DNA of 55,590 nt from assembly GCF_015207255.1 (NCBI RefSeq), contig NZ_JADEXG010000032.1, forward strand, positions 1 to 55,590, given 5' to 3'. Source of the DNA: Vasconcelosia minhoensis LEGE 07310 (GTDB lineage Bacteria > Cyanobacteriota > Cyanobacteriia > Phormidesmidales > Phormidesmidaceae). Below the pieces are notes generated by a model. The model was not told the origin of the DNA, did not search any database, and worked only from the letters and a program-made list of their open reading frames with translations. Positions 1 through 55,590 of the stretch are shown piece by piece (within the stretch, counting starts at the first letter, position 1; the number at the start of each line of letters is the position of its first letter). The position numbers were made by a program, and so were the translations under genes.

Positions 1-4
1 GGGG

Positions 5-43
5 TGGGTAGAATAGAGGGGTAGATGGGTAGAGGGTAGAGGG
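5..43. repeat. G-rich heptad-like short repeat
   Basis: The first bases are built from imperfect repeats of GGGTAGA (for example GGGTAGA at 7-13 and a run of GGGTAGAGGGTAGAGGG at 27-43). Such short tandem heptamer-like repeats are common between cyanobacterial genes. It lies directly in front of the first GTPase gene and may extend left of the window. Confidence 0.6.
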
Positions 44-45
44 TT

Positions 46-1509
46 GTGGGTATTGCGCTGAAGCGTCCGGTACTGGTGGGTGGACTGGGGTTGACGGCTG
101 GGCTATGGCTGCTGGATGTGGTGGAGCAGTCGCCGGTGGATAGCTCGATGATGATGGGCGCGATCGCGCTCGGCTCTGGGCTCTGGTGGCTAAAAAATCT
201 GGGCAAGCCAACCGTTCCCGTTTGGGAAAAGCCCGCCGCCGCAGACCGCGCTGCCGTGGAAGCCGCGCTAGCCGAAGTCAATGCCGTTTTAGAAGCCCTG
301 GCGACTGAAGCCGAATTCAACCCCTCATCGCTGACTGCGATTGAATCCCAGATCGCCACCCAGCGCCAGGCCCAGGCTGACATTCTCAAAGGCTTAGACC
401 GGGGTTTAGACCGGGGCTTAGACCGGACGGATCTAACGCTGGCCATCACCGGCGGCAAGGCCGTTGGGAAGACTGCGCTAGCCGCCCAGCTGACCGCGAA
501 CTGGCAAGCTGAACAATCCCAAATTACCCTGCTGGACATAGGCGAAGCCCAGACCGCCGAGCTGGCTGCTGCCGACCTAGTGCTATTCGTCGCCGCTGCC
601 GACCTGACCGATTCAGAATTTCAGCAGGTCCGGACATTCGTCGATGCGGGACAGCCGCTGCTGCTAGTTTTCAATAAGCAAGACCAGTATGCGCCGATGG
701 AGCGAGCCCAGATTTTGCAGCGTATGCAGGCACAGATGGCGGAATTAGGGGTGGAGGGAGTCGCGATCGCGACCGTCCCCAGCCCAATCAAAGTCCGCCG
801 TCATCTGCCCAATGGCGAGGTGGAAGAAACCTATGAGCAGCCCGCACCTGAGCTAGACGCCCTGACCGCAAAGCTGACCCAGCAGGTTGAGCAGGAAGCT
901 CAGACATTAGTGATGGCCACGGCCCTGCGCCAGGCCAAAGCGCTGAAAGTATCTGCCCAGGCCTTGCTCAACGACCAGCGCCGCCAGCAGGCCTTACCCC
1001 TGGTCGAACAGGCCCAGTGGATTGCTGCCGGAACCGCCTTTGCCAGCCCGCTGCCGACCTTAGATCTGCTCGCGACGACGGCTATCAACGCCCAGCTGAT
1101 CCTCGACCTGGGAGCGGTCTACGGTCAGAAGTTCTCCCTGGAGCAGGCCAAAGCCGCCGCGGGTACCTTGGCCGAGCTCACCGTCAAGCTCGGCCTGGTT
1201 GAGCTCACCAGCCAGGCCCTGAGCAGCCTGCTCAAAAGCCACGCCGTCACCTACGTCGCGGGCGGCGTCCTCCAGGGCGTCAGCGCAGCCTATCTGACCC
1301 ATCTGGCCGGGCTCAGCCTGATTGACTTTTTCGAAGCCCAAAGCCAGCTCGACCCCCGCGATCGCCAGTTCACCTTTGCCCAGCTTGGCCCCCGGCTCCA
1401 GGCCCTCTTCCAGCAGGGCACGGGACTTCAGACCTTTGCCCGCCAGGCTCTGAAGCATCTGCCCAGCTCGCAGGCGGTGACGGTAGATGCCTCAGCCGCG
1501 TCTCTCTAG
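46..1509 (+). CDS. GTPase with DUF697-type C-terminal region
   Basis: A 487-residue P-loop GTPase. The nucleotide site shows as GGKAVGKT (about residues 136-143) and the G4 motif as NKQD (about 210); the usual DxxG of G3 is degenerate (DIGEAQT). Residues 1-50 include a hydrophobic stretch. Residues 290-440 are Ala/Leu-rich helices with the look of the DUF697 (YcjF-like) membrane-associated region that follows GTPase domains in cyanobacteria. The GTG at 46 is the first possible start after an in-frame TAG at 37-39; there is no clear ribosome site. The next gene starts 9 bases downstream and has the same architecture, so the two are probably co-transcribed and work together at a membrane. The exact role is unknown. 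Confidence 0.85.
   Translation: MGIALKRPVLVGGLGLTAGLWLLDVVEQSPVDSSMMMGAIALGSGLWWLKNLGKPTVPVWEKPAAADRAAVEAALAEVNAVLEALATEAEFNPSSLTAIESQIATQRQAQADILKGLDRGLDRGLDRTDLTLAITGGKAVGKTALAAQLTANWQAEQSQITLLDIGEAQTAELAAADLVLFVAAADLTDSEFQQVRTFVDAGQPLLLVFNKQDQYAPMERAQILQRMQAQMAELGVEGVAIATVPSPIKVRRHLPNGEVEETYEQPAPELDALTAKLTQQVEQEAQTLVMATALRQAKALKVSAQALLNDQRRQQALPLVEQAQWIAAGTAFASPLPTLDLLATTAINAQLILDLGAVYGQKFSLEQAKAAAGTLAELTVKLGLVELTSQALSSLLKSHAVTYVAGGVLQGVSAAYLTHLAGLSLIDFFEAQSQLDPRDRQFTFAQLGPRLQALFQQGTGLQTFARQALKHLPSSQAVTVDASAASL
391..426 (+). repeat. In-frame 12-bp tandem repeat, three copies
   Basis: Three near-identical 12-bp units (GG[C/T]TTAGACCGG) encode Gly-Leu-Asp-Arg three times, just before the P-loop of the first GTPase. 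The unit length keeps the frame, so copy number could vary between strains without breaking the gene. Confidence 0.85.
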
Positions 1510-1518
1510 CCCAACGCC

Positions 1519-2922
1519 ATGACGCCGTCTTCTCCCCATCCCCTGGTTAAGCAGGCCCGCAGCAGTTTGCGACAGGCCGTTGACCGCTTTATTCCGCAGC
1601 TGAAGCTGGCCCGTCATGACGATGTTGGCTTGCAGCGGCAGGCGGCGGTTAAACAGGGTATTGACCAGCTCACCAGCCTAATGGGCAAGCTTGACGGCTC
1701 CCTGCTGCGAGTTGCGGTCTTTGGCCTAGTCAGCCGAGGCAAGTCAGCCGTACTCAATGCCCTAGTGGGCGAAAAAATCTTGGAAACCGGCCCGCTCAAC
1801 GGAGTGACCCAGTGGCCCCGCTCCATTTACTGGACACCTTTGGTCGAAACGATTCACTCACCGGGGCAGCTGCTTAAAATTGAGCTGATTGATACGCCGG
1901 GGCTAGATGAGGTGGCCGGGCAGGCGCGGGGCAAAATGGCCGAGGAGATCGCCCGGCAGGCCGACCTGATTCTGTTTGTAGTTTCCGGCGACATCACCCG
2001 CACCGAATATCAGGCCCTGCGGCAGCTCCATGACACCAAAAAGCCGCTGTTGCTGGTATTTAACAAAGTTGACCTCTATCCCGAAACCGACCGACAGGCT
2101 GTCGCCAAGAATCTCCAGGCGCTGTGGCAGCAGTCTGAGCAGCGGGCCGCCCTGCCGACTGGCAGTCTGGTCGATGACATCATTCTGGTGGCGGCTGAGC
2201 CCAGGGCCGTGCCGGTGCGGGTCGAATGGCCCGACGGTCGCGTCACCGAAGAGTGGGAAACGCCCCCGGCGCAGATCGAGTCGCTGAGGCAGGCGCTGAT
2301 TCGCCTGGTGCAGACTGAGGGGCCAACGCTGGTGGCCCTGAACGCGCTGCGGCAGGCCGAGCGGATTGAGCAATCTCTGGCCCAGGCCACTACGGCGCTG
2401 AATCAGGGCGATGCCGAGCAGATTATCTGGCAGTATGCAAAATATAAAGCGATCGCGGTTTCCCTCAACCCCATCGCCATCCTCGACCTGCTCGGCGGCA
2501 TCACCTCTGACCTAGTGATGATCCGCTCCCTGGCCAAACTCTACGGCTTCCCCATGACTGGCTTTGAAGCCAGCAGCCTCTGGCAGGCGATTGTCCGTAG
2601 CTCCGGTGTGCTGCTGCTGAGCGAGCTGGGCGGCGGCCTGCTGCTGGGCTTTGGCAAGAGCGGCGCGGCAATCTGGAGCGCCTTTGAAAGCGTCTCGGGG
2701 TTCACCGCCTACGCTGGGGTAATGGCGGCCCAAGCCGGGGCGGCAGGCTATGGTACCTACGCTGTTGGCCAGGCTGCTAAGGTCTACCTAGAGCAGGGCT
2801 GTAGCTGGGGACCCCAGGGCGTAAACACCATCATGCAAGAGATTGTGGCCCAGTCAAAGCAAGACTCAACCCTAGATCGCCTCCGCCAGGAAATCCGCGA
2901 GACGATTGGGGTTAAGAGATAG
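1519..2922 (+). CDS. GTPase with DUF697-type C-terminal region (second copy)
   Basis: A 467-residue GTPase with a complete motif set: G1 GLVSRGKS (about 69-76), G3 DTPGLDE (about 125-131) and G4 NKVD (about 182-185). The N-terminal 60 residues are helical. The C-terminal half (about 290-440) has hydrophobic Gly/Ala-rich helices of the DUF697 type, suggesting membrane association. It lies 9 bases after the preceding GTPase and shares its order of domains, although the two are clearly diverged: this one keeps canonical G3, the first does not. One may be the active enzyme and the other a partner; that is inference. ATG start within GCCATGACGCC. Confidence 0.88.
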   Translation: MTPSSPHPLVKQARSSLRQAVDRFIPQLKLARHDDVGLQRQAAVKQGIDQLTSLMGKLDGSLLRVAVFGLVSRGKSAVLNALVGEKILETGPLNGVTQWPRSIYWTPLVETIHSPGQLLKIELIDTPGLDEVAGQARGKMAEEIARQADLILFVVSGDITRTEYQALRQLHDTKKPLLLVFNKVDLYPETDRQAVAKNLQALWQQSEQRAALPTGSLVDDIILVAAEPRAVPVRVEWPDGRVTEEWETPPAQIESLRQALIRLVQTEGPTLVALNALRQAERIEQSLAQATTALNQGDAEQIIWQYAKYKAIAVSLNPIAILDLLGGITSDLVMIRSLAKLYGFPMTGFEASSLWQAIVRSSGVLLLSELGGGLLLGFGKSGAAIWSAFESVSGFTAYAGVMAAQAGAAGYGTYAVGQAAKVYLEQGCSWGPQGVNTIMQEIVAQSKQDSTLDRLRQEIRETIGVKR

Positions 2923-2940
2923 GGCAGCTATGGGCAGACG

Positions 2941-3111
2941 TCAGCGCCGCTTTCTCAGGAGCACTAGGGCAGAAGCAGCGATAAGCATGACTAGCGGTAC
3001 CATAACACCTACATTTAATCCTGGCTGACTGTCAGCTTCAGCCGCCGACCGAGTGTCGTATTCAGGCGGTACCACCAATCGATTGGGATTAGCCACCATT
3101 ATTAGACCCAT
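2941..3111 (-). CDS. Small single-span membrane protein, 56 residues (possible)
   Basis: A short ORF read directly from the minus strand. The first 33 residues are polar (with PPEYDTRS and a Gln-Pro-Gly), followed by one hydrophobic span of about 17 residues (VGVMVPLVMLIAASALV) and a basic end, RKRR, then TGA. This polar-hydrophobic-basic ending resembles C-terminal membrane or sorting tails. It starts 36 bases after the end of the 1297-residue helicase gene on the same strand, so it could be the last gene of that operon, or the surviving tail of a larger surface protein. An in-frame TGA sits three codons before the ATG. No ribosome site is obvious. Confidence 0.4.
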   Translation of the reverse strand: MGLIMVANPNRLVVPPEYDTRSAAEADSQPGLNVGVMVPLVMLIAASALVLLRKRR

Positions 3112-3147
3112 TACTAATCATGCCGTTCTGCAATGTGATCCAGAAGT

Positions 3148-6100
3148 TTACTCAGATGCCGAGCCTGCAATATCTTCTAGTAGAATCGTGTTTAGCAAAT
3201 TTAATTCGCTAGACGCCATAAAGTATCGGTTATCAAACACGGTTGCTAACTGACTAATCGCTCGCTGCCCGGCCACGGCAGCCCAGGGAAAGCCTTCGTA
3301 CCTGGCCACGACAGGCATCACAACGCCCTGGGGAATCAAAGCCCTGCCCAGCGCATTTCGCCACGTAGCGGGGTCTTCCAGCAGCTTTTGCCTAACGCCA
3401 TCCTCAGTCTGTTCGCGCCAGAAATGGGGATAGTCAATGGGTAAGGCCACAAGCATATGGTCGGTTTGGGTATCTTGTAGCGTAGAGTATTCCCGCACTG
3501 AAGCCTCTTTTTCGCGAATTAGGAGGCGGTGGAGCTCCTTAGCCGGATGCTTTAATTTGGAAGGCAACCTTCTATTCTCAAAAATTTTCCTCAGCAGCCC
3601 AAGTAGTGAGCCTCTACTTTCGTTGATGTCTCTGCGCCAGGACTCAAAGCTGAAGCTCTCTTCGGACCTTCGTCCCCGCCAGTCTTCAATCCAGAAAGGG
3701 CCTGCGCAGGTCAGCTCTGGGGGAATGATCAGAGCTTTCTGGTCAGGAATTGCCAGCAGGCTGCTGTTGGGGCGAGAGACGGTTTTCGATAGTCCCTCGA
3801 TTAGATCGTAGTCTACGAAGGACGAGCCTTTCTGGTGAGGAGACTTCCCTTTGAGCTGGAAATGGGCGAACAGTCGCTTCACCAGCTGGGAAGCTTTGGT
3901 GACTAAGGCTTTCTCTTCATCGCTGTAGCTATCATGTAAGAAAACCTGGGCTTCCTGCAAGAAGTCTCGTAAGTCGGTAGACAGGAGGCTAAGCAGTTCT
4001 TCGTCACCGACAAAACCGACTGGCACAAAAGCAATGCGCTGCCGTCGTAACCCAGCGTCACCCTTGATCCGGGTGTGAATGGTAGAGCGCAGCATGACCA
4101 GCAGCGTTAGCAGATCGCTGGACTGGCGTAGCCAGCGGCGATCGCGATCCGTCGCCCCATCGTCAATCACAAAATCATTGATCAGCATTACCAGCCGTCT
4201 GGCCTTGTCATCTCCCGACCGCTGCTCACCGGTTGCCGGATCGGTATACCAGCCCCGACCCCGATAGATCAGCTGGGCCACTTCCATCAGCGCCGCTTCC
4301 ACGTTGAACCGGGGCACTGAGGCAATGATCCGGTCCGTTTTAGGGAAGGAAACGCCCCTCGCGCCAGAAGAGGTCATCAGGAAGACGCGTACGTCATCCC
4401 GCTGCGGCTCCTGTACCAGCTTCAGCCGATCGGCCTCGGGGACGCTCTGGTCTAAAACTTTCACCTGTTCGGCAGGTAGGATGGCCTCTTTCCCTCCAGC
4501 CGTGAGGCTTTCGCGCAGCTGGCGCAAAAAGGCTTTGTCCTGGGCGAAGTAAATAATCTGCTCTGCGCCCGCTTTTAGGGCAAGCTCAATTTCGGCCTGG
4601 GCATTTTTGAGCAATTCTTCACCGGCCTGGTCTCGCACCGCTTTGCGAATGGACTGAAGCTGGCCGTCGTCGGTGAGACCTGGCGTGATGGAGGCCAGCC
4701 GAATGCTGTAGTCAATCTGGAGCGTAGAGGCCGGGTAGCTATTGGTCATCACATGCAGGGTCGGATATTTCCTCAATCCGACTTTCATTTTGGTACCCGT
4801 GACCCGAAAGGGAGCGCTACCAGCCGTCGGGCTGATTAGGATTTTGTCTGGGGCGCGATCGCCAGAATTCAAATAGCTGTTGAGCACGACCTCATTGCTC
4901 AAAGAGGCATCAGAGATAATCAGCACGACCCGGAAGGGACAGTCTTCGCCTTCAAAGGGCGCGATAAACTGCTCGCTGAGCCACTCCGCCAGGCTATGAC
5001 AAAATAGCGCCCCGGCCCCATCTCCGGCGACCTCATCGACCATCGCAATGATAGTAGGTATTTTTTGGGCAAAGGCTTTTCGCTCTTGTATGCCTAAGCG
5101 AGTATCTGCTTTGTTTTTAAACAACTTACTCAGCGCATCGACAGTGGTGCGATTCTTCAAGGCGCGGTAGCCCTGGATTGCCGCTGTCATCACTAGCCGG
5201 TTTACCTTTGGATTTTCCTTTAGCAGCTTGCGAGCAGAGGTCGCCAGCGTTCTCAGGACACCGGGTCGCTCCTTTGATCGGACGCTGTCTTCGCGTTCAT
5301 TTAGCGACTGTTTATACTTTTTAGATGAGACAATATCAGTGTCAATCTTCTGCTCATCATCCGGCGAGATAAACAGGGTATTGCAAATGGGGTGTTTGAG
5401 ATGGGTGACTCCATCCACCACAACAGCGCCATCGATCTGCCGCCTTTGAGCGGGCTGCTCCCTGGTCTGTTGCTCATGCCACTGCGGCGCGGCGGAAATC
5501 AGCTTGGCATTGGACGTGAGGGTGAGAATACCTCTGGGCTGTCCCTCAGAATTGTGGGCCAGTTTGGCCGTAACGTCGCGATTGATCACTACTCGCGGGC
5601 TGACGTAGAGAAAGCAGTAGCCTTCCGTTTGCTCAGAGAGAAATTGAGTAACAGCGGTTGTTTTGCCAATGCCGGGATTGCCTTCTAGCGCAATCACGTT
5701 CAGTTTGCCGGGCTGAGCCGCTTTGAGCCCAGCGACAACTGCTGCTGCATGGGCGTTCCTCAAGGTGATATTGCTTTCAAGTGATAGCCGCTGATTTAGG
5801 GCTGAAGCCAGATGGGAGCGGGGGTCGCTGCCGAAGAACTGTTCCAGGGCTGGGGTTGACTGAAGGGACGCGATCGCAGCTTCCACTGACAGCTGCTGCA
5901 TCGGCTTATAGAAGTCCTCAACCGTCTCAGTCAGCCTGAATTCTAGCGGCCCGTCCAGGTCGGGCGTTTCGCCAATCTGCCTGGCCTGCTTTCTGAAATC
6001 CGACGGCAGCGATCGCACCAGCTTATTGAACACCAACCGAATCTCACTCTGTAGGTCAGCCGGTGAGATATCGCGCCGCTGGCTGGCTTGCCGATAGGCG

Positions 6101-7041
6101 CGGCCCAGTGAGGCCATCAGCTGGACTCTGGGATCTAGGTCGGCGTCAGGCTCTGCAAAGGCAGCAGAAATGCTTTCCAGGCCGTTGGAGGTGACCGCGA
6201 TCGCGCTGGCCTTGCAGCGTTGAAAACGGCCCTGCTTGACTAGCACATGGACTAGCCGCTCAGTATAGGAAGACGCCTGGCAGAGCTTATAGAGTGGCTT
6301 ATCCTTGCCGCTGAAAGCTTTCAGATGGTCGGCGAGCTGGTGGCTCAGCTTTAGCTCGCTGCCTCCGACCTCGGCACAGACTCGGGCAAAGACGCCCCGC
6401 GATTCCATGTAGCGGGCATAGCGATGAATTTCATCACAGTGAGGGGCTTCAGTTCTGAAATCGGCCAGCTCAGGCAGGGCATTGCAGGAAAACTCCAAAC
6501 AGAGAATCAGATCTTGGGGCTTTTGATTTTTACGGTTAACGGCAGGACTGCCAGACTTCAGCCATAGCAGGAAGTCCGCTCTGCCGGGATAGCCTGTCTG
6601 GAGCATATCATGGTCAGCCGGACCGGGCAGATTAAACGCCGTTTTGAAGGCAAGCGCATCCTGGTCACTTTCCACATCGACAGGCGATTCAGCCGCGCCG
6701 GGCAGCGTCAGCGGGCACCAAATTGCTTCAATCCTGGGCTGCTTAGGCGCATTGTGCGCCAGGCAGGCTCGCATCGTGCTCCAGCCCAGCCCATAGCCAA
6801 ATACCAGCAGATGCCGAGTGCCGGACTCAGTCCATTCCTTTGCATTAGGGTCAGTCGTCTTGAGAGCGGCGTTAACGCCTTTCGTAATGTCCGCGATTCT
6901 GTGCTCGTGCCATTCCTTCAAAGCCGGGTGGGAGGGCAGCAGCAGCCCTTGATGCATGAGCTGAGCCAGCACGCCTCGCTGCACCGCAATTTCAAAAACG
7001 CGACCCCAGACAGACGCCTGGTCGAGAAAATTGTTTTCCAT
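3148..7041 (-). CDS. Large SF2-type helicase/ATPase with possible N-terminal nuclease-like region
   Basis: A 1297-residue protein. Walker A is GNPGIGKTT (about 451-459), a Walker B-like MVDEVAGDG lies near 665, and a motif V/VI-like stretch (SGARGVSF, then QLIYRGRGW near 915-925) supports an SF2-type helicase core of about 450-1000. Residues 150-190 contain GRADFLLWL and, after a spacer, LCLEFSCN, which resembles the D...ExK layout of PD-(D/E)XK nucleases but with Ser instead of Lys, so a nuclease is only a suggestion. The ATG overlaps the stop of the upstream 1060-residue gene (TAATG), implying translational coupling and an obligate pair. I do not recognise the family by name. Position in a helicase-rich island suggests anti-phage defence. 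Confidence 0.8.
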   Translation of the reverse strand: MENNFLDQASVWGRVFEIAVQRGVLAQLMHQGLLLPSHPALKEWHEHRIADITKGVNAALKTTDPNAKEWTESGTRHLLVFGYGLGWSTMRACLAHNAPKQPRIEAIWCPLTLPGAAESPVDVESDQDALAFKTAFNLPGPADHDMLQTGYPGRADFLLWLKSGSPAVNRKNQKPQDLILCLEFSCNALPELADFRTEAPHCDEIHRYARYMESRGVFARVCAEVGGSELKLSHQLADHLKAFSGKDKPLYKLCQASSYTERLVHVLVKQGRFQRCKASAIAVTSNGLESISAAFAEPDADLDPRVQLMASLGRAYRQASQRRDISPADLQSEIRLVFNKLVRSLPSDFRKQARQIGETPDLDGPLEFRLTETVEDFYKPMQQLSVEAAIASLQSTPALEQFFGSDPRSHLASALNQRLSLESNITLRNAHAAAVVAGLKAAQPGKLNVIALEGNPGIGKTTAVTQFLSEQTEGYCFLYVSPRVVINRDVTAKLAHNSEGQPRGILTLTSNAKLISAAPQWHEQQTREQPAQRRQIDGAVVVDGVTHLKHPICNTLFISPDDEQKIDTDIVSSKKYKQSLNEREDSVRSKERPGVLRTLATSARKLLKENPKVNRLVMTAAIQGYRALKNRTTVDALSKLFKNKADTRLGIQERKAFAQKIPTIIAMVDEVAGDGAGALFCHSLAEWLSEQFIAPFEGEDCPFRVVLIISDASLSNEVVLNSYLNSGDRAPDKILISPTAGSAPFRVTGTKMKVGLRKYPTLHVMTNSYPASTLQIDYSIRLASITPGLTDDGQLQSIRKAVRDQAGEELLKNAQAEIELALKAGAEQIIYFAQDKAFLRQLRESLTAGGKEAILPAEQVKVLDQSVPEADRLKLVQEPQRDDVRVFLMTSSGARGVSFPKTDRIIASVPRFNVEAALMEVAQLIYRGRGWYTDPATGEQRSGDDKARRLVMLINDFVIDDGATDRDRRWLRQSSDLLTLLVMLRSTIHTRIKGDAGLRRQRIAFVPVGFVGDEELLSLLSTDLRDFLQEAQVFLHDSYSDEEKALVTKASQLVKRLFAHFQLKGKSPHQKGSSFVDYDLIEGLSKTVSRPNSSLLAIPDQKALIIPPELTCAGPFWIEDWRGRRSEESFSFESWRRDINESRGSLLGLLRKIFENRRLPSKLKHPAKELHRLLIREKEASVREYSTLQDTQTDHMLVALPIDYPHFWREQTEDGVRQKLLEDPATWRNALGRALIPQGVVMPVVARYEGFPWAAVAGQRAISQLATVFDNRYFMASSELNLLNTILLEDIAGSASE

Positions 7042-10000
7042 TACTGCTGCCTCCGATGCAGGACCTGAGCCACATGGGTCAGAATTGCCGGATAGCTCAG
7101 GTAGCTCCGGCCTTTGCGCCGAGATTGGAGAATCTCAACTTCACCAGCGGCTGCTTTGGTTGTCGGAGAAATCCAGCTAAAGGGGTCTAGAACTGGCATC
7201 AGCTGTCCGCCTTTTACCCCCCGCTCAGCTTCCATAAAGTGCAGCCCGCGTAGAACCGAAACCAGGCAGGGGTGAACGGGAGAATTTCCCTCGGGGTTTA
7301 GCAGGTGCTGACGGGCTCGCTCAGTCCAGGTAATGTCAGTCACCCGCCGGTCTGACACCAGGTAGTAGGCACAAAATCCAGACTGCGGTCGTTTTTCCTC
7401 CTCAACTACATGTAACGTCGCAAAGGTGTAGATGGGAATAATGTCCCGGTCACTGTCTATCGGGAGATTGCGCTGGAAGTCAATGTGGTCCCCCGCATTC
7501 CGGATCTCAAAGGCCGCTTCTCCGCTTCCGCGTTTGCGGAGCCGGGTGGCCGGAAAAACGTCCCTCAGCATAGGATAAATGGTCAGCTCGGGAAAAGTTT
7601 GGAAGACTTCTTCGAGAAAGGCAACGGGCGTTAGCAAAGAATTATAATCCGCTGCACGATTGAGATGACGACTGCCGTAGGCGTGGGAGATGAGGATAAT
7701 ATGCTGGCAGCCCAACCCTTTCAAATGTCCAATTTCTTCCCGTACTAACCGCTGCTTTTGCAGCTCTTCCTGGGAGCTGACAATATCAGACTGCATCCGC
7801 TCGGCTTTCAACTCATAGCCTGGAAATGGCTGGTTTATGGCAGAAGCGGTGTAGCTCTGGGTCATCAACAAATGATTGCTGCTGTCGCGATCCAGAAACG
7901 GCATTTCGTCACAGGGACGGGTTGAGTAGGAAATCAGGCCAATCTGCTCAACCGCAGGTGTATTTTCGGTAGCAACCCTCAGGGGAAAGCTGCTGAGCAT
8001 GGCATCAAAAGAGCCCGATTTTACATAGCGAACGGAGCTGTCGCCGGAAGTCAGGTTTTTCAAAGTCACTCCCTGCATCCGGATGGCAGTATCCTGAGCC
8101 AGCATCGCTTCTATGGACTGAGCTGCTGCGTAGACATAACTGTCGCCTTCACTCTCGCTATCTTTTCCAGCTTCCTGGAGACGTAGCATCAGCGTGGTGA
8201 AACTATGGGAATCGTCTAGGGGCAAGGCTTGAAGACGCTTGATTAGCCGCCATAAGCAGCAGTAAGTCAGAACAGTGAAGGCAGTGATAGCGGCTGCGTG
8301 CAGCTGGTGGGTGTTTTCATTCGAATTCTTCTTATTACGAGCTAAAGTCCGAATCTCATACTCGACCTGTACAGCGGCTGGAAGTGCCCAAGATCTAGCT
8401 ATTTTCGCAGATTCCGTCAGCACGTATTCCTTATTCTTTGAAGCTTCATAAGGCACCCAGAGAACTTGCAAAAGCCGTCCAGAAAACCGCCGCTGGGCTT
8501 GAATAGTCTGAGCCTCTTGTTCTTTTATAACTAGATTATGCTCGGCCAGCTCGGTCGTAACTTTTACCGAAAACAGCAGCTGCGGAACGTCAGGGCTATC
8601 GGAAATCTCAAGGTACTTAAACCATTCAATTTTTTCCTCTGACTGGTTTTGAGAACTCTTCAGCAGGTCTCTCACGCCGGGCTCTGCCCCTTCCAGGCGG
8701 TTCCAGGCTACGATGCCATGCTTCACGCAGATGAACTGCTGCGCGGTTCGTCGCTGAGTCTGAGCCAGGATCTGACTGCCCTTGCGCTTGAGCAGGTCGA
8801 TCAGCGCATTGGCAATCTCAGTCATAGTGCTGGCGCGGCTCCGCAAGTCTTGAAGCAAATCTCTAACGAAGGCTTGAATGGAAGGATTTTCCTGTTGCTT
8901 CAGGGTACTGATTCGAGATTGGATGGCTGCCGCGATCGCGCCTACTGAAGTTTCCGGATTTGCCTCGGTGCGGCTAGGGATAACCGCATCTAGCACCAGC
9001 AGCTCAGCCAGCCGACGACGGGAAAAACTTCCAACCCTATTTTTCCCCAACAAAGCCTCTTCGAGCTTATCAAGCCGGGTGTCAAAGGCTGGCTTCTTAG
9101 TCTCAGGATTATTACCGTTAATCCGAAATCGGTAGCTCACCTCTCGCTGCACCCCATAGCTCGCCTGGCTGCTCCCCTTTTTTTCAAACATCTGAGCCTT
9201 CCCCTCGGGCCAGACGGACAGACAGTGGAAGAACGTAGCCTGATTCAGAAACTCCTGGAGGTCAAATTCGCCTCTCTCGCCGTAAAAGGCCGTCAGGTCA
9301 ATATATAGCTCGCCTGCCTTACTAGTCTCTATCAGGGCAACTACCCGGTCTACATACTCAACCAGTTTTTGGTTCTTCGCCTGCGTGCTGCTGCGGGCAT
9401 GATCTGCGATCGCTTCCATCAGCCTCACTGCGACGCTAAGCCTGACGCGGGCCAGGGCCTCGCTGTCCAGGAAATTTAAAAAACGGACAATCTGGCTATC
9501 GGCTCGTTCGCGTTCGGCGACCAGACTGGCGATCGCGCTTTCAATTTCGTCTTCTTCAGCGTCCCGCTGTTCAAGGTGAACCGCGATCGCGTCCTGCATT
9601 CGGGTAAAGCAGTCATCCGCCTCGATCCGCTCTACCGCCGATAGCACCTTGGCCACCGCCGAATCGGGAACCTTCTGAGCACCGGGAGCAAACTTCAGGC
9701 TTTGGAGTTTGGCCTGGTGGGGGGCGTCTCTAAACTTAGCTTCGGCAGCAGACGCCAGCGTTCTTAGCTGCTGGACCGGATCGTCTAGCAAAAGCTTGGA
9801 CAGCTCGCCTTCCGGCAGTGCTAGGTCTAGCACCTGGTTAATCGTGGCCATCAGCCGATCGAGGTGGCCTGGCAGCCGTTCCCGATTGCCTGCAGTAAGT
9901 TCTCCCCCCAGTTTTGCCTGCAAGCCAAATGAGGGAGGCTCAAAGTCGCGAATGAAGCCGCTGGAATCGCCCGACTTAAAGGCTTCGCAAAACTGAGGAT

Positions 10001-10223
10001 GGGAAAACAGCCTGAGTAGAACAGCCGAGGTGCAGATTCTTAAGCGATTGCGCTGGGGGTTGAATAGAAAGAGCGATCGCTGCTTCGGATCTGGGTCTTC
10101 AAACCTGGAAAAATTCCCGCTAACAGCTACTGAATCTGCTAAAAGCTCTATCAGCTTCGCTAGATTCACAGATGGCTGATTTGAAGGTGCCTGAATGTTG
10201 GCACCTCTGTCCTGAGTATTCAT
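7041..10223 (-). CDS. Unrecognised 1060-residue protein coupled to the helicase
   Basis: No family recognised. The N-terminal two thirds are mostly helical, with long charged helices around 200-270 and 400-480. A hydrophobic patch near 650 (ITAFTVLTYCCLWRLI) could be a buried helix. The last 300 residues alternate strands and helices (IGLISYST, CQHIILISHAYG, ELTIYPMLRD, DIIPIYTFATLHVV), consistent with a compact alpha/beta domain. No Walker motif was seen, so energy presumably comes from the helicase encoded immediately downstream in the TAATG overlap. A strong ribosome site (AAGGAGGA) precedes the ATG. The 142-base gap upstream could hold a promoter for this two-gene unit. The pairing suggests a target-recognition or effector subunit; that is inference. 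Confidence 0.8.
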   Translation of the reverse strand: MNTQDRGANIQAPSNQPSVNLAKLIELLADSVAVSGNFSRFEDPDPKQRSLFLFNPQRNRLRICTSAVLLRLFSHPQFCEAFKSGDSSGFIRDFEPPSFGLQAKLGGELTAGNRERLPGHLDRLMATINQVLDLALPEGELSKLLLDDPVQQLRTLASAAEAKFRDAPHQAKLQSLKFAPGAQKVPDSAVAKVLSAVERIEADDCFTRMQDAIAVHLEQRDAEEDEIESAIASLVAERERADSQIVRFLNFLDSEALARVRLSVAVRLMEAIADHARSSTQAKNQKLVEYVDRVVALIETSKAGELYIDLTAFYGERGEFDLQEFLNQATFFHCLSVWPEGKAQMFEKKGSSQASYGVQREVSYRFRINGNNPETKKPAFDTRLDKLEEALLGKNRVGSFSRRRLAELLVLDAVIPSRTEANPETSVGAIAAAIQSRISTLKQQENPSIQAFVRDLLQDLRSRASTMTEIANALIDLLKRKGSQILAQTQRRTAQQFICVKHGIVAWNRLEGAEPGVRDLLKSSQNQSEEKIEWFKYLEISDSPDVPQLLFSVKVTTELAEHNLVIKEQEAQTIQAQRRFSGRLLQVLWVPYEASKNKEYVLTESAKIARSWALPAAVQVEYEIRTLARNKKNSNENTHQLHAAAITAFTVLTYCCLWRLIKRLQALPLDDSHSFTTLMLRLQEAGKDSESEGDSYVYAAAQSIEAMLAQDTAIRMQGVTLKNLTSGDSSVRYVKSGSFDAMLSSFPLRVATENTPAVEQIGLISYSTRPCDEMPFLDRDSSNHLLMTQSYTASAINQPFPGYELKAERMQSDIVSSQEELQKQRLVREEIGHLKGLGCQHIILISHAYGSRHLNRAADYNSLLTPVAFLEEVFQTFPELTIYPMLRDVFPATRLRKRGSGEAAFEIRNAGDHIDFQRNLPIDSDRDIIPIYTFATLHVVEEEKRPQSGFCAYYLVSDRRVTDITWTERARQHLLNPEGNSPVHPCLVSVLRGLHFMEAERGVKGGQLMPVLDPFSWISPTTKAAAGEVEILQSRRKGRSYLSYPAILTHVAQVLHRRQQ

Positions 10224-10231
10224 TTTGCCGG

Positions 10232-10239
10232 TCCTCCTT
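10232..10239 (-). promoter_or_regulatory. Strong Shine-Dalgarno site of the 1060-residue gene
   Basis: On the minus strand the bases read AAGGAGGA, 8 bases before the ATG at 10223. This is an unusually complete ribosome site for this window and fixes the start of the 1060-residue gene. Confidence 0.75.
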
Positions 10240-10365
10240 CTCAGCCCAAGGCTGCTTCACCCGCCCTGATGACCAACCAGAGGAGTGGGATCAAATAACA
10301 GGTAAACCGATTATTCCCTAGTTGTCAAGTCCCATTCGTGAAGACTTATGAAGGAGGCATGTTTT

Positions 10366-13300
10366 TTAAAGTGAATTGAGGACATGCAATTTTGAGCGCC
10401 AGTCTTCGTCGTCGTAGCGGAAAGTCACTATACAGTAGCCCGCTGCATACTGGAGATTTTCCCGAGCAATCCGATCCTGGGCTTGCTGGTCGGGGTGGTC
10501 GTGGGCTGAGCCATCGCAGAAAACGGCGACTTTTGCGCTGCGATAAAGAAAGTCGGGTTTGACATTGGCATCGGGAATCAGCTCCTGAGCGGCGTCGGGT
10601 AGCTTCAGTCCCCGGCTGTATATCTCATCCAGGACTTCTCGTTCGAAGGCTGAGTTTGGGTCGGTTCGGGACCGGAGCTGCTGATACTGTTCTTCGCGAG
10701 ATGTACCCTGACTGTGGCGATGGATTGTGCTGGCGGTGAGCTGTTCTAAGTATCCTCGAATCGCATGGCGATCGAATAGCGGATGGTCAAACTGGTTGCG
10801 GTAGGAAAGAAGGCACTCATAGCAAGCCTTAGTGCAGCTCTCCTTCTCGTCAATAAAGTGGCAGATATCTAGCGCTTCTTTGGCTAACTTTTGGAACGCC
10901 GTAGGATTTTCTACAATCTGCGATAAAACGCCAGCACCGCCTTCCGAAGCTTCCCAGAAGAGAATATATTGCCCCTGACCCAGTCGTTCTGAGGCGAGTT
11001 CATTTTCCTCCAGCTTATAGACAGCCTGGATTGCCCGCTCCATAGCGGATTGGAAGCTGGCTAGAAATGACTCCGGCTGAGATATGGGAATATGGATCAG
11101 AAGCACATTGCAGACATCGTCAACCATCAGATGGACCTCGCGCTGCAAAGTATCCGAACTTTCTTCTCCGCGCGAGTCACCCCATACGCCGGTGGCGCTA
11201 TCAACTTTGAAGCCGCTTTCCTGACTGCTTCTCAAGCCTCGATTAATTCGCCAAATGCTGGCGGTATCTCCGTAGGTGAGCTCCAGCAGCTTTGTTCCAT
11301 CTTCGGCGGTGACCAATGCCTGTTCGCGCTTTTGCGGGTCAAAGCGGAAATGGGTGGTGACGTTATAGCCGTACTTCAGGCGCTCTTCTTCATCACAGGT
11401 GATGCGCTCACGCCGCTTGGTAAGCATCGTTTCCATGCTCAAAACGCGGCTGAGCTTTCCGAGGTTTCCGAAACTATCGGAGCCGATCTTGGCGCTACAG
11501 TTTTCGCAGAGGTCGCGCTGCCAGTCATCGCCGGGATGCAGATAGCCACACCGGGGGCAGAATGCACCCCGCTTGTAGCCGCTTTCGATGCCTTTGACGG
11601 GAATTCGGGTTTTCGAGATCTGGAACTTGCTGCCCTCATAATAGAGGATATTTTGAGGCGCGAATTCGCGAATGGCAACGACTCGGGGGCGAGAGATAAA
11701 CTCGCCATCGTTTCCGGCATGGATATAAGCACGTACCGGCAGTCGAGGAAAGTTGTAGCCGGGGAGAAAACCTTCAGAGGCAAAGTATCGGTAGGGATAA
11801 AATTCCAGCTGAGACTGATTTTTTCCCTGGTTCGTTTGACTAACCAAGAGATCAATCTGCCTTTTTGCTTCCCACTCCAGGGCTTCGGCGTTTTTACGCT
11901 CTTCCTGGGATACTAAACCCTTGGTCGCCCGATCGATGATCTGTCGCGAATTTTCGCGCTGGGTTACCGCGTCTTGATAGAGATTGCGCCAGCGATCGCA
12001 GGCTCGATCAAAGCGAGTTAAAGCATTTTCAATCGCCTGGCGGAGGAAATCTTCGGTATACCATAGGGCTCTTTGCAGGTCGGTCTGGCAAAAACTGTCT
12101 TCTAGAATCGCTTTGGCGGCCTGGAAGCAGCGCTCCAGCGCATCGATACCTAAAGTTAGCTGGTCTCGAATGCTCTGCTTGAGTGGAAAGCTATCCGTCT
12201 CTAGATCAAGAATCTGGTTCATCGAATGCTCCAGGTAAAGCCCGGTGTGGGCCAGCCAGAGCGAGTGAATATGCGACTTCACCAGGTCCTGATTGCCCAG
12301 TTCTAGCTTAGGAGGCACGACGACGCCAGCCACCATTTGCTCAGGTCGCTTGAAGAAATACTGATCGTGACCGCTGCCCACCGAAGCATAGGAGATCACA
12401 AGTGCTTCCTGGCCGCTGCGTCCGGCTCGACCACTGCGTTGGGCATAGTTGGCCGGGCTGGGCGGCACATTTCGCATATGGACGACGTTCAGGTCCGAAA
12501 TATCGATTCCCAGCTCCATGGTGGGTGAGCAGAACAGGGTTGAAAGTTCTCCATTTCTGAACCGAGATTCTCGCTGCTGGCGGGCCTCATTCTTGACCTG
12601 GCCCGTATGTTCCCGGCCCTCCATGTTTTGAACGCTCGACCCGCTTTGGGTGTAGAAATCTTGAAAAAACTGATTGACTGCTATTTGGGCATCCTCACTC
12701 CCCTGTAAGCGCTTGGAAGTCATCGGATCGGGGGAAATGTAGGTTGCTTTTTGAGCTGTCCATAGGAGCGCGTCGATTCGCAGCTGCACCTCCTGCCCTT
12801 CCTGGAGCAGGTAGCCCGCATCTGCCAGGGCGATCACCAGCGTTCGGATCAGGCTGGTATAGTCCGCCTCAGATATATTTTCAGACCGCCAGGGCCAGGC
12901 TCGGGGCGATCGCAGAAATCGGCCAATTTTACTCCGAGCCGTGAGCTTCATTCCGCCTTGCCCAGGCTCTGACGCCGTCGCAGTCGAGGCCCATCGGGCC
13001 TCATGCAGCTTTTCGTAGGGATCAAAGCTCCAGGGATCTTTGATCGCCTGTCTGACCTCGCGCTTGAGCTGTTCTAGCCGCTGGGGCTGGAGCAGTTCGG
13101 CATCGAGCACCAGGTCTTTACGCAGCTGGTCGAGCATAGCCCGGATCGCAGCCTCTCGCTGTGACGGCGATGCCTGAAGCAAAATTGGGTGGGGATGCTT
13201 TTGCCAGAACTCTTCTGCTCGACAGACTCCCTGAAGATCCTGATATTCAATCGCGAGCAGGCCACACTGTTCCAGGTTGGGCTGCACAATTCGCCAGCCC

Positions 13301-15711
13301 TTGCGGAGGTCTTCATAGAGCCGATACTCGATCAGATTGCGAAAAGCCTCCTCGTTCCGCCGCTTACCGGGGCCATAGTCGGCCACTTGCCTAGCATAGT
13401 CAGCCTGAGCTAGCCCCATCTGCTCAACGACGGCCTGGGCTAATTGGGTATGGGTGAGCTGCTGTTTTGCCTGCATCGCACCGTTTAAGGAAGCCCGCAG
13501 CAAACTCGTCTGGACAAAGTCGTTAAAATGGCCTGCCTGGAGTGAGGCATCCTGACGATTATCGGTGAAGCTGAGGATTTTTTGCGCCTGGGCCGGAACC
13601 GCCCCGCTGCTTTTCAGTCGGTTGACCGTTGAAAGGCACAGCAGCGTTGTCGCGGTACTTCTGCCTTCGCTACTCAGGCGCGACAGCTTAGTAAACTCAT
13701 TTTTGCGCTTGTCATGGACGACGCCGCAGCTCAGACAGGTGAGGAAGGGCTTGGGGGTAAACCAGTAGGCAGTCCCTTCCAGCATCGAGGAGGTAATCCG
13801 ACCGTTGGGCAAAACTCGCAGCTTTTGAGGAATGAACCTGGCGTAGTCCTTCTTAGGCACTCTGCCGTAGCGTTTGGTTTCGTTGAACCAGGTATCGGGT
13901 AGGCGGTCTTCTTCCTTCTCGTCCCAGAGTCCCGGCTCATCCAGGGTGATGTAGCCTTCCTGCACCTCGTCATTTTCCAGGGAGCTGAGGGCAGTTGGCA
14001 GCAGCGGCCTAACCTCCTGCCGATCGCGATCCCGATGCACCAGATAATAGTCCTGACCGCATTCCCGGCAGAACACCAGCGGATAGAGCAGGCGATCGCC
14101 GGTCGTGGAATATTGGCCCTCCAGGGTGAGCTCGCGCTGCTCAGGCGGCTCAGCCGTAGCATAGACGCTGCCGCCTTGGGAGACAAACTGGTGCAGGCGA
14201 AAGGCCAGCCCCTCCCGAGTTTTTTTGGTCTTACTGCCCCAGAGAAACATCTGCCGCAGAATCTCAAGACAGTGCAGCGAGTCAGCCTGCGTTTCGGCTG
14301 CTAGCTGAGCCGCTCCGTTCTGAAGGGAAATTGGGGTGCGACGCACCAAATGCGCCTCTTCTACTTTTTTTAGGCCAAAGGTCATCTCGATCCAGGCGGC
14401 CAGGGGATGGGCTTGAAAGGCTTCCAGGGTTTGCTGATCGGCTGGAGGGAGTCCTGCCGCGATCGCGCTTTTCAGCTCTGCCTGAGTCGGGTCTGGGCGC
14501 TGAATCGCACGTTCCAAGGTCTCATCGATCACGCTATCGACCTTGACCTCGGCCCCAAAGAGCTTGCTAGCAACCTCGGCCACGGTTTGATTACGGCTAG
14601 GCCGCGTGCCTTCGGTGGACATGGTGGCGCTGGTGCCGATGCAGAGCAGCGTTTGGCCACAGCGCTGCCGCAGCTTGCGGATCAGGAGCGCCACATCGGC
14701 TCCCTGGCGACCGCGATAGGTATGTAGCTCATCGAGAATCAGAAACTTCAGGTCGGGGGAAGCGACCAGCTTCTCTTCCTGATTGCGGCTGAGCATCAGC
14801 TCTAGCATCATGTAGTTAGTCAGGAGAATCTGCGGCGGATTGTTCTGGATCTCCGTTTTTTTCGCCAGGCTCTCCTGGCCGGTATATTGCTCAACTCGAA
14901 TCGGTGACCCGGGTACGTTGTTTAGATATTTGTCGAACTCTTCTTTCTGGGAATTAATCAGGGCGTTCATCGGATAGATCAAAATCGCCCGAACGCCTTT
15001 TACACCTGGATTTCGCAGCAGATCATCGAAAATCGGCACCACGTAGGTCATGCTTTTGCCCGACCCGGTTCCGGTGGTCAGGACATAGGGTTGCTGGCGA
15101 TGGGCCTGGCGAAATGCCTGCTCCTGATGCCGATGAAAGGTGTATTTGGAAATGTAGTCGGGGAAATAGCGATCGCACTCCCGATGCAAGATGCCTTCGT
15201 TAACCAGGCTCGGTAAATTAGCCCCGCGCTGAAATGACGGGTTGAGCTGCACTAACGGATCGGGCCAGAGTTCGCCCTTATCCAGCTCCTGATTGACGAA
15301 AGCTTCAACCCGGCGATCGCGAATCTTGAGAAAGCTTTGAATGTATTCCCGATAGTCCCCGATCACTGCATCCCGCAGATTGAAAATATCCAGGGTCGGC
15401 TGAGGCGCTTCAATCGGCTGCGGTTCTAGAATCGGTTCCGCAGGGGTGCGGCCCTGGCGCTGATCCATCCACTGCGCCAGCTGCGCCGCCAGTCCCTCGG
15501 TTAGGGTGTCTGTATTGATCACTTCAGCCAGGTCTATCGAATCCCAGGCGGGCGGAATCGCCGCGAAGAGTAGATTCAGCTGCGCTGGCTGAAGCTCTTC
15601 CACGCCCGTGCAGTCCAACCAGGCATCGCCCTGGGCGATCAGGATAGAAAACGGCCTGATCCGGTCTTCGCTTTGCTGGAGCAGCTCCTGGAGCTGAATC
15701 GGAACTTTCAT
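10366..15711 (-). CDS. DUF1998-type SF2 helicase with zinc clusters and C-terminal nuclease-like domain
   Basis: A 1781-residue helicase. Motif I is TGTGSGKS (about 212-219), motif II DELH (about 327), motif III SATM (about 360) and motif VI QRSGRAGR (about 1090). Cysteine pairs (CRECG, CLSCG, CPRCG with CENC) indicate zinc binding, and the four-Cys signature of MrfA/DUF1998 proteins (CTKACYECLLSYRNQ) lies near 1625-1640. The last 90 residues (FEREVLDEI, then KPDFLY, then AVFCDGSAHD) look like a Vsr/DUF559-type restriction-fold domain. Helicase plus DUF1998 in one chain resembles DruE of Druantia, or a fusion of DISARM DrmA and DrmB; the sequence alone does not decide. It starts 9 bases after the RelE::UvrD gene. 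Confidence 0.88.
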   Translation of the reverse strand: MKVPIQLQELLQQSEDRIRPFSILIAQGDAWLDCTGVEELQPAQLNLLFAAIPPAWDSIDLAEVINTDTLTEGLAAQLAQWMDQRQGRTPAEPILEPQPIEAPQPTLDIFNLRDAVIGDYREYIQSFLKIRDRRVEAFVNQELDKGELWPDPLVQLNPSFQRGANLPSLVNEGILHRECDRYFPDYISKYTFHRHQEQAFRQAHRQQPYVLTTGTGSGKSMTYVVPIFDDLLRNPGVKGVRAILIYPMNALINSQKEEFDKYLNNVPGSPIRVEQYTGQESLAKKTEIQNNPPQILLTNYMMLELMLSRNQEEKLVASPDLKFLILDELHTYRGRQGADVALLIRKLRQRCGQTLLCIGTSATMSTEGTRPSRNQTVAEVASKLFGAEVKVDSVIDETLERAIQRPDPTQAELKSAIAAGLPPADQQTLEAFQAHPLAAWIEMTFGLKKVEEAHLVRRTPISLQNGAAQLAAETQADSLHCLEILRQMFLWGSKTKKTREGLAFRLHQFVSQGGSVYATAEPPEQRELTLEGQYSTTGDRLLYPLVFCRECGQDYYLVHRDRDRQEVRPLLPTALSSLENDEVQEGYITLDEPGLWDEKEEDRLPDTWFNETKRYGRVPKKDYARFIPQKLRVLPNGRITSSMLEGTAYWFTPKPFLTCLSCGVVHDKRKNEFTKLSRLSSEGRSTATTLLCLSTVNRLKSSGAVPAQAQKILSFTDNRQDASLQAGHFNDFVQTSLLRASLNGAMQAKQQLTHTQLAQAVVEQMGLAQADYARQVADYGPGKRRNEEAFRNLIEYRLYEDLRKGWRIVQPNLEQCGLLAIEYQDLQGVCRAEEFWQKHPHPILLQASPSQREAAIRAMLDQLRKDLVLDAELLQPQRLEQLKREVRQAIKDPWSFDPYEKLHEARWASTATASEPGQGGMKLTARSKIGRFLRSPRAWPWRSENISEADYTSLIRTLVIALADAGYLLQEGQEVQLRIDALLWTAQKATYISPDPMTSKRLQGSEDAQIAVNQFFQDFYTQSGSSVQNMEGREHTGQVKNEARQQRESRFRNGELSTLFCSPTMELGIDISDLNVVHMRNVPPSPANYAQRSGRAGRSGQEALVISYASVGSGHDQYFFKRPEQMVAGVVVPPKLELGNQDLVKSHIHSLWLAHTGLYLEHSMNQILDLETDSFPLKQSIRDQLTLGIDALERCFQAAKAILEDSFCQTDLQRALWYTEDFLRQAIENALTRFDRACDRWRNLYQDAVTQRENSRQIIDRATKGLVSQEERKNAEALEWEAKRQIDLLVSQTNQGKNQSQLEFYPYRYFASEGFLPGYNFPRLPVRAYIHAGNDGEFISRPRVVAIREFAPQNILYYEGSKFQISKTRIPVKGIESGYKRGAFCPRCGYLHPGDDWQRDLCENCSAKIGSDSFGNLGKLSRVLSMETMLTKRRERITCDEEERLKYGYNVTTHFRFDPQKREQALVTAEDGTKLLELTYGDTASIWRINRGLRSSQESGFKVDSATGVWGDSRGEESSDTLQREVHLMVDDVCNVLLIHIPISQPESFLASFQSAMERAIQAVYKLEENELASERLGQGQYILFWEASEGGAGVLSQIVENPTAFQKLAKEALDICHFIDEKESCTKACYECLLSYRNQFDHPLFDRHAIRGYLEQLTASTIHRHSQGTSREEQYQQLRSRTDPNSAFEREVLDEIYSRGLKLPDAAQELIPDANVKPDFLYRSAKVAVFCDGSAHDHPDQQAQDRIARENLQYAAGYCIVTFRYDDEDWRSKLHVLNSL

Positions 15712-15720
15712 CGAGAATGA

Positions 15721-17829
15721 CTACCTCTGCCAGTCGGGGTCTGTAAGCGGGTCCAAAAACGATGAGGGATTTGAGCGTGAGCCGCAGACCAGCAGGGCTC
15801 GCATGGCTCGGGAGCAGCCCACATAGAACAGACGACGCTGCTCGTCTGAAACCGCCGCCAGCTCATCGTCGGGCAAGTCGGCACTAATGTAAGGCAGTAT
15901 GCCCTGGCGCAGCCCCACGATTGCCACGAAGGGAAATTCTAAGCCTTTGGCCGAGTGGAGGGTCAGCACCTTGATGTAGGTGCCCTGTAGATCAATATCG
16001 CGACCTGAGACAAACTGCGCCGCTGTGCCCTGGTCTACCAGGCGCTGCGCGATCGCGGTTCCCATATCTTTGCGCGGGCACAGCACCGCGCCGCCGTATA
16101 TCGGCAGGCGAAAGCGTTTGGCCGCCGCCTTAAAAAAGGCAAGGATCAGCCGACTTTCCTGCTCGACGCTATCGGTGAGGACGAGGGTCGGGGTAGCCCC
16201 CTGGTAGGCAGAGGGTTCCAGGCTGAGGCTGTCTGCGTCTCCGGCAGCGGTGTCTGCTAAAATCGTGCGGCAGGCCGCCATGATCTGCCGAGTATTGCGA
16301 TAGTTTCGCTTCAGCTGTAGCGTCCGCCCCGATACCTTCAGATCGGTGTGGATCTGCTTCCAGCTAAAGCCGCGCTGATAGAGAGACTGAGAGGCATCGG
16401 CGGTGAGGTAGAAGCCCTTGAGCGACGGCACCAGGGCCAGCAGAAATCGCAGGGCCACGGGCGATAGGTCCTGCGCTTCGTCAATCACGATGGCTTGGTA
16501 AGGGGGGTCTGGCAGCTGCTCTGCTACGGCCAGGGCCTGACAGCGAAGCTGCGGCCAGGTGGTCCAGCCGTCCCGCTGCATCAGCCGCCGCCAGGTCTGG
16601 TAGACGCTCCACAGCGCCGTTCGCACGGTCGCCTGGAGCGGGACGCCGCGCCCCCGCCGCTCCAGGGCCAGGTATTCGTCCAGCGTGGTTAGGCCCCAGC
16701 CGTCGATCACGTCCTGGATTTCCTGCATCAGGTAGGGCAGCCCCAGCCGCTCTAAGGTCTGGCGGCGGACCTGGAGATCAAAGGCATTTTTGGCTGGGAT
16801 AGCTGTGGTGTGGAGGGCTTCTCTGAGTAGCGCGAGCCGCTGAGCTTTGTCGGCAAACTGAGGCTCGCCGTGGGTTTGGACGTAGTAGCGACGGGCGAGG
16901 GCGTCAACGGTCGCCACTTTGACGCCTGCCCGGTCGAGGGGTTGGCCCAAGAGCTGACTCAGCAGCTGCTCGGAGTAGGTGACCAGAGCTTTGGTAAAGG
17001 TAGTAAATAGGACGGGCTTGAACCCCTGCGCTAGCAAATTCTGAACCCGGTAGAGGGCCAGGGTAGATTTGCCCGTGCCGGGGCCGCCCTTGACCAGAAT
17101 CGGGCCTTGCTTGCCAAAATCCCTGAGCTTTTCCTGCTCTGGGTCGAGCTTGAGGAGAAAATGGGTGAGGCTGCCTGCGACAAAGCGTTCGAGGTCTTCG
17201 GGCTGCTGGAGCACGTACTCGCGCTCTTCGATAATGTCTTCTATAGGTTTGGGATAGAGGTTGTCAACGATGCGCTGGATATACTGCTCGGGAACGGGCA
17301 GCTCCAGCAGGGCTTCGGAATGGGAGGTCGCCTGGATAGCTGACCAGTATTCGGGCGGAAGCTGCCACTGCCGAAGGACAGCATCAGTCAGCTCAAAAGG
17401 GAGTGAGGTTTGGATTAAAGAAGTCGCTTCGTCGGCCCCAGCGGCCTCAGCTGTGGCCGTTGGGGAAACGGTCGCAGGGTCTGACGGCACGACCTCGATG
17501 GCTTGGGGGTCTAAAACGCTGCTCTCGGGCGGTGGTGCTGGGTCATCAACTTCGGATAGCTCGATTTCGTAGGTGCGCTCGTCGCGCTTGCGCACGCTGA
17601 GCAGCTTTACCCAGCCCTGACCGAAGCTATAGAACAGGCGATAGTCGCCCATGCGGACGCGGTAAACGTTATTGCTATAGCCTCTCAGCTTTTTGGCATC
17701 GCCCTGGGCAGAAATCGGGTCGGCTTCAAGCACCTTCAGCGTTTTTTTGATTTTCTTTTGAACTGCTTTAGGAAGATTCAGCAGCTCGCTGTAAAAGGTT
17801 CCGGTGAAGGATAGCGCCCAGGGGGTCAT
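15721..17829 (-). CDS. RelE/ParE-like domain fused to a UvrD-family helicase
   Basis: A 702-residue fusion. Residues 1-90 match RelE/ParE toxin-fold proteins (helical start, then YRVRMGDYRLFY, VKLLSVRKRDERTYE). After a variable linker (90-200) comes a superfamily 1A helicase: motif I VKGGPGTGKST (about 248), motif II VIDEAQDLSP (about 446), motif V TLHSAKGLEF (about 618) and motif VI EQRRLFYVGCSRA. It is therefore a 3'-5' type DNA helicase with a toxin-like N-terminus that may bind or cleave RNA, or simply bind a partner. No cognate antitoxin is adjacent. It lies between the ParB-like gene (62 bases upstream) and the DUF1998 helicase (9 bases downstream), so all three probably share a transcript. 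Confidence 0.87.
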   Translation of the reverse strand: MTPWALSFTGTFYSELLNLPKAVQKKIKKTLKVLEADPISAQGDAKKLRGYSNNVYRVRMGDYRLFYSFGQGWVKLLSVRKRDERTYEIELSEVDDPAPPPESSVLDPQAIEVVPSDPATVSPTATAEAAGADEATSLIQTSLPFELTDAVLRQWQLPPEYWSAIQATSHSEALLELPVPEQYIQRIVDNLYPKPIEDIIEEREYVLQQPEDLERFVAGSLTHFLLKLDPEQEKLRDFGKQGPILVKGGPGTGKSTLALYRVQNLLAQGFKPVLFTTFTKALVTYSEQLLSQLLGQPLDRAGVKVATVDALARRYYVQTHGEPQFADKAQRLALLREALHTTAIPAKNAFDLQVRRQTLERLGLPYLMQEIQDVIDGWGLTTLDEYLALERRGRGVPLQATVRTALWSVYQTWRRLMQRDGWTTWPQLRCQALAVAEQLPDPPYQAIVIDEAQDLSPVALRFLLALVPSLKGFYLTADASQSLYQRGFSWKQIHTDLKVSGRTLQLKRNYRNTRQIMAACRTILADTAAGDADSLSLEPSAYQGATPTLVLTDSVEQESRLILAFFKAAAKRFRLPIYGGAVLCPRKDMGTAIAQRLVDQGTAAQFVSGRDIDLQGTYIKVLTLHSAKGLEFPFVAIVGLRQGILPYISADLPDDELAAVSDEQRRLFYVGCSRAMRALLVCGSRSNPSSFLDPLTDPDWQR

Positions 17830-17891
17830 AGCAATTTACGGTGGGTAGCGACGCAGGAGTTTTAAGGATATCAAGGCAATGCGTGAGAGGC

Positions 17892-18614
17892 TTAATACAT
17901 GCCTCCCCAAGCGTCTAAAATAGTCAGCATTCGCTTATCGCCTAAGCCTTTGACGCGGCTGACGACATCTGTAAATGAGGTAAAGGCAGACTGCTCGCGA
18001 GCCTGCTCGATGCCCTGGATCAGCTTTTCTGCATTTTTGCCGCGAATACCGATAGCCGCCAGCTTTTGCAGGAGGGCTGAGGTGCTGGAGGTATTGAAAA
18101 TCTCCAACGGCTCAACTTTCTGAGGAATTTGCTGCTGGAGCTGGGTGAGCTGCTGCTCCAATCGGCTGATGTCGCGCTGGTGGGCCTGCTTCATGTCTTG
18201 CAGGGCTCCATCCAGTCGAGATTCTAGATTGGTCAGGCGCTGCTCTGTGGTGGATGTCGCGGCTGGGGTCGCAGTTTCTGCTGAGGCTTCAGGCGGGCTC
18301 GTAGGCGGTGACTGATGCAGCGCGGCAAACTGGTCAATGGCAAGTTCTGCCATTTTGTCTGGGATGACAAAAGCGTTGACCATTTCCCCAGCGCGGGAGT
18401 TGATTTCTTTGGCTCTGACGGCGGCGTAATATTCGCGATCGCCCGCCAGCACTTCGTAGGACTCTATCCCGGTTTGCTTCAGCAGCAGGGGAGACAGCAG
18501 CCCGCCCGCTGCCAGAATGCTCTGGGCCAGGGTCTCCAGCTCGGCTTCTTTAAACTTTGAGCGCGGAGCCCCTGAGGTAATGCTCTTGACGTCTACCTGA
18601 TAATATTCGCTCAT
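17892..18614 (-). CDS. ParB-like protein with coiled coil and helix-hairpin-helix end
   Basis: A 240-residue protein. Residues 1-95 resemble the ParB N-terminal (ParB/Srx) fold, including LAGDREYYAAVRAKE in the place of the GxRR-type box. Residues 120-170 form a Gln/Glu-rich coiled coil (LESRLDGALQDMK, LEQQLTQLQQQ). The C-terminus carries a helix-hairpin-helix (VSRVKGLGDKR), a non-specific DNA-binding element. The standard ParB helix-turn-helix centre-binding domain is not seen. It starts 2 bases after the parA stop, so the two form one unit. It probably tethers the ParA ATPase, and perhaps the helicases downstream, to DNA. Confidence 0.82.
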   Translation of the reverse strand: MSEYYQVDVKSITSGAPRSKFKEAELETLAQSILAAGGLLSPLLLKQTGIESYEVLAGDREYYAAVRAKEINSRAGEMVNAFVIPDKMAELAIDQFAALHQSPPTSPPEASAETATPAATSTTEQRLTNLESRLDGALQDMKQAHQRDISRLEQQLTQLQQQIPQKVEPLEIFNTSSTSALLQKLAAIGIRGKNAEKLIQGIEQAREQSAFTSFTDVVSRVKGLGDKRMLTILDAWGGMY

Positions 18615-18616
18615 GG

Positions 18617-19474
18617 CTAGGCTCCAATTTTTTGCATGACTTCGAAGGAAAGGTTTCTGAACTCTTTGACCGAGTCACAGTTACGGTCAAACTCAAAGAT
18701 GGATTTTGGGTCGGGAACTTCTAAATTGCCCATGGTCAGAGTTTTATTGACGCAGTTGGACAGGGCCACCCGCTCGTAAATGACAGTATCAAGTACCGGA
18801 AACCCATAGCGTTGAATCACGGCTTCTTTTTGTTTAGGAAAAACAAAGTCCAGATATCTTGAATTGGTGAGCACCTTGGAGGGCAGCACCCCGAGCACTT
18901 TCAGAGGCTGTTTGCCAATGCTGGAGCGGGTTTCATTGGTTTCCTGAACAAAGTTTTTAACATTGCTCAATCCCTGATTGGCAAAAGGTTTCATATCAGA
19001 GGGGATGATCAGGTAATCGGCTGCAATCAGGGCAATTTCGGCGTAGAGATCTCGGGAGGGAGGCGCATCGACAATTACAACATCGTAGTCATCCTCTACT
19101 CGCTGAAGTTTGGTATTGAGGCGCAGGCGGCTAGCGGCAAAGCGGGTTAGCTGCTGCTGCACATCAATTAGCGTAATGTGGGAGGGGATAATGTCGATTT
19201 CTGGAGTATTGAATTCCTGTGATTTGCGGACTATTTCGGGGATGAAGTCAAATTCGCTGGAGCTGAGCAGCTGTACGACGTTCTTGCCTTTGATGTCATC
19301 TTCTTCCTCGAACTGAAATTTGATTAGCCCTGTGGCAAAGGTAGAGTTTGCCTGGGCGTCGATGTCGATGAGCAACACTCGCTTGCCCTTATTCTTGAAG
19401 GCGGCGGCGAGGTTGACGGCGGTGGTGGTTTTGCCGACGCCGCCTTTATTGTGGTAAATCGCGATCGTTTTCAT
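18617..19474 (-). CDS. parA: ParA-family ATPase
   Basis: A 285-residue ATPase of the ParA/MinD group. The deviant Walker A is KGGVGKTT (residues 10-17), Walker A' is LIDIDAQAN (about 35-43) and Walker B VVIVDAPPS (about 134). ParA proteins move plasmids or chromosomal loci on the nucleoid together with ParB. Length and lack of an N-terminal helix-turn-helix fit the small type Ib class. It pairs with the ParB-like gene 2 bases downstream. Location in the middle of a helicase island, rather than at a replication origin, suggests an integrated plasmid remnant or a dedicated partner of the defence genes. Confidence 0.92.
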   Translation of the reverse strand: MKTIAIYHNKGGVGKTTTAVNLAAAFKNKGKRVLLIDIDAQANSTFATGLIKFQFEEEDDIKGKNVVQLLSSSEFDFIPEIVRKSQEFNTPEIDIIPSHITLIDVQQQLTRFAASRLRLNTKLQRVEDDYDVVIVDAPPSRDLYAEIALIAADYLIIPSDMKPFANQGLSNVKNFVQETNETRSSIGKQPLKVLGVLPSKVLTNSRYLDFVFPKQKEAVIQRYGFPVLDTVIYERVALSNCVNKTLTMGNLEVPDPKSIFEFDRNCDSVKEFRNLSFEVMQKIGA

Positions 19475-19543
19475 GGGTGTTTTTATAACGGCTTTTTGGG
19501 AATGGGGCTTGGGGCGTATTCTGCTTTGGTAAGCGTTCTGATT

Positions 19544-19632
19544 GCCCTCACCCTAAATCCCTCTCCCTGGGGAGAGGGACTTTGAATCTGGCTGCCCTTC
19601 TCCTTGGGGAGAAGGGGCTGGGGGATCAGGGG
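19544..19632. repeat. Dispersed repeat with two hairpins
   Basis: About 90 bases with two short palindromes (CCTCTCCCTGGGGAGAGG, then CTTCTCCTTGGGGAGAAG) flanked by CCCTCACCCTA and a GGGGGATCAGGG complement. This layout is a common dispersed repeat of cyanobacterial genomes. It occupies the 316-base gap between parA and the nucleotidyltransferase gene, in which no gene is seen. A second, diverged copy sits inside the methylase gene at 25181-25270. Confidence 0.8.
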
Positions 19633-19790
19633 CACAGGCTTCTCATAAAATCAGTTTGTAGGATAAGGATGCTTTTAACCATGACGGCAGCCTCAATCAG
19701 GTTTTTGATTGGTTACGTTTCGGTGATTAGAATTCTGTTTGCCAGCTGAATGAACTGCTCACTTTGACGAAAACGAAGGTGTTTCAGTTT

Positions 19791-20114
19791 TCATAACCAA
19801 ACTCCTTCCGCTTTGACGTTATGAAGAAAAGGGGTGTCGCTAGAGTCAAATTTATCAAAGGAGACAAAGTGGCGAGAAATAAGAACGTCATGTTCAAGAC
19901 TAATTTGAGCTATGAATTGACTTGTATTATCAATTTCTTGATATGGATTAATAGATCCTTTTAGAACTACTAGGATATCGATATCTGAAAATTCATGGCT
20001 TTCCTCTCTAGCCTGAGATCCATACAATATGAGCGCTTTTAACCGCTCTCGATAATAAGATGACAAATGGTCTTTGACTGCTTGAAGGATTGACTTAAGT
20101 TGAGGGTGCTGCAT
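19791..20114 (-). CDS. MNT-type nucleotidyltransferase
   Basis: A 107-residue minimal nucleotidyltransferase. The signature GSQAREES followed by SDIDILVV (about residues 33-50) gives the GS and DxD metal-binding residues. MNT proteins act as antitoxins of HEPN ribonucleases, AMPylating the toxin. No HEPN gene is adjacent; instead a 57-residue gene ends 9 bases upstream. The region is AT-richer than the helicase genes, consistent with separate acquisition. Confidence 0.87.
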   Translation of the reverse strand: MQHPQLKSILQAVKDHLSSYYRERLKALILYGSQAREESHEFSDIDILVVLKGSINPYQEIDNTSQFIAQISLEHDVLISRHFVSFDKFDSSDTPFLHNVKAEGVWL

Positions 20115-20123
20115 GGGTATGAG

Positions 20124-20297
20124 TTAGATGTCATGCTGAGTTTGTAATCGTTTTGGGGCTAGACGGTGATGAGGCTTCGGATTCGATTGCTCTTGTTTCT
20201 TGATGTCTTGATATAGAGCTTCGAGATTATAGTTAAATTCAGCGGCATAGGCGTCGCGAATAGCGCGGATTTCTTGCACGATTGGGTCATCTTTCAT
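20124..20297 (-). CDS. Small cyanobacterial protein, 57 residues
   Basis: Read directly from the minus strand: an ATG ORF beginning MKDDPIVQEIRAIRDAYAAE and continuing FNYNLEALYQDIKKQE. The core (DPIVxEIRxIRxxYAAxFNYxLxAxxxDxK) is a pattern I know from short cyanobacterial proteins often next to toxin-antitoxin genes. It ends 9 bases before the MNT gene, so the two are probably one unit, with this protein a possible antitoxin or accessory. Upstream, another frame ends CTPEELMEDEL with its TGA overlapping this ATG (ATGA), which may be the relic of a former upstream gene. Confidence 0.72.
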   Translation of the reverse strand: MKDDPIVQEIRAIRDAYAAEFNYNLEALYQDIKKQEQSNPKPHHRLAPKRLQTQHDI

Positions 20298-20354
20298 AGT
20301 TCATCTTCCATAAGTTCTTCGGGGGTACAGATAAATATATTATTTAGACTCTGC

Positions 20355-21161
20355 TTAAGCTTCGTCGTTGAGTTCTAAACACAGAAAATGTTTAACACCG
20401 TACTCTTCACAAAAATTAGGTATAGATTGCTCCATATTTTCAAGATTTGATGGAACTCTGACCTCAGAAACCCTGTCAGAAGAGGTAATTCTTAGAAAAC
20501 CATTTTCGATTGGTATTGGGAATCCTGCTTTGCAGGAAAGCACTGAAGTCAATACATCAAAAAGGTTTGCTTGCCTTGTGCTAAATGGCGGCTTCTTAAC
20601 TCTTCTTAACAAGTCTATTAGCTGGTCGTTATTCCACTTATCCGAGGTGCGGCAGAAGTGGTCGTACTTCAAAACTGGATTATGCCAAATGCAGGTAGAG
20701 CCCCAAATGTCAAAATGGCTATGTCTTACTCCTGGCTTGCACTCAAGAACAAATAATTCCCAAATTGCTGCTAAATGAATCCATCGAGCCTGACGACGTA
20801 GCTGGTCACTAAAATGAGAGATTTGGGAAGATGTCTGCATGCTGTCCCATTGGTAATATGATTGAGAACAAATGCGAGGATATTTTGCTTCAAATAAACA
20901 TAGCTTTGCCTTGGCAGCTTCCTTAAATAAAATTAATGCATCGCAACCGAAGGTGCTCTCTTGTAGTCTATTGAGCTTCTGTGAATGTAAATAACAACGA
21001 AGGTTGAAAGCCTTCCATGTCCTTCGTATTTCATTGGCCAAGGCAGATACATAGTCATCTTCGCCTGCTATAACTCCGTTATATAATTCATTTCGAGTAT
21101 CCTGATCGGCACGGTACGCAATAGCGGCTGCCAAAATTCGGATGGGACTCACTTTAGTCAT
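20355..21161 (-). CDS. Putative PD-(D/E)XK nuclease-like protein
   Basis: A 268-residue protein of no recognised family. FGCDALILF (Asp74) followed 16 residues later by CLFEAKYP (Glu91, Lys93) fits the D...ExK metal site of the PD-(D/E)XK nuclease fold, with NEIRR (Glu44) in the helix before. The downstream half has conserved-looking Trp/His/Cys residues but no motif I can name. The ATG at 21161 is preferred over an in-frame TTG at 21173 because it follows AGAAGAG. It is AT-rich against the flanking helicase genes. Its position in the island suggests a restriction or retained defence nuclease; function is inferred from the motif only. Confidence 0.7.
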   Translation of the reverse strand: MTKVSPIRILAAAIAYRADQDTRNELYNGVIAGEDDYVSALANEIRRTWKAFNLRCYLHSQKLNRLQESTFGCDALILFKEAAKAKLCLFEAKYPRICSQSYYQWDSMQTSSQISHFSDQLRRQARWIHLAAIWELFVLECKPGVRHSHFDIWGSTCIWHNPVLKYDHFCRTSDKWNNDQLIDLLRRVKKPPFSTRQANLFDVLTSVLSCKAGFPIPIENGFLRITSSDRVSEVRVPSNLENMEQSIPNFCEEYGVKHFLCLELNDEA

Positions 21162-21191
21162 TTCTCTTCTCAAAACTTGGTAGAGCCCGTA

Positions 21192-21449
21192 TCACTGATG
21201 ATCATATTTAGCGGTCAACTCTTCGGTGAGAGTTTGCTTATAGGTGATAGAGAGGTCTTCTTCGATTGAGACGCAGCCGATCAGTCCGCTTTCCTTAAAT
21301 TTTTGGTACGTGCTTTTCTCAGGCTTGTCTTCTGGTTGGGCAGGCTCTGAATAGCGCTGTTTGAGAAAGCTGACGAAATCGAGGACAAGCCGTTGGGCTT
21401 CCTCGGGTAAGACGGCGATATCGGATTGGATGTGGTTGAGGTCAAGCAT
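21192..21449 (-). CDS. DUF2281-like small protein
   Basis: About 85 residues starting MLDLNHIQSD. The stretch LPEEAQRLVLDFVSFLKQRY is typical of DUF2281-type proteins, thought to be antitoxins of PIN-type toxins in cyanobacteria. The remainder is polar (STYQKFKESGLIGC). An in-frame start at 21494 would overlap the upstream Uma2 gene by 7 bases; the internal ATG at 21449 aligns better with the family's usual beginning. No toxin gene is adjacent. Confidence 0.72.
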   Translation of the reverse strand: MLDLNHIQSDIAVLPEEAQRLVLDFVSFLKQRYSEPAQPEDKPEKSTYQKFKESGLIGCVSIEEDLSITYKQTLTEELTAKYDHQ

Positions 21450-21487
21450 AGGACTATGTTTTATCTGAGCTGCATAGGGCTGTCTGT

Positions 21488-22063
21488 TTACCAAACGAGG
21501 GACATATCGAGGGTGAAGCCGGGTAGGATGGCTTCGCCGGATAGCTGGCTGGGATTATTTAACGTTTCTACCGGTTTGCCAGGGCGGTAAATTTGGACGG
21601 TGCGAGTTTTGCGCTCGATCAGCCATCCCAGCTGAACTCCGTTGTTGATATACTCTTGCATTTTGGTTTGGCTGGCTGGCAGGGTATCGGAGGGCGACAG
21701 CAGTTCCAGCACAAAGTCGGGGGCGATGGGGGGAAATCGTTCTCGCTGGGCCGGGGTGAGGGCCTGCCAGCGGCTTTGTTTAATCCAGGCGATATCGGGC
21801 GATCGCTGGGCTCCGTTGGGTAGCCTGAAGCCGGTGGAAGAATCGAAACAAATCCCCAACTGGGTTTGACGATTCCAGATCGCAAAATCTGCGCCGATTT
21901 CAAAATTGCGATTGCCCGTTTCGCCACCGGTGGGGGACATAATCACTAGGGTGCCGTTTGCATTGCGCTCGAATTTGACCTCGGGGTTGGCCTGACACAG
22001 CTGATAGAATTGCTCATCGGTGAGGTCAATGACGGGGTTGAGATCAAGGGTTGACAAAATCAT
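21488..22063 (-). CDS. Uma2-family putative endonuclease
   Basis: A 191-residue protein with the Uma2 (DUF820) plan: PD-(D/E)XK-type residues in RSPDIAW (Asp90) and DFVLELLSPSD (Glu120), then KMQEYINNGVQLGWLI. Uma2 genes are greatly expanded in cyanobacteria and usually stand alone; their target is unknown. It begins 35 bases before the end of the methylase gene region on the same strand and overlaps the possible longer form of the DUF2281-like gene. Confidence 0.9.
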   Translation of the reverse strand: MILSTLDLNPVIDLTDEQFYQLCQANPEVKFERNANGTLVIMSPTGGETGNRNFEIGADFAIWNRQTQLGICFDSSTGFRLPNGAQRSPDIAWIKQSRWQALTPAQRERFPPIAPDFVLELLSPSDTLPASQTKMQEYINNGVQLGWLIERKTRTVQIYRPGKPVETLNNPSQLSGEAILPGFTLDMSLVW

Positions 22064-22098
22064 AGGCGGTGGGAGTTGGCAATGCCGATCCGGCGGGT

Positions 22099-25000
22099 CT
22101 AAAACCCTAGTTTATCCCAGGCGGCGAGGACGAGGCGCTGGGTGCGGTATTCGCCGAACTGCTTGAGTTCATTATTTTTCAGGACGCGGAAGGTTTCGCT
22201 GGGGAAGTCGGGGCCGTAGAGGTCGGCAGGGTCGAGGATATAGCGCAGCTCGTCGCGGCTGAGCCCGTAGAGGTGGGCGTAATAGGCGTCGAGGTCGGCC
22301 CGGAGGAGGGCGCGGCGCTCTGGGTTCCAGATGAAGGGCTCACCGTCGTAACCCATGTCTTGGGCGAAGGGTTGCAGGTCCCAGGCGGTGTAGGTGAGTT
22401 CGAGGACGCGGGGAGCGATGAAGTCGATGTCGGCACGGCTGTAGCTGTTTGGGGGGATAACAGGGAGTTGTTCAAAGATAAAAGTTGAAAGATGATTGCC
22501 GCTGACTTTTTGTCGCGCGCAGTAATCAAACACCAGAGAATTGATGCAGGCTAGGAAACATAATACAAGAGCGGTCTTTACACTTTCATCAAAGTATACA
22601 ATCTTGCAAGTTTCAGATGCAAAAACCCTGGGTATGAAAGCTGCGATTGCAGTTCTGAAGACTCCCGAGCTTGTGATATCTCTAAAAGCTAGAAGCCACC
22701 TTTTTTTTGTGTGATGAGAAATAAATTTCGAAAGAAAATCCGATTCAACCCAGTATCTTGGAATAGAAAATAAGTTTACCTGCTTATGCTGATCGTCGTC
22801 CAGCTCTGGAAGCTTACCTTGGTTTTCCTGAGCTTTAGATTGATTTTTATAAGTTCCGAATCGATGATCGAACTGGTGAATCATTTTAGCTTCGTATACA
22901 GGTAGAAATGTTTTTTCTTTACACACTAAAGAATTCATGCTAGAGCTATAGCCTCGGCTGGATAAATCCTTTTTTGTGATAAAAAGCTCGGAATCATCAG
23001 TTTGGTTGAGCATCCTATGAATTGAAATCTTCCAAGGATTTGAATCTTTGCTGTTATCTCTAATAACTGAAGTGTAGGCATATATTTTTTTTGTTAGGTC
23101 AGCGTCAACACGAGTTCTGAAGATAGGAGATGTTTTTGTATTCGGATTCACCAAGATAATTTCTGGAGAAAGCATCTCATACTGCCTCAATTTTTCGCTT
23201 ATATCTCCAGACTTACGACAGTAGAATGCAAAACTAACACCTTTGTTCTTCATAGCCGCTTTTCCTGAAATTGACATCAAAACAAATTTGAATGCATGAT
23301 GCACCTCGGGGAACATAAACTCTTCGTTTTCAAATCCCCAGAGCGACATTAGTCTTTCATCTTCTATTAAATGTGAAAAGAATTGCTTATTTCCATCATC
23401 TGTTGCTATTCCCAAGGGCACGATCAGGCCACTTGCTCCGCAAAGCGAAATTCCATTGAGGAAAAGTTCTGAGAATATTGAATATGTATTCAGCTTTCCG
23501 TTACCAGTTAGTGGAAATCGAAGGCTGAGCTTAATGAATTTATCAATTGACTCAACTTCTTTCCTATAATCTTCAAACTGTCTGTAAGTCTCAGGACTTT
23601 CTTGCCTTAAGCTCTCGATCATTTTCTTGCGTTTAGAGCCTGTAGCCTTTGAAACCTCCGGGACTTTAACTGCAAAAAAAGGCTTCTCCTCAACCTGGAT
23701 TTTTTCCCAAGGTGGATTCCCCAACATACAGTCAAACCCACCCTGCTCAAACACCTCCGGGAACTCCAGCGGCCAGTGAAAAAACCGCTTTTCCTCTGCC
23801 AGCCGATCTGCCGCATCTACTACCTGATCCAGCCGACTGTTGCCCTGGAGCAGATTTTTCACCAGCGCCGAAGTTGGCAACAGCTGTAGATTCTGCTCCG
23901 TCAGCGGCATAAAAAACGCCGCTGTCCACAGATTGCAGGCCGACCGGTCCCTCAACCACGACATCAGATGCCGACTGCGCTCATACTTCGCCTGCTTTAG
24001 CCGCACCGCCGCCGGGTCGTCATCCTTCATTCCCTCCACCTCGCGCCATGCCTTGGCATAGGTTTCGCGATCGCGCTCAAAGTTCTCAAACACCAGCTCA
24101 AACTGCCCCGCTGCCGAGCTTTCGCGCTCCTGCTTATTGCGCTTTTTGAACTGAGAGGCCAGCTTCTTGTCATCCCCCGTCACCGGCTTAAAGGCATTAT
24201 CCGGAATCCCTTCCTTTAGACAGTCCAGATCCAGCACCCCCACCAGCGAATTGCCGCACTTAATCCGATGGTCCAAAAAATTCAGCGACAGACCTCGGCA
24301 GAGCCCTTCTAGCCATAGCGCCACCTTACAGAGGTCCACTGCCAAAGGATTCAAATCGACGCCATAAATGCAGTGCTGGATGACATCGCGGATAGCCACT
24401 CGTAGGGGTTCCGGGCCGGGCTGGGCTTCTCCGGTGCGGACTTGGGCGAGTTCTTTGCCAATGCGGCGGGCGGCAGCGAGGAGAAAATGGCCAGAGCCGC
24501 AGGCGGGGTCGCAGATTTTTAGGGAGAGGAGGGCTTGGGATTGGGCTTGTTGGCGATTTAGATTCCGCAACCGCTCCTCAATCACCGGCTCCAGCGCACT
24601 CTTAATCAACTGCCCCACCAGCTCCGGCGGCGTGTAATAGGACCCTGTCGTTTTGCGATCGCTCCCCGTCACCAGCTGAAATTCCCAATTCCCCTGCCGC
24701 TGCACTACCTGAGGATGGAAGTCCAGCAGGCTTTCGTAGACGCTGCCCAGCTCCTCCACATCCAGCGCGCCGTAATTCACCCGCCGCCGCTGGCCCTTCT
24801 GCTCATAGAGCGACAGCTGCCGCAGCGCCAGGGTCAAATCGTGGTTATCGATCGCACAGCCGTCTAGCTCGGCTAGCGTGTGGGAGCCGAACAGATCGCC
24901 ATCCAGCGGCGTCAGGCCCAGCATCTGGCCGCGCCAGTTTTCGTCAAATAGCTGAAAAGTGACCCGCAGCCCCTGCCACAGGTCTTGAAAGCCTTCCCGC

Positions 25001-26112
25001 CGCCAGCTGGGTCGCTCTGCCAGGGTTCGCAGCCGCTCAATGCTGTAGTAGTCCTGATAGATTCTTGCCTGCTCCGGGTCATCGGCAGAGAGCAGCAGAC
25101 TGCGCGACTCCGCCACCATCAGGAACAGCAGCCGGTAGATCAGCATGAGCAGCAGCCGGTAGTAAGCAGTATCTGTTAATCCCTCACCCCCGACCCCTCT
25201 CCCAGAGAGCGAGGGGAGATTGGATTGGTTCCCCTTCTCCCCCGGGGAGAAGGAGCTAGGGGATGAGGGCCGGGAAGCAGTAAAAGAGGGGAATTTATCC
25301 CTCAAAGCCTGGTTGCTAGGATGCTGTAAGAATCCTGACCCCAGAGTCCTCAGCGCCGACTCCACGCCGTCTCGCAGGCGATCGCGCACCCGACCGCCCT
25401 GCTGTACCGACGCCTGGTGATAAACCTCTAGCAGGCAGTCGTCGGCATCCTCCATGCCCTGCGGCAGGCGAGAGCGATGGAACAGCCGATAAAACAGGCC
25501 AAACTCAGCAAAATTTTCCCCGTTGAGAATCTGCTCTAGGTCAAACTCCACATAGGTCAGCCGCGTCATCAACGTAGAGTCTCGCAGCAGCCGCCACCGT
25601 AGCCCATTCGTCACCACCGACCAGAGATGCTCAGTCCGGTTCAGATATTCCTGCACCAGCGCATGGGCCGACAGCCGAGGCGTGCCGCTGGGAGGCCGCT
25701 GCTCTAGCCGCAGGCGGCAGCCGATGATATGCACCGGGGGCCTATTTTCGCCCCGCTCGGCCCGGTGCGAAATGGCATAGGTCTGCCCCTCGACTACCTC
25801 TGCTTTAGCGGTGTAGACCGGCTTGTAACCCAGGCTCATCATCAGCGGCACCGCCCACTGCTCGCGAGTCGCAGAGGTCGCCGGGTCATCCTCCGGCAGT
25901 CGGGAAACGGCTCGTTGAAACGCTGACCAGTAGGCTTTGGCATCGCCCCAGGCGATCGCGATTTCATCCGCCAGCTTGTCACCCCGATCCAGGCCAAAGT
26001 CCTCCGGAGACTGGCCCCGAGCCTCGCCAGCCAAAATTTCCGCCGTCAGATCCGGCGCAATCAGATTGCCTTGAATATCCACCCCGACTGGCATATCGAC
26101 TGGATTCCTCAT
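22099..26112 (-). CDS. Eco57I-like N6-adenine DNA methyltransferase (DrmMI-like)
   Basis: A 1337-residue protein. Motif I is DPACGSGHF (about 533) and motif IV GNPPWEK (about 796), the signature of N6-adenine methylases. The long N-terminal region fits methylases that partner a helicase, such as DrmMI of class 1 DISARM. Its ATG overlaps the stop of the SNF2 helicase (ATGA). Two oddities: residues about 281-311 are encoded by a dispersed repeat; and the stretch from just after NPPW to about residue 1217 (about 22460-23700) is clearly AT-rich while both flanks are GC-rich, as expected if the target-recognition region had been exchanged. The C-terminal 100 residues return to GC-rich sequence. 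A BREX PglX role is unlikely without PglZ or BrxC nearby. Confidence 0.88.
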   Translation of the reverse strand: MRNPVDMPVGVDIQGNLIAPDLTAEILAGEARGQSPEDFGLDRGDKLADEIAIAWGDAKAYWSAFQRAVSRLPEDDPATSATREQWAVPLMMSLGYKPVYTAKAEVVEGQTYAISHRAERGENRPPVHIIGCRLRLEQRPPSGTPRLSAHALVQEYLNRTEHLWSVVTNGLRWRLLRDSTLMTRLTYVEFDLEQILNGENFAEFGLFYRLFHRSRLPQGMEDADDCLLEVYHQASVQQGGRVRDRLRDGVESALRTLGSGFLQHPSNQALRDKFPSFTASRPSSPSSFSPGEKGNQSNLPSLSGRGVGGEGLTDTAYYRLLLMLIYRLLFLMVAESRSLLLSADDPEQARIYQDYYSIERLRTLAERPSWRREGFQDLWQGLRVTFQLFDENWRGQMLGLTPLDGDLFGSHTLAELDGCAIDNHDLTLALRQLSLYEQKGQRRRVNYGALDVEELGSVYESLLDFHPQVVQRQGNWEFQLVTGSDRKTTGSYYTPPELVGQLIKSALEPVIEERLRNLNRQQAQSQALLSLKICDPACGSGHFLLAAARRIGKELAQVRTGEAQPGPEPLRVAIRDVIQHCIYGVDLNPLAVDLCKVALWLEGLCRGLSLNFLDHRIKCGNSLVGVLDLDCLKEGIPDNAFKPVTGDDKKLASQFKKRNKQERESSAAGQFELVFENFERDRETYAKAWREVEGMKDDDPAAVRLKQAKYERSRHLMSWLRDRSACNLWTAAFFMPLTEQNLQLLPTSALVKNLLQGNSRLDQVVDAADRLAEEKRFFHWPLEFPEVFEQGGFDCMLGNPPWEKIQVEEKPFFAVKVPEVSKATGSKRKKMIESLRQESPETYRQFEDYRKEVESIDKFIKLSLRFPLTGNGKLNTYSIFSELFLNGISLCGASGLIVPLGIATDDGNKQFFSHLIEDERLMSLWGFENEEFMFPEVHHAFKFVLMSISGKAAMKNKGVSFAFYCRKSGDISEKLRQYEMLSPEIILVNPNTKTSPIFRTRVDADLTKKIYAYTSVIRDNSKDSNPWKISIHRMLNQTDDSELFITKKDLSSRGYSSSMNSLVCKEKTFLPVYEAKMIHQFDHRFGTYKNQSKAQENQGKLPELDDDQHKQVNLFSIPRYWVESDFLSKFISHHTKKRWLLAFRDITSSGVFRTAIAAFIPRVFASETCKIVYFDESVKTALVLCFLACINSLVFDYCARQKVSGNHLSTFIFEQLPVIPPNSYSRADIDFIAPRVLELTYTAWDLQPFAQDMGYDGEPFIWNPERRALLRADLDAYYAHLYGLSRDELRYILDPADLYGPDFPSETFRVLKNNELKQFGEYRTQRLVLAAWDKLGF
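25181..25270. repeat. Dispersed repeat inserted in frame in the methylase gene
   Basis: About 90 bases starting CCCTCACCCC and ending GGGGATGAGGGC, with palindromic CTTCTCCCCCGGGGAGAAG. It is a diverged copy of the 19544-19632 repeat. Translated on the minus strand it gives SSPSSFSPGEKG...SLSGRGVGGEG, a low-complexity linker between two conserved parts of the methylase. Its length is a multiple of three and has no stop in the coding frame. Confidence 0.8.
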
Positions 26113-28946
26113 CCCGCTTCCCTCCGCTGGCCGGGCTGGAGCACGAACAGGCCCAGGACATCCATCGGCAGCTGGGGCTTCACCCGGATCTGGCCCTCCT
26201 TCGTGATGCTGCGGACGCGCCGATGGGACTGGGCGAGTGACTGGCTGCGCCCCTGGGCGATCGCGGCTAGCTCCGGCTCAAGCTGGCCCAGGCTGTTAAC
26301 CAAACTTTCCATTTCCATCCGCTTCAGGGCCGGGGCGATATCCCCTACCGGTTCCGCCTGCTGGAGCAGCCGCTGCGCCGCATTTTCCTCCAGCCATAGC
26401 GGATTTGAAGGGGGGCCGGTAAACCCAGCGACAAAGCATTCCTCAGCTAGCAGCGTCTCGACTCGGGGGCTGCTGAGCAGATAGCGCGATCGCAGCAGCA
26501 AAATCGTTGTGCGCTGCGCCACCGCATCGGTAATCGTAAAGCCACAGCGAGCCGCGATCGGGTCCTGCCGGTTTACCAATGTCTCCTCCAGCAGATAGCG
26601 GGCCAGGCCCTCCACCAGCGGATGATTGCGCCCCACATACTCAACCCCTTCGGACGCGGGAGTACTAAAGGTGATCATGCGCGGTTCCGTCCCTAATATA
26701 GGCTGTAGCGGCAGGGGAATCGACGGCAGCCGCCAGCCCTGCTTTTTCTGCTGTAGGGACGCATTCAATCGACCACAGGCGGCCTTCACAAAGCGCTCTA
26801 CGTCGGCTTCGCTACCCAAAATTTGTTCCGACTCTACCAGCTCCTGCTCCACCTCATGCGGCTTAATCGCCCGCTGGGCAAACCGGGTGCGGCTGACCTT
26901 TTCTCGCTCCACCGCCCGGTCCCAGCTTTTATGCACCTGATCGACAGCGGCTTCTTCTGCATCCAGCAGGTCTATCAGCGAAAGCTGCTCTGCATCGGCC
27001 TTACGGTCGAACAGCGACTTAAATACGGCCTCTGAAACGGTAGCGCTGTCCATCGGCACAGGTACCGTAATTCCCAGCGTCTTGTGGATTTCTACCGCCT
27101 TGCGAATCAAGACAGTCAGCACCGCGCCATCGACCGGGTTATCCTGCCCATAGAGCAGATAGCTTTTGACCACTGGCGCGGTCTGGCCGTAGCGGTCCAC
27201 CCGGCCTTCCCGCTGCTCCAGCCGGTTTGGATTCCAGGGCAGGTCGTAGTGAATCACCGCATTGAAAAACGCTTGGAGATTCACCCCTTCACTCAGGCAG
27301 TCCGTCGCCACCAGTATCCGCTGCGGATAGGTGGTCAGCTCCGCCAGGCGAACTTCGCGCTCATCCTCAGACAGCTCACCCGTAATCGCGATCGCGCGGA
27401 TTTTGCTGCCCCGTTTTTTCTCAAACTTATCCCGCAGCTGCTCTGCTACATAGTTGGCCGTAGCAATGTAGCGACACCAGATAATCGGATTGAAGCCATC
27501 ATCCAGCAGGGACTGGAGGGTTGCGATCGCGGCCTGAAGCTTAGCATCCTGAGCGCCTTTAATCTGGCTAGTCGCCTGAATAAACCCCCTGAGCTTACGG
27601 CGATCGGCATCTTTGTAGGTGCGCTGACCCTGCTCAACTGCGATCGTTGGCTGGGCATCGATCGCCTGCTCCTGGTCGGTCGGGTCGTAGGTGTAGGCGA
27701 TCATCAGGTCTTCATCAATCTCAGCCGTCGGGGCTATCTCCGTCTTCCTCACCTGCTTGGTCAGGGTTGCCACGGCAGCTTCCGGGGAAGACATCACACA
27801 GCGAATCAGGGCCAACGCCGCCCAGTAGCGTCCTCGCCGCTGGGCATAGCTCATCTCCTGGGTAGTGGTCTGCACCAGCCCCCGGGCAAAGTTATAGACC
27901 TGCTCAAACAGGGCACGGTATTCTGTAGACAGCTTGTACGGCTGCTCCAGGGGGTCGCGCTCAGGAAAAGGCGTCTCATTGCCCAGCCACTGCTTCACGT
28001 CAGCCCGGCGGCGCTGGACGAAATGGCTGGCCAGCTCAATCCGCTGCGCCTGGGTGAGGCTGTTGACATCCCAGGTCTCAAATTTGCGATTAAGCAGGCC
28101 CATAATCGACAGAAAGGACTCTTCAATCCCGCTGTGAGGCGTTGCGGTCAGCAGGACCAGATGCTGACTTTGTCGCTGAACGATTTCCTGAAGCAGCTGA
28201 TGCCGCTGCTGAGAAGCACTCTGCCCACCGGGGCGAGCGCAGGTATGGGCCTCATCCACGATCACTAAATCGGGGCAGTGGGTCAAAAAGCTGGCCCGAC
28301 GGCGATCCGATTTGGCATAGTCCAGGCTGACGATGATATGGCGATAGTAGTCAAAAACAGAGTGGTCTCCTCCTGGCAGCCCGCGCTCCAGCTTGCTAAC
28401 CGTTCCCGAGCGGATCACGACCGCATCGATATGAAATTTTTCCCGTAGCTCCCGCCGCCACTGGTCGCACAGATGCGGCGGGCAGAGCACGGCCAGGCGT
28501 TTAACCTCACCCCGATCGAGCATTTCTCGGGCAATCAGCCCAGCTTCTATGGTCTTCCCAATCCCGACATCATCCGCCACCAGCAGCCGAATCGTCTCCA
28601 GCCGCAGCGCCATCAGCAGCGGCACTACCTGATAGGGCCGGGGCCGCACCGATAATCGACCCAGCGAGCGAAAGGGACCCGCGCCACTCCGCAGGCTCAG
28701 CCGGGCCGCATCCATCAGCAGCTGGGCAGCGGTATGGTCTTGGACGGCCTCTGGATCAGGGGCTGGGAACTGAGCTGAGGTAATCGGCTCTAGCTCCAGC
28801 GGACGGTAGATGCCGCAAACCTGCTCTTCACTACCGCTGAGCGGCCTGAGCCGGACGACCTCAGGAATTTCTGAGGGCAGTACAATCCACTCGCGATCGC
28901 GGCAGGTCACCACAGACCCAGGTGTAGGAATAAACCGATCAGCCAT
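26109..28946 (-). CDS. SNF2-family helicase (DrmD-like)
   Basis: A 945-residue SF2 helicase of the SNF2/HepA group. Motif I ADDVGIGKT (about 123-131), motif II DEAH (about 230), motif III LTATPHSG, motif V ATDCLSEGVNLQ and motif VI EQREGRVDRYGQ (about 575-588) are all intact. The N-terminus (GSVVTCRDREWIV) is a small beta-rich domain. Followed directly (ATGA overlap) by a large adenine methylase, it matches the helicase-methylase pair drmD-drmMI that opens class 1 DISARM loci; similar pairs also occur alone. It is probably the first gene of the island transcript. Confidence 0.9.
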   Translation of the reverse strand: MADRFIPTPGSVVTCRDREWIVLPSEIPEVVRLRPLSGSEEQVCGIYRPLELEPITSAQFPAPDPEAVQDHTAAQLLMDAARLSLRSGAGPFRSLGRLSVRPRPYQVVPLLMALRLETIRLLVADDVGIGKTIEAGLIAREMLDRGEVKRLAVLCPPHLCDQWRRELREKFHIDAVVIRSGTVSKLERGLPGGDHSVFDYYRHIIVSLDYAKSDRRRASFLTHCPDLVIVDEAHTCARPGGQSASQQRHQLLQEIVQRQSQHLVLLTATPHSGIEESFLSIMGLLNRKFETWDVNSLTQAQRIELASHFVQRRRADVKQWLGNETPFPERDPLEQPYKLSTEYRALFEQVYNFARGLVQTTTQEMSYAQRRGRYWAALALIRCVMSSPEAAVATLTKQVRKTEIAPTAEIDEDLMIAYTYDPTDQEQAIDAQPTIAVEQGQRTYKDADRRKLRGFIQATSQIKGAQDAKLQAAIATLQSLLDDGFNPIIWCRYIATANYVAEQLRDKFEKKRGSKIRAIAITGELSEDEREVRLAELTTYPQRILVATDCLSEGVNLQAFFNAVIHYDLPWNPNRLEQREGRVDRYGQTAPVVKSYLLYGQDNPVDGAVLTVLIRKAVEIHKTLGITVPVPMDSATVSEAVFKSLFDRKADAEQLSLIDLLDAEEAAVDQVHKSWDRAVEREKVSRTRFAQRAIKPHEVEQELVESEQILGSEADVERFVKAACGRLNASLQQKKQGWRLPSIPLPLQPILGTEPRMITFSTPASEGVEYVGRNHPLVEGLARYLLEETLVNRQDPIAARCGFTITDAVAQRTTILLLRSRYLLSSPRVETLLAEECFVAGFTGPPSNPLWLEENAAQRLLQQAEPVGDIAPALKRMEMESLVNSLGQLEPELAAIAQGRSQSLAQSHRRVRSITKEGQIRVKPQLPMDVLGLFVLQPGQRREAG

Positions 28947-29151
28947 TCAAGCCCTGACAGTAAGTCCTTTTAAGCGTCCTTATGCCAAGACACTATACCG
29001 GTATTCTTAGCTACTTTCCAAGCTTTGTCCAGAGAGACTGTACCCATTTGCGTGAAGAACACCTGCTCGGCTGACAGGGAAGAAGCGTTTGTCTTTAATT
29101 CTCGCTTACTGTGGAAGTCTTATTGAGAAAATCTTTTCGGTTTCTCCAATT

Positions 29152-29400
29152 TCATGTAACAGAGTCAATAGGAATTTCGACAAACCGCTCGCGGGACATT
29201 TCTGCACCATAGGCAATGCAGGCCAGGATATCGTTAGGTTCTAACTGAGGATAGTCATCTAGAATTTCGGAGGTCGTTATGCCGCTGGCCATGAAATCTA
29301 GAATTAATGACACCCAAATACGATGGCCTCTAATGCAAGGCTTACCAAAGCAGATATTGGGATTGATTGAAATGCGATTCAGCAGTTCTTGGCGAGTCAT
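29152..29400 (-). CDS. DUF433-family protein
   Basis: An 82-residue protein with the DUF433 pattern: ISINPNICFGKPCIRGHRI followed by TTSEILDDYPQLEPNDILACIAYGA, a winged-helix-like DNA-binding fold common in cyanobacteria. DUF433 genes usually precede a DUF5615 (PIN-like) toxin gene and act as antitoxins. No toxin follows here: the 205 bases down to the SNF2 helicase hold only an unassigned open frame ending MGTVSLDKAWKVAK..., without recognisable toxin motifs. Confidence 0.87.
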   Translation of the reverse strand: MTRQELLNRISINPNICFGKPCIRGHRIWVSLILDFMASGITTSEILDDYPQLEPNDILACIAYGAEMSRERFVEIPIDSVT

Positions 29401-29475
29401 GATTCGCGAATTGTTTTGCGCTTATGGTTCCATTCTCACAGGTTTAGTCTAGAAATGTTGCTAGCCCGGAAGCGC

Positions 29476-30507
29476 TTATCTGACTAGCGGCCAGTCTGCG
29501 ATCGCGTCCGTTGACTGCACCAAATGCATCCCAGCTTGGGCAAAGCGCTCATAGGCGTCGTCGGCCTGGTCGGTAAAATCGACCACGTCGGGGATGACCA
29601 CTGGCGAGGTGCAGTCCTCCAGCAGGTAAACCTTTTGGGCCAGAGCCGGGTCGGTAGCCTGAATCTCGCTGAGCAGGTCATCGACCGTCCAGGCGACGCA
29701 GTGGCTTTTGGCCTGGCCTGCGACGATGACGGCGTCAAAGGTCAGCAGATGTTCGATAAAGGGATTATTCTTTTCGGCAATGGGCTGGCCGCTGGCGTCT
29801 TCTAGGACTTCGGGCCGCAGCACAGAGTAGTTTTCAGTCAGCGGATTGCCGCCTTTGACCTCAAAGCGGGTTTGGCGATCGCGGGCCATATTGTGAAAAA
29901 AGCAGGCTTCTTCAAAGGCGGGCACGAGGGCATGGCCAATGCCGCCCAGCATAGAGTGATAGGGCCAGATCGTCAGCGGATATTTGCTGTCGCTGGTAAG
30001 ACGCTGGACGTAGTGCTGAGCGAAGGTTTGCAGACTATCGTAATCGAAATCAGGCAGGCTCTGAGCCACCGCCGGGTTCACTCGCCACTTTCCCTGCTGC
30101 ACCTCCTCAGCCGAAAGCGTCGTCATCGGCGCAGGATGCTCGCCGTCTTCATTGACCCAAAAGGCTGCATGAAAAATCTGCATTGCGGTGTGGGTGTCCA
30201 TCGTCGGCGCAATCTCAGTAATCGCACCTAGGTTGCGGTAGATAAATTCGCACAGCCGCACGTTGTCTTCCACAGCGCCCATGCCCGAGCGTCCGCCGAC
30301 GAATAGCTCAAAGTCGGGCAGGCAAAAGGTATTCTGAACGTCAATTGCCAGCAGGCAGATGCGGGTTTCGTCGGTATGGGCCAGGGATATGCCGTGCTGC
30401 TGCGCCCAGCGCTTGGCCTCGGCGGTACGCTTCTCGTAGGGCACGCGCCAGATTTCGCCGACCCGGGTGGGGTCAAAAAAGTCGGGGGTCCGGGTTTGCA
30501 GAGTCAT
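29476..30507 (-). CDS. Isochorismatase-like cysteine hydrolase (nicotinamidase-related)
   Basis: A 343-residue member of the cysteine hydrolase superfamily. The triad is visible: Asp in [10 protein letters not shown] (about 54), Lys in FEVKGG (about 214) and Cys in AKSHCVAWT (about 268). It is much longer than typical nicotinamidases (about 200), with an N-terminal extension and a central insert. The substrate is therefore uncertain; nicotinamide deamidation is one option. It lies 28 bases after an ADP-ribosylglycohydrolase gene, so both may handle NAD breakdown products. Confidence 0.87.
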
Positions 30508-30535
30508 GGGGCTTCAGGGTGAGAAACGTTGGAAA

Positions 30536-31324
30536 TTATGGTAGCGAATAGCGATCGCGAAAGGCCGCCGTCATCTGCCGCAGGGGCGGATCTAGCCGCT
30601 GCCAAACCTGACTGGCGATGGGTTCGGGAACGCCGCCGTAAAACGCCTCGGCAATGCCGCCGGTAATGCAGGTGAGCGTATCGGCATCGCCGCCCAGGGA
30701 AACCGCATTCCGGATGGCGTCTTCAAAGTCGGTCGATTCCAAAAAGGCGATGATCGCCTCCGGCACCGTTTCCTGACAGGACTCACTGAAGGTGTAGCCG
30801 GGCCGAATTTTGTCTAACGGACGGCTGAGATCATAGCCAAACCGCGATTCGATGCCGCTCTTAATATCGCGTTTAGCCTTGCCCTGCCGCGCCCAAAAGA
30901 TCGCGATCGCGGTGGCCTGCGCCCCCTTAATTCCCTCAGGATGATTGTGGGTCACGGCGGCGCTCTGCTCGGCGGCGGCCAGCACCGAGTCCAGTTCGTC
31001 AAAGGCATAGCCCACCGGGCTCACCCGCATCGCCGAACCGTTGCCCCAGCTATAGTAAGGCGCGGCATCGCTCGACGCGGCCCAGGTTCCAAACCGCGCT
31101 CCGTAGCCGCCGCAGGGGTGGGGATAGCGCTGGTAGTAGCGCTTAAACGCCTGGATATAGTCGCCGCCGTTCAGCAGCACGTCGGCCACCGCCACGCTGA
31201 GGATGGTGTCGTCGGTGAAGCTAGTCTGCGCTGTAAACAGGGGAAATTCCTTTGATTTGTGATTGGCAAATTCGTAGACCGAACCAATCATGTCACCCGC
31301 GATCGCGCCTAGCATAGGCCTCAT
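30536..31324 (-). CDS. ADP-ribosylglycohydrolase family protein
   Basis: A 262-residue DraG/ARH-type hydrolase. The metal-binding signatures are SFTDDTILSVAV (Asp38-Asp39) and GGDADTLTCITGGIAEAFYGG near 210. Members remove ADP-ribose from proteins, nucleic acids or small molecules. An alternative ATG three codons in (MLGAIAGDMIG) matches the family's usual start better. It is followed on the same strand by the cysteine hydrolase gene, and the two probably form an operon. Whether it reverses nitrogen-regulated ADP-ribosylation or acts in salvage is not visible. Confidence 0.92.
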   Translation of the reverse strand: MRPMLGAIAGDMIGSVYEFANHKSKEFPLFTAQTSFTDDTILSVAVADVLLNGGDYIQAFKRYYQRYPHPCGGYGARFGTWAASSDAAPYYSWGNGSAMRVSPVGYAFDELDSVLAAAEQSAAVTHNHPEGIKGAQATAIAIFWARQGKAKRDIKSGIESRFGYDLSRPLDKIRPGYTFSESCQETVPEAIIAFLESTDFEDAIRNAVSLGGDADTLTCITGGIAEAFYGGVPEPIASQVWQRLDPPLRQMTAAFRDRYSLP

Positions 31325-31382
31325 CCTTAGATTTCAATTTGACTCAAAAATTGGATTCTGTAACCGGGTCTTTTAAGCCGTT

Positions 31383-32570
31383 TTAGCTCAGCGACTGCGC
31401 TTCGACCTGATCTGGGGCCTGATGGTTGCTGTTGCCATTCCCCAGCCTTGACCTCGTTGACGCCAGCTGCCGGCCCTGTTCGGAGCAGTCTCCCCCTTCA
31501 GCCTGGGCCGGAAAAGTCCAGAGGGCGTCGGGGGGGAGGTGCGCGATCGCGGCTTGACCCACCGCAAAGTTCTGGCTGGGCGGCACCCAGGCTTGCAGTT
31601 CCAGGTTAGCAACGGTTTTAAGCGTAAGGTGGCGCTGGGTGCCGATAAAGCGATTTTGGGTCACGGTGACCGGCAGCAGGTTGATGCCGCAGATGGGGTC
31701 GGGCATCACGTGGATCTGTTCGGGACGAATGGTGACCTGTACAGGTCCCTGCTGGGGATGCTCGGTGCTGAGGCGGTCGCCGCCGGACAGCTGGAGCTGC
31801 CGCTGCTGGGCTTCGGCCGGAAAGAAATTGACGCCGCCGAAAAAGCGGGCGACGGTTTCATCGACCGGGTGCTGGTAGAGGGCTTCTGGCGTATCGACCT
31901 GACGCAGGCAGCCGTCGAACATCAGCGCCACCCGGTGGGACATGACGATGGCTTCGCTCTGGTCGTGGGTGACGATAATTAGGGTGACGCCGGTTTCGTC
32001 CTGGAGCCGCAAAATCAGCTCCTGCATATCGCTGCGCAGGCTGGCATCGAGGGCAGACAGCGGCTCATCCAGCAGCAGCAGCTTGGGCTGGATCACCAGC
32101 GATCGCGCCACCGCCACCCGCTGCGCCTGCCCGCCCGAAAGCTCCGAGGGGCTACGATTTTCAAAGCCGCTGAGCTGCACCTGGTCGAGCATCGCGATCG
32201 CGCGTTCCGCCTGCTCAACTCGGCTAACGCCTCGCATCTTCAGCCCAAAGGCGACATTCTCGCCGACGCTCAGGTGCGGAAACAGCATTCCCTTTTGCAG
32301 CACCAGGGCCATTCCTCGCTTTTCCGGCGGCACCCGGCGCAGCGATCGCGCCTCTAGAAATATGTCGCCCTGGTCGGGCTGAAGGATCCCGGCCATCAGC
32401 TGTAGGGTCGTGGATTTGCCGCAGCCAGAGGGACCCAGCAGAGAAATCCGTTCGCCGGGATTGACATCCAACCAAAGCTCCCGGACGGCGGGAGTACCGT
32501 GGAACGTTTTGGTCAGATTTTGGAGGGAGAGATAGGGCATGGGAGTTGGCAGGGAGTCGGTCTTAAACAT
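31383..32570 (-). CDS. ABC transporter ATP-binding protein (Fe/polyamine/thiamine type)
   Basis: A protein of about 395 residues with Walker A GPSGCGKST, Q-loop region LVLQKGMLF, signature LSGGQAQRVAVA, Walker B LLLLDEPLSALD and switch THDQ, then a C-terminal TOBE-like region (VTIRPEQIHV) as in PotA/FbpC/UgpC-type ATPases. The start at 32570 (MFKTDS) is chosen because GGAGG stands 8 bases before it and it overlaps the upstream permease stop by 8 bases. It energises the two permeases encoded just upstream. The substrate is unknown because no binding protein gene is present. Confidence 0.92.
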   Translation of the reverse strand: MFKTDSLPTPMPYLSLQNLTKTFHGTPAVRELWLDVNPGERISLLGPSGCGKSTTLQLMAGILQPDQGDIFLEARSLRRVPPEKRGMALVLQKGMLFPHLSVGENVAFGLKMRGVSRVEQAERAIAMLDQVQLSGFENRSPSELSGGQAQRVAVARSLVIQPKLLLLDEPLSALDASLRSDMQELILRLQDETGVTLIIVTHDQSEAIVMSHRVALMFDGCLRQVDTPEALYQHPVDETVARFFGGVNFFPAEAQQRQLQLSGGDRLSTEHPQQGPVQVTIRPEQIHVMPDPICGINLLPVTVTQNRFIGTQRHLTLKTVANLELQAWVPPSQNFAVGQAAIAHLPPDALWTFPAQAEGGDCSEQGRQLASTRSRLGNGNSNHQAPDQVEAQSLS

Positions 32571-33354
32571 CGCCCAGGCCTCCAATCGCCGCATCGCTTC
32601 GCAAAGCCCGACTGGAAAACAGCAGAAAGATCAGGGCTGGCAGGATAGAGGTAATCGAAATAGCTGCCGTCAGGCCGGTGTTGCCTCCCTGCAAGGAGGT
32701 AAACAGCACCATGGGCAGGGTGAAGACTCTGCCGCTGCCGACGAAGAAGGTCAGCAGAAACTCATTCCAGGAAATCAAAAAGGCGAATAAAGCCCCCACG
32801 ACGACGCCGGGAGCGACCAGCGGCAGGGTAATCTGCCAGAGCACCTGAATCGGTGAAGCCCCTAGGGAGCGGGCCTGGGCTTCGTAGCCGGTGTCAAAGT
32901 TGGCGTAGACGCTGCTGAGCACGAGGGTCATATAGGGGATAGTCGGCAGTAGGTGAACCAGGACGACGCCGAGAATCGTGCCGCTCAGCCCCAGGCGGAT
33001 CAGCATAAACTGAATCCCCATCAGGGTTGCCAGGGGAGAAACGATAATCGGCAGCAGCAGGAAAAGCTTAATCGCGCCTTTGCCAGGGAACGTCATTAGC
33101 CCCAGGGCGCGACCGGCGGGCAGACCGACCAGCAGCGCCAGGCCGGTCGAAATGCTGGCAATCAGCAGACTCTGAAAAAAGCCCTGGCCCACTTTGCTAC
33201 TGATCGCTAAGATACTGACCCAGTTTTGCAGGGTCCAATCCTGAGGCAGCAGCTGCGGAAAATACCAGCCTTTGGCAAAGGACCAGATCAGCAGGGGTAA
33301 AAACGGCAGAAACAGCACCGTCACAATCAGCAGTAAGGCTAGCTTTCGGGTCAT
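32563..33354 (-). CDS. ABC transporter permease (second subunit)
   Basis: About 263 residues starting MTRKLALLLIVTVLFLPFLP, with about six membrane spans and the EAA loop (YEAQARSLGASPIQVLWQITLP). It belongs to the PotC/ThiP/FbpB-like binding-protein-dependent permeases. The ATG at 33354 overlaps the upstream permease stop as ATGA and is preferred to an earlier in-frame start at 33405. It pairs with the permease upstream and the ATPase downstream. Confidence 0.92.
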   Translation of the reverse strand: MTRKLALLLIVTVLFLPFLPLLIWSFAKGWYFPQLLPQDWTLQNWVSILAISSKVGQGFFQSLLIASISTGLALLVGLPAGRALGLMTFPGKGAIKLFLLLPIIVSPLATLMGIQFMLIRLGLSGTILGVVLVHLLPTIPYMTLVLSSVYANFDTGYEAQARSLGASPIQVLWQITLPLVAPGVVVGALFAFLISWNEFLLTFFVGSGRVFTLPMVLFTSLQGGNTGLTAAISITSILPALIFLLFSSRALRSDAAIGGLGDV

Positions 33355-34289
33355 GGCTGCCTCCGCCCGACCAGCCAGCGGTAGGGTTTGCCAGAGCTCA
33401 GCCACAGGTAGCAGGCGATCAGGCTCATGGAAATGGCGGAAAGGATCAGACCCAGCGCGATCGCGACTGCCCGCTGGTTCAGGTCCACATCGGTGAACGC
33501 CTGATACACCAGCACCGGCAAGGTTTTAGGATAGGTAGAGCCCAGCAAAAACGGCACTTCAAAGGAACCAAAAATAAAGCCAAACACGATCAGGCTAGCC
33601 GAAATGATCCCCGGTCGCATCAGCGGCAGGGTGACATGCCAGAAGCACTGCCAGGGGTTCGCCCCCAGGGCTCGGGCCTGAATGCCGTACTCCGGCCGAA
33701 TGCCCCGCAGCACCGCCAGCAAAATCAGGGTCATGAACGGAATTTCTTTCCACAAGAAGTGGATCATCACGCCAAAATTAGCCCCGTCATTCACCAGCAG
33801 CGGAAAGTCCTGATCTGAGCTAATCCAGCCCAGGCTAAACAGCAGCCGCGACAGCAGTCCGCTGGGGGAGAGCAGCAGCAAAATGCCGGCGATACCGACC
33901 AGGTGGGGAATCGGCAGGGTAAGCTGACAGGCAAAGCTGGCCCAGCGGCCGGTCCCCTGCAGCAGCATTGCCAGGCCAACGCTGAGCACAGTTGAAAGCA
34001 CCGTCGTCGTCAGGGCAATGTACAGGCTGAGGCCCAAAGACTGCCAAAACTCGCCGCTGCCCAGGGCCTGCCGATAGGCCTCTAGCGAGAGGCTGCCCTC
34101 GCTGGTGAGCCCCAGCAGCCCAACGCTCTGCAAAAATGCCAGGATCAGGCCGCCGCCAAAAAGGACGGCAATCAGACTGACGGCGGGCAGCAACAGCAGG
34201 TAGGCCTGCCAGGAAATCTCGGAAAGCTGCTGTCGCCACCGTCCGAACCGCCCCCGCTGGCGGACCAGCTTGGGATGGGCGCTGGTCAT
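33351..34289 (-). CDS. ABC transporter permease (first subunit)
   Basis: A 312-residue PotB-like permease with about six spans and an EAA loop (YGIQARALGANPWQCFWHVTLP). It overlaps the kinase gene upstream and the second permease downstream, each by 4 bases (ATGA), so the four genes are translationally coupled. The cytoplasmic N-terminus is basic (VRQRGRFGRWRQQ). Confidence 0.92.
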   Translation of the reverse strand: MTSAHPKLVRQRGRFGRWRQQLSEISWQAYLLLLPAVSLIAVLFGGGLILAFLQSVGLLGLTSEGSLSLEAYRQALGSGEFWQSLGLSLYIALTTTVLSTVLSVGLAMLLQGTGRWASFACQLTLPIPHLVGIAGILLLLSPSGLLSRLLFSLGWISSDQDFPLLVNDGANFGVMIHFLWKEIPFMTLILLAVLRGIRPEYGIQARALGANPWQCFWHVTLPLMRPGIISASLIVFGFIFGSFEVPFLLGSTYPKTLPVLVYQAFTDVDLNQRAVAIALGLILSAISMSLIACYLWLSSGKPYRWLVGRRQP

Positions 34290-35362
34290 GGCAGCGGTTC
34301 CTCCAGCCAGTCCATCACCTCGGCCCAGAGCTGGGGAAACTGCCGCCGACTGTCTTCGAGCCGCGCCATCCGACTGGCCGCGCTGGCGCTTTCCGCCAGC
34401 GAGTCGGCATACCAGCGGCGGGCGGTGACCCAGTAGCCTGCGGTCCAGCAGAGCGATCGCACCGCTGGAAACGCCCCAAACACGGTAAAGTGAATCCGTA
34501 TTTTCTGAGCTAGCGCGGCATCTTCCAGGGCGTCATAGTAGATTTTCAGGAAAAACTGCCGGTCTGCTGGCGGCAGCTGATAGCCCTGAAAGCGGCGAAC
34601 CGTCACCGGCGATAGAAAATGGCCCAGGTCACCAGCCGGAGAACCAATCTCAGCCCACTCCCAATCGATTAAAAATGCCTGCCGGTCGTCGATCACCCAG
34701 TTCTCGTAGGTGTGATCGCTATGCACCAAGCATTCATGAAAATGGTCTGACAGCAGCGACTCCGAGGCTAGCCGCGCCTCAGCTTTGGCCAGCACCGATC
34801 GGAGCATCTCCACGATTTCTGGCTCCGCCTCTGGCGCGTCTAGGTAGGGCTGGGCATAGTCCCGCGCTTCTTCAAAAAACAGCGTTAGGGGACGGCTCAC
34901 CCGCTGCACCAGGGGCGTCAGCTGGGCTAGATTTTCATAGCCTGCCCGCAGCGGCAGCCGATGCAGGCGAGCTAGGGTTTCGGCGCAGCGCTGAAGCTGC
35001 GGACGGCTATAGTCCAGCGGCTGGCCGGGGATGTAATTTGTAATCAAATAGGTATAGGGAAAGTCGTCACTGGGCGCTAGCTTTTGACCGAGCAGGCGAT
35101 GGCCCAGGCCGCTGCCCTGGAGATAGCGCAGGATGGTCCATTCAAAGGTCGTCAGGCGGCTGAAGTCTCCCTGAAACCGCTGATTTGGCGTATTTACCGC
35201 GACTCGAACCAGCCGGTCTTGACCCAGCCGAAAGATGGCGTTGGCTTCGCCATGGGCCAGCAGCGCTAACGTATCGCTCTCCGTGCCGATAGACCGCGAT
35301 CGCAGATGACGCTGTAACTGCTCCCGAAGCTGTCCCAGATTGAGCGAGGTTGAGGCAGGCAA
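34286..35362 (-). CDS. APH/choline kinase-like phosphotransferase
   Basis: A 358-residue small-molecule kinase fold. The catalytic loop appears as LVHSDHTYENWV and the metal site as LIDWEWAEIGSPAGDLGHF, as in aminoglycoside phosphotransferases, choline kinases and thiamine kinases. It is the first gene of the operon with two permeases and an ATPase, all overlapping by ATGA or a few bases, so it probably phosphorylates the imported substrate or its product (metabolic trapping). Thiamine or an amino alcohol are plausible; the sequence does not decide. Confidence 0.87.
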   Translation of the reverse strand: MPASTSLNLGQLREQLQRHLRSRSIGTESDTLALLAHGEANAIFRLGQDRLVRVAVNTPNQRFQGDFSRLTTFEWTILRYLQGSGLGHRLLGQKLAPSDDFPYTYLITNYIPGQPLDYSRPQLQRCAETLARLHRLPLRAGYENLAQLTPLVQRVSRPLTLFFEEARDYAQPYLDAPEAEPEIVEMLRSVLAKAEARLASESLLSDHFHECLVHSDHTYENWVIDDRQAFLIDWEWAEIGSPAGDLGHFLSPVTVRRFQGYQLPPADRQFFLKIYYDALEDAALAQKIRIHFTVFGAFPAVRSLCWTAGYWVTARRWYADSLAESASAASRMARLEDSRRQFPQLWAEVMDWLEEPLP

Positions 35363-35585
35363 TAGTATCCGACTGAATGCAGCAAGGCTGTGAATACTAT
35401 AGCGGGCCTAAACTACCCCCGATATAAGTAGAGGCTTAAATTTTCCTGAGAGCGGGTCGCAACCTATGCCTTTCGATAAGCCCAGCTTCATAAATTCCTC
35501 ATATTGCCGGACTACGCTCACAGATAGAGCTAGCGACATCGCTGGCCGCAATTAAATCTATGCTTCAGAGACCGTTGGAGGAACG

Positions 35586-35987
35586 ATGGCTATTGACTTT
35601 GCCCAGGACACCCAAAATCGGCTTAACAATCGAACCAGCCGCCTGGTTTGCCGCATCGACCAGCCCCAGGTCGGCTACCAGGAAAGCTTTTCGCCCCAGG
35701 CTGAAATTCAAGAAGCGCCCGATGCCTGCTATGTGTTCTTAGACCTGCCAGGAATCGATAGCAGCGATATCAGCATCGAAGTATTTCAAGACTCCGTACT
35801 GGTCAGCGGCTACCGTCCAGCCTGCGAGTCTCACCGGCATCGAGCCATTTTAGAGACTGAGCTGACCTACGGTCGGTTTGAGCGCCTGATCCAGCTGCCG
35901 ACGGCGATTGACTGTCCCAGAGTTCATGCGGAGTATACCCACGGCATTTTGCGGCTACAGCTGCCTAAAGCGTCGGGGAATCAATAG
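35586..35987 (+). CDS. Hsp20/alpha-crystallin family small heat-shock protein
   Basis: A 133-residue protein with the alpha-crystallin domain from about 40 to the end: YVFLDLPGIDSSDISIEV, DSVLVSGYR, then a FERLIQLP strand and HGILRLQLPK. It lacks the usual C-terminal IxI motif, so oligomer assembly may differ from standard Hsp17. A good ribosome site (GGAGGAACG) precedes the ATG. The 223 bases upstream hold no gene. It acts as an ATP-independent holdase in the cytoplasm. Confidence 0.9.
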   Translation: MAIDFAQDTQNRLNNRTSRLVCRIDQPQVGYQESFSPQAEIQEAPDACYVFLDLPGIDSSDISIEVFQDSVLVSGYRPACESHRHRAILETELTYGRFERLIQLPTAIDCPRVHAEYTHGILRLQLPKASGNQ

Positions 35988-36748
35988 AGCATTCACTGGG
36001 CTCTAATATAGAGATCTGGCGCTGGCTATCTAGAGGGTGATGGATAGAACAGTGATATTGAACAACTTCTAGCCTATGAATGCCCCTATTGCCAGTGCCA
36101 GAGTGAGCATACTGAAGGACTGCGCAGCGAAACGGCAAGACCGAGGTGTTCAGCAGCGGATACCTCTAGGGTAGGCGAACCTATAGCTTCCTATGTCCGA
36201 CCAGTGATGCCCGTCAGATCATTCATGCGGCTCGGCAGGGGAGTGCCACCGTATAGTATGTAAGTCAGGATTTGAATATCACAAGCGTGGTGTAGCGTGA
36301 TACTGCTCGATATGCCCCCGCTGCTGATAGCCAGCTCAAATTCCTTCAGCTGGTTGACTATTCCCATCAGGACCAGATCATGCGGTTCATTGACTAGATT
36401 CATCAGAGGATGGGATTGGTTGCCCTTAGGTTCGCAGCGCACGGCACTCGGTAGAGCTGGCGCATTCGCCAAAAGCGACTTTATCACCCGATAGACAGAA
36501 CTGGTTGATATGCAGTGCTGAGTATATTGACTTTCATTGACGCTTAGACTAGACTGAGAGCCGACCTTCGAGTAAATTTTTAGCTGACTAATAGCTAAGG
36601 ATTAATGGTTTCAGCGTCATAGAATATACACACTGGCGTCAGTATATATGCGCTATTTGAAAGCTGATAAACGTTTATAAATTATCATATTTTTTACTGT
36701 AGAAGACGAGATAACGTTGTAGCAAACGATAAATGTGTTAACAGAGAA
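35988..36748. other. Gene-poor stretch
   Basis: A 761-base region without a convincing gene. Around 36055-36105 one plus frame reads ECPYCQCQSEHTEG, a Cys-pair pattern that could be a relic of an IS1-type transposase N-terminus, but it cannot be followed further. A questionable minus ORF occupies 36191-36487. The right-hand 230 bases are AT-rich and probably contain the promoter of the coiled-coil gene. Confidence 0.5.
36191..36487 (-). CDS. Questionable hypothetical protein, 98 residues
   Basis: An open frame with no recognised motif (contains NEPHDLVLMGIVNQLKEFEL and ITLHHACDIQIL). A competing 65-codon frame lies opposite. No ribosome site or operon partner. It may be a chance ORF or a relic; listed so that the gap is not read as empty. 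Confidence 0.2.
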   Translation of the reverse strand: MIKSLLANAPALPSAVRCEPKGNQSHPLMNLVNEPHDLVLMGIVNQLKEFELAISSGGISSSITLHHACDIQILTYILYGGTPLPSRMNDLTGITGRT

Positions 36749-37540
36749 ATGTCAACAGTTAATCACGACGCCATAGTTGAAAATATCAAGCGACTGACAG
36801 ATACTGTGGATATATTTGTCAATAAATGTAACGACCTTGAGGGAAGAATCTCAGAATTACAAACTCAATTATCAATGGAAAGCGAGAGATTAACCGATGT
36901 TATTGGTTCAGCAGTTGGTTCAGCAGTTGTCGACTTAAGAGAAGAGTATACTTTACTTCGTGAAGAAGTAAATTCCGCTATTTCTCAGCTGGAAGAAGGA
37001 CAATCAAAGACGGATGCCAAACTTTACGAAATTAAGGAGAGGTTTGAAAAAGTTTACGAAAGAACGATAGGTCTTAACGAGAGAATCGATGGATTTACAG
37101 CGCAGATTGATTTTCTGAGGGACAATATTAAAGCCCTTGCTACTAAGCAGCACGTAGATGATTCTATTGGCAAAGCAATAGCTGAACAAAGTCGATTATT
37201 AACTAGTGAGTTGGCTTCAAATAAGTTACTAGAAAAGCTGGAGAAGCGACTAGCTGGCGATGATGGGCAAGGGGGCCTAACTGGTGTAATTAGGGAAGTA
37301 AAATCCAGTTTAGAAACTGATTTAAATATGCTAATGGATAAACTCAATAGCAAAAGAGATTTTATCGTAAATGTTTCTGTAACCGGGTTAATTGCTTTAC
37401 TGGGCGCAGGGGGAATTACAACTTGGCTTATTGATCGGTCAATATCACCTATTGATGCAAAAGTCGAGCAGATTGAGGCTCAAAGTTTGCAGATAAGTGA
37501 GGATGTTGAAGAAATCAAAAGTGTAATACTAGATAGGTAA
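36749..37540 (+). CDS. Coiled-coil membrane-anchored protein, 3' end cut by IS66-type element
   Basis: A 263-residue protein of unknown family. Residues 1-205 are almost continuous heptad-like coiled coil (ISELQTQL, LREEVNSAISQLEEG, LEKLEKRLAGDD). A single membrane span follows (VNVSVTGLIALLGAGGITTWLI, shown here in parts about 207-228), then a short coiled tail. The stop codon TAA lies inside the left inverted repeat of the IS element (37537-37552): the last codon AGG and the stop use IS bases. The native protein therefore had a different, probably slightly longer, C-terminus. The gene is AT-rich compared with its surroundings, suggesting transfer. Confidence 0.75.
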   Translation: MSTVNHDAIVENIKRLTDTVDIFVNKCNDLEGRISELQTQLSMESERLTDVIGSAVGSAVVDLREEYTLLREEVNSAISQLEEGQSKTDAKLYEIKERFEKVYERTIGLNERIDGFTAQIDFLRDNIKALATKQHVDDSIGKAIAEQSRLLTSELASNKLLEKLEKRLAGDDGQGGLTGVIREVKSSLETDLNMLMDKLNSKRDFIVNVSVTGLIALLGAGGITTWLIDRSISPIDAKVEQIEAQSLQISEDVEEIKSVILDR

Positions 37541-37552
37541 CCGTTCAGGGGG
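37537..37552. repeat. IS66-type left terminal inverted repeat
   Basis: GTAACCGTTCAGGGGG. Its TAA (37538-37540) serves as the stop codon of the upstream coiled-coil gene. Confidence 0.95.
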
Positions 37553-37640
37553 TTACGGTTGAGTGTTAGATGCGGCACTATCTGAGTGCTCAGGCAAAAG
37601 GCTAGGTGCCAGATGACCATAGCGAGCTGCCCCACAAGCG

Positions 37641-39071
37641 TCAGCGAGGAACTCTAATACGTTGCGGAGCGTGCAGTGAAGTCACTGCCGTCATCATCCG
37701 AGAGACAAACTCAGAGCCCGCCTGCGACTGAGCGCCAAAGCTGGTGCGCCGCCAAATCACAGCTGGCCGCAGAGCTCGTTCGGCAGCATTGTTCGTCGGC
37801 TCTACCCCGGGCGTATCGACAAACGTCCATAGCGCTGGTTCGACCTGCAACAGCTTGCGACAGGTGCGCACCGTTTTGGCCAAAGGCGTCCGCTCCTTGG
37901 CAGTCATCGAGATTTGGGCTGCCGCTTCGAGTTCGGCTTTGAACCCTCGCTGCAACGGCACGATAGCCTGGCTAAAAGCAGCGCGACTCAAGGTCCCATC
38001 GCGTACCCGATGCCAGAGGCGAAACAGTCGTCGCTCTCGTCTGAGCAATGCTTCACCAACCGCCTGCGACACCCCGCTGCGCTCTGCGATAGCGGTTAGG
38101 TCTCGCTTTAGATGTGCCCAGCACACCTGTCGCTGCGCCAGCGCTATCCAGTTGTAGCTGCTGTAGCGGTCCGAGACCACAACGCCGCTCACCGCCTCGC
38201 CGATGAGGGTTTGTGCTGTCGCCTGCGACCGGCTCAGGGCCACCTCAAAAAAGCTCACCAGCGGCGTCACCAGCACCCACATCCAGCCCCGCTTGCCGCT
38301 CGGGTTGCTGCCGTCAGCGTTGCCCTGCTGGAAGCTAGTTTCATCGCTATGCAGCACCGCTGAGCCCTGCACATACTGCTGGGCGGCCGCCACCGGCTCG
38401 GCCAGTGCTGCACTCAGCTCCCGCCGCATCCGGTTGACGCTGCCGCTGCTCACCCGAATCTCGAACACCTCGCTCAGCAGTGACACCACCTGCCGATGGC
38501 TCTGCCGGTAGCGTCCGCTCAACAGCCCCACGAATGCGCTCAGCCGTTCGCCATAGCCGCTCACCGTCACCGCCGGCGGCAGCTCCGCCCGGGTCGCACT
38601 GCCACAGTGCTCGCACACCCGCTGATGCAGCTGATGCTCATACACCTCTGGTGCCATCGACGGCAAATCCACTACCTGGTGCCGTTCGGGGCTTGGGTCT
38701 TCCCCGCTCAGCGCTGCGCCGCAGCGCTTACATTGCTCGGGATAGTAGGCTTTGACCTCCTTGCACTGCTCGCTCGGATACAGGTCGCGGCGGTGCCCCC
38801 GATGCCCCGGCTGTCCCCCGCGTTTGCGCTTCTTTCCCTGCGGTTTGGCTTTAGCATCCGGTGGTGGCCCAAAGCCGTCGCTCGAGGGCGGCTTCGATGA
38901 GTTCTTTGAGTTCTTCGTTAACCGCTCTTCCAGATGGGCAACACGCTCGTGCAACTGCCCTATCTGACCCATGACTTCTGTCACCAGCGTCTTTACGCTC
39001 GCCGGTGTGGCCTCCCAATCGGACCGCGCTATGCGGCTGCCTGCTAGCTCGATCTCATCCGTCATAGCCAT
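37641..39071 (-). CDS. IS66-family transposase (TnpC type)
   Basis: A 476-residue transposase, apparently intact. The N-terminal leucine-rich coiled coil is followed by NSSKPPSSDGF and GGQPGHRG, hallmarks of IS66 transposases, then a Cys4 zinc-finger-like region (CKRCGAAL, CEHCGSAT), and the DDE domain with LHSDETSF, VVSDRYSSYN, CWAHLKRDL and the last acidic residue in NNAAERALRP. It moves its own element by cut-and-paste. Confidence 0.95.
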   Translation of the reverse strand: MAMTDEIELAGSRIARSDWEATPASVKTLVTEVMGQIGQLHERVAHLEERLTKNSKNSSKPPSSDGFGPPPDAKAKPQGKKRKRGGQPGHRGHRRDLYPSEQCKEVKAYYPEQCKRCGAALSGEDPSPERHQVVDLPSMAPEVYEHQLHQRVCEHCGSATRAELPPAVTVSGYGERLSAFVGLLSGRYRQSHRQVVSLLSEVFEIRVSSGSVNRMRRELSAALAEPVAAAQQYVQGSAVLHSDETSFQQGNADGSNPSGKRGWMWVLVTPLVSFFEVALSRSQATAQTLIGEAVSGVVVSDRYSSYNWIALAQRQVCWAHLKRDLTAIAERSGVSQAVGEALLRRERRLFRLWHRVRDGTLSRAAFSQAIVPLQRGFKAELEAAAQISMTAKERTPLAKTVRTCRKLLQVEPALWTFVDTPGVEPTNNAAERALRPAVIWRRTSFGAQSQAGSEFVSRMMTAVTSLHAPQRIRVPR

Positions 39072-39115
39072 AGCTTACCTGATGCTGCCCGGTGTGACCC
39101 CTATTCCTTGCTTAC

Positions 39116-39131
39116 CCCCCTGAACGGTTAC
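39116..39131. repeat. IS66-type right terminal inverted repeat
   Basis: CCCCCTGAACGGTTAC, the exact reverse complement of the left end. Confidence 0.95.
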
Positions 39132-39299
39132 CTCAGTAGACCTCTCAAAAATCATGTCGGATTGCTATAGTCGTACTTTGAGAACTTATTACTATTGCTA
39201 CTGTATGGCTTGAAACATAATTTACAACTTTAAAAAAGTTAACAGTAAAGAGGTTTCACCTAGACTATACAAAATTGCAAGATCTATAGGGCTTCACGC

Positions 39300-40073
39300 A
39301 TGAATGTCATTCCCGCAATTGACCTGCTGGCGGGTCGCTGTGTGCGACTGTACCAGGGCGACTATGAGCAGTCGCAGGTGTTTGAGGAAAATCCCGTAGC
39401 GGTAGCGCGGCGGTGGGTAAGTGAAGGGGCGACCCGGCTGCATCTGGTCGATTTAGACGGCGCTAAGCAGGGCCAGCCGGAAAACGGGCAGGCGATTGAG
39501 GCGATCGTTCGAGCGGTGGATGTGCCGGTACAGGTTGGCGGCGGACTGCGGGATCGCGATCGCGTCTCTGCCCTCTTTGACCTCGGCGTCCAGTCCGCCA
39601 TCCTGGGCACCGCTGCCGTTGAAAATCCCCAGCTGGTCGGCGAGCTCAGTCAGGCATTCCCTGGCCAGATTATTGTCGGCATCGATGCTCGTAATGGCAA
39701 AGTTGCGACTCGGGGCTGGCTAGAAACCTCAGAAATTACGGCGATCGACCTGGCTAAGCGAATGGGCGACCAGGGCGCGGCGGCAATTATCTACACCGAT
39801 ATTCAGCGCGATGGAACGCTGCAAGGCCCCAACCTGGAGGCGCTGAGAGCGCTGGCCAGCGCGGTTAAAACGCCGGTGATTGCTTCGGGAGGGGTCAGCA
39901 GCCTGACCGATCTGCTCAGCCTGCTGGGGCTGGTGCCGCTCGGCGTCACCGGCGTGATCGTAGGTAAGGCCCTCTATACGGGCGACGTCGAGCTGAAGCA
40001 GGCAATTCGGGCGGTTGGCCAGGGCCGCTGGCAGGATGTGCCGCCTGACCTGGGACAGTCTGTCTGGACCTAG
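39300..40073 (+). CDS. hisA: Phosphoribosylformimino-5-aminoimidazole carboxamide ribotide isomerase
   Basis: A 257-residue TIM barrel for the fourth step of histidine synthesis, the ProFAR to PRFAR isomerisation. Catalytic Asp is in [16 protein letters not shown] (Asp8), with [21 protein letters not shown], the second catalytic Asp in [15 protein letters not shown], and the phosphate-binding IASGGVSS. Full length for the family. The upstream 168 bases after the IS contain TATACA about 30 bases before the ATG as a possible -10. It is convergent with the next gene, with 11 bases between stops. Confidence 0.97.
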
Positions 40074-40084
40074 TCTGACCGGGC

Positions 40085-40486
40085 CTAGTCCGGCTGGCTA
40101 AGCTGCTCGATTTCTGCTCGAACGGCGGTTAGCTCCTCAGTCAGGGTTTCGAGCTCGGCCTGGACGCTGGGGTTGATGGCTGGCGTTGCAGTCGTGTCAA
40201 CCGTCGTCCGGCTAGGGCTATCGCCATTATTGAAGGGAGAACTGGCGCTTCTGAACGGCTCCGGCATTTGGGACATGATCCCATTTACAAAGTCGCGGGC
40301 CTCTTTTTCAGTCAGCGCTCCCTTCACTTCGAGCTCATCGGCCAACCGTTCGAAGTCTGTGCCAATGTCCGAAAATTTTTCAGAGGACTGCTGCGGATTT
40401 TGGACCGCGTCTACCGCTGAGGCCGCAGCGCCTAAGGTGACGCGAAAGCTCTTTTGGATCAGTTCTGCAATCGTCTCAGGATTCAT
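40085..40486 (-). CDS. Conserved cyanobacterial small protein (DUF6825-like)
   Basis: A 133-residue protein. The N-terminal part (LIQKSFRVTLGAAASAVDAVQNP) is an amphipathic helix region of the phasin/thylakoid-associated type; a polar Ser/Thr/Pro linker (80-105) and a short coiled coil (LETLTEELTAVRAEIEQL) follow. I recognise the overall plan from cyanobacterial genomes but not a function. It ends 11 bases from the convergent hisA stop. Confidence 0.7.
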   Translation of the reverse strand: MNPETIAELIQKSFRVTLGAAASAVDAVQNPQQSSEKFSDIGTDFERLADELEVKGALTEKEARDFVNGIMSQMPEPFRSASSPFNNGDSPSRTTVDTTATPAINPSVQAELETLTEELTAVRAEIEQLSQPD

Positions 40487-40624
40487 AATCGGCCTACCTA
40501 AATAGGGATGAGTTTGGGCTTGCCAACTTAGTATAGCGGGGCTGTTTGCGACGATTAATCATCCCAATGTAGGAAAGTCAACCCGCGCTGATAAACGCGC
40601 AGCTCGGAGGCTAAAAAAATTAGC

Positions 40625-40960
40625 TCATTCTAGATACAGGTTCAGATCTTCAATCAGCCGGGTCAGCTCAGCTTCCGTGGTTAGCCGCATTTTATCGTCG
40701 CGCACGGTGATCAGCAGCTTTGCCGCGAAGGGGCTCGGCCAGATGTTGGGATTGCAGAAAATTTCTAAAAACACGTCCCCGGTGTGCTGATATTCCATCG
40801 ACGGCTCTGGCGTTTTGATGCCGCCGCTCGACTTGGCTGCTGCGATGGTTTTGAGGCTTTGCATGAGATCCGCGATCGCGCCCTTCAGCTCCGCTGCCGC
40901 CGCCTGCGAAAAATTAAACCGCACAGAACCCTGAACCAGATTGATCGTAATTTGAGACAT
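40625..40960 (-). CDS. Conserved hypothetical protein, about 111 residues
   Basis: Starts MSQITINLVQGSVRFNFSQ at the ATG at 40960; a longer GTG start at 41011 adds 17 poorly biased residues and is less likely. The sequence alternates strands and helices (VFLEIFCNPNIW, KLLITVRDDKMRLTTEAEL) and ends in LIEDLNLYLE. It appears to be a compact cytoplasmic domain typical of cyanobacteria; no function is known to me. Confidence 0.72.
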   Translation of the reverse strand: MSQITINLVQGSVRFNFSQAAAAELKGAIADLMQSLKTIAAAKSSGGIKTPEPSMEYQHTGDVFLEIFCNPNIWPSPFAAKLLITVRDDKMRLTTEAELTRLIEDLNLYLE

Positions 40961-41119
40961 GAACTCAGCGGATGAAATGGATTTAGGCCGAAAACGCCAG
41001 TAGCAGGTCACTCCCGAAAGCGTACCGATATGACGTTGCGCCTCCCGTCAGAATACATCATCCCAGTGACGGCGACTTATCCTGCCCTATCGATATAGAT
41101 TCTGCTGCGGTCGAAAGCC

Positions 41120-42028
41120 TCATCGCCCAAGGAAACGCCTGTTTTGGGAAGCTGAGCAACCCATGCGCGAAAATTCTGAGCCCGTTCTGCGGGGGTCAAC
41201 CGTTGCCAGATACGTCTTTTGCGCCACCAAGAGTACGGATACATAGGGCCTGAGGATACCGCCGCCGTTATTTTCGAGGATAGTCGCGATCGCGTCTAAT
41301 AGTTCCCGCTGCTTCACCTCTGGCTGAATCAGGTAGTCCGACTGAGTGCGGACCAAATCAAGGTATTGCTGCGTGGTGTATTGCAGTGACCAGGGATAGC
41401 GCTTAACAATGGGCTCTGCGAAGCATTCACTGGCAATCAGCTCCTGCTCTCTCTCTTTTTGCAGTTCTTCAAATGGCCTAATTCGCCATTCAGCGTAAGT
41501 GATGAAAATCTGATCCAATTGCTGGAAAATCGCATCGTCAGACTTGGAAGCAATGTTCCAAATTAGCGCAATGTTACCCGTCGGCTTCAACGCCTGAGCC
41601 GCCTTGGCATAGCCGACTGTCGGATCGACCCAGTGAAATGCCTGAGCCGACATCACCAGGTCATAGACTTCGGTCTGAAGCGGCCAGTCTTCAAAGGTGC
41701 TGGTCTTGATGGTTGCATTAGGGTAGGGACGCAAATTCTCCGCAGCGACGGCGGCCAGATTGTTGCCTGGCTCTAGGCAGTGAAGGTTAAAGCCGCGCCG
41801 GGCCATAGGAAGGGTCGCTTTGCCGGTACCTGTTCCAATCTCTAAGATTTGGGCTGTCGGTGAAAGCTGAGCCAGTTCCAACAGGTCTGCCATCAGCTCG
41901 GCTGGATAGTGAGGCCGAGCCATATCATAGAGCTGAGCAATCTGGTTAAAAGTTCGGCTGCGCTTTTTGTTTGTGTTCATCGCATCGAGCACTTTTCTCA
42001 AGCCCTCAACTTGCTCGCCTTCACTCAT
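41120..42028 (-). CDS. Class I SAM-dependent methyltransferase
   Basis: A protein of about 302 residues with motif I ILEIGTGTGKATL (about 60), acidic residue in LEPGNN at the end of strand 2, and VMSAQAFHWVDP, typical of the Methyltransf_11/UbiE group that act on small molecules. The start at ATG 42028 overlaps the stop of the aldo/keto reductase gene as ATGA; an upstream TTG at 42034 is less likely. The C-terminal 20 residues (RRTGSEFSRMGCSASQNRR) look atypical and may be an extension. Confidence 0.87.
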   Translation of the reverse strand: MSEGEQVEGLRKVLDAMNTNKKRSRTFNQIAQLYDMARPHYPAELMADLLELAQLSPTAQILEIGTGTGKATLPMARRGFNLHCLEPGNNLAAVAAENLRPYPNATIKTSTFEDWPLQTEVYDLVMSAQAFHWVDPTVGYAKAAQALKPTGNIALIWNIASKSDDAIFQQLDQIFITYAEWRIRPFEELQKEREQELIASECFAEPIVKRYPWSLQYTTQQYLDLVRTQSDYLIQPEVKQRELLDAIATILENNGGGILRPYVSVLLVAQKTYLATVDPRRTGSEFSRMGCSASQNRRFLGR

Positions 42029-43056
42029 GTCCAAGCTCGAAAGAAGGTATTGTCCTGCCAGGCCGCCGCTGTGCGCTGCTCAATCTCAGCCAGCGCGATC
42101 GCATCTAAGGGTTGAAATTCCGTCGCCACTCGCACATTTTCTTCCAGCTGCGCAATCGATTCTGCGGCAATCACCGCGCAGTGAACTCCGGCCTGAGATA
42201 GCGTGTATCCTAGCGCCTGGTGCATTCCATCTAGCACCCCGGGCTTAAACAAGCGGCCATAGGCCGGTACCTTCATCGCCGTGACCCCGACGTTTTGCGC
42301 TTGAGCCAGGGGCAGTACGCCAGGAATAAACGGACGCGGATGATAGCGATCCGCCGCATTCACCGGAATCAGGGTATGGTCAAACGGATAGCGCTGCAGC
42401 CCAGCTGCAATAATCTCAGGCTCATGATGGCCCGTGATACCGCTAAAGCGAACTAAACCCTGCTCCTTTGCCTCTTCCAGCGCTTTGACCGCACCCTGCG
42501 CCCCAAACAGCAGCTCCAGCTCAGACGCAAATGAAACGTGATGAAATTGCCAAAGATCGAGATAATCGGTGTTGAGCCGCTGCAATGAGCGCTCCAGCTC
42601 GCGCCAGGCACCATCGCGATCTCGCATTGCCGTTTTGCTCGCCAGGAAGATCTCAGCTCGATAGGGCGGTAAGGCTTTACCCAAGTACGATTCGCTGGGT
42701 CCATAGCTGGCTGCGGTATCGAAATAGCGAATGCCCAACTCCAGCGCTCGCTGAATCTGCTCTAATGCAGCCTGCTCTTGATTGGATCGCGATAGCGGCG
42801 TACGCCCGGCTCCTCCTAATCCTAAAACTGGCAGCTGTGTGCCGGTGCGCCCTAGCTGCCGCTGGGGCATCGGATTCGATCCCGTAACCCATGGATTGGC
42901 TGACGCAGCATCAGCCGAGAAAGCAGCGGTATCAGACTTTTTTTCATTGATTGACGATGTCTGCTGATGCTGAACTACCGAACACCCGACTATTCCTATT
43001 GCGCTGGTCAGGCTGGTTGCTAAAAACGTTCGGCGGGTCTTCTTGGGGCATGTCAT
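42025..43056 (-). CDS. Aldo/keto reductase, Tat-exported lipoprotein
   Basis: A 343-residue reductase. The N-terminus has a twin-arginine signal (RRTFLATS) and a lipobox-like IGIVGC, so it is probably exported folded with its nicotinamide cofactor and anchored to a membrane. The AKR core carries Asp in FDTAASYG, Tyr in the same loop, Lys in ASKT and His in QFHHVS, the standard tetrad. It is the first gene of a two-gene unit with the methyltransferase. It is divergent from the Uma2 gene with 90 bases between, where TTGTCA and TATACT resemble promoter elements with poor spacing. Confidence 0.87.
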   Translation of the reverse strand: MTCPKKTRRTFLATSLTSAIGIVGCSVVQHQQTSSINEKKSDTAAFSADAASANPWVTGSNPMPQRQLGRTGTQLPVLGLGGAGRTPLSRSNQEQAALEQIQRALELGIRYFDTAASYGPSESYLGKALPPYRAEIFLASKTAMRDRDGAWRELERSLQRLNTDYLDLWQFHHVSFASELELLFGAQGAVKALEEAKEQGLVRFSGITGHHEPEIIAAGLQRYPFDHTLIPVNAADRYHPRPFIPGVLPLAQAQNVGVTAMKVPAYGRLFKPGVLDGMHQALGYTLSQAGVHCAVIAAESIAQLEENVRVATEFQPLDAIALAEIEQRTAAAWQDNTFFRAWT

Positions 43057-43146
43057 TTTAATGCAGTCGCTCAGCGTCTTTTATCTTGTCAAACTTTTCT
43101 CAATATTTTCTTACGGTATACTAGCTTAGAACAATTCTGCTGTTCT

Positions 43147-43824
43147 ATGGCGGTGCTGCTCTTAAGACCAGCCTCCGAACAAACTATGGTCACCCTCCAG
43201 CTTCGACAGCTCGATGTTCCGCCGGGTCAGCGGCTGCTGATCCGCAACCTCGATTGGCAACAGTTCGAGCGCATTTTAGCAGAGCTGGGCGAAAGCCGGT
43301 CTGCACGCATTGCCTATAGCCGTGGCACTTTGGAAATCAGGATGCCGACTCCAGAGCATGAAGTTGATAAAGAGCTGATCGGTGACCTGGTCAAAATTCT
43401 ACTGGATGAGCTAGAGATAGACTGCGAGTGTTTCGGCTCGACGACCTTCAAGCAGGAAGCGATGCAAAGTGGGATTGAACCCGATCAGTGTTTTTATATT
43501 CAAAATCAGGCGCAAATGCGAGGAAAGCGCCGAATTAACCTGACCGTTGACCCGCCACCCGATCTTGCCATTGAGGTCGATGTTACCTCTAAAACTCAGC
43601 TCGATGCCTATGCTGCCCTCGGCGTTCCTGAACTCTGGCGCTATGAGAAACAGCTCAGTATTTATGTTTTGCGGGCAGGTCAGTACCAGCTAGTCAACGT
43701 CAGCCCTACGTTTCCGACCTTGCCGATCCTCGGTCTGGTGGCAGAGCTGCTTGAGCAGAGCTCTCTGCTTGGCAGAAGTCCTGCTTTGCGAGCCTTACGT
43801 CGGAGAATTCAGGCGCTCAGGTAG
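43147..43824 (+). CDS. Uma2-family putative endonuclease
   Basis: A 225-residue protein of the Uma2 (DUF820) family, of the subgroup with TLEIRMPTPEHE, ECFGSTTFKQEA, EPDQCFYIQN, and the putative active site DLAIEVDVTSKT (Asp139, Glu143). It is distinct from the other Uma2 gene in the window. An internal ATG at 43186 (MVTLQLRQ) is an alternative start. Solitary; function unknown. Confidence 0.9.
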   Translation: MAVLLLRPASEQTMVTLQLRQLDVPPGQRLLIRNLDWQQFERILAELGESRSARIAYSRGTLEIRMPTPEHEVDKELIGDLVKILLDELEIDCECFGSTTFKQEAMQSGIEPDQCFYIQNQAQMRGKRRINLTVDPPPDLAIEVDVTSKTQLDAYAALGVPELWRYEKQLSIYVLRAGQYQLVNVSPTFPTLPILGLVAELLEQSSLLGRSPALRALRRRIQALR

Positions 43825-43845
43825 GAAAAATTACGGCTAAGGCGG

Positions 43846-43887
43846 GTAACTGCCGATACAAAAAGCTTGGAGCAGAGCCCGTAGACT
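43846..43887 (+). promoter_or_regulatory. NtcA-activated promoter upstream of the Rieske/glnT operon
   Basis: GTAACTGCCGATAC (43846-43859) is a perfect GTA-N8-TAC box for NtcA, the cyanobacterial nitrogen regulator. Exactly 22 bases later lies TAGACT (43882-43887), a TAN3T -10 element. This is the canonical arrangement of NtcA-dependent class II promoters. Transcription would start near 43894, giving a leader of about 32 bases before the Rieske ATG at 43926. Seen in sequence; activation during nitrogen limitation is inferred. Confidence 0.82.
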
Positions 43888-43925
43888 AGCGCCTAAGCAG
43901 GTTATGACAAGTTTGGGGTACGGCG

Positions 43926-45083
43926 ATGGTCACTGTGGAAACTCAGCCAAGGCAGGCCGATATTTACGACTGGCTGCGGGACTGGCAGCCGCGATCGCTC
44001 TCCCAATCCGCCCTCACCCTGCCCTCCGAATTCTACAGTTCAGCGGAACTCTACCGGCTAGAGCAGCAGCAAATCTTCGGCAAATACTGGTACTACGTCG
44101 GCCACCTCAGCCAGCTTCATGGGCCAGGCTCCTACTTCACCGTAGACATTGCCGAGCAGCCTTTAGTCATCGTTCAGGACAAGGCCGGAACCCTGCGCGG
44201 CTTCTTCAACATCTGCACCCACCGGGCCGGGCCGGTCGCTTTGGACAGCGGCCAGTGCAAGCGCCTGACCTGCCTCTACCATGCCTGGAGCTTTGACCTG
44301 GAAGGCAACCTGCGCGGGCTGCCCGACATGGAGGCCGCCGAGAATTTTGACCGGGCCGAGCACGCGCTAACGCCGGTGAAGGTCGAGACCTGGGGGCCGT
44401 TTATCTTCGTCAACCTGGACCCAGAGTCCGACCCGCTGGCGGTGCAGATGGGTGAGCTGCCCGAGATGATGCAGCGCTACCAGCTCCAGACCTGGCATCG
44501 GGCGCACAGTGTGGACTATTGGACCGACACCAATTGGAAGCTCTATGTAGAAAACAATACCGAGAGCTACCACGAGCCCACCGTTCACCCGATTTTGGCC
44601 AAATACTATCGGCAGGTGACCGCAGAGGCCCGCTATCACTACTACCTGCAATACACGCCGGTGCTGCCCGACTCGGGCGAAGTCCTGTCGGTCTATCCCG
44701 AGGGCACCTTTCAGCCCGGGCTAAATGAGAAAGAGATGACCGGCGTTTCTACCGTTAGCTTCTTCCCCAATTTTGCCTGGATTATCGCGCCCAACTGCGC
44801 CATCATCTACCTGATTGATCCCCAAGGGCCGTCTCGTACCAGGGTGCGCTGGGACTGGCTGGTGCCCGATCAGCCCGCGGCGAAGTCAGCTGAAAACCTA
44901 GAGCCGCTAATCCAGTTCTACGACGACATCCAAAAAGAAGACCTGACGCTGCTGCCGGAGATCCAAAAGCGGGTTCAGTCCATCGGCTATCGGCCCGGTC
45001 GGCTCTCGCCTCGGCGAGAAATGGGGACGCACCTGTTTCAGGAGCTAATTGTGCGGGCATTAGCTGCCGGGGTCTCACCTTAG
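43926..45083 (+). CDS. Rieske ring-hydroxylating-type oxygenase, alpha subunit
   Basis: A 385-residue oxygenase. The Rieske [2Fe-2S] ligands are in CTHRAG and CLYHAW (about 97-120). The mononuclear iron site is in NNTESYHEPTVHP (about 216-228), with a later Asp expected. Members hydroxylate aromatics or demethylate quaternary amines such as glycine betaine or carnitine. Here the neighbours (creatininase-like, type III glutamine synthetase-like ligase, ABC permease) and the NtcA box point to a nitrogen-containing substrate and amine release. No reductase gene is in the cluster, so electrons must come from elsewhere. Confidence 0.92.
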   Translation: MVTVETQPRQADIYDWLRDWQPRSLSQSALTLPSEFYSSAELYRLEQQQIFGKYWYYVGHLSQLHGPGSYFTVDIAEQPLVIVQDKAGTLRGFFNICTHRAGPVALDSGQCKRLTCLYHAWSFDLEGNLRGLPDMEAAENFDRAEHALTPVKVETWGPFIFVNLDPESDPLAVQMGELPEMMQRYQLQTWHRAHSVDYWTDTNWKLYVENNTESYHEPTVHPILAKYYRQVTAEARYHYYLQYTPVLPDSGEVLSVYPEGTFQPGLNEKEMTGVSTVSFFPNFAWIIAPNCAIIYLIDPQGPSRTRVRWDWLVPDQPAAKSAENLEPLIQFYDDIQKEDLTLLPEIQKRVQSIGYRPGRLSPRREMGTHLFQELIVRALAAGVSP

Positions 45084-45087
45084 TTCT

Positions 45088-45312
45088 ATGGCTCAGACTG
45101 CTCCTCTGCTCTGGGAAGAACTGACCTGGGACGCGATCGCGCAGCTGCGAGACAGCGGCATGGATATGGCCATCCTGCCGGTGGGCGCCACCGAGCAGCA
45201 CGCCCTGCATCTGCCGGTCGGGGTCGATACCTTCTCGGCCAGTGCCGTCGCTCAGGAGGTCTCAGCGGAAACCGGTATCCCCGTCCTGCCCCGCAATCCT
45301 GTGGGGTTCTGA
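45088..45312 (+). pseudogene. Truncated creatininase-family amidohydrolase (N-terminal third)
   Basis: Seventy-four residues match the start of creatininase proteins: AILPVGATEQHALHLPVGVD includes the metal-binding Glu, His and Asp region, then VLPRNPVGF ends in TGA. Full members have about 240-270 residues, so two thirds including the remaining metal ligands are missing. The glnT-like gene begins only 19 bases later, so the loss was an internal deletion that kept the operon in order. Probably inactive. Confidence 0.85.
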
Positions 45313-45331
45313 ACTCTAACTGGATAGACCT

Positions 45332-46690
45332 ATGTCTGAAACGCTTTCGCCTGAACTCCAGTCCCTCAAAACCTCCCTGGAAGAACGAGGGGTGAAATAT
45401 GCGATCGCCAGCTTTGTCGATATCCACGGCATGTGCAAAGCCAAAGTCGTGCCCCTGGCTCACCTGGGGCAGATGATGTCCGGGTCGGAGCTGTTTACTG
45501 GGGCGGCCCTAGACGGGGTGCCGCAGGCGATTAGCGACCCGGAAGTAGCGACCATGCCCGACCCGGACAGCGCTACGGTGCTGCCCTGGGACTCAGAAAA
45601 GGTCTGGTTTGCCAGCGACCTCTATCTGGGCGATCGGCCCTTTGACGCCTGCTGCCGTAGCATTCTCAAGCAGGTGCTGGCCCAGGCGGCGGAGATGGGA
45701 TATCGCTTTAATTTGGGGATTGAGACCGAGTTTTTTATTCTGAAAGAGACCGAGCAGGGGGTACTGCCGGTTAGCGATCTCGACAACCTAGCCAAACCCT
45801 GCTACGACCTGCAGGGGCTGCTCGACAACTTTGCCTGGGTGAGCGAAATCGTCGAAGCGATGAACCAGCTGGGCTGGGACGTCTATTCCTTTGACCATGA
45901 AGACGGCAACGGTCAGTTTGAAACCGATTTCACCTACTGCGACGCCCTGAAGATGGCCGACCGGCTCACCTTCTTTCGGCTGATGGTGAAGGAAATTGCC
46001 CGGCGGCACGGCTATTTCGCCACCTTTATGCCCAAGCCGTTTAGCGATCGCACCGGCAGCGGTGCCCACTACAACATGTCGCTGGCCGATCTGAAAACCG
46101 GCGAAAATCTGTTTGAAGATCCAGACGACCCGCGCCGCTGCGGGCTCTCCCAGCTGGGCTATCAGTTTATTGCGGGCGTGCTGCGCCACGCGCCGGCGAT
46201 TGTTGCGGTCACCTGCCCCACCGTTAACAGCTACAAGCGACTGGTGCCCCAGGGCAGCATGTCGGGCTTTACCTGGGCACCGGTCTACATTTGCTATGGC
46301 AACAACAATCGCACGAATATGCTGCGCATCCCCATGGCCGGAGGCCGGGTGGAATGTCGGGCCGCCGATATTGCCACCAACCTCTATCTGGGGGCGGCAA
46401 TGATTCTGGCGGCGGGGCTAGAGGGCATTCGGGAAGGACTCGACCCAGGCGAACCCCATACGGAAAATATGTACGAATATTCCCAGGCAGAGCTTCAGGA
46501 AAAGGGGATAGAGACCCTGCCCAGAACGCTTTCAGACGCGATCGACGCCTTTGCCGCCGACCCGCTGAGTAAAACGGTGATGGGGCCGCTGATGTTCGAC
46601 ACCTACGTTGATTTCAAGCGGCAGGAGTGGGAAGACTACCACTCTCACATTTCTGACTGGGAAATTCAACGCTATCTCAAGTTCTTTTAA
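45332..46690 (+). CDS. glnT: Type III glutamine synthetase-like ligase (GlnT family)
   Basis: A 452-residue ligase of the GlnT group. GS fold residues are visible: IETEFFI (Glu metal ligands), DHEDGNGQFE, GSGAHYNMS, NSYKRLVPQ, and NNRTNMLRIP with RVECRAAD. GlnT-type enzymes include ammonium-dependent glutamine synthetases and gamma-glutamylmethylamide synthetases that capture methylamine. Placement after a Rieske oxygenase and creatininase fragment, behind an NtcA promoter, suggests capture of an amine released from an organic nitrogen source. This is not the main GlnA: key loops differ and the context is catabolic. Which amine is used cannot be read from sequence. Confidence 0.92.
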   Translation: MSETLSPELQSLKTSLEERGVKYAIASFVDIHGMCKAKVVPLAHLGQMMSGSELFTGAALDGVPQAISDPEVATMPDPDSATVLPWDSEKVWFASDLYLGDRPFDACCRSILKQVLAQAAEMGYRFNLGIETEFFILKETEQGVLPVSDLDNLAKPCYDLQGLLDNFAWVSEIVEAMNQLGWDVYSFDHEDGNGQFETDFTYCDALKMADRLTFFRLMVKEIARRHGYFATFMPKPFSDRTGSGAHYNMSLADLKTGENLFEDPDDPRRCGLSQLGYQFIAGVLRHAPAIVAVTCPTVNSYKRLVPQGSMSGFTWAPVYICYGNNNRTNMLRIPMAGGRVECRAADIATNLYLGAAMILAAGLEGIREGLDPGEPHTENMYEYSQAELQEKGIETLPRTLSDAIDAFAADPLSKTVMGPLMFDTYVDFKRQEWEDYHSHISDWEIQRYLKFF

Positions 46691-46742
46691 TCTTCAACTA
46701 TCCTCAATTTCAACAATATTTTGATCGGGAGATCTATTGACC

Positions 46743-47606
46743 ATGGCTCAATCTACAATCAACCCGACTACCCACGACTTTTCTCCCATTCAAGAACAGC
46801 GCTATCTAGAACCCTCTACGTTTTGGAGTATCCGCCAGGACTTTCCCAAATGGCTGGGAATGCTGATCTCCGCTCTGGCGCTGGCCGTTCCCATCGCGCT
46901 GTGGGCGTTGGTCAGCTATGCCGGCTGGGTGACGCCAGCCTTTTTGCCCACGCCGACTGCTGTTTTCAGCGCGGGGATGGACATGTTCGTCAGCGGCGGG
47001 CTAGTGATTGATGTGCTGGTGAGCTGCGCTCGCGTCGCCGCAGGCTTTCTCGTCGCCGGAATTATTGGCGTCCCCATCGGCATTGCCATGGGCACCTTCT
47101 ACAGCATGGAAAGCCTGTTTGCCCCCATTGTGGGGACGGTGCGCTATATGCCGGTGATGGCTTTCGTGCCGCTGATTGTAATCTGGGTCGGCCTGGGGGA
47201 ACCGTCTAAAATCATCATTATCTTCCTCGGCGTAGTGCTTTACAACGCCATCATGGTGGCGGATGCGGTAAAGTTTATTCCCAATGAGATGATCAATGTC
47301 GCCTATACCCTGGGGGCAAATCGGGCTGAGGTGCTGACTCGGGTAATTGTTCCCGCCGTCTTCCCCAGCGTCCTGGATACGCTGCGGGTAAACATTTCCG
47401 GGGCCTGGAACTATCTCGTAATCGCCGAGCTGGTCGCTGCCCAGCAGGGCCTCGGCTACAAAATTGTTCAGTCCCAGCGCTTTCTCCAGACCGATAAGGT
47501 ACTGTTCTGCATCGCTCTGATTGGCATCATTGGCCTGGCGATTGACTATGGCCTAAAATTTATTTCAAGGATGCTCACCCCCTGGGCTGACCAAACCCGC
47601 AACTAG
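46743..47606 (+). CDS. ABC transporter permease (TauC/SsuC/NrtB type)
   Basis: A 287-residue permease with about six membrane spans and the EAA loop (GANRAEVLTRVIVPAVFPSV). This class imports nitrate, cyanate, taurine, sulfonates or aromatic/amine compounds. ATG at 46743 is preferred over an in-frame TTG at 46737; GGGAG lies 14 bases upstream. Its usual partners, an ATPase and a binding protein, are missing because the next gene is truncated and followed by IS1-family remains. Confidence 0.92.
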   Translation: MAQSTINPTTHDFSPIQEQRYLEPSTFWSIRQDFPKWLGMLISALALAVPIALWALVSYAGWVTPAFLPTPTAVFSAGMDMFVSGGLVIDVLVSCARVAAGFLVAGIIGVPIGIAMGTFYSMESLFAPIVGTVRYMPVMAFVPLIVIWVGLGEPSKIIIIFLGVVLYNAIMVADAVKFIPNEMINVAYTLGANRAEVLTRVIVPAVFPSVLDTLRVNISGAWNYLVIAELVAAQQGLGYKIVQSQRFLQTDKVLFCIALIGIIGLAIDYGLKFISRMLTPWADQTRN

Positions 47607-47614
47607 TGCTCACC

Positions 47615-47854
47615 ATGCCTCAGCCCTACGATGCCCAGGGCAATCCCCACGTGGCCGAAACCGAATTTGAAAAGCGCTACGGCAACGCCATCAGCGACTG
47701 GCTAGAGCGCCACCGCCATCACAGCCTCACCCAGCTATTACAAAGTTCTACAGTAGTGTGTTTGGTTTGGCTATTAAGCATTCCTCTAATATGTCAGACG
47801 AGCTATGGTCGTCTGCGGACAATAAGGCCAAGAAACGGTGTGGCTAGCGCTTGA
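47615..47854 (+). pseudogene. Truncated gene at the end of the nitrogen operon
   Basis: Begins MPQPYDAQGNPHVAETEFE and continues KRYGNAISDWLERHRHHSLTQLL, then changes character at about 47745 and ends after a run of unrelated residues at 47854. The first 42 residues are in the operon's codon style and probably begin a transporter component or enzyme I do not recognise. The break coincides with the left edge of the IS1-family remnant. A GTG at 47606 overlapping the permease stop is an alternative start. Confidence 0.6.
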
Positions 47855-47966
47855 CAAGCACAGTAGAGAGATGTTCGGAGCCTGTGCGATCGCAGCCGGG
47901 AAAGTGCCAAGCAGCTGTGGGCTTCGCTGCCAAAGGTCTACCGACCCTTTTTTCAGCGCCCTGCTC
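47791..47966 (+). mobile_element. IS1-family transposase remnant, three frames
   Basis: Consecutive frames encode pieces of one IS1-type transposase: SDELWSSADNKAKKR (47794 on), then WLALDKHSREMFGAC after a one-base shift, then DRSRESAKQLWASLPKVYR after another. These correspond in order to the DDE domain of IS1 (DELWSF..NK..QWLWLALD...R, then GDRS..SA..LW.SLP.VYR). Both ends are missing and no inverted repeats were found. It is a decayed relic that separates the nitrogen operon from ispE. Confidence 0.82.
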
Positions 47967-48000
47967 CTTATAAGATAATCTTTTCTCCCTTTACGCCACC

Positions 48001-48951
48001 ATGCGCCTCTACACCCTCTTAGCCGCAGCCAAAATCAACCTCTACTTAGAAATTCTCGGCGATCGCTGCGACGGTTTTCACGAGCTAGTGATGGTGATGC
48101 AGAGCATCAGCCTGGCGGATCGAGTGACTGTCCGGGGGCTGAATATGCCGATGATTCAGCTGCGCTGCGACCATCCCCAGGTGCCGACTGACGCCACCAA
48201 TCTGGCCTATCGGGCGGCGATGCTTTTACAGGAAAAGTTTCCCGACGTCGCCAACAAGAGCGGCGGCGTCGAAATTACTATCGATAAGCGGATTCCGGTG
48301 GGGGCTGGGCTAGCGGGCGGTTCTAGCAATGGGGCGGCGGCGCTGGTGGGGCTGAATCTGCTGTGGGATTTGGGGCTGACTCAGATGGAGCTGCAAGAGC
48401 TGGGGGCCGAACTGGGGTCGGATGTGCCCTTTTGCGTCATGGGGGGAACCGCGATCGCAACCGGCCGGGGCGAAGAGCTCGACCCGCTGACTGGCCTGGA
48501 CTCCCTCTGGGTTGTCTTAGCTAAGTTTGAGACCCTCTCGGTGGCGACGCCCTGGGCCTACAAAACCTATCGCCAGCAGTTTCACCCCACCTACATTTCG
48601 GCTTCCGATCAGAGCACCCTGGCCGAGCGCCAGGCCCGGATTCACTCTGGTCCCATGGTCAGCGCCATCTCGGCTAAGGACGGTGCGGCTATTGGCCGGC
48701 ACCTCTACAACGATTTGGAAAAGGTGGTACTGCCAACCCATCCGGAGGTTTCCCAGCTGCGGGATGCGATGGCTGCCTACGGTGGTTTGGGGACGCTGAT
48801 GACGGGCTCTGGGCCAACTATTTTTACCCTGGCGGAGACCCAGACCGAGGCTGAGGTGATTCAAACTCAGGTGCGATCGCAGCTCGCCCATCCCAGCCTA
48901 AAGTTTTGGGTGGCCCAGTTTTCGCCCACCGGGATTCGTCTGGTCGATTAG
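48001..48951 (+). CDS. ispE: 4-diphosphocytidyl-2-C-methyl-D-erythritol kinase
   Basis: A 316-residue GHMP kinase for the fourth step of the MEP isoprenoid pathway, phosphorylating CDP-ME. Motifs: [22 protein letters not shown], the GHMP ATP loop [17 protein letters not shown], and MTGSGPTIF near the end. Full length. ATG at 48001; upstream 30 bases lie in the right part of the gap after the IS1 relic. It feeds carotenoid, phytol and quinone synthesis. Confidence 0.97.
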
Positions 48952-49046
48952 GGGCTGCTAAGATAGGACAGCAGGCTCGGGATAGCTTCTCGGATAGATC
49001 TTCTGAGACGCCCTCCGGCCAGCTAATCCTTTCTTTGAACTCACGT

Positions 49047-49271
49047 ATGAAGCGTTTACCTTTTGACAATCAGCAGATTATGCGGCGAACCGAAGAGCTA
49101 ATCGGCGCGGCCTCCAACCGCTATCGGATTACGGTACAGGTTGCCAATCGGGCGCAGCGACGGCGCTATGAGGAATTTGACAGCATCGATGAGTCGAAGA
49201 TGAAGCCGGTGCTGCGGGCCATCGTCGAAATGTCGGACGAACTTACCCAGCCCGAAATTATTGGGGAATGA
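49047..49271 (+). CDS. rpoZ: RNA polymerase omega subunit
   Basis: A 74-residue protein beginning [19 protein letters not shown], with [19 protein letters not shown] and [16 protein letters not shown], the conserved cyanobacterial omega subunit, which helps assembly and sigma-factor recruitment of RNA polymerase. A longer frame opens at 48906 but its extra 47 residues overlap ispE and are not conserved-looking; the ATG at 49047 gives the family's exact length. It is followed in ATGA overlap by the next gene. Confidence 0.96.
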
Positions 49272-49756
49272 AGCGCTTCTGGCTAGCGGCTTGCGCGGTA
49301 GCTTGCGTCCTCGTCTGGGGCAGGTTTTCGCATCCCCAAACTGGGGCGGGCATGTTCTCAGCCGCCCAGGCCCAATCTCAACCCGCCCCAGCCTACCGCC
49401 GCTCTAATCCCCAGGAGATTGCGGCACAAATCTATCAGCAGCTGCCTGAGCTGCCTTTAGAAAATGACTACCTCAGCCGGGACGGCACTGCCCTGCCGGA
49501 GGATACGCTCGTGAGTCGGCTGATCCGCTATCACCTGTATATCCAGAACCGTCCGCCCCACTTTCGCTTTGACTGGAAGCTAACCATGGCCGACTATCTG
49601 GGCGCGTTTGAGCAAATTCGACCAGAGCGCTATCCGAGTTCACAGACGCTGCGGACCAACGCCCTTGAAGGGGATAGGGCCGCGATCGCGGCGCTCAGCC
49701 GCGAGCAGCGAAATCAGCTGGTGTTCGCGCTGTTTCAAGCCTTTACTGCTATTTAG
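49268..49756 (+). CDS. Conserved cyanobacterial exported protein
   Basis: A 162-residue protein. A signal peptide is visible ([17 protein letters not shown], then an Ala-rich cleavage region AAQAQS). The mature part contains [59 protein letters not shown], a pattern seen downstream of rpoZ in cyanobacteria; function unknown. It overlaps rpoZ by 4 bases and is 5 bases ahead of the DUF1818 gene, so the three form an operon. Confidence 0.82.
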
Positions 49757-49761
49757 CAGAC

Positions 49762-50136
49762 ATGGTAAAGAACTTGCAGTCGGGATCGGGCTGGCGGCTG
49801 GGGTGCGATCGCGCTGCCTCAGAATTCCAGGGCTTAGTCGGCGGTGACGATTGGGCGATCGAGCTGACGGCTGCCGAGTTCGCCGACTTTTGTCGCTTGG
49901 CCACTCAGCTAGCGGCAACCATGGCAGCGATGTCGGCAGCGCTATCCGACCAGGAGCGGCTCACCTGTGAGCAAGAGACATCGCGCATTTGGCTGGAGGC
50001 CGAGGGCTATGCCGACCGCTACAGTCTGCGGTTTATCTTGCTGACCGGACGGCGAGGCGAAGGTGGCTGGGCGGTGGCGGCGACAAAGCAGCTGCTCCAG
50101 GCTCTAGCCAACTCAAATTTTTTTGAAGCAGAATAG
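49762..50136 (+). CDS. DUF1818 family protein
   Basis: A 124-residue protein matching DUF1818: SGSGWRLGCDRAASEFQGLVGG is cut here as SGWRLG and FQGLVGGDDWAIEL, then CEQETSRIWLEAEGYADRYSLRFIL and TGRRGEGGW. The family is restricted to cyanobacteria and chloroplast-bearing lineages and its role is unknown. Gene order rpoZ - exported protein - DUF1818 supports the call. Confidence 0.92.
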   Translation: MVKNLQSGSGWRLGCDRAASEFQGLVGGDDWAIELTAAEFADFCRLATQLAATMAAMSAALSDQERLTCEQETSRIWLEAEGYADRYSLRFILLTGRRGEGGWAVAATKQLLQALANSNFFEAE

Positions 50137-50150
50137 ACGTTCGCAGCCGA

Positions 50151-50175
50151 GCTGTGCCATGAATGGGGGCACAGC
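50151..50175 (+). terminator. Hairpin after the rpoZ operon
   Basis: GCTGTGCC and GGCACAGC form an 8-bp perfect stem around a 9-base loop, 15 bases after the DUF1818 stop. No T-run follows, so it may be a processing or pausing structure and not a classical terminator. Confidence 0.4.
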
Positions 50176-50224
50176 CTAAATCTCAAATTTCAAGCTTGGT
50201 AAATTTCAGGATTGGGGTGTCCCT

Positions 50225-51409
50225 ATGAAAGTCAACGTGACCAGCAATACGCTGTTTAAGCTTAGCCCCAGGCTCTCGGGTGAGCTGCCCGACTCGGAAA
50301 AGGTCTTTGTTAAAAACGGGACGTCCTTTGAGCTTCAGTCCTATCTGCCAGCAGACAACAACCATACCCGGCTAGCGCTAGCGAATAAAACTTTGGCAGC
50401 GGACCAAAAGGTCTGGTATGCCTACAATCCCGACATCAAAGTGATCGACTCTCAGGTCAAGCTTGCCGTGGTCAGCGATACCCTGTTTAAGCTCCGACCC
50501 GTCCTGTCAACCCAGCTGTCCGACTCGGAAAAGGTCTTTGTCAAAAACGGCACCCAGTTTGACCTCCAGTCTTACCTGCCGGCCGAGGGCAATCATGTGA
50601 AAGTTGCGATCGCCGATACTTTCCTTGGTCCCGACAATCGCAACACCTGGTATGTTTACCGCCCTGACGTGCGAATCAGCGGCTCGACGATTGCCCTGAA
50701 GGTGGTCAGCGATACGATTTTTAAGCTTAGACCGCTGCTGTCGTCTCAGCTCCCGAGCGGCGAGCGCTATTTTGTCAACAACGGTACGACGTTCGAGCTG
50801 ATTGCCCACGAGAAGGCCGAAAATAATCACGTTAAAGTGATCTTAGCCAGCACCGGCCTGGGACCTGACGATGCTAAAACTTGGTATGCCTACGCCCCAG
50901 ATGTCGTTATCGAGGGCAACGAACCGGACAATCAGCCTAAAAACGAAACCCCGCCGCCGCCCCCTGAACCCTCACCGGGTGACGCCATTCGGCTACCGGG
51001 CTTTAGCAGTACCTTCTATCTCTCTAATCCAATTCTTCCTAACGGTAACTTTACCTGGGGCGAAGCCACTAAAAACGGCAGCCGCATTCCCGTAGATAGC
51101 AATGCCGTCTATGGCATTATCCGCATTGCCAAAGCGATGGAGGCGGTGCGATCGCGGCTAGGCGATCGCCCCATTAGGGTTAACTCATGGTACCGTGACT
51201 CAGCGACGAACAAGGCCGTCGGCGGTGCTAGCCGTTCCCGCCATATCGTCGGTGATGCGGTCGATTTTGTGGTGGCGGGCATTCATCCCTATGATGTATA
51301 CGATCAGCTCAGCAGCTGGTGGGGCTCCCGCGGCGGTCTGGCCAGCGCTACGGTCTTTACCCACATCGACGCCCGCGGCTACTACGCCCGCTGGAGCTAT
51401 GGATTTTAA
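50225..51409 (+). CDS. Peptidase M15-type protein with three N-terminal repeats
   Basis: A 394-residue protein. Three repeats of about 75 residues occupy 1-235, each with the core VTSNTLFKL/VSDTLFKL/VSDTIFKL, a KVFVKNGT-like strand, a conserved N-H-V/T-K/R pair and a final W-Y-x-Y-x-PD, probably SH3-like ligand-binding modules. A proline hinge (PPPPPEP) leads to a peptidase M15A-type domain: INSWYRDS-like VNSWYRDSATN, zinc residues in SRHIVGDAVDF and the last His in THIDARGYYARW. Such domains cut peptidoglycan peptides. There is no visible signal peptide at the ATG at 50225, which is odd for a wall enzyme. Confidence 0.87.
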   Translation: MKVNVTSNTLFKLSPRLSGELPDSEKVFVKNGTSFELQSYLPADNNHTRLALANKTLAADQKVWYAYNPDIKVIDSQVKLAVVSDTLFKLRPVLSTQLSDSEKVFVKNGTQFDLQSYLPAEGNHVKVAIADTFLGPDNRNTWYVYRPDVRISGSTIALKVVSDTIFKLRPLLSSQLPSGERYFVNNGTTFELIAHEKAENNHVKVILASTGLGPDDAKTWYAYAPDVVIEGNEPDNQPKNETPPPPPEPSPGDAIRLPGFSSTFYLSNPILPNGNFTWGEATKNGSRIPVDSNAVYGIIRIAKAMEAVRSRLGDRPIRVNSWYRDSATNKAVGGASRSRHIVGDAVDFVVAGIHPYDVYDQLSSWWGSRGGLASATVFTHIDARGYYARWSYGF

Positions 51410-51593
51410 AAAATCTTAGATTAACTTTTAGATTAGCTTAATGTAAGTTAAGGCCAGCTGAAGATTTAGGCCTCTGGGCGATGGGCGGTCGAGTCTGTCC
51501 TTTGGAGCGCTTATGCTGAGGACGGAAGCGTCAACCGCTGACATAAGTAGTCGAACAAAATTAATTACACATTTTTTACAAAGGAGAGCCTGA

Positions 51594-51671
51594 TGTCATG
51601 CCGAGCCTGTCGAGGCATCTATCCCAGCAGCGTCAGTGATTGAGAGATTCCTCTCTATGCTCGGAATGACA
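51594..51671. repeat. MITE-like palindromic repeat
   Basis: Ends are TGTCATGCCGAGC (51594-51606) and GCTCGGAATGACA (51659-51671), complementary at 12 of 13 positions, enclosing GAGGCATC and GAGATTCC. Elements with this sequence style occur scattered in many bacteria. It sits in the 315-base gap between the M15 peptidase and the sulfotransferase, in which no gene is seen. Confidence 0.75.
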
Positions 51672-51724
51672 ATTCCTTCTATGTAAATTTTAATGCTCAG
51701 GTACTTACCTGCGCAAGGCAATCT

Positions 51725-52669
51725 ATGAAAACAGTTTATCTTCATATAGGAACTTTCAAAACTGGTACGACAGCGCTGCAAAAGATACTATTTGCCAATC
51801 GTCAGAAGCTGCTTGAGAACGGATACTTTTATCCCGATATCGGCATTCCCAATAAGTATAACCCCGGTCAGATCGCCCTTTCATGGTCATTTACCCACGA
51901 CAAAGACTTTTACGTTCTCCCCTATAAAACCTTTGATCTGAGAGACATTCGAGAAAGAGCACTAGCAGATATTGAAGCCCATGATGCAGACAATATCATT
52001 ATTAGCTCAGAGTATTTTTCCTTGTTCAGTACCGAGCAGGTTGCTCAGGTTAAGCAGATGTTTGATGGCTTTAAGGTCGTCATCATTCTATACCTGAGAA
52101 GACAGGACAAATTCTTTCTTTCGCTTTATTCTGAGCAGGTCAAAAAGGGATATGCAAAAGATATTAAGGATTTTTGTGAAGAGTTTGAAGAAAGAGGGAA
52201 CTACTACAAAATTCTTAAAAGCTGGAGTACGGTATTTGGTGATGAGAACTTAGTTATTAAGATATATCCTGAAAGCCGACCTCGGGACTGGCTGATCAGC
52301 GATTTCTTGCAGACCTTAAATATTTCCCTGGAGCCCAGTCAGCTGACCCATGGCAAAAAAGCGTTTAATGTCAGTCTTTCTGGAAAGTCGCTAAAAATTA
52401 TGCGCTTCTTAAACCGCTGGCTGCTCGAACGGTTTTCCTTGCCGAAAGCTTGGTGCCTCTGGCTCTATCTACACCCGCTACAAAGGCAGCGTCCTAAAAC
52501 CGTCGTGTCATGGATACCCGAATGGCTGCTCAGCAATGAAATACTGGCCCCCGATGATAAAGATGCCCTGTTGAGACAATATAAGCCTCTAAATCGAAAA
52601 GTCTCTGAAGAGTATTTAGACCAAGAATCTCATCCTTTCATTTGGTCACAAGTAGAGAAACAGAATTAA
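51725..52669 (+). CDS. Sulfotransferase family protein
   Basis: A 314-residue protein. The PAPS-binding loop is IGTFKTGTTALQ (residues 8-19) and the 3'-phosphate site YLRRQDKFFLSLYSE (about 127-141, with the Arg and Ser). Sulfotransferases of this bacterial type act on polysaccharides or surface glycans. It is AT-richer than the flanking genes and stands alone after a MITE-like repeat, consistent with acquisition. No glycan genes are adjacent, so the acceptor is unknown. Confidence 0.85.
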   Translation: MKTVYLHIGTFKTGTTALQKILFANRQKLLENGYFYPDIGIPNKYNPGQIALSWSFTHDKDFYVLPYKTFDLRDIRERALADIEAHDADNIIISSEYFSLFSTEQVAQVKQMFDGFKVVIILYLRRQDKFFLSLYSEQVKKGYAKDIKDFCEEFEERGNYYKILKSWSTVFGDENLVIKIYPESRPRDWLISDFLQTLNISLEPSQLTHGKKAFNVSLSGKSLKIMRFLNRWLLERFSLPKAWCLWLYLHPLQRQRPKTVVSWIPEWLLSNEILAPDDKDALLRQYKPLNRKVSEEYLDQESHPFIWSQVEKQN

Positions 52670-52701
52670 ACGTAGCGATGGGCTAAGCTAATAAGCACTC
52701 A

Positions 52702-53079
52702 TCATGAAAGAACTTGCCCTGTTTGAGCGATCGCGGCTTTAAGCGAGTCAGGACAGTAGGACATATCCACTAAATCAATCTTAAAGTCTGAGTCAATATC
52801 CTGCAGCTGGGCAACGGCTGACCAATCGCTTTGAGGAGCAATTCCCCAAACTGCCAAGTCGATATCAGAATTCAGCGAAAACCAGGGACACAGTAGGGAC
52901 CCAAACACGGCAACTTTTTCCGCCGCGAAGTTTTGCTTCAGCAGATCAGCGGCCTGATGTGCTAGCAGCCAAGCCCGCTGACGGCGCCGAATAATCTGCC
53001 GCTGAGTTGATTGACTGCGACGCTGGGCGGAGGCACGGTAAATCGCCATTGCCTGGGAGGTTAGAGCAGAAGAACCCAT
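52702..53079 (-). CDS. MNT-type nucleotidyltransferase with N-terminal extension
   Basis: A 125-residue protein. AVFGSLLCPWFSLNSDIDLAVWG gives GS and the DxD pair of the nucleotidyltransferase fold, written here as FGSLL and SDIDLAV. A basic N-terminal helix (RRSQSTQRQIIRRRQRAW) precedes it. An ATG at codon 11 (MAIYRASAQ) is an alternative start. No HEPN partner is adjacent, unlike standard HEPN/MNT pairs. Confidence 0.82.
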   Translation of the reverse strand: MGSSALTSQAMAIYRASAQRRSQSTQRQIIRRRQRAWLLAHQAADLLKQNFAAEKVAVFGSLLCPWFSLNSDIDLAVWGIAPQSDWSAVAQLQDIDSDFKIDLVDMSYCPDSLKAAIAQTGQVLS

Positions 53080-53193
53080 AGAGCAGAATGAGAGGAAAGA
53101 GGATATCTCCCTTGTATTTTAAGTGAGGAAGCAGGGCGCTTCTTGGGATGAGGAAGCGCGATCGCATCAAGCAGCTATGAATTACGGTATAGG

Positions 53194-53667
53194 CTAAAGC
53201 GTTTGATAATATTCTTCTAGCAGGGCCAAGACGGCTGCTAGCTGTCGTCTGTGCTTTTCGCTGGGCTCAAGCTGGAAGCGGATTTGCCCAGCACGGCATC
53301 CAGCTTCGATTCTAGCTCGGCGAGCTGCTCGTTCTGCTTCCTCAGCGCTTCGGTTCCTTTCTTGAATTCTTCGTTGCTCTTCCTCAGCGATAAAGTTCGC
53401 TTGGCGAGTTCGGAACTCTGCTTCCTCAGCGTTTCGTTGTACTTCCTCAGCCCGGCGTTGTACTTCTTCAACTCGGATAAACCCCCGTAGGACCTGATCC
53501 ACTGCCACAGTGAAAAACGTGACGGCGGCGAGGAGGAGGCCGACCCACTGGGGCAGGACGATTCGGTATGAGGTGAATTCGAGGGTGTCATAGCTGAGGA
53601 CAACTCCAGTCAGAAAAACCAGTAAGGTCGCAAAAATCGCGACAAAGGTCTGAAAATCAATAGGCAT
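53194..53667 (-). CDS. Membrane coiled-coil protein, array copy 1
   Basis: A 157-residue protein. Two hydrophobic spans (FVAIFATLLVFLTGVVL about 7-23 and VGLLLAAVTFFTVAV about 42-56) are followed by a charged coiled coil of heptads such as VQRRAEE, then EEQRRIQE, an Arg/Ala-rich RAARRARIEAGCRAGQIRF region and LLEEYYQTL. The probable topology is two spans with a cytoplasmic coiled coil. Unknown family. Confidence 0.82.
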   Translation of the reverse strand: MPIDFQTFVAIFATLLVFLTGVVLSYDTLEFTSYRIVLPQWVGLLLAAVTFFTVAVDQVLRGFIRVEEVQRRAEEVQRNAEEAEFRTRQANFIAEEEQRRIQERNRSAEEAERAARRARIEAGCRAGQIRFQLEPSEKHRRQLAAVLALLEEYYQTL

Positions 53668-53714
53668 CTCTGCTGTGATTTTAACCCAGGAAGTTGAGCG
53701 TCACGGTGCAGCGC

Positions 53715-54146
53715 TCAGAGCGTCTGGCGATATTCCTCCAGCAGGGCCAAAACGGCGGCTAGCTGTCTTCGGTGGGCTGGGCTGGGCTCCAGCTGGAATC
53801 GGATTTGGCCAGCACGGCATCCAGCTTCGATTCGAGCTCGGCGAGCTGCTCGTTCTGCTTCCTCAGTGATAAGGTTCGTTTGCCGAGTTCGGAACTCTGC
53901 TTCCTCAGCGTTTCGTTGTACTTCCTCAGCCCGGCGTTGTACTTCTTCAACTCGGATAAACCCCCGTAGGACCTGATCCACTGCCACAGTGAAAAACGTG
54001 ACGGCGGCGAGGAGGAGGCCGACCCACTGGGGCAGGACGATTCGGTATGAGGTGAATTCGAGGGTGTCATAGCTGAGGACAACTCCAGTCAGAAAAACCA
54101 GTAAGGTCGCAAAAATCGCGACAAAGGTCTGAAAATCAATAGGCAT
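53715..54146 (-). CDS. Membrane coiled-coil protein, array copy 2
   Basis: A 143-residue copy with the same N-terminal spans and C-terminal region but fewer heptads than copy 1 (it goes directly from EEAEFRTRQTN to LITEEAERAARRAR). The preceding 48 bases repeat in copy 3. Confidence 0.82.
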   Translation of the reverse strand: MPIDFQTFVAIFATLLVFLTGVVLSYDTLEFTSYRIVLPQWVGLLLAAVTFFTVAVDQVLRGFIRVEEVQRRAEEVQRNAEEAEFRTRQTNLITEEAERAARRARIEAGCRAGQIRFQLEPSPAHRRQLAAVLALLEEYRQTL

Positions 54147-54193
54147 CTCTGCTGTGATTTTAACCCAGGAAGTTGAGCGTCACGGTGCAGCGC

Positions 54194-54625
54194 TCAGAGC
54201 GTCTGGCGATATTCCTCCAGCAGGGCCAAAACGGCGGCTAGCTGTCTTCGGTGGGCTGGGCTGGGCTCCAGCTGGAATCGGATTTGGCCAGCACGGCATC
54301 CAGCTTCGATTCGAGCTCGGCGAGCTGCTCGTTCTGCTTCCTCAGTGATAAGGTTCGTTTGCCGAGTTCGGAACTCTGCTTCCTCAGCACTTCGTTGTAC
54401 TTCCTCAGCGCTTCGTTGTACTTCTTCAACTCGGATAAACCCCCGTAGGATTTGATCCACTGCCACAGTGAAAAACGTGACGGCGGCGAGGAGGAGGCCG
54501 ACCCACTGGGGCAGGACGATTCGGTATGAGGTGAATTCGAGGGTGTCATAGCTGAGGACAACTCCAGTCAAGAAGACCAGAAGGGTCGCAAAAATCGCAA
54601 CAAAGGTTTGGAAGTCAATGGGCAT
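54194..54625 (-). CDS. Membrane coiled-coil protein, array copy 3
   Basis: A 143-residue copy, nearly identical to copy 2. Differences are small: Val to Ile before LRGF, and RSAEE replaces RRAEE or RNAEE in the heptads. This suggests very recent duplication or gene conversion. Confidence 0.82.
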   Translation of the reverse strand: MPIDFQTFVAIFATLLVFLTGVVLSYDTLEFTSYRIVLPQWVGLLLAAVTFFTVAVDQILRGFIRVEEVQRSAEEVQRSAEEAEFRTRQTNLITEEAERAARRARIEAGCRAGQIRFQLEPSPAHRRQLAAVLALLEEYRQTL

Positions 54626-54723
54626 CTCTACTTTAATTTTAGCCCAGGGAGCGACAAGACGCTTTTCTAGGTGAGAGGGCGCACGATCGCATCACGTCAG
54701 CTAGAAATCACAGTACATAATAC

Positions 54724-55302
54724 TCAAAGCGTTTGGCGATATTCCTCTAGCAGAGCCAGGAGGGCGACTAGCTCTCTTCGGTGGTCGGCACTGGGCTCAA
54801 GCTGGAATCGGATTTGCCCAGCACGGCATCCAGCTTCGATTCGAGCTCGGCGAGCTGCTCGTTCTGCTTCCTCAGTGATAAGGTTCGTTTGCCGAGTTCG
54901 GAACTCTGCTTCCTCAGCGTTTCGTTGCTCCTCTCGAATTCTTCGTTGCTCCTCTCGAATTCTTCGTTGCTCCTCTTGAATTCTTCGTTGCTCTTCCTCA
55001 GCGATAAAGTTCGTTTGGCGAGTTCGGAACTCTGCTTCCTCAGCGTTTCGTTGTGCTTCCTCAGCTCGGCGTTGTACTTCCTCAGCTCGGCGTTGTACTT
55101 CTTCAACTCGGATAAACCCCCGTAGGACCTGATCCACTGCCACAGTGAAAAACGTGACGGTGGCGAGGAGGAGGCCGACCCACTGGGGCAGGAGGATTCG
55201 GTATGCGGTGAATTCGAGGGTGTCATAGCTGAGGACAACGCTAGTCAGGAAGACCAGAAGGGTCGCAAAAATGGCGACAAAGGTTTGGAAGTCAATGGGC
55301 AT
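54724..55302 (-). CDS. Membrane coiled-coil protein, array copy 4
   Basis: A 192-residue copy, the longest seen. Its coiled coil is expanded with consecutive units such as QRRIQEE, QRRIREE, QRRIREE and QRNAEEA, encoded by 21-base direct repeats around 54925-54995. The spans differ slightly (TSVVLSYD, ILLPQWVG). Confidence 0.82.
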   Translation of the reverse strand: MPIDFQTFVAIFATLLVFLTSVVLSYDTLEFTAYRILLPQWVGLLLATVTFFTVAVDQVLRGFIRVEEVQRRAEEVQRRAEEAQRNAEEAEFRTRQTNFIAEEEQRRIQEEQRRIREEQRRIREEQRNAEEAEFRTRQTNLITEEAERAARRARIEAGCRAGQIRFQLEPSADHRRELVALLALLEEYRQTL

Positions 55303-55398
55303 CTCTACTTTAATTTTAGCCCAGGGAGCGACAAGACGCTTTTTGAGGTGAGAAGGCGCGATCGCATCACGTCAGCCAGGAATCACGGTACACAACCT

Positions 55399-55590
55399 TC
55401 AAAGCGTCTGGCGGTATTCCTCCAGCAGGGCTAAAACGGCGGCTAGCTGTCTTCGGTGGTCTTCGCTGGGCTCAAGCTGGAATCGGATTTGGCCAGCACG
55501 GCATCCAGCTTCGATTCTAGCTCGGCGAGCCGCTCGTTCTGCTTCCTCAGCGCTGCGGTATCTTTCTCGAACTCTTCGTTGCTCCTCTTG
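55399..55590 (-). CDS. Membrane coiled-coil protein, array copy 5 (partial)
   Basis: The last 63 residues of a fifth copy, read directly: starting QEEQRRVRERYRSAEEAE at the window edge and ending LLEEYRQTL with its stop at 55399. The N-terminal spans lie beyond the window. Confidence 0.82.
   Translation of the reverse strand, partial: QEEQRRVRERYRSAEEAERAARRARIEAGCRAGQIRFQLEPSEDHRRQLAAVLALLEEYRQTL

Follow-up and report, generated by a model that had tools for sequence, protein, structure and literature searches.

Gene organization of the locus

The window, the whole 55,590-nt stretch of DNA that was analysed, carries on its minus strand an intact reading frame of 1337 amino acids (22099..26112) encoding a DrmMI/type-IIG-like N6-adenine DNA methyltransferase, as identified by its open reading frame and by Pfam and PADLOC matches. 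Its best defence-family profile was PADLOC DrmMI (8e-80), with REase_MTase_IIG also matched (2e-54), and the Pfam Eco57I profile scored over the cut-off (5e-16). The features expected of a gamma-class N6-adenine methyltransferase (MTase) of the Eco57I/IIG type were found in their proper order: the SAM-binding motif I, DPACGSGHF (aa 535-543; 24484..24510, minus strand), largely invariant in a 51-row alignment, followed by the conserved NPPW form of the catalytic NPPW/Y motif IV (aa 799-802; 23707..23718, minus strand), and then by the recognition domain. Towards the C-terminus, the sequence and the family alignment revealed a conserved QLPVIPP (aa 1215-1221; 22450..22470, minus strand). Pfam detected methyltransferase domains only, and identified no nuclease domain in the N-terminal region. 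A copy of a palindromic repeat at 25178-25290 lies in frame within the methylase (aa about 277-312), and the repeat recurs at about 40 or more other genomic sites; these residues are absent from nearly all homologues, with three of 48 aligning most of them.

The methylase start is overlapped by the stop codon of a DpdE/DrmD-like SNF2 helicase gene (26109..28946, minus strand; PADLOC DpdE 8e-207, DrmD 1e-99), which has the same upstream position in nearly every close homologous locus that extends far enough. Directly downstream is a gene for a putative nuclease of the Uma2 family (21488..22063, minus strand; Pfam Uma2 9e-49). Farther downstream, in the same orientation, the third conserved member of the set encodes a 1781-aa DruE-like helicase with an MZB (DUF1998-type) domain (10366..15711, minus strand; PADLOC DruE 4e-98; Pfam DEAD, Helicase_C, and MZB). 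A DruE-like homologue was found near the methylase in 49 of the 99 loci examined, many of which end early or are distant, and the order helicase-methylase-DruE is shared by most cyanobacterial loci that are long enough, and also by Thermus, Allomeiothermus, and Natribaculum plasmids. Judged by gene order and profile matches, the methylase is a member of a conserved, defence-like helicase-methylase-helicase set, which may act against phages. The set is widespread in cyanobacteria, often on plasmids, and is apparently uncharacterised, no published report having been found in an incomplete literature search.

Several other features of the window were recorded. The DruE-like helicase is followed by two large proteins encoded on the same strand (within 3148-15711), which could be further parts of the defence set; one (7041-10223) has 1060 aa without any match, and the other (3148-7041) has 1297 aa with a weak Helicase_C match only. 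Genes for ParA, ParB-like, and UvrD-like (with a ParE-like N-terminus) proteins lie within the defence-like cluster at 15721-19474, and ParA/ParB also accompany the methylase in the homologous loci L056 and L162. The ParA/ParB-like genes raised the possibility of a plasmid contig, which was rejected because hisA-, ispE-, and glutamine-synthetase-like proteins (read by eye) are encoded on the far side. An AT-rich 272-aa open reading frame at 20355-21173 (fourfold GC 25%) has no profile matches; its segment 'GCDALILF...LCLFEAKYP' resembles a PD-(D/E)XK nuclease core, and it adjoins a Polbeta-type nucleotidyltransferase gene (19791-20114). At 53194-55302, four near-identical tandem open reading frames of 143-192 aa, starting MPIDFQTFVAIFATLLVFLTGVVLSYDTLEF, vary in the number of EEAQRRAEE-like repeats.

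An AT-rich block within the methylase gene

The first-pass annotation had described an AT-rich segment at 22460-23700, directly after the NPPW motif, followed by a return to GC-rich sequence for the last 350 bases. A two-changepoint fit, run blind to these coordinates and compared with 60 shuffles, recovered the segment to within about 20 bases. On third-position GC, the fitted block spans aa 799-1218 (22459..23718, minus strand), with 34% GC inside and 71% outside (likelihood ratio 160; no shuffle exceeded 18), and leaves a GC-rich end of about 360 bases. The fit on fourfold-degenerate sites gave aa 799-1233 (25% versus 81%; likelihood ratio 166). The profile along the gene is thus a single low block, far beyond the shuffles, which starts exactly at NPPW and ends in QLPVIPP. 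Fourfold GC is 79% over aa 1-802, 25% over aa 803-1215, and 84% over aa 1216-1337, compared with 77% in the upstream flanking helicase gene. Since it is the fourfold GC that falls, amino-acid content does not explain the step.

The step itself is real; its use in the first-pass annotation as a signal of replacement did not hold up, because it is found in nearly the whole family, close to the family-wide step that the annotation had itself named as counter-evidence. Fourfold GC in the block is below that of the remainder of the gene (the body) in 45 of 48 sequences, AT-rich hosts included, with a mean drop of 22 points (p 2e-12). As a control, type I HsdS genes at 29 loci in related genomes were compared with their neighbours; mean fourfold GC was 40% versus 65%, and the HsdS value was lower at 28 of the 29. 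The AT bias, being general in this family and in HsdS genes, therefore does not mark the particular event in this gene, and a composition step alone proves little about replacement. In a specificity gene, such a step is a family-wide habit and is by itself no proof of recent transfer.

Two explanations may account for the bias: blocks may come from an AT-rich pool and be replaced before they can adapt, or an AT bias may be intrinsic to specificity segments. Under the latter, selection on expression or folding, or mutation, would keep the segments AT-rich, and composition would carry no donor signature and be silent on an exchange that is nonetheless real. The near-universal drop in the family and in HsdS genes fits this explanation, as do the drops in members from outside cyanobacteria, including the GC-rich Deinococcus (87 to 73, body to block) and Rhodococcus (86 to 66), as well as Kozakia and Thermus. 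However, the GC-rich members from outside cyanobacteria show a smaller drop or hardly any. Little or no drop is seen in some GC-rich lineages (Allomeiothermus, 86 to 85; Acidithiobacillus, 88 to 81; L011, 79 to 75), and fourfold GC rises in L014, L159.1, and L160.1. Moreover, among blocks that are 75-83% identical, composition is mostly similar even where body composition differs between hosts (L148, 55/26; L068, 36/25), as expected of imported DNA that has not yet adapted. An intrinsic bias is considered a reasonable possibility, although one held with less than even confidence. The stronger proposal, that the specificity segments of two unrelated cyanobacterial systems, this methylase and HsdS, form a shared, fast-moving AT-rich pool and are replaced faster than they adapt to host composition, is speculative and rather unlikely. 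If it were true, AT-richness would flag exchangeable specificity segments in GC-rich cyanobacteria, which could then be found from sequence alone. No paper stating that recognition domains are AT-rich was found in the literature search.

Structure of the block

The structure of aa 471-1337 was predicted from the 51-row alignment, which includes distant homologues (pLDDT 87, pTM 0.86); an earlier prediction from 27 close homologues was set aside (pLDDT 58.6). A search of the PDB by sequence gave a weak MmeI match only. By fold, the model matched BrxX/PglX (Z 27.3, rmsd 4.8, 526 aligned residues), CamA (Z 26.6), LlaGI (Z 22.9), DrdV (Z 21.8), and MmeI (Z 21.6), with matches extending over both the MTase and the recognition domains. 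The order of secondary-structure strands in the model suggests that the first ~165 residues of the block (aa about 804-965) form the part of the MTase fold that lies beyond motif IV, its second half, and are followed by the recognition domain, extending to about aa 1190. The expectation that the AT-rich segment is the target-recognition domain was therefore borne out in part: the segment would contain this domain together with half of the MTase fold, and the exchanged unit is accordingly predicted to be larger than the recognition domain. Its limits are probably set by where the DNA is conserved enough for recombination.

Divergence of the block and conflicting phylogenies

Identity was compared along the gene in 48 sequences, made up of 47 homologues plus the query. 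Against its nearest body relatives, the query shows 82-83% identity in the body and 34-38% in the block, with edges at aa 804-815 and 1190-1227; strong divergence in these relatives is thus confined to this segment, rather than spread evenly along the gene, which the first-pass annotation had named as its other counter-evidence. Body pairs that are 85-90% identical have a median block identity of 57% (range 33-88), and pairs at 90% or more have a median of 59% (range 37-100). L162 and L163, which come from one genus of the family to which the window belongs, have 97% identity in the body and 45% in the block; both are GC-rich apart from an AT-rich block. When all pairs are considered, most left edges fall at aa 803-815 (NPPW, the commonest left breakpoint) or at 880-900, with a few others, and right edges lie at aa 1190-1227, around QLPVIPP. 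Breakpoints at aa 803-806 recur in the Planktothrix pairs (see below), in L162/L163, and in the query compared with L044, L162, and L056.

The body and the block have conflicting histories. In the body tree, the query groups with L056, L044, L162, and L163 (Leptolyngbyaceae-type; SH-aLRT 99), whereas in the block tree it groups with L077 of Desmonostoc muscorum (support 100). L077 provides the only close block, at 58% identity, although its body is just 73% identical. AU tests on the body rejected the pairing of the query with L077 (p 1e-8), and those on the block rejected a clade of the query and its four body sisters (p 4e-5; with a site-mixture model and 22 rows, 2e-5). The pairing of L162 with L163 was not rejected for the block (p 0.38), though their blocks are only 45% identical. 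Together, the segment-only divergence and the tree conflict lend good support to the suggestion of the first-pass annotation that the segment was replaced by recombination and the rest of the gene kept. For the query, a replacement in its ancestry is well supported by the trees, from which, rather than from a recent strain pair of Vasconcelosia minhoensis, it is inferred. With the best block partner just 58% identical, the donor lies outside the sampled sequences. Viral contigs contained one relative (36% identical in the block), an alignment-based search of them returned none, and no phage donor was found; plasmid records held no block above 43% identity. A 737-aa homologue on a Calothrix brevissima plasmid (L075, 7988-10199) matches both ends of the query and apparently carries a large internal deletion.

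Block exchange among Planktothrix agardhii strains

Block swaps were observed at the strain level in P. agardhii. Outside the block, the four full-length genes of this species are mostly 91-100% identical at the nucleotide level, compared with 50-75% between different blocks and 98-99.6% in the neighbouring helicase. In each of the three tested full-length pairs with different blocks, the fitted edges were aa 804-1213. Strains No.2A and No.66 have identical blocks, and the blocks of NIES-204 and a truncated copy, No.365 p1, are 99-100% identical with upstream pieces at 91-97%. The marks of an exchange were thus all present: the flanks are conserved, the middle diverges, and one and the same middle recurs on more than one backbone. 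This recurrence, with its shared edges, rules out mere fast divergence in place. Between No.365 p4 and CYA126/8, identity falls stepwise within the block from 95.5% to 77% to 56%, indicating that smaller exchanges occur too. Truncated methylase copies on P. agardhii plasmids (L146, 7746-9551; L147, 7113-9269) still contain the exchangeable block in full and might act as donors. The near identity of these strains outside the block makes a change in specificity directly testable.

Proposed mechanism and alternative explanations

The methylase is proposed to be the MTase and sequence-reading subunit of the helicase-methylase-helicase set. A stretch of about 410 codons that begins directly after NPPW and ends near QLPVIPP would have been exchanged for the equivalent block of another allele, probably by homologous recombination that used the conserved flanks as anchors. 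The incoming block would bring the second half of the MTase and the whole recognition domain, and the SAM-binding half, the N-terminal region, and the C-terminal tail would be retained. A new target sequence was the most likely outcome of the swap, for the enzyme and hence for the whole defence set. Taken as a whole, this account of allelic block replacement by recombination, most likely with a new target sequence, is held to be highly probable.

Recognition domains are variable, and the block could instead have diverged rapidly in place under diversifying selection with no replacement, as the many pairs with similar bodies and only 33-60% block identity might suggest. Within one species, however, backbones that differ carry blocks that match exactly or almost exactly, and vice versa. 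Such combinations, together with the sharp shared edges and the rejection of tree congruence, refute this explanation for the family through the Planktothrix data and for the query through the conflict between body and block trees, and leave it very improbable. Intragenomic cassette shuffling, with phase variation from silent copies, is known for HsdS systems, and tandem methylase copies do occur in two relatives, L159 and L160 (G001:C2 and G005:C1546), where the AT-rich step is missing from copies L159.1 and L160.1. However, the genome of the window contains neither a second copy of the block DNA nor another full methylase of the same family, and shuffling appears still less probable. An assembly chimera might be suspected in a draft genome of 161 contigs, but the reading frame runs unbroken across the two edges, and independently sequenced relatives have an AT-rich block with the same edges; a chimera is the least credible of these explanations.

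Comparison with known systems

Twelve genes of the window were scanned with defence profiles, and among the genes scanned, judged by these matches, a complete DISARM or Druantia gene set is absent. As in DISARM, drmMI and drmD profile matches lie side by side, although the helicase scores higher as DpdE. Among the matches listed for the 12 genes there was no DrmB or DrmC (PLD) of class 1 DISARM, and DrmA appeared as a secondary helicase match only; the large partner matches DruE (4e-98) far better than DrmA (5e-12). DISARM has drmB (DUF1998), whereas here a DUF1998-type MZB domain lies inside the DruE-like protein. The DruE helicase is shared with Druantia, but no profile match to DruA-D, DruM/F/G, or DruH was found among the genes scanned, including those for the two large proteins at 7041-10223 and 3148-7041.

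The closest solved fold is PglX/BrxX of type I BREX, which likewise combines an MTase and a recognition domain in one chain, with about 14% identity to the methylase over the aligned fold. PglX sets the specificity of both methylation and defence, and can be re-engineered (PMC11341690), and variable recognition domains were given as the reason why pglX differs between E. coli HS and Salmonella (PMC9009780). The methylase has other partners than PglX: its neighbours are the DpdE/DrmD-like and DruE-like helicases, and the genes scanned included no core BREX set. Type IIG/IIL enzymes (MmeI, DrdV, and BpuSI) share the order of MTase and then recognition domain, as well as profile and fold matches. 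Type IIG restriction enzymes carry an N-terminal nuclease domain in the same chain; Pfam identified none in the N-terminal region of the methylase. In the type I, III, and IIG systems of Helicobacter pylori, recognition domains are replaced via recombination in conserved flanks (PMC3077401, PMC3983042), and the replacement within conserved flanks described here is similar. It differs in that the unit would include half of the MTase fold, since its left edge is the catalytic NPPW motif, and in that the exchange is between alleles, rather than a movement between positions in one gene. The exchange of recognition domains is an already known trick, found here in a less studied defence family: the module is exchanged in a methylase whose helicase-methylase-helicase set is apparently uncharacterised.

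Follow-up and report, generated by a model that had tools for sequence, protein, structure and literature searches.

A tandem array of small coiled-coil genes in Vasconcelosia minhoensis LEGE 07310 is probably built from a nested gene pair. Each array unit would carry an outer gene, A, and a gene, B, started internally in the +1 frame of A. The coils of the two proteins would come from one shared repeat, and the proteins themselves may be length-matched partners in a membrane-attached rod. The broader proposal, that cyanobacteria hold a family of nested gene pairs in which A is a membrane hairpin with a charged helix and B is a soluble, leucine-zipper-like protein, is one that we regard as almost certainly correct on sequence grounds. 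The sequence-only reading of this DNA had described the array and overlooked the second gene nested in the +1 frame of each copy.

The window, meaning the whole 55,590-nucleotide stretch that was analyzed, is one entire contig (C124) of a 5.26-Mb genome in 161 contigs. The minus strand at 53194-55590 carries five two-span coiled-coil genes in head-to-tail order, four of them complete and one cut off. The outer gene of copy 1, in frame 0, encodes a two-span membrane protein with a charged coil (53194-53667, 157 amino acids [aa]); it is followed by copy 2 (53715-54146, 143 aa), copy 3 (54194-54625, 143 aa), copy 4 (54724-55302, 192 aa, with the longest coil), and copy 5 (55399-55590), which is truncated by the contig end. 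Tandem Repeats Finder reported a period of 479 bases at 53371-54648 (2.7 copies, 96% matches, score 2365) and several 21-base arrays besides, in the coils of copy 1 (53421-53470), copy 2 (53900-53949), copy 3 (54379-54428), and copy 4 (54921-54993, 3.5 copies; 55035-55111, 3.7 copies). The spacing between copies is twice exactly 479 bases. Copy 1 (53400-53714) differs from copy 2 at 2 of 315 bases, and copy 2 differs from copy 3 at 17 of 479. The sequence-only reading had described at least five near-identical two-span coiled-coil genes with 21-base units, correctly in both coordinates and copies, and its proposal of recent unequal crossing-over is supported. It had also advised extending the window to the right; the window is already the whole contig, and the array is cut by its end. 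Such a cut is typical of short-read assembly in a repeat, so the copy number in the window is a lower bound and uncertain, and an assembly error may lie behind its exact value. The earlier concern that the array might be an assembly artifact thus still applies to the exact number here. It does not extend to the arrangement itself, which recurs in single-contig genomes, with five copies in one (G056) and several in another (G301). No sigma-70-like promoters were found within the array. Further gene copies occur on contig C50 of the same genome (4561-4908, 16984-17352, 20045-20539, and 20587-20988, all on the plus strand). The lengths of seven of the eight complete genes in this genome (115, 122, 143, 143, 157, 164, and 192 aa) follow 115 + 7k, and the eighth has 133 aa and an altered C terminus.

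A long +1-frame open reading frame (ORF) is present in every window copy. The nested genes, likewise on the minus strand, occupy 53238-53591 in copy 1 (117 aa, with the ATG at 53591), 53759-54070 in copy 2 (103 aa), 54238-54549 in copy 3 (103 aa), and 54768-55226 in copy 4 (152 aa). In copy 5, the nested gene (55443-55590) is truncated by the contig end; a profile match covers 55446-55586, and the stop is placed by analogy with copies 1 to 4. A complete +1 ORF with an ATG was found in 81 of 81 full-length homologs, which share ancestry and so do not amount to 81 independent tests, and it never extends past the outer stop. These homologs comprise the 80 distinct full-length proteins minus two broken ones (L087 and L118) plus three from L127. 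The ATG arises at the Tyr codon that follows the first membrane span, or one codon later, and is built from TAT+G in 65 homologs, GAT+G in 11, and AAT+G in 5, so that the start of B is conserved despite differing outer codons. The B stop falls 10 to 31 codons ahead of the A stop. When the codons of the 81 homologs were shuffled, the open +1 frame had an expected mean length of 82 codons, against 111 observed; the +2 frame showed no excess openness (42 codons against 47 expected). The ratio of +1 openness to the codon-shuffle expectation was 1.39 in the family and 1.01 in 289 neighboring ORFs.

The +1 peptides form one protein family, with a Ser/Thr/Pro-rich start, a Trp-rich amphipathic stretch (for example, WQPSWLHWLISALSG), and a leucine-zipper-like coil ending in NERLAELESKLDAVL. 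The consensus starts MTxKTSxSSxSSPxP and, by eye, is without a hydrophobic signal. An AlphaFold2 single-chain model of the copy 4 protein (mean pLDDT 83, with a low pTM of 0.53) has a disordered tail, a short helix (H25-34), and a 107-residue helix (H37-143). No match of a window B protein to Pfam or NCBIfam reached the cut-off. Tallies over all 81 members, to which no per-member cut-offs were applied, gave weak coiled-coil matches only (best E value, 3.3e-8), as did a sequence search of the PDB with B. The B profile finds matches in 54 of the 380 near-complete genomes, which are almost the same genomes as for A. A phylum search was positive for 29 of 386 genomes, and outside the class it gave two weak matches only. 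In very distant picocyanobacterial homologs, with outer E values of about 1e-10, the A/B layout is similar and the phase is kept; the +1 ORF persists and its ATG lies at the Tyr of SSYDH. When loci were scanned with the A and B profiles together, 179 outer matches had an exact-phase +1 partner, 21 matches were outer-only, and 2 were inner-only, in a tally that counts overlapping loci more than once. Most unpaired matches were gene fragments, copies with a frameshift, or distant genes from picocyanobacteria, and the same scan yielded no convincing standalone B gene.

Selection on the two frames was measured with the single-coding parts of the same genes as controls, using disjoint pairs only, within stated divergence limits. 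In 29 disjoint sister pairs with 2 to 12% difference, third positions of A differed at a rate of 0.198 before the B ATG, 0.059 inside B, and 0.341 past the +1 stop; the corresponding first-position rates were 0.063, 0.066, and 0.116. Third positions of A inside B thus change about 3 to 6 times less than on the flanks, and in 32 pairs the drop starts at the B ATG and ends at the +1 stop. Isolated differences in the overlap of 30 pairs were then sorted by effect. Per 1,000 opportunities, changes silent in both frames occurred at 45.5, changes silent in A only at 9.7, changes silent in B only at 8.8, and changes altering both proteins at 2.7. Outside the overlap, A-silent changes with an effect on the +1 reading ran at 46 before it and 48 after it on the same scale. 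Changes silent in both frames therefore run at the neutral rate, and the two frames are about equally constrained, at roughly 0.2 of neutral. With pairs restricted to those from different loci (19 pairs), the constraint ratio was 0.25 (0.18 to 0.33) for B and 0.17 (0.13 to 0.23) for A, and the window genome alone (4 pairs) gave 0.13 (0.03 to 0.26). A-silent changes were reduced in each of three parts taken alone: the nonrepeat loop with the second span, the coil, and the final 25 codons. Purifying selection acts on both frames. As judged by sequence evolution, then, both frames code, and the putative start and stop of B bound the constraint. Chance or a simple repeat artifact was considered as the source of the +1 ORF and rejected in view of the boundary steps and the four-class rates.

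The length of the coils changes in a characteristic way. In 15 multicopy groups, adjacent lengths differ by sums of 7 and 11 in 32 of 34 cases, the other two differences being 17 and 3. Seven and eleven are the two repeat lengths tolerated by a coil, and hydrophobic periodicity peaks at 3.5 to 3.55 residues in both frames. Terminal parts are also exchanged, some pairs being 82 to 83% identical in the N part and 16 to 24% identical in the C part. Together, the length steps and these exchanges mark the coil region as both length variable and a recombination joint. In evolutionary terms, coil length evidently moves in 7s and 11s and the C-terminal domain is evidently exchanged. The variation in copy and heptad number that the sequence-only reading expected is real at single sites in related genomes. 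In genus g35, a site between a GDT1-type gene and one that we take to be RluD-type carries five copies, three copies, or decayed copies in three genomes; a second site has one copy in Picosynechococcus PCC 7117 and three plus one broken copy in a relative. The functional meanings attached to that variation fared worse. The repeat units are multiples of three, so no frame is switched on or off by their gain or loss, and every length class is open in both frames, which speaks against phase variation. Arms-race adaptation is no more than conjecture, and both frames are under purifying selection.

Cyanobacteria have coiled-coil-rich proteins with long coils. Comparison with homologs from other cyanobacteria confirms the reading frame of A, the two-span protein. 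Neither Pfam nor NCBIfam had a model above cut-off for the window copies of A, and none of 23 A homologs scored above the curated Pfam cut-off. The AlphaFold2 single-chain model of A (mean pLDDT 81, with a low pTM of 0.43) agrees with the earlier description of a membrane protein that has two spans and a long coil: it has a hairpin of two helices, a continuous 93-residue helix rich in Arg, Glu, and Ala, and a final helix (H5-30, H41-133, and H137-156). A fold search against the PDB gave no match at an E value of ≤0.001.

These features suggest how the pair may work. A would span the membrane twice, and the Arg-rich end after the second span would place its long Arg/Glu/Ala helix inside the cell, on the cytoplasmic side, ahead of the C-terminal helix. 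B, wholly inside A in the +1 frame, would be made by internal initiation and, being without a signal sequence, would share the compartment of the A coil; its Trp-rich stretch may lie against the membrane surface. Unequal exchange would add or remove 21-base units, or 33-base units elsewhere, and since one repeat region codes for both coils, both rods would lengthen or shorten together by an equal number of residues. A and B would then be length-matched partners in a membrane-attached rod or spacer, with the array copies supplying a set of lengths. As both rods would then extend from the membrane over almost the same length, our best guess at a function, held only tentatively, is a length-matched, membrane-attached spacer or scaffold. 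A bolder and rather doubtful extension is that overprinting might serve as a length-locking device, through which recombination keeps the partner rods equal and the array becomes a self-matching spacer set.

It is also possible, although we do not favor it, that A and B act separately, with B tuning the translation of A or serving as an independent scaffold, and with the shared length as a side effect. Any contact between A and B would be putative, and the available text on Bacillus subtilis comS and srfA, which are nested, describes independent roles for the two (PMC12350097). In both proteins the length steps conform to coil periods, which weighs toward partnership, though the shared DNA would explain this as well.

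The distribution of the family bears on another explanation. Close homologs of A were found in cyanobacteria only, and a class-level search found A in 58 of the class's 380 near-complete genomes (59 of 388 overall), often in multiple copies. This patchiness, together with the arrays and their decay, would be explained by a nested toxin-antitoxin or selfish module, in which A is a small membrane toxin that the soluble B neutralizes. Broken copies do exist, and the neighbors include a DUF2281 protein accompanied by a possible VapC on contig C50 and, in the window, an MntA-like nucleotidyltransferase. However, matched growth of two coils is no known property of such pairs, and no plasmid or phage copies were found: viral contigs gave no match, nor did plasmids searched with A or phages searched with B. 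For neighboring genes, the four nearest ORFs at each site (34 locus ids, two duplicate ORFs removed; 133 ORFs) were compared with 129 control ORFs drawn at 19 random places, a twentieth place having been left out because it was close to an array. DUF29 proteins made up 6 of 133 ORFs beside the family and Uma2 proteins 3 of 133, against 2 of 129 each at random places, which is no clear excess, and the comparison as a whole revealed no clear functional link. We therefore consider a toxin-antitoxin module unlikely. GDP-mannose dehydratase-type genes accounted for 5 of 133 ORFs beside the family and were absent from the 25 commonest control families, an excess that is suggestive only.

The start of B may also carry a signal of its own. 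The Arg codon just before the B ATG is AGA or AGG in 45 of the 69 genes in which the motif could be located, against 10 of 120 Arg codons in single-coding parts of the same genes; in neighboring ORFs the AGA/AGG share is 12.7%. This codon choice creates GAGG or GAGA sites directly upstream of the B ATG. A Shine-Dalgarno (SD)-like 4-mer lies 3 to 12 bases upstream of 36 of 81 B ATGs, compared with 9 of 81 outer starts, and the other 45 B ATGs are without one in that interval. In the window copies the signal is weak, with GGAG 12 bases upstream in copies 1 to 3 and none in copy 4. The enrichment of AGA and AGG just upstream of the ATG, the preservation of that ATG by three codon arrangements, and the onset of third-position constraint at the ATG all argue against the proposal that both frames code but that B arises by +1 ribosomal frameshifting, as a product joining the first span and the leucine-zipper coil. 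The natural shift in genome G030 (contig C2, L047), which places the first span and the +1 coil together, would fit that proposal, which on balance appears quite improbable. The weakest explanation is that A is the single coding gene, its +1 openness a by-product of an E/Q/R/A-rich repeat and its scarcity of silent changes a result of gene conversion or codon bias: by the genetic code, none of the codons for these four residues carries T in its second position, which makes +1 stops impossible in the coil, the copies do recombine, and structured frameshifted products have been reported for tandem repeats in the available text of PMC12871928, but the constraint spans the nonrepeat loop and second span, stops at the +1 stop, and persists between different genomes, changes silent in both frames still run at the neutral rate, and openness beats codon shuffles in 80 of 81 family genes against 43% of the 289 control ORFs, so we give it very little credence.

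The nested pair, with B putatively initiated internally, can be set beside several known systems. According to the available text of PMC6139136, the Rz1 gene of lambda lies inside Rz in the +1 frame, and B likewise lies wholly in the +1 frame of a gene for a membrane-anchored coiled-coil protein. There are also differences. A has two hydrophobic helices and a coil that is probably cytoplasmic, whereas the outer gene of the spanin pair encodes one N-terminal span and a coil outside the inner membrane. B, unlike the Rz1 lipoprotein, lacks both a signal sequence and a lipobox, and it is a coil in its own right. The pair also resides on cyanobacterial chromosomes, in tandem arrays with heptad steps and with no phage match. 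Tests for a spanin (a lipoprotein, a single span, a phage location) were all negative, so the likeness to Rz/Rz1 is one of gene layout only. The comS gene in srfA and other bacterial nested genes are, in the same partial coverage of PMC12350097, likewise same-strand, out-of-frame genes inside bacterial genes; A and B differ from these in being a multicopy pair, both of whose proteins are coils from one shared repeat, and in having similar constraint on both frames across a wide cyanobacterial range. Frameshifted tandem repeats offer a third parallel, in that a repeat whose length is a multiple of a codon gives a periodic protein, including coiled coils, in other frames (PMC12871928, available portion). 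The frameshifted products described there are mostly predictions, whereas B is under selection and has its own start, stop, and nonrepeat parts.

Long same-strand nested genes in bacteria have been called rare anomalies and are discarded by annotation tools, according to the available part of PMC12350097. The literature covered, including the accessible portions of PMC6139136, PMC12350097, PMC12871928, and PMC3711429, contains no report of the A/B pair; subscription journals lie mostly outside that coverage. As far as the sequences indicate, the nested-pair family with coupled repeat length is widespread, and it is absent from Pfam and NCBIfam in the members tested. With dozens of natural replicates and controls within each gene, the family opens dual coding, internal starts, and overlapping-gene evolution to testing in cyanobacteria that can be cultured. 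Should A and B prove to be partners, the pair would represent a new way of keeping two interacting proteins length-matched.

Several features of individual loci deserve mention. Several arrays (L006, L113, L119, L122, and L123) adjoin polysaccharide genes, namely glycosyltransferases and genes of the GDP-mannose dehydratase type. Uma2 genes are interleaved in the array of G301 (L112 and L126 being the loci concerned) and DUF29 genes in that of G232. In the G030 locus (L047:4857-5360), a frameshift has put the first membrane span and the +1 coil into a single open frame, which could be either a natural A-B fusion or a pseudogene. On contig C50, an ORF at 17391-17825 (L007:2392-2826) has an N terminus resembling the window genes (MAVDFQTFVAIF), followed by a DUF2281-like part (E value of 2.6e-5, just under the cut-off), and the TTG-started ORF after it has, by eye, the look of a PIN toxin and no Pfam match. 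The MntA-like nucleotidyltransferase beside the window array (52702-53079, minus strand) matches Polbeta with an E value of 7.7e-9, and its match to the NCBIfam MntA antitoxin is below the cut-off. Farther from the array, on the plus strand, 51725-52669 may encode a sulfotransferase (weak Pfam match, E value of 0.057), and 50225-51409 encodes a peptidase M15 protein with three repeats of about 77 residues upstream (family D4, at spacings of 231 and 234 bases).
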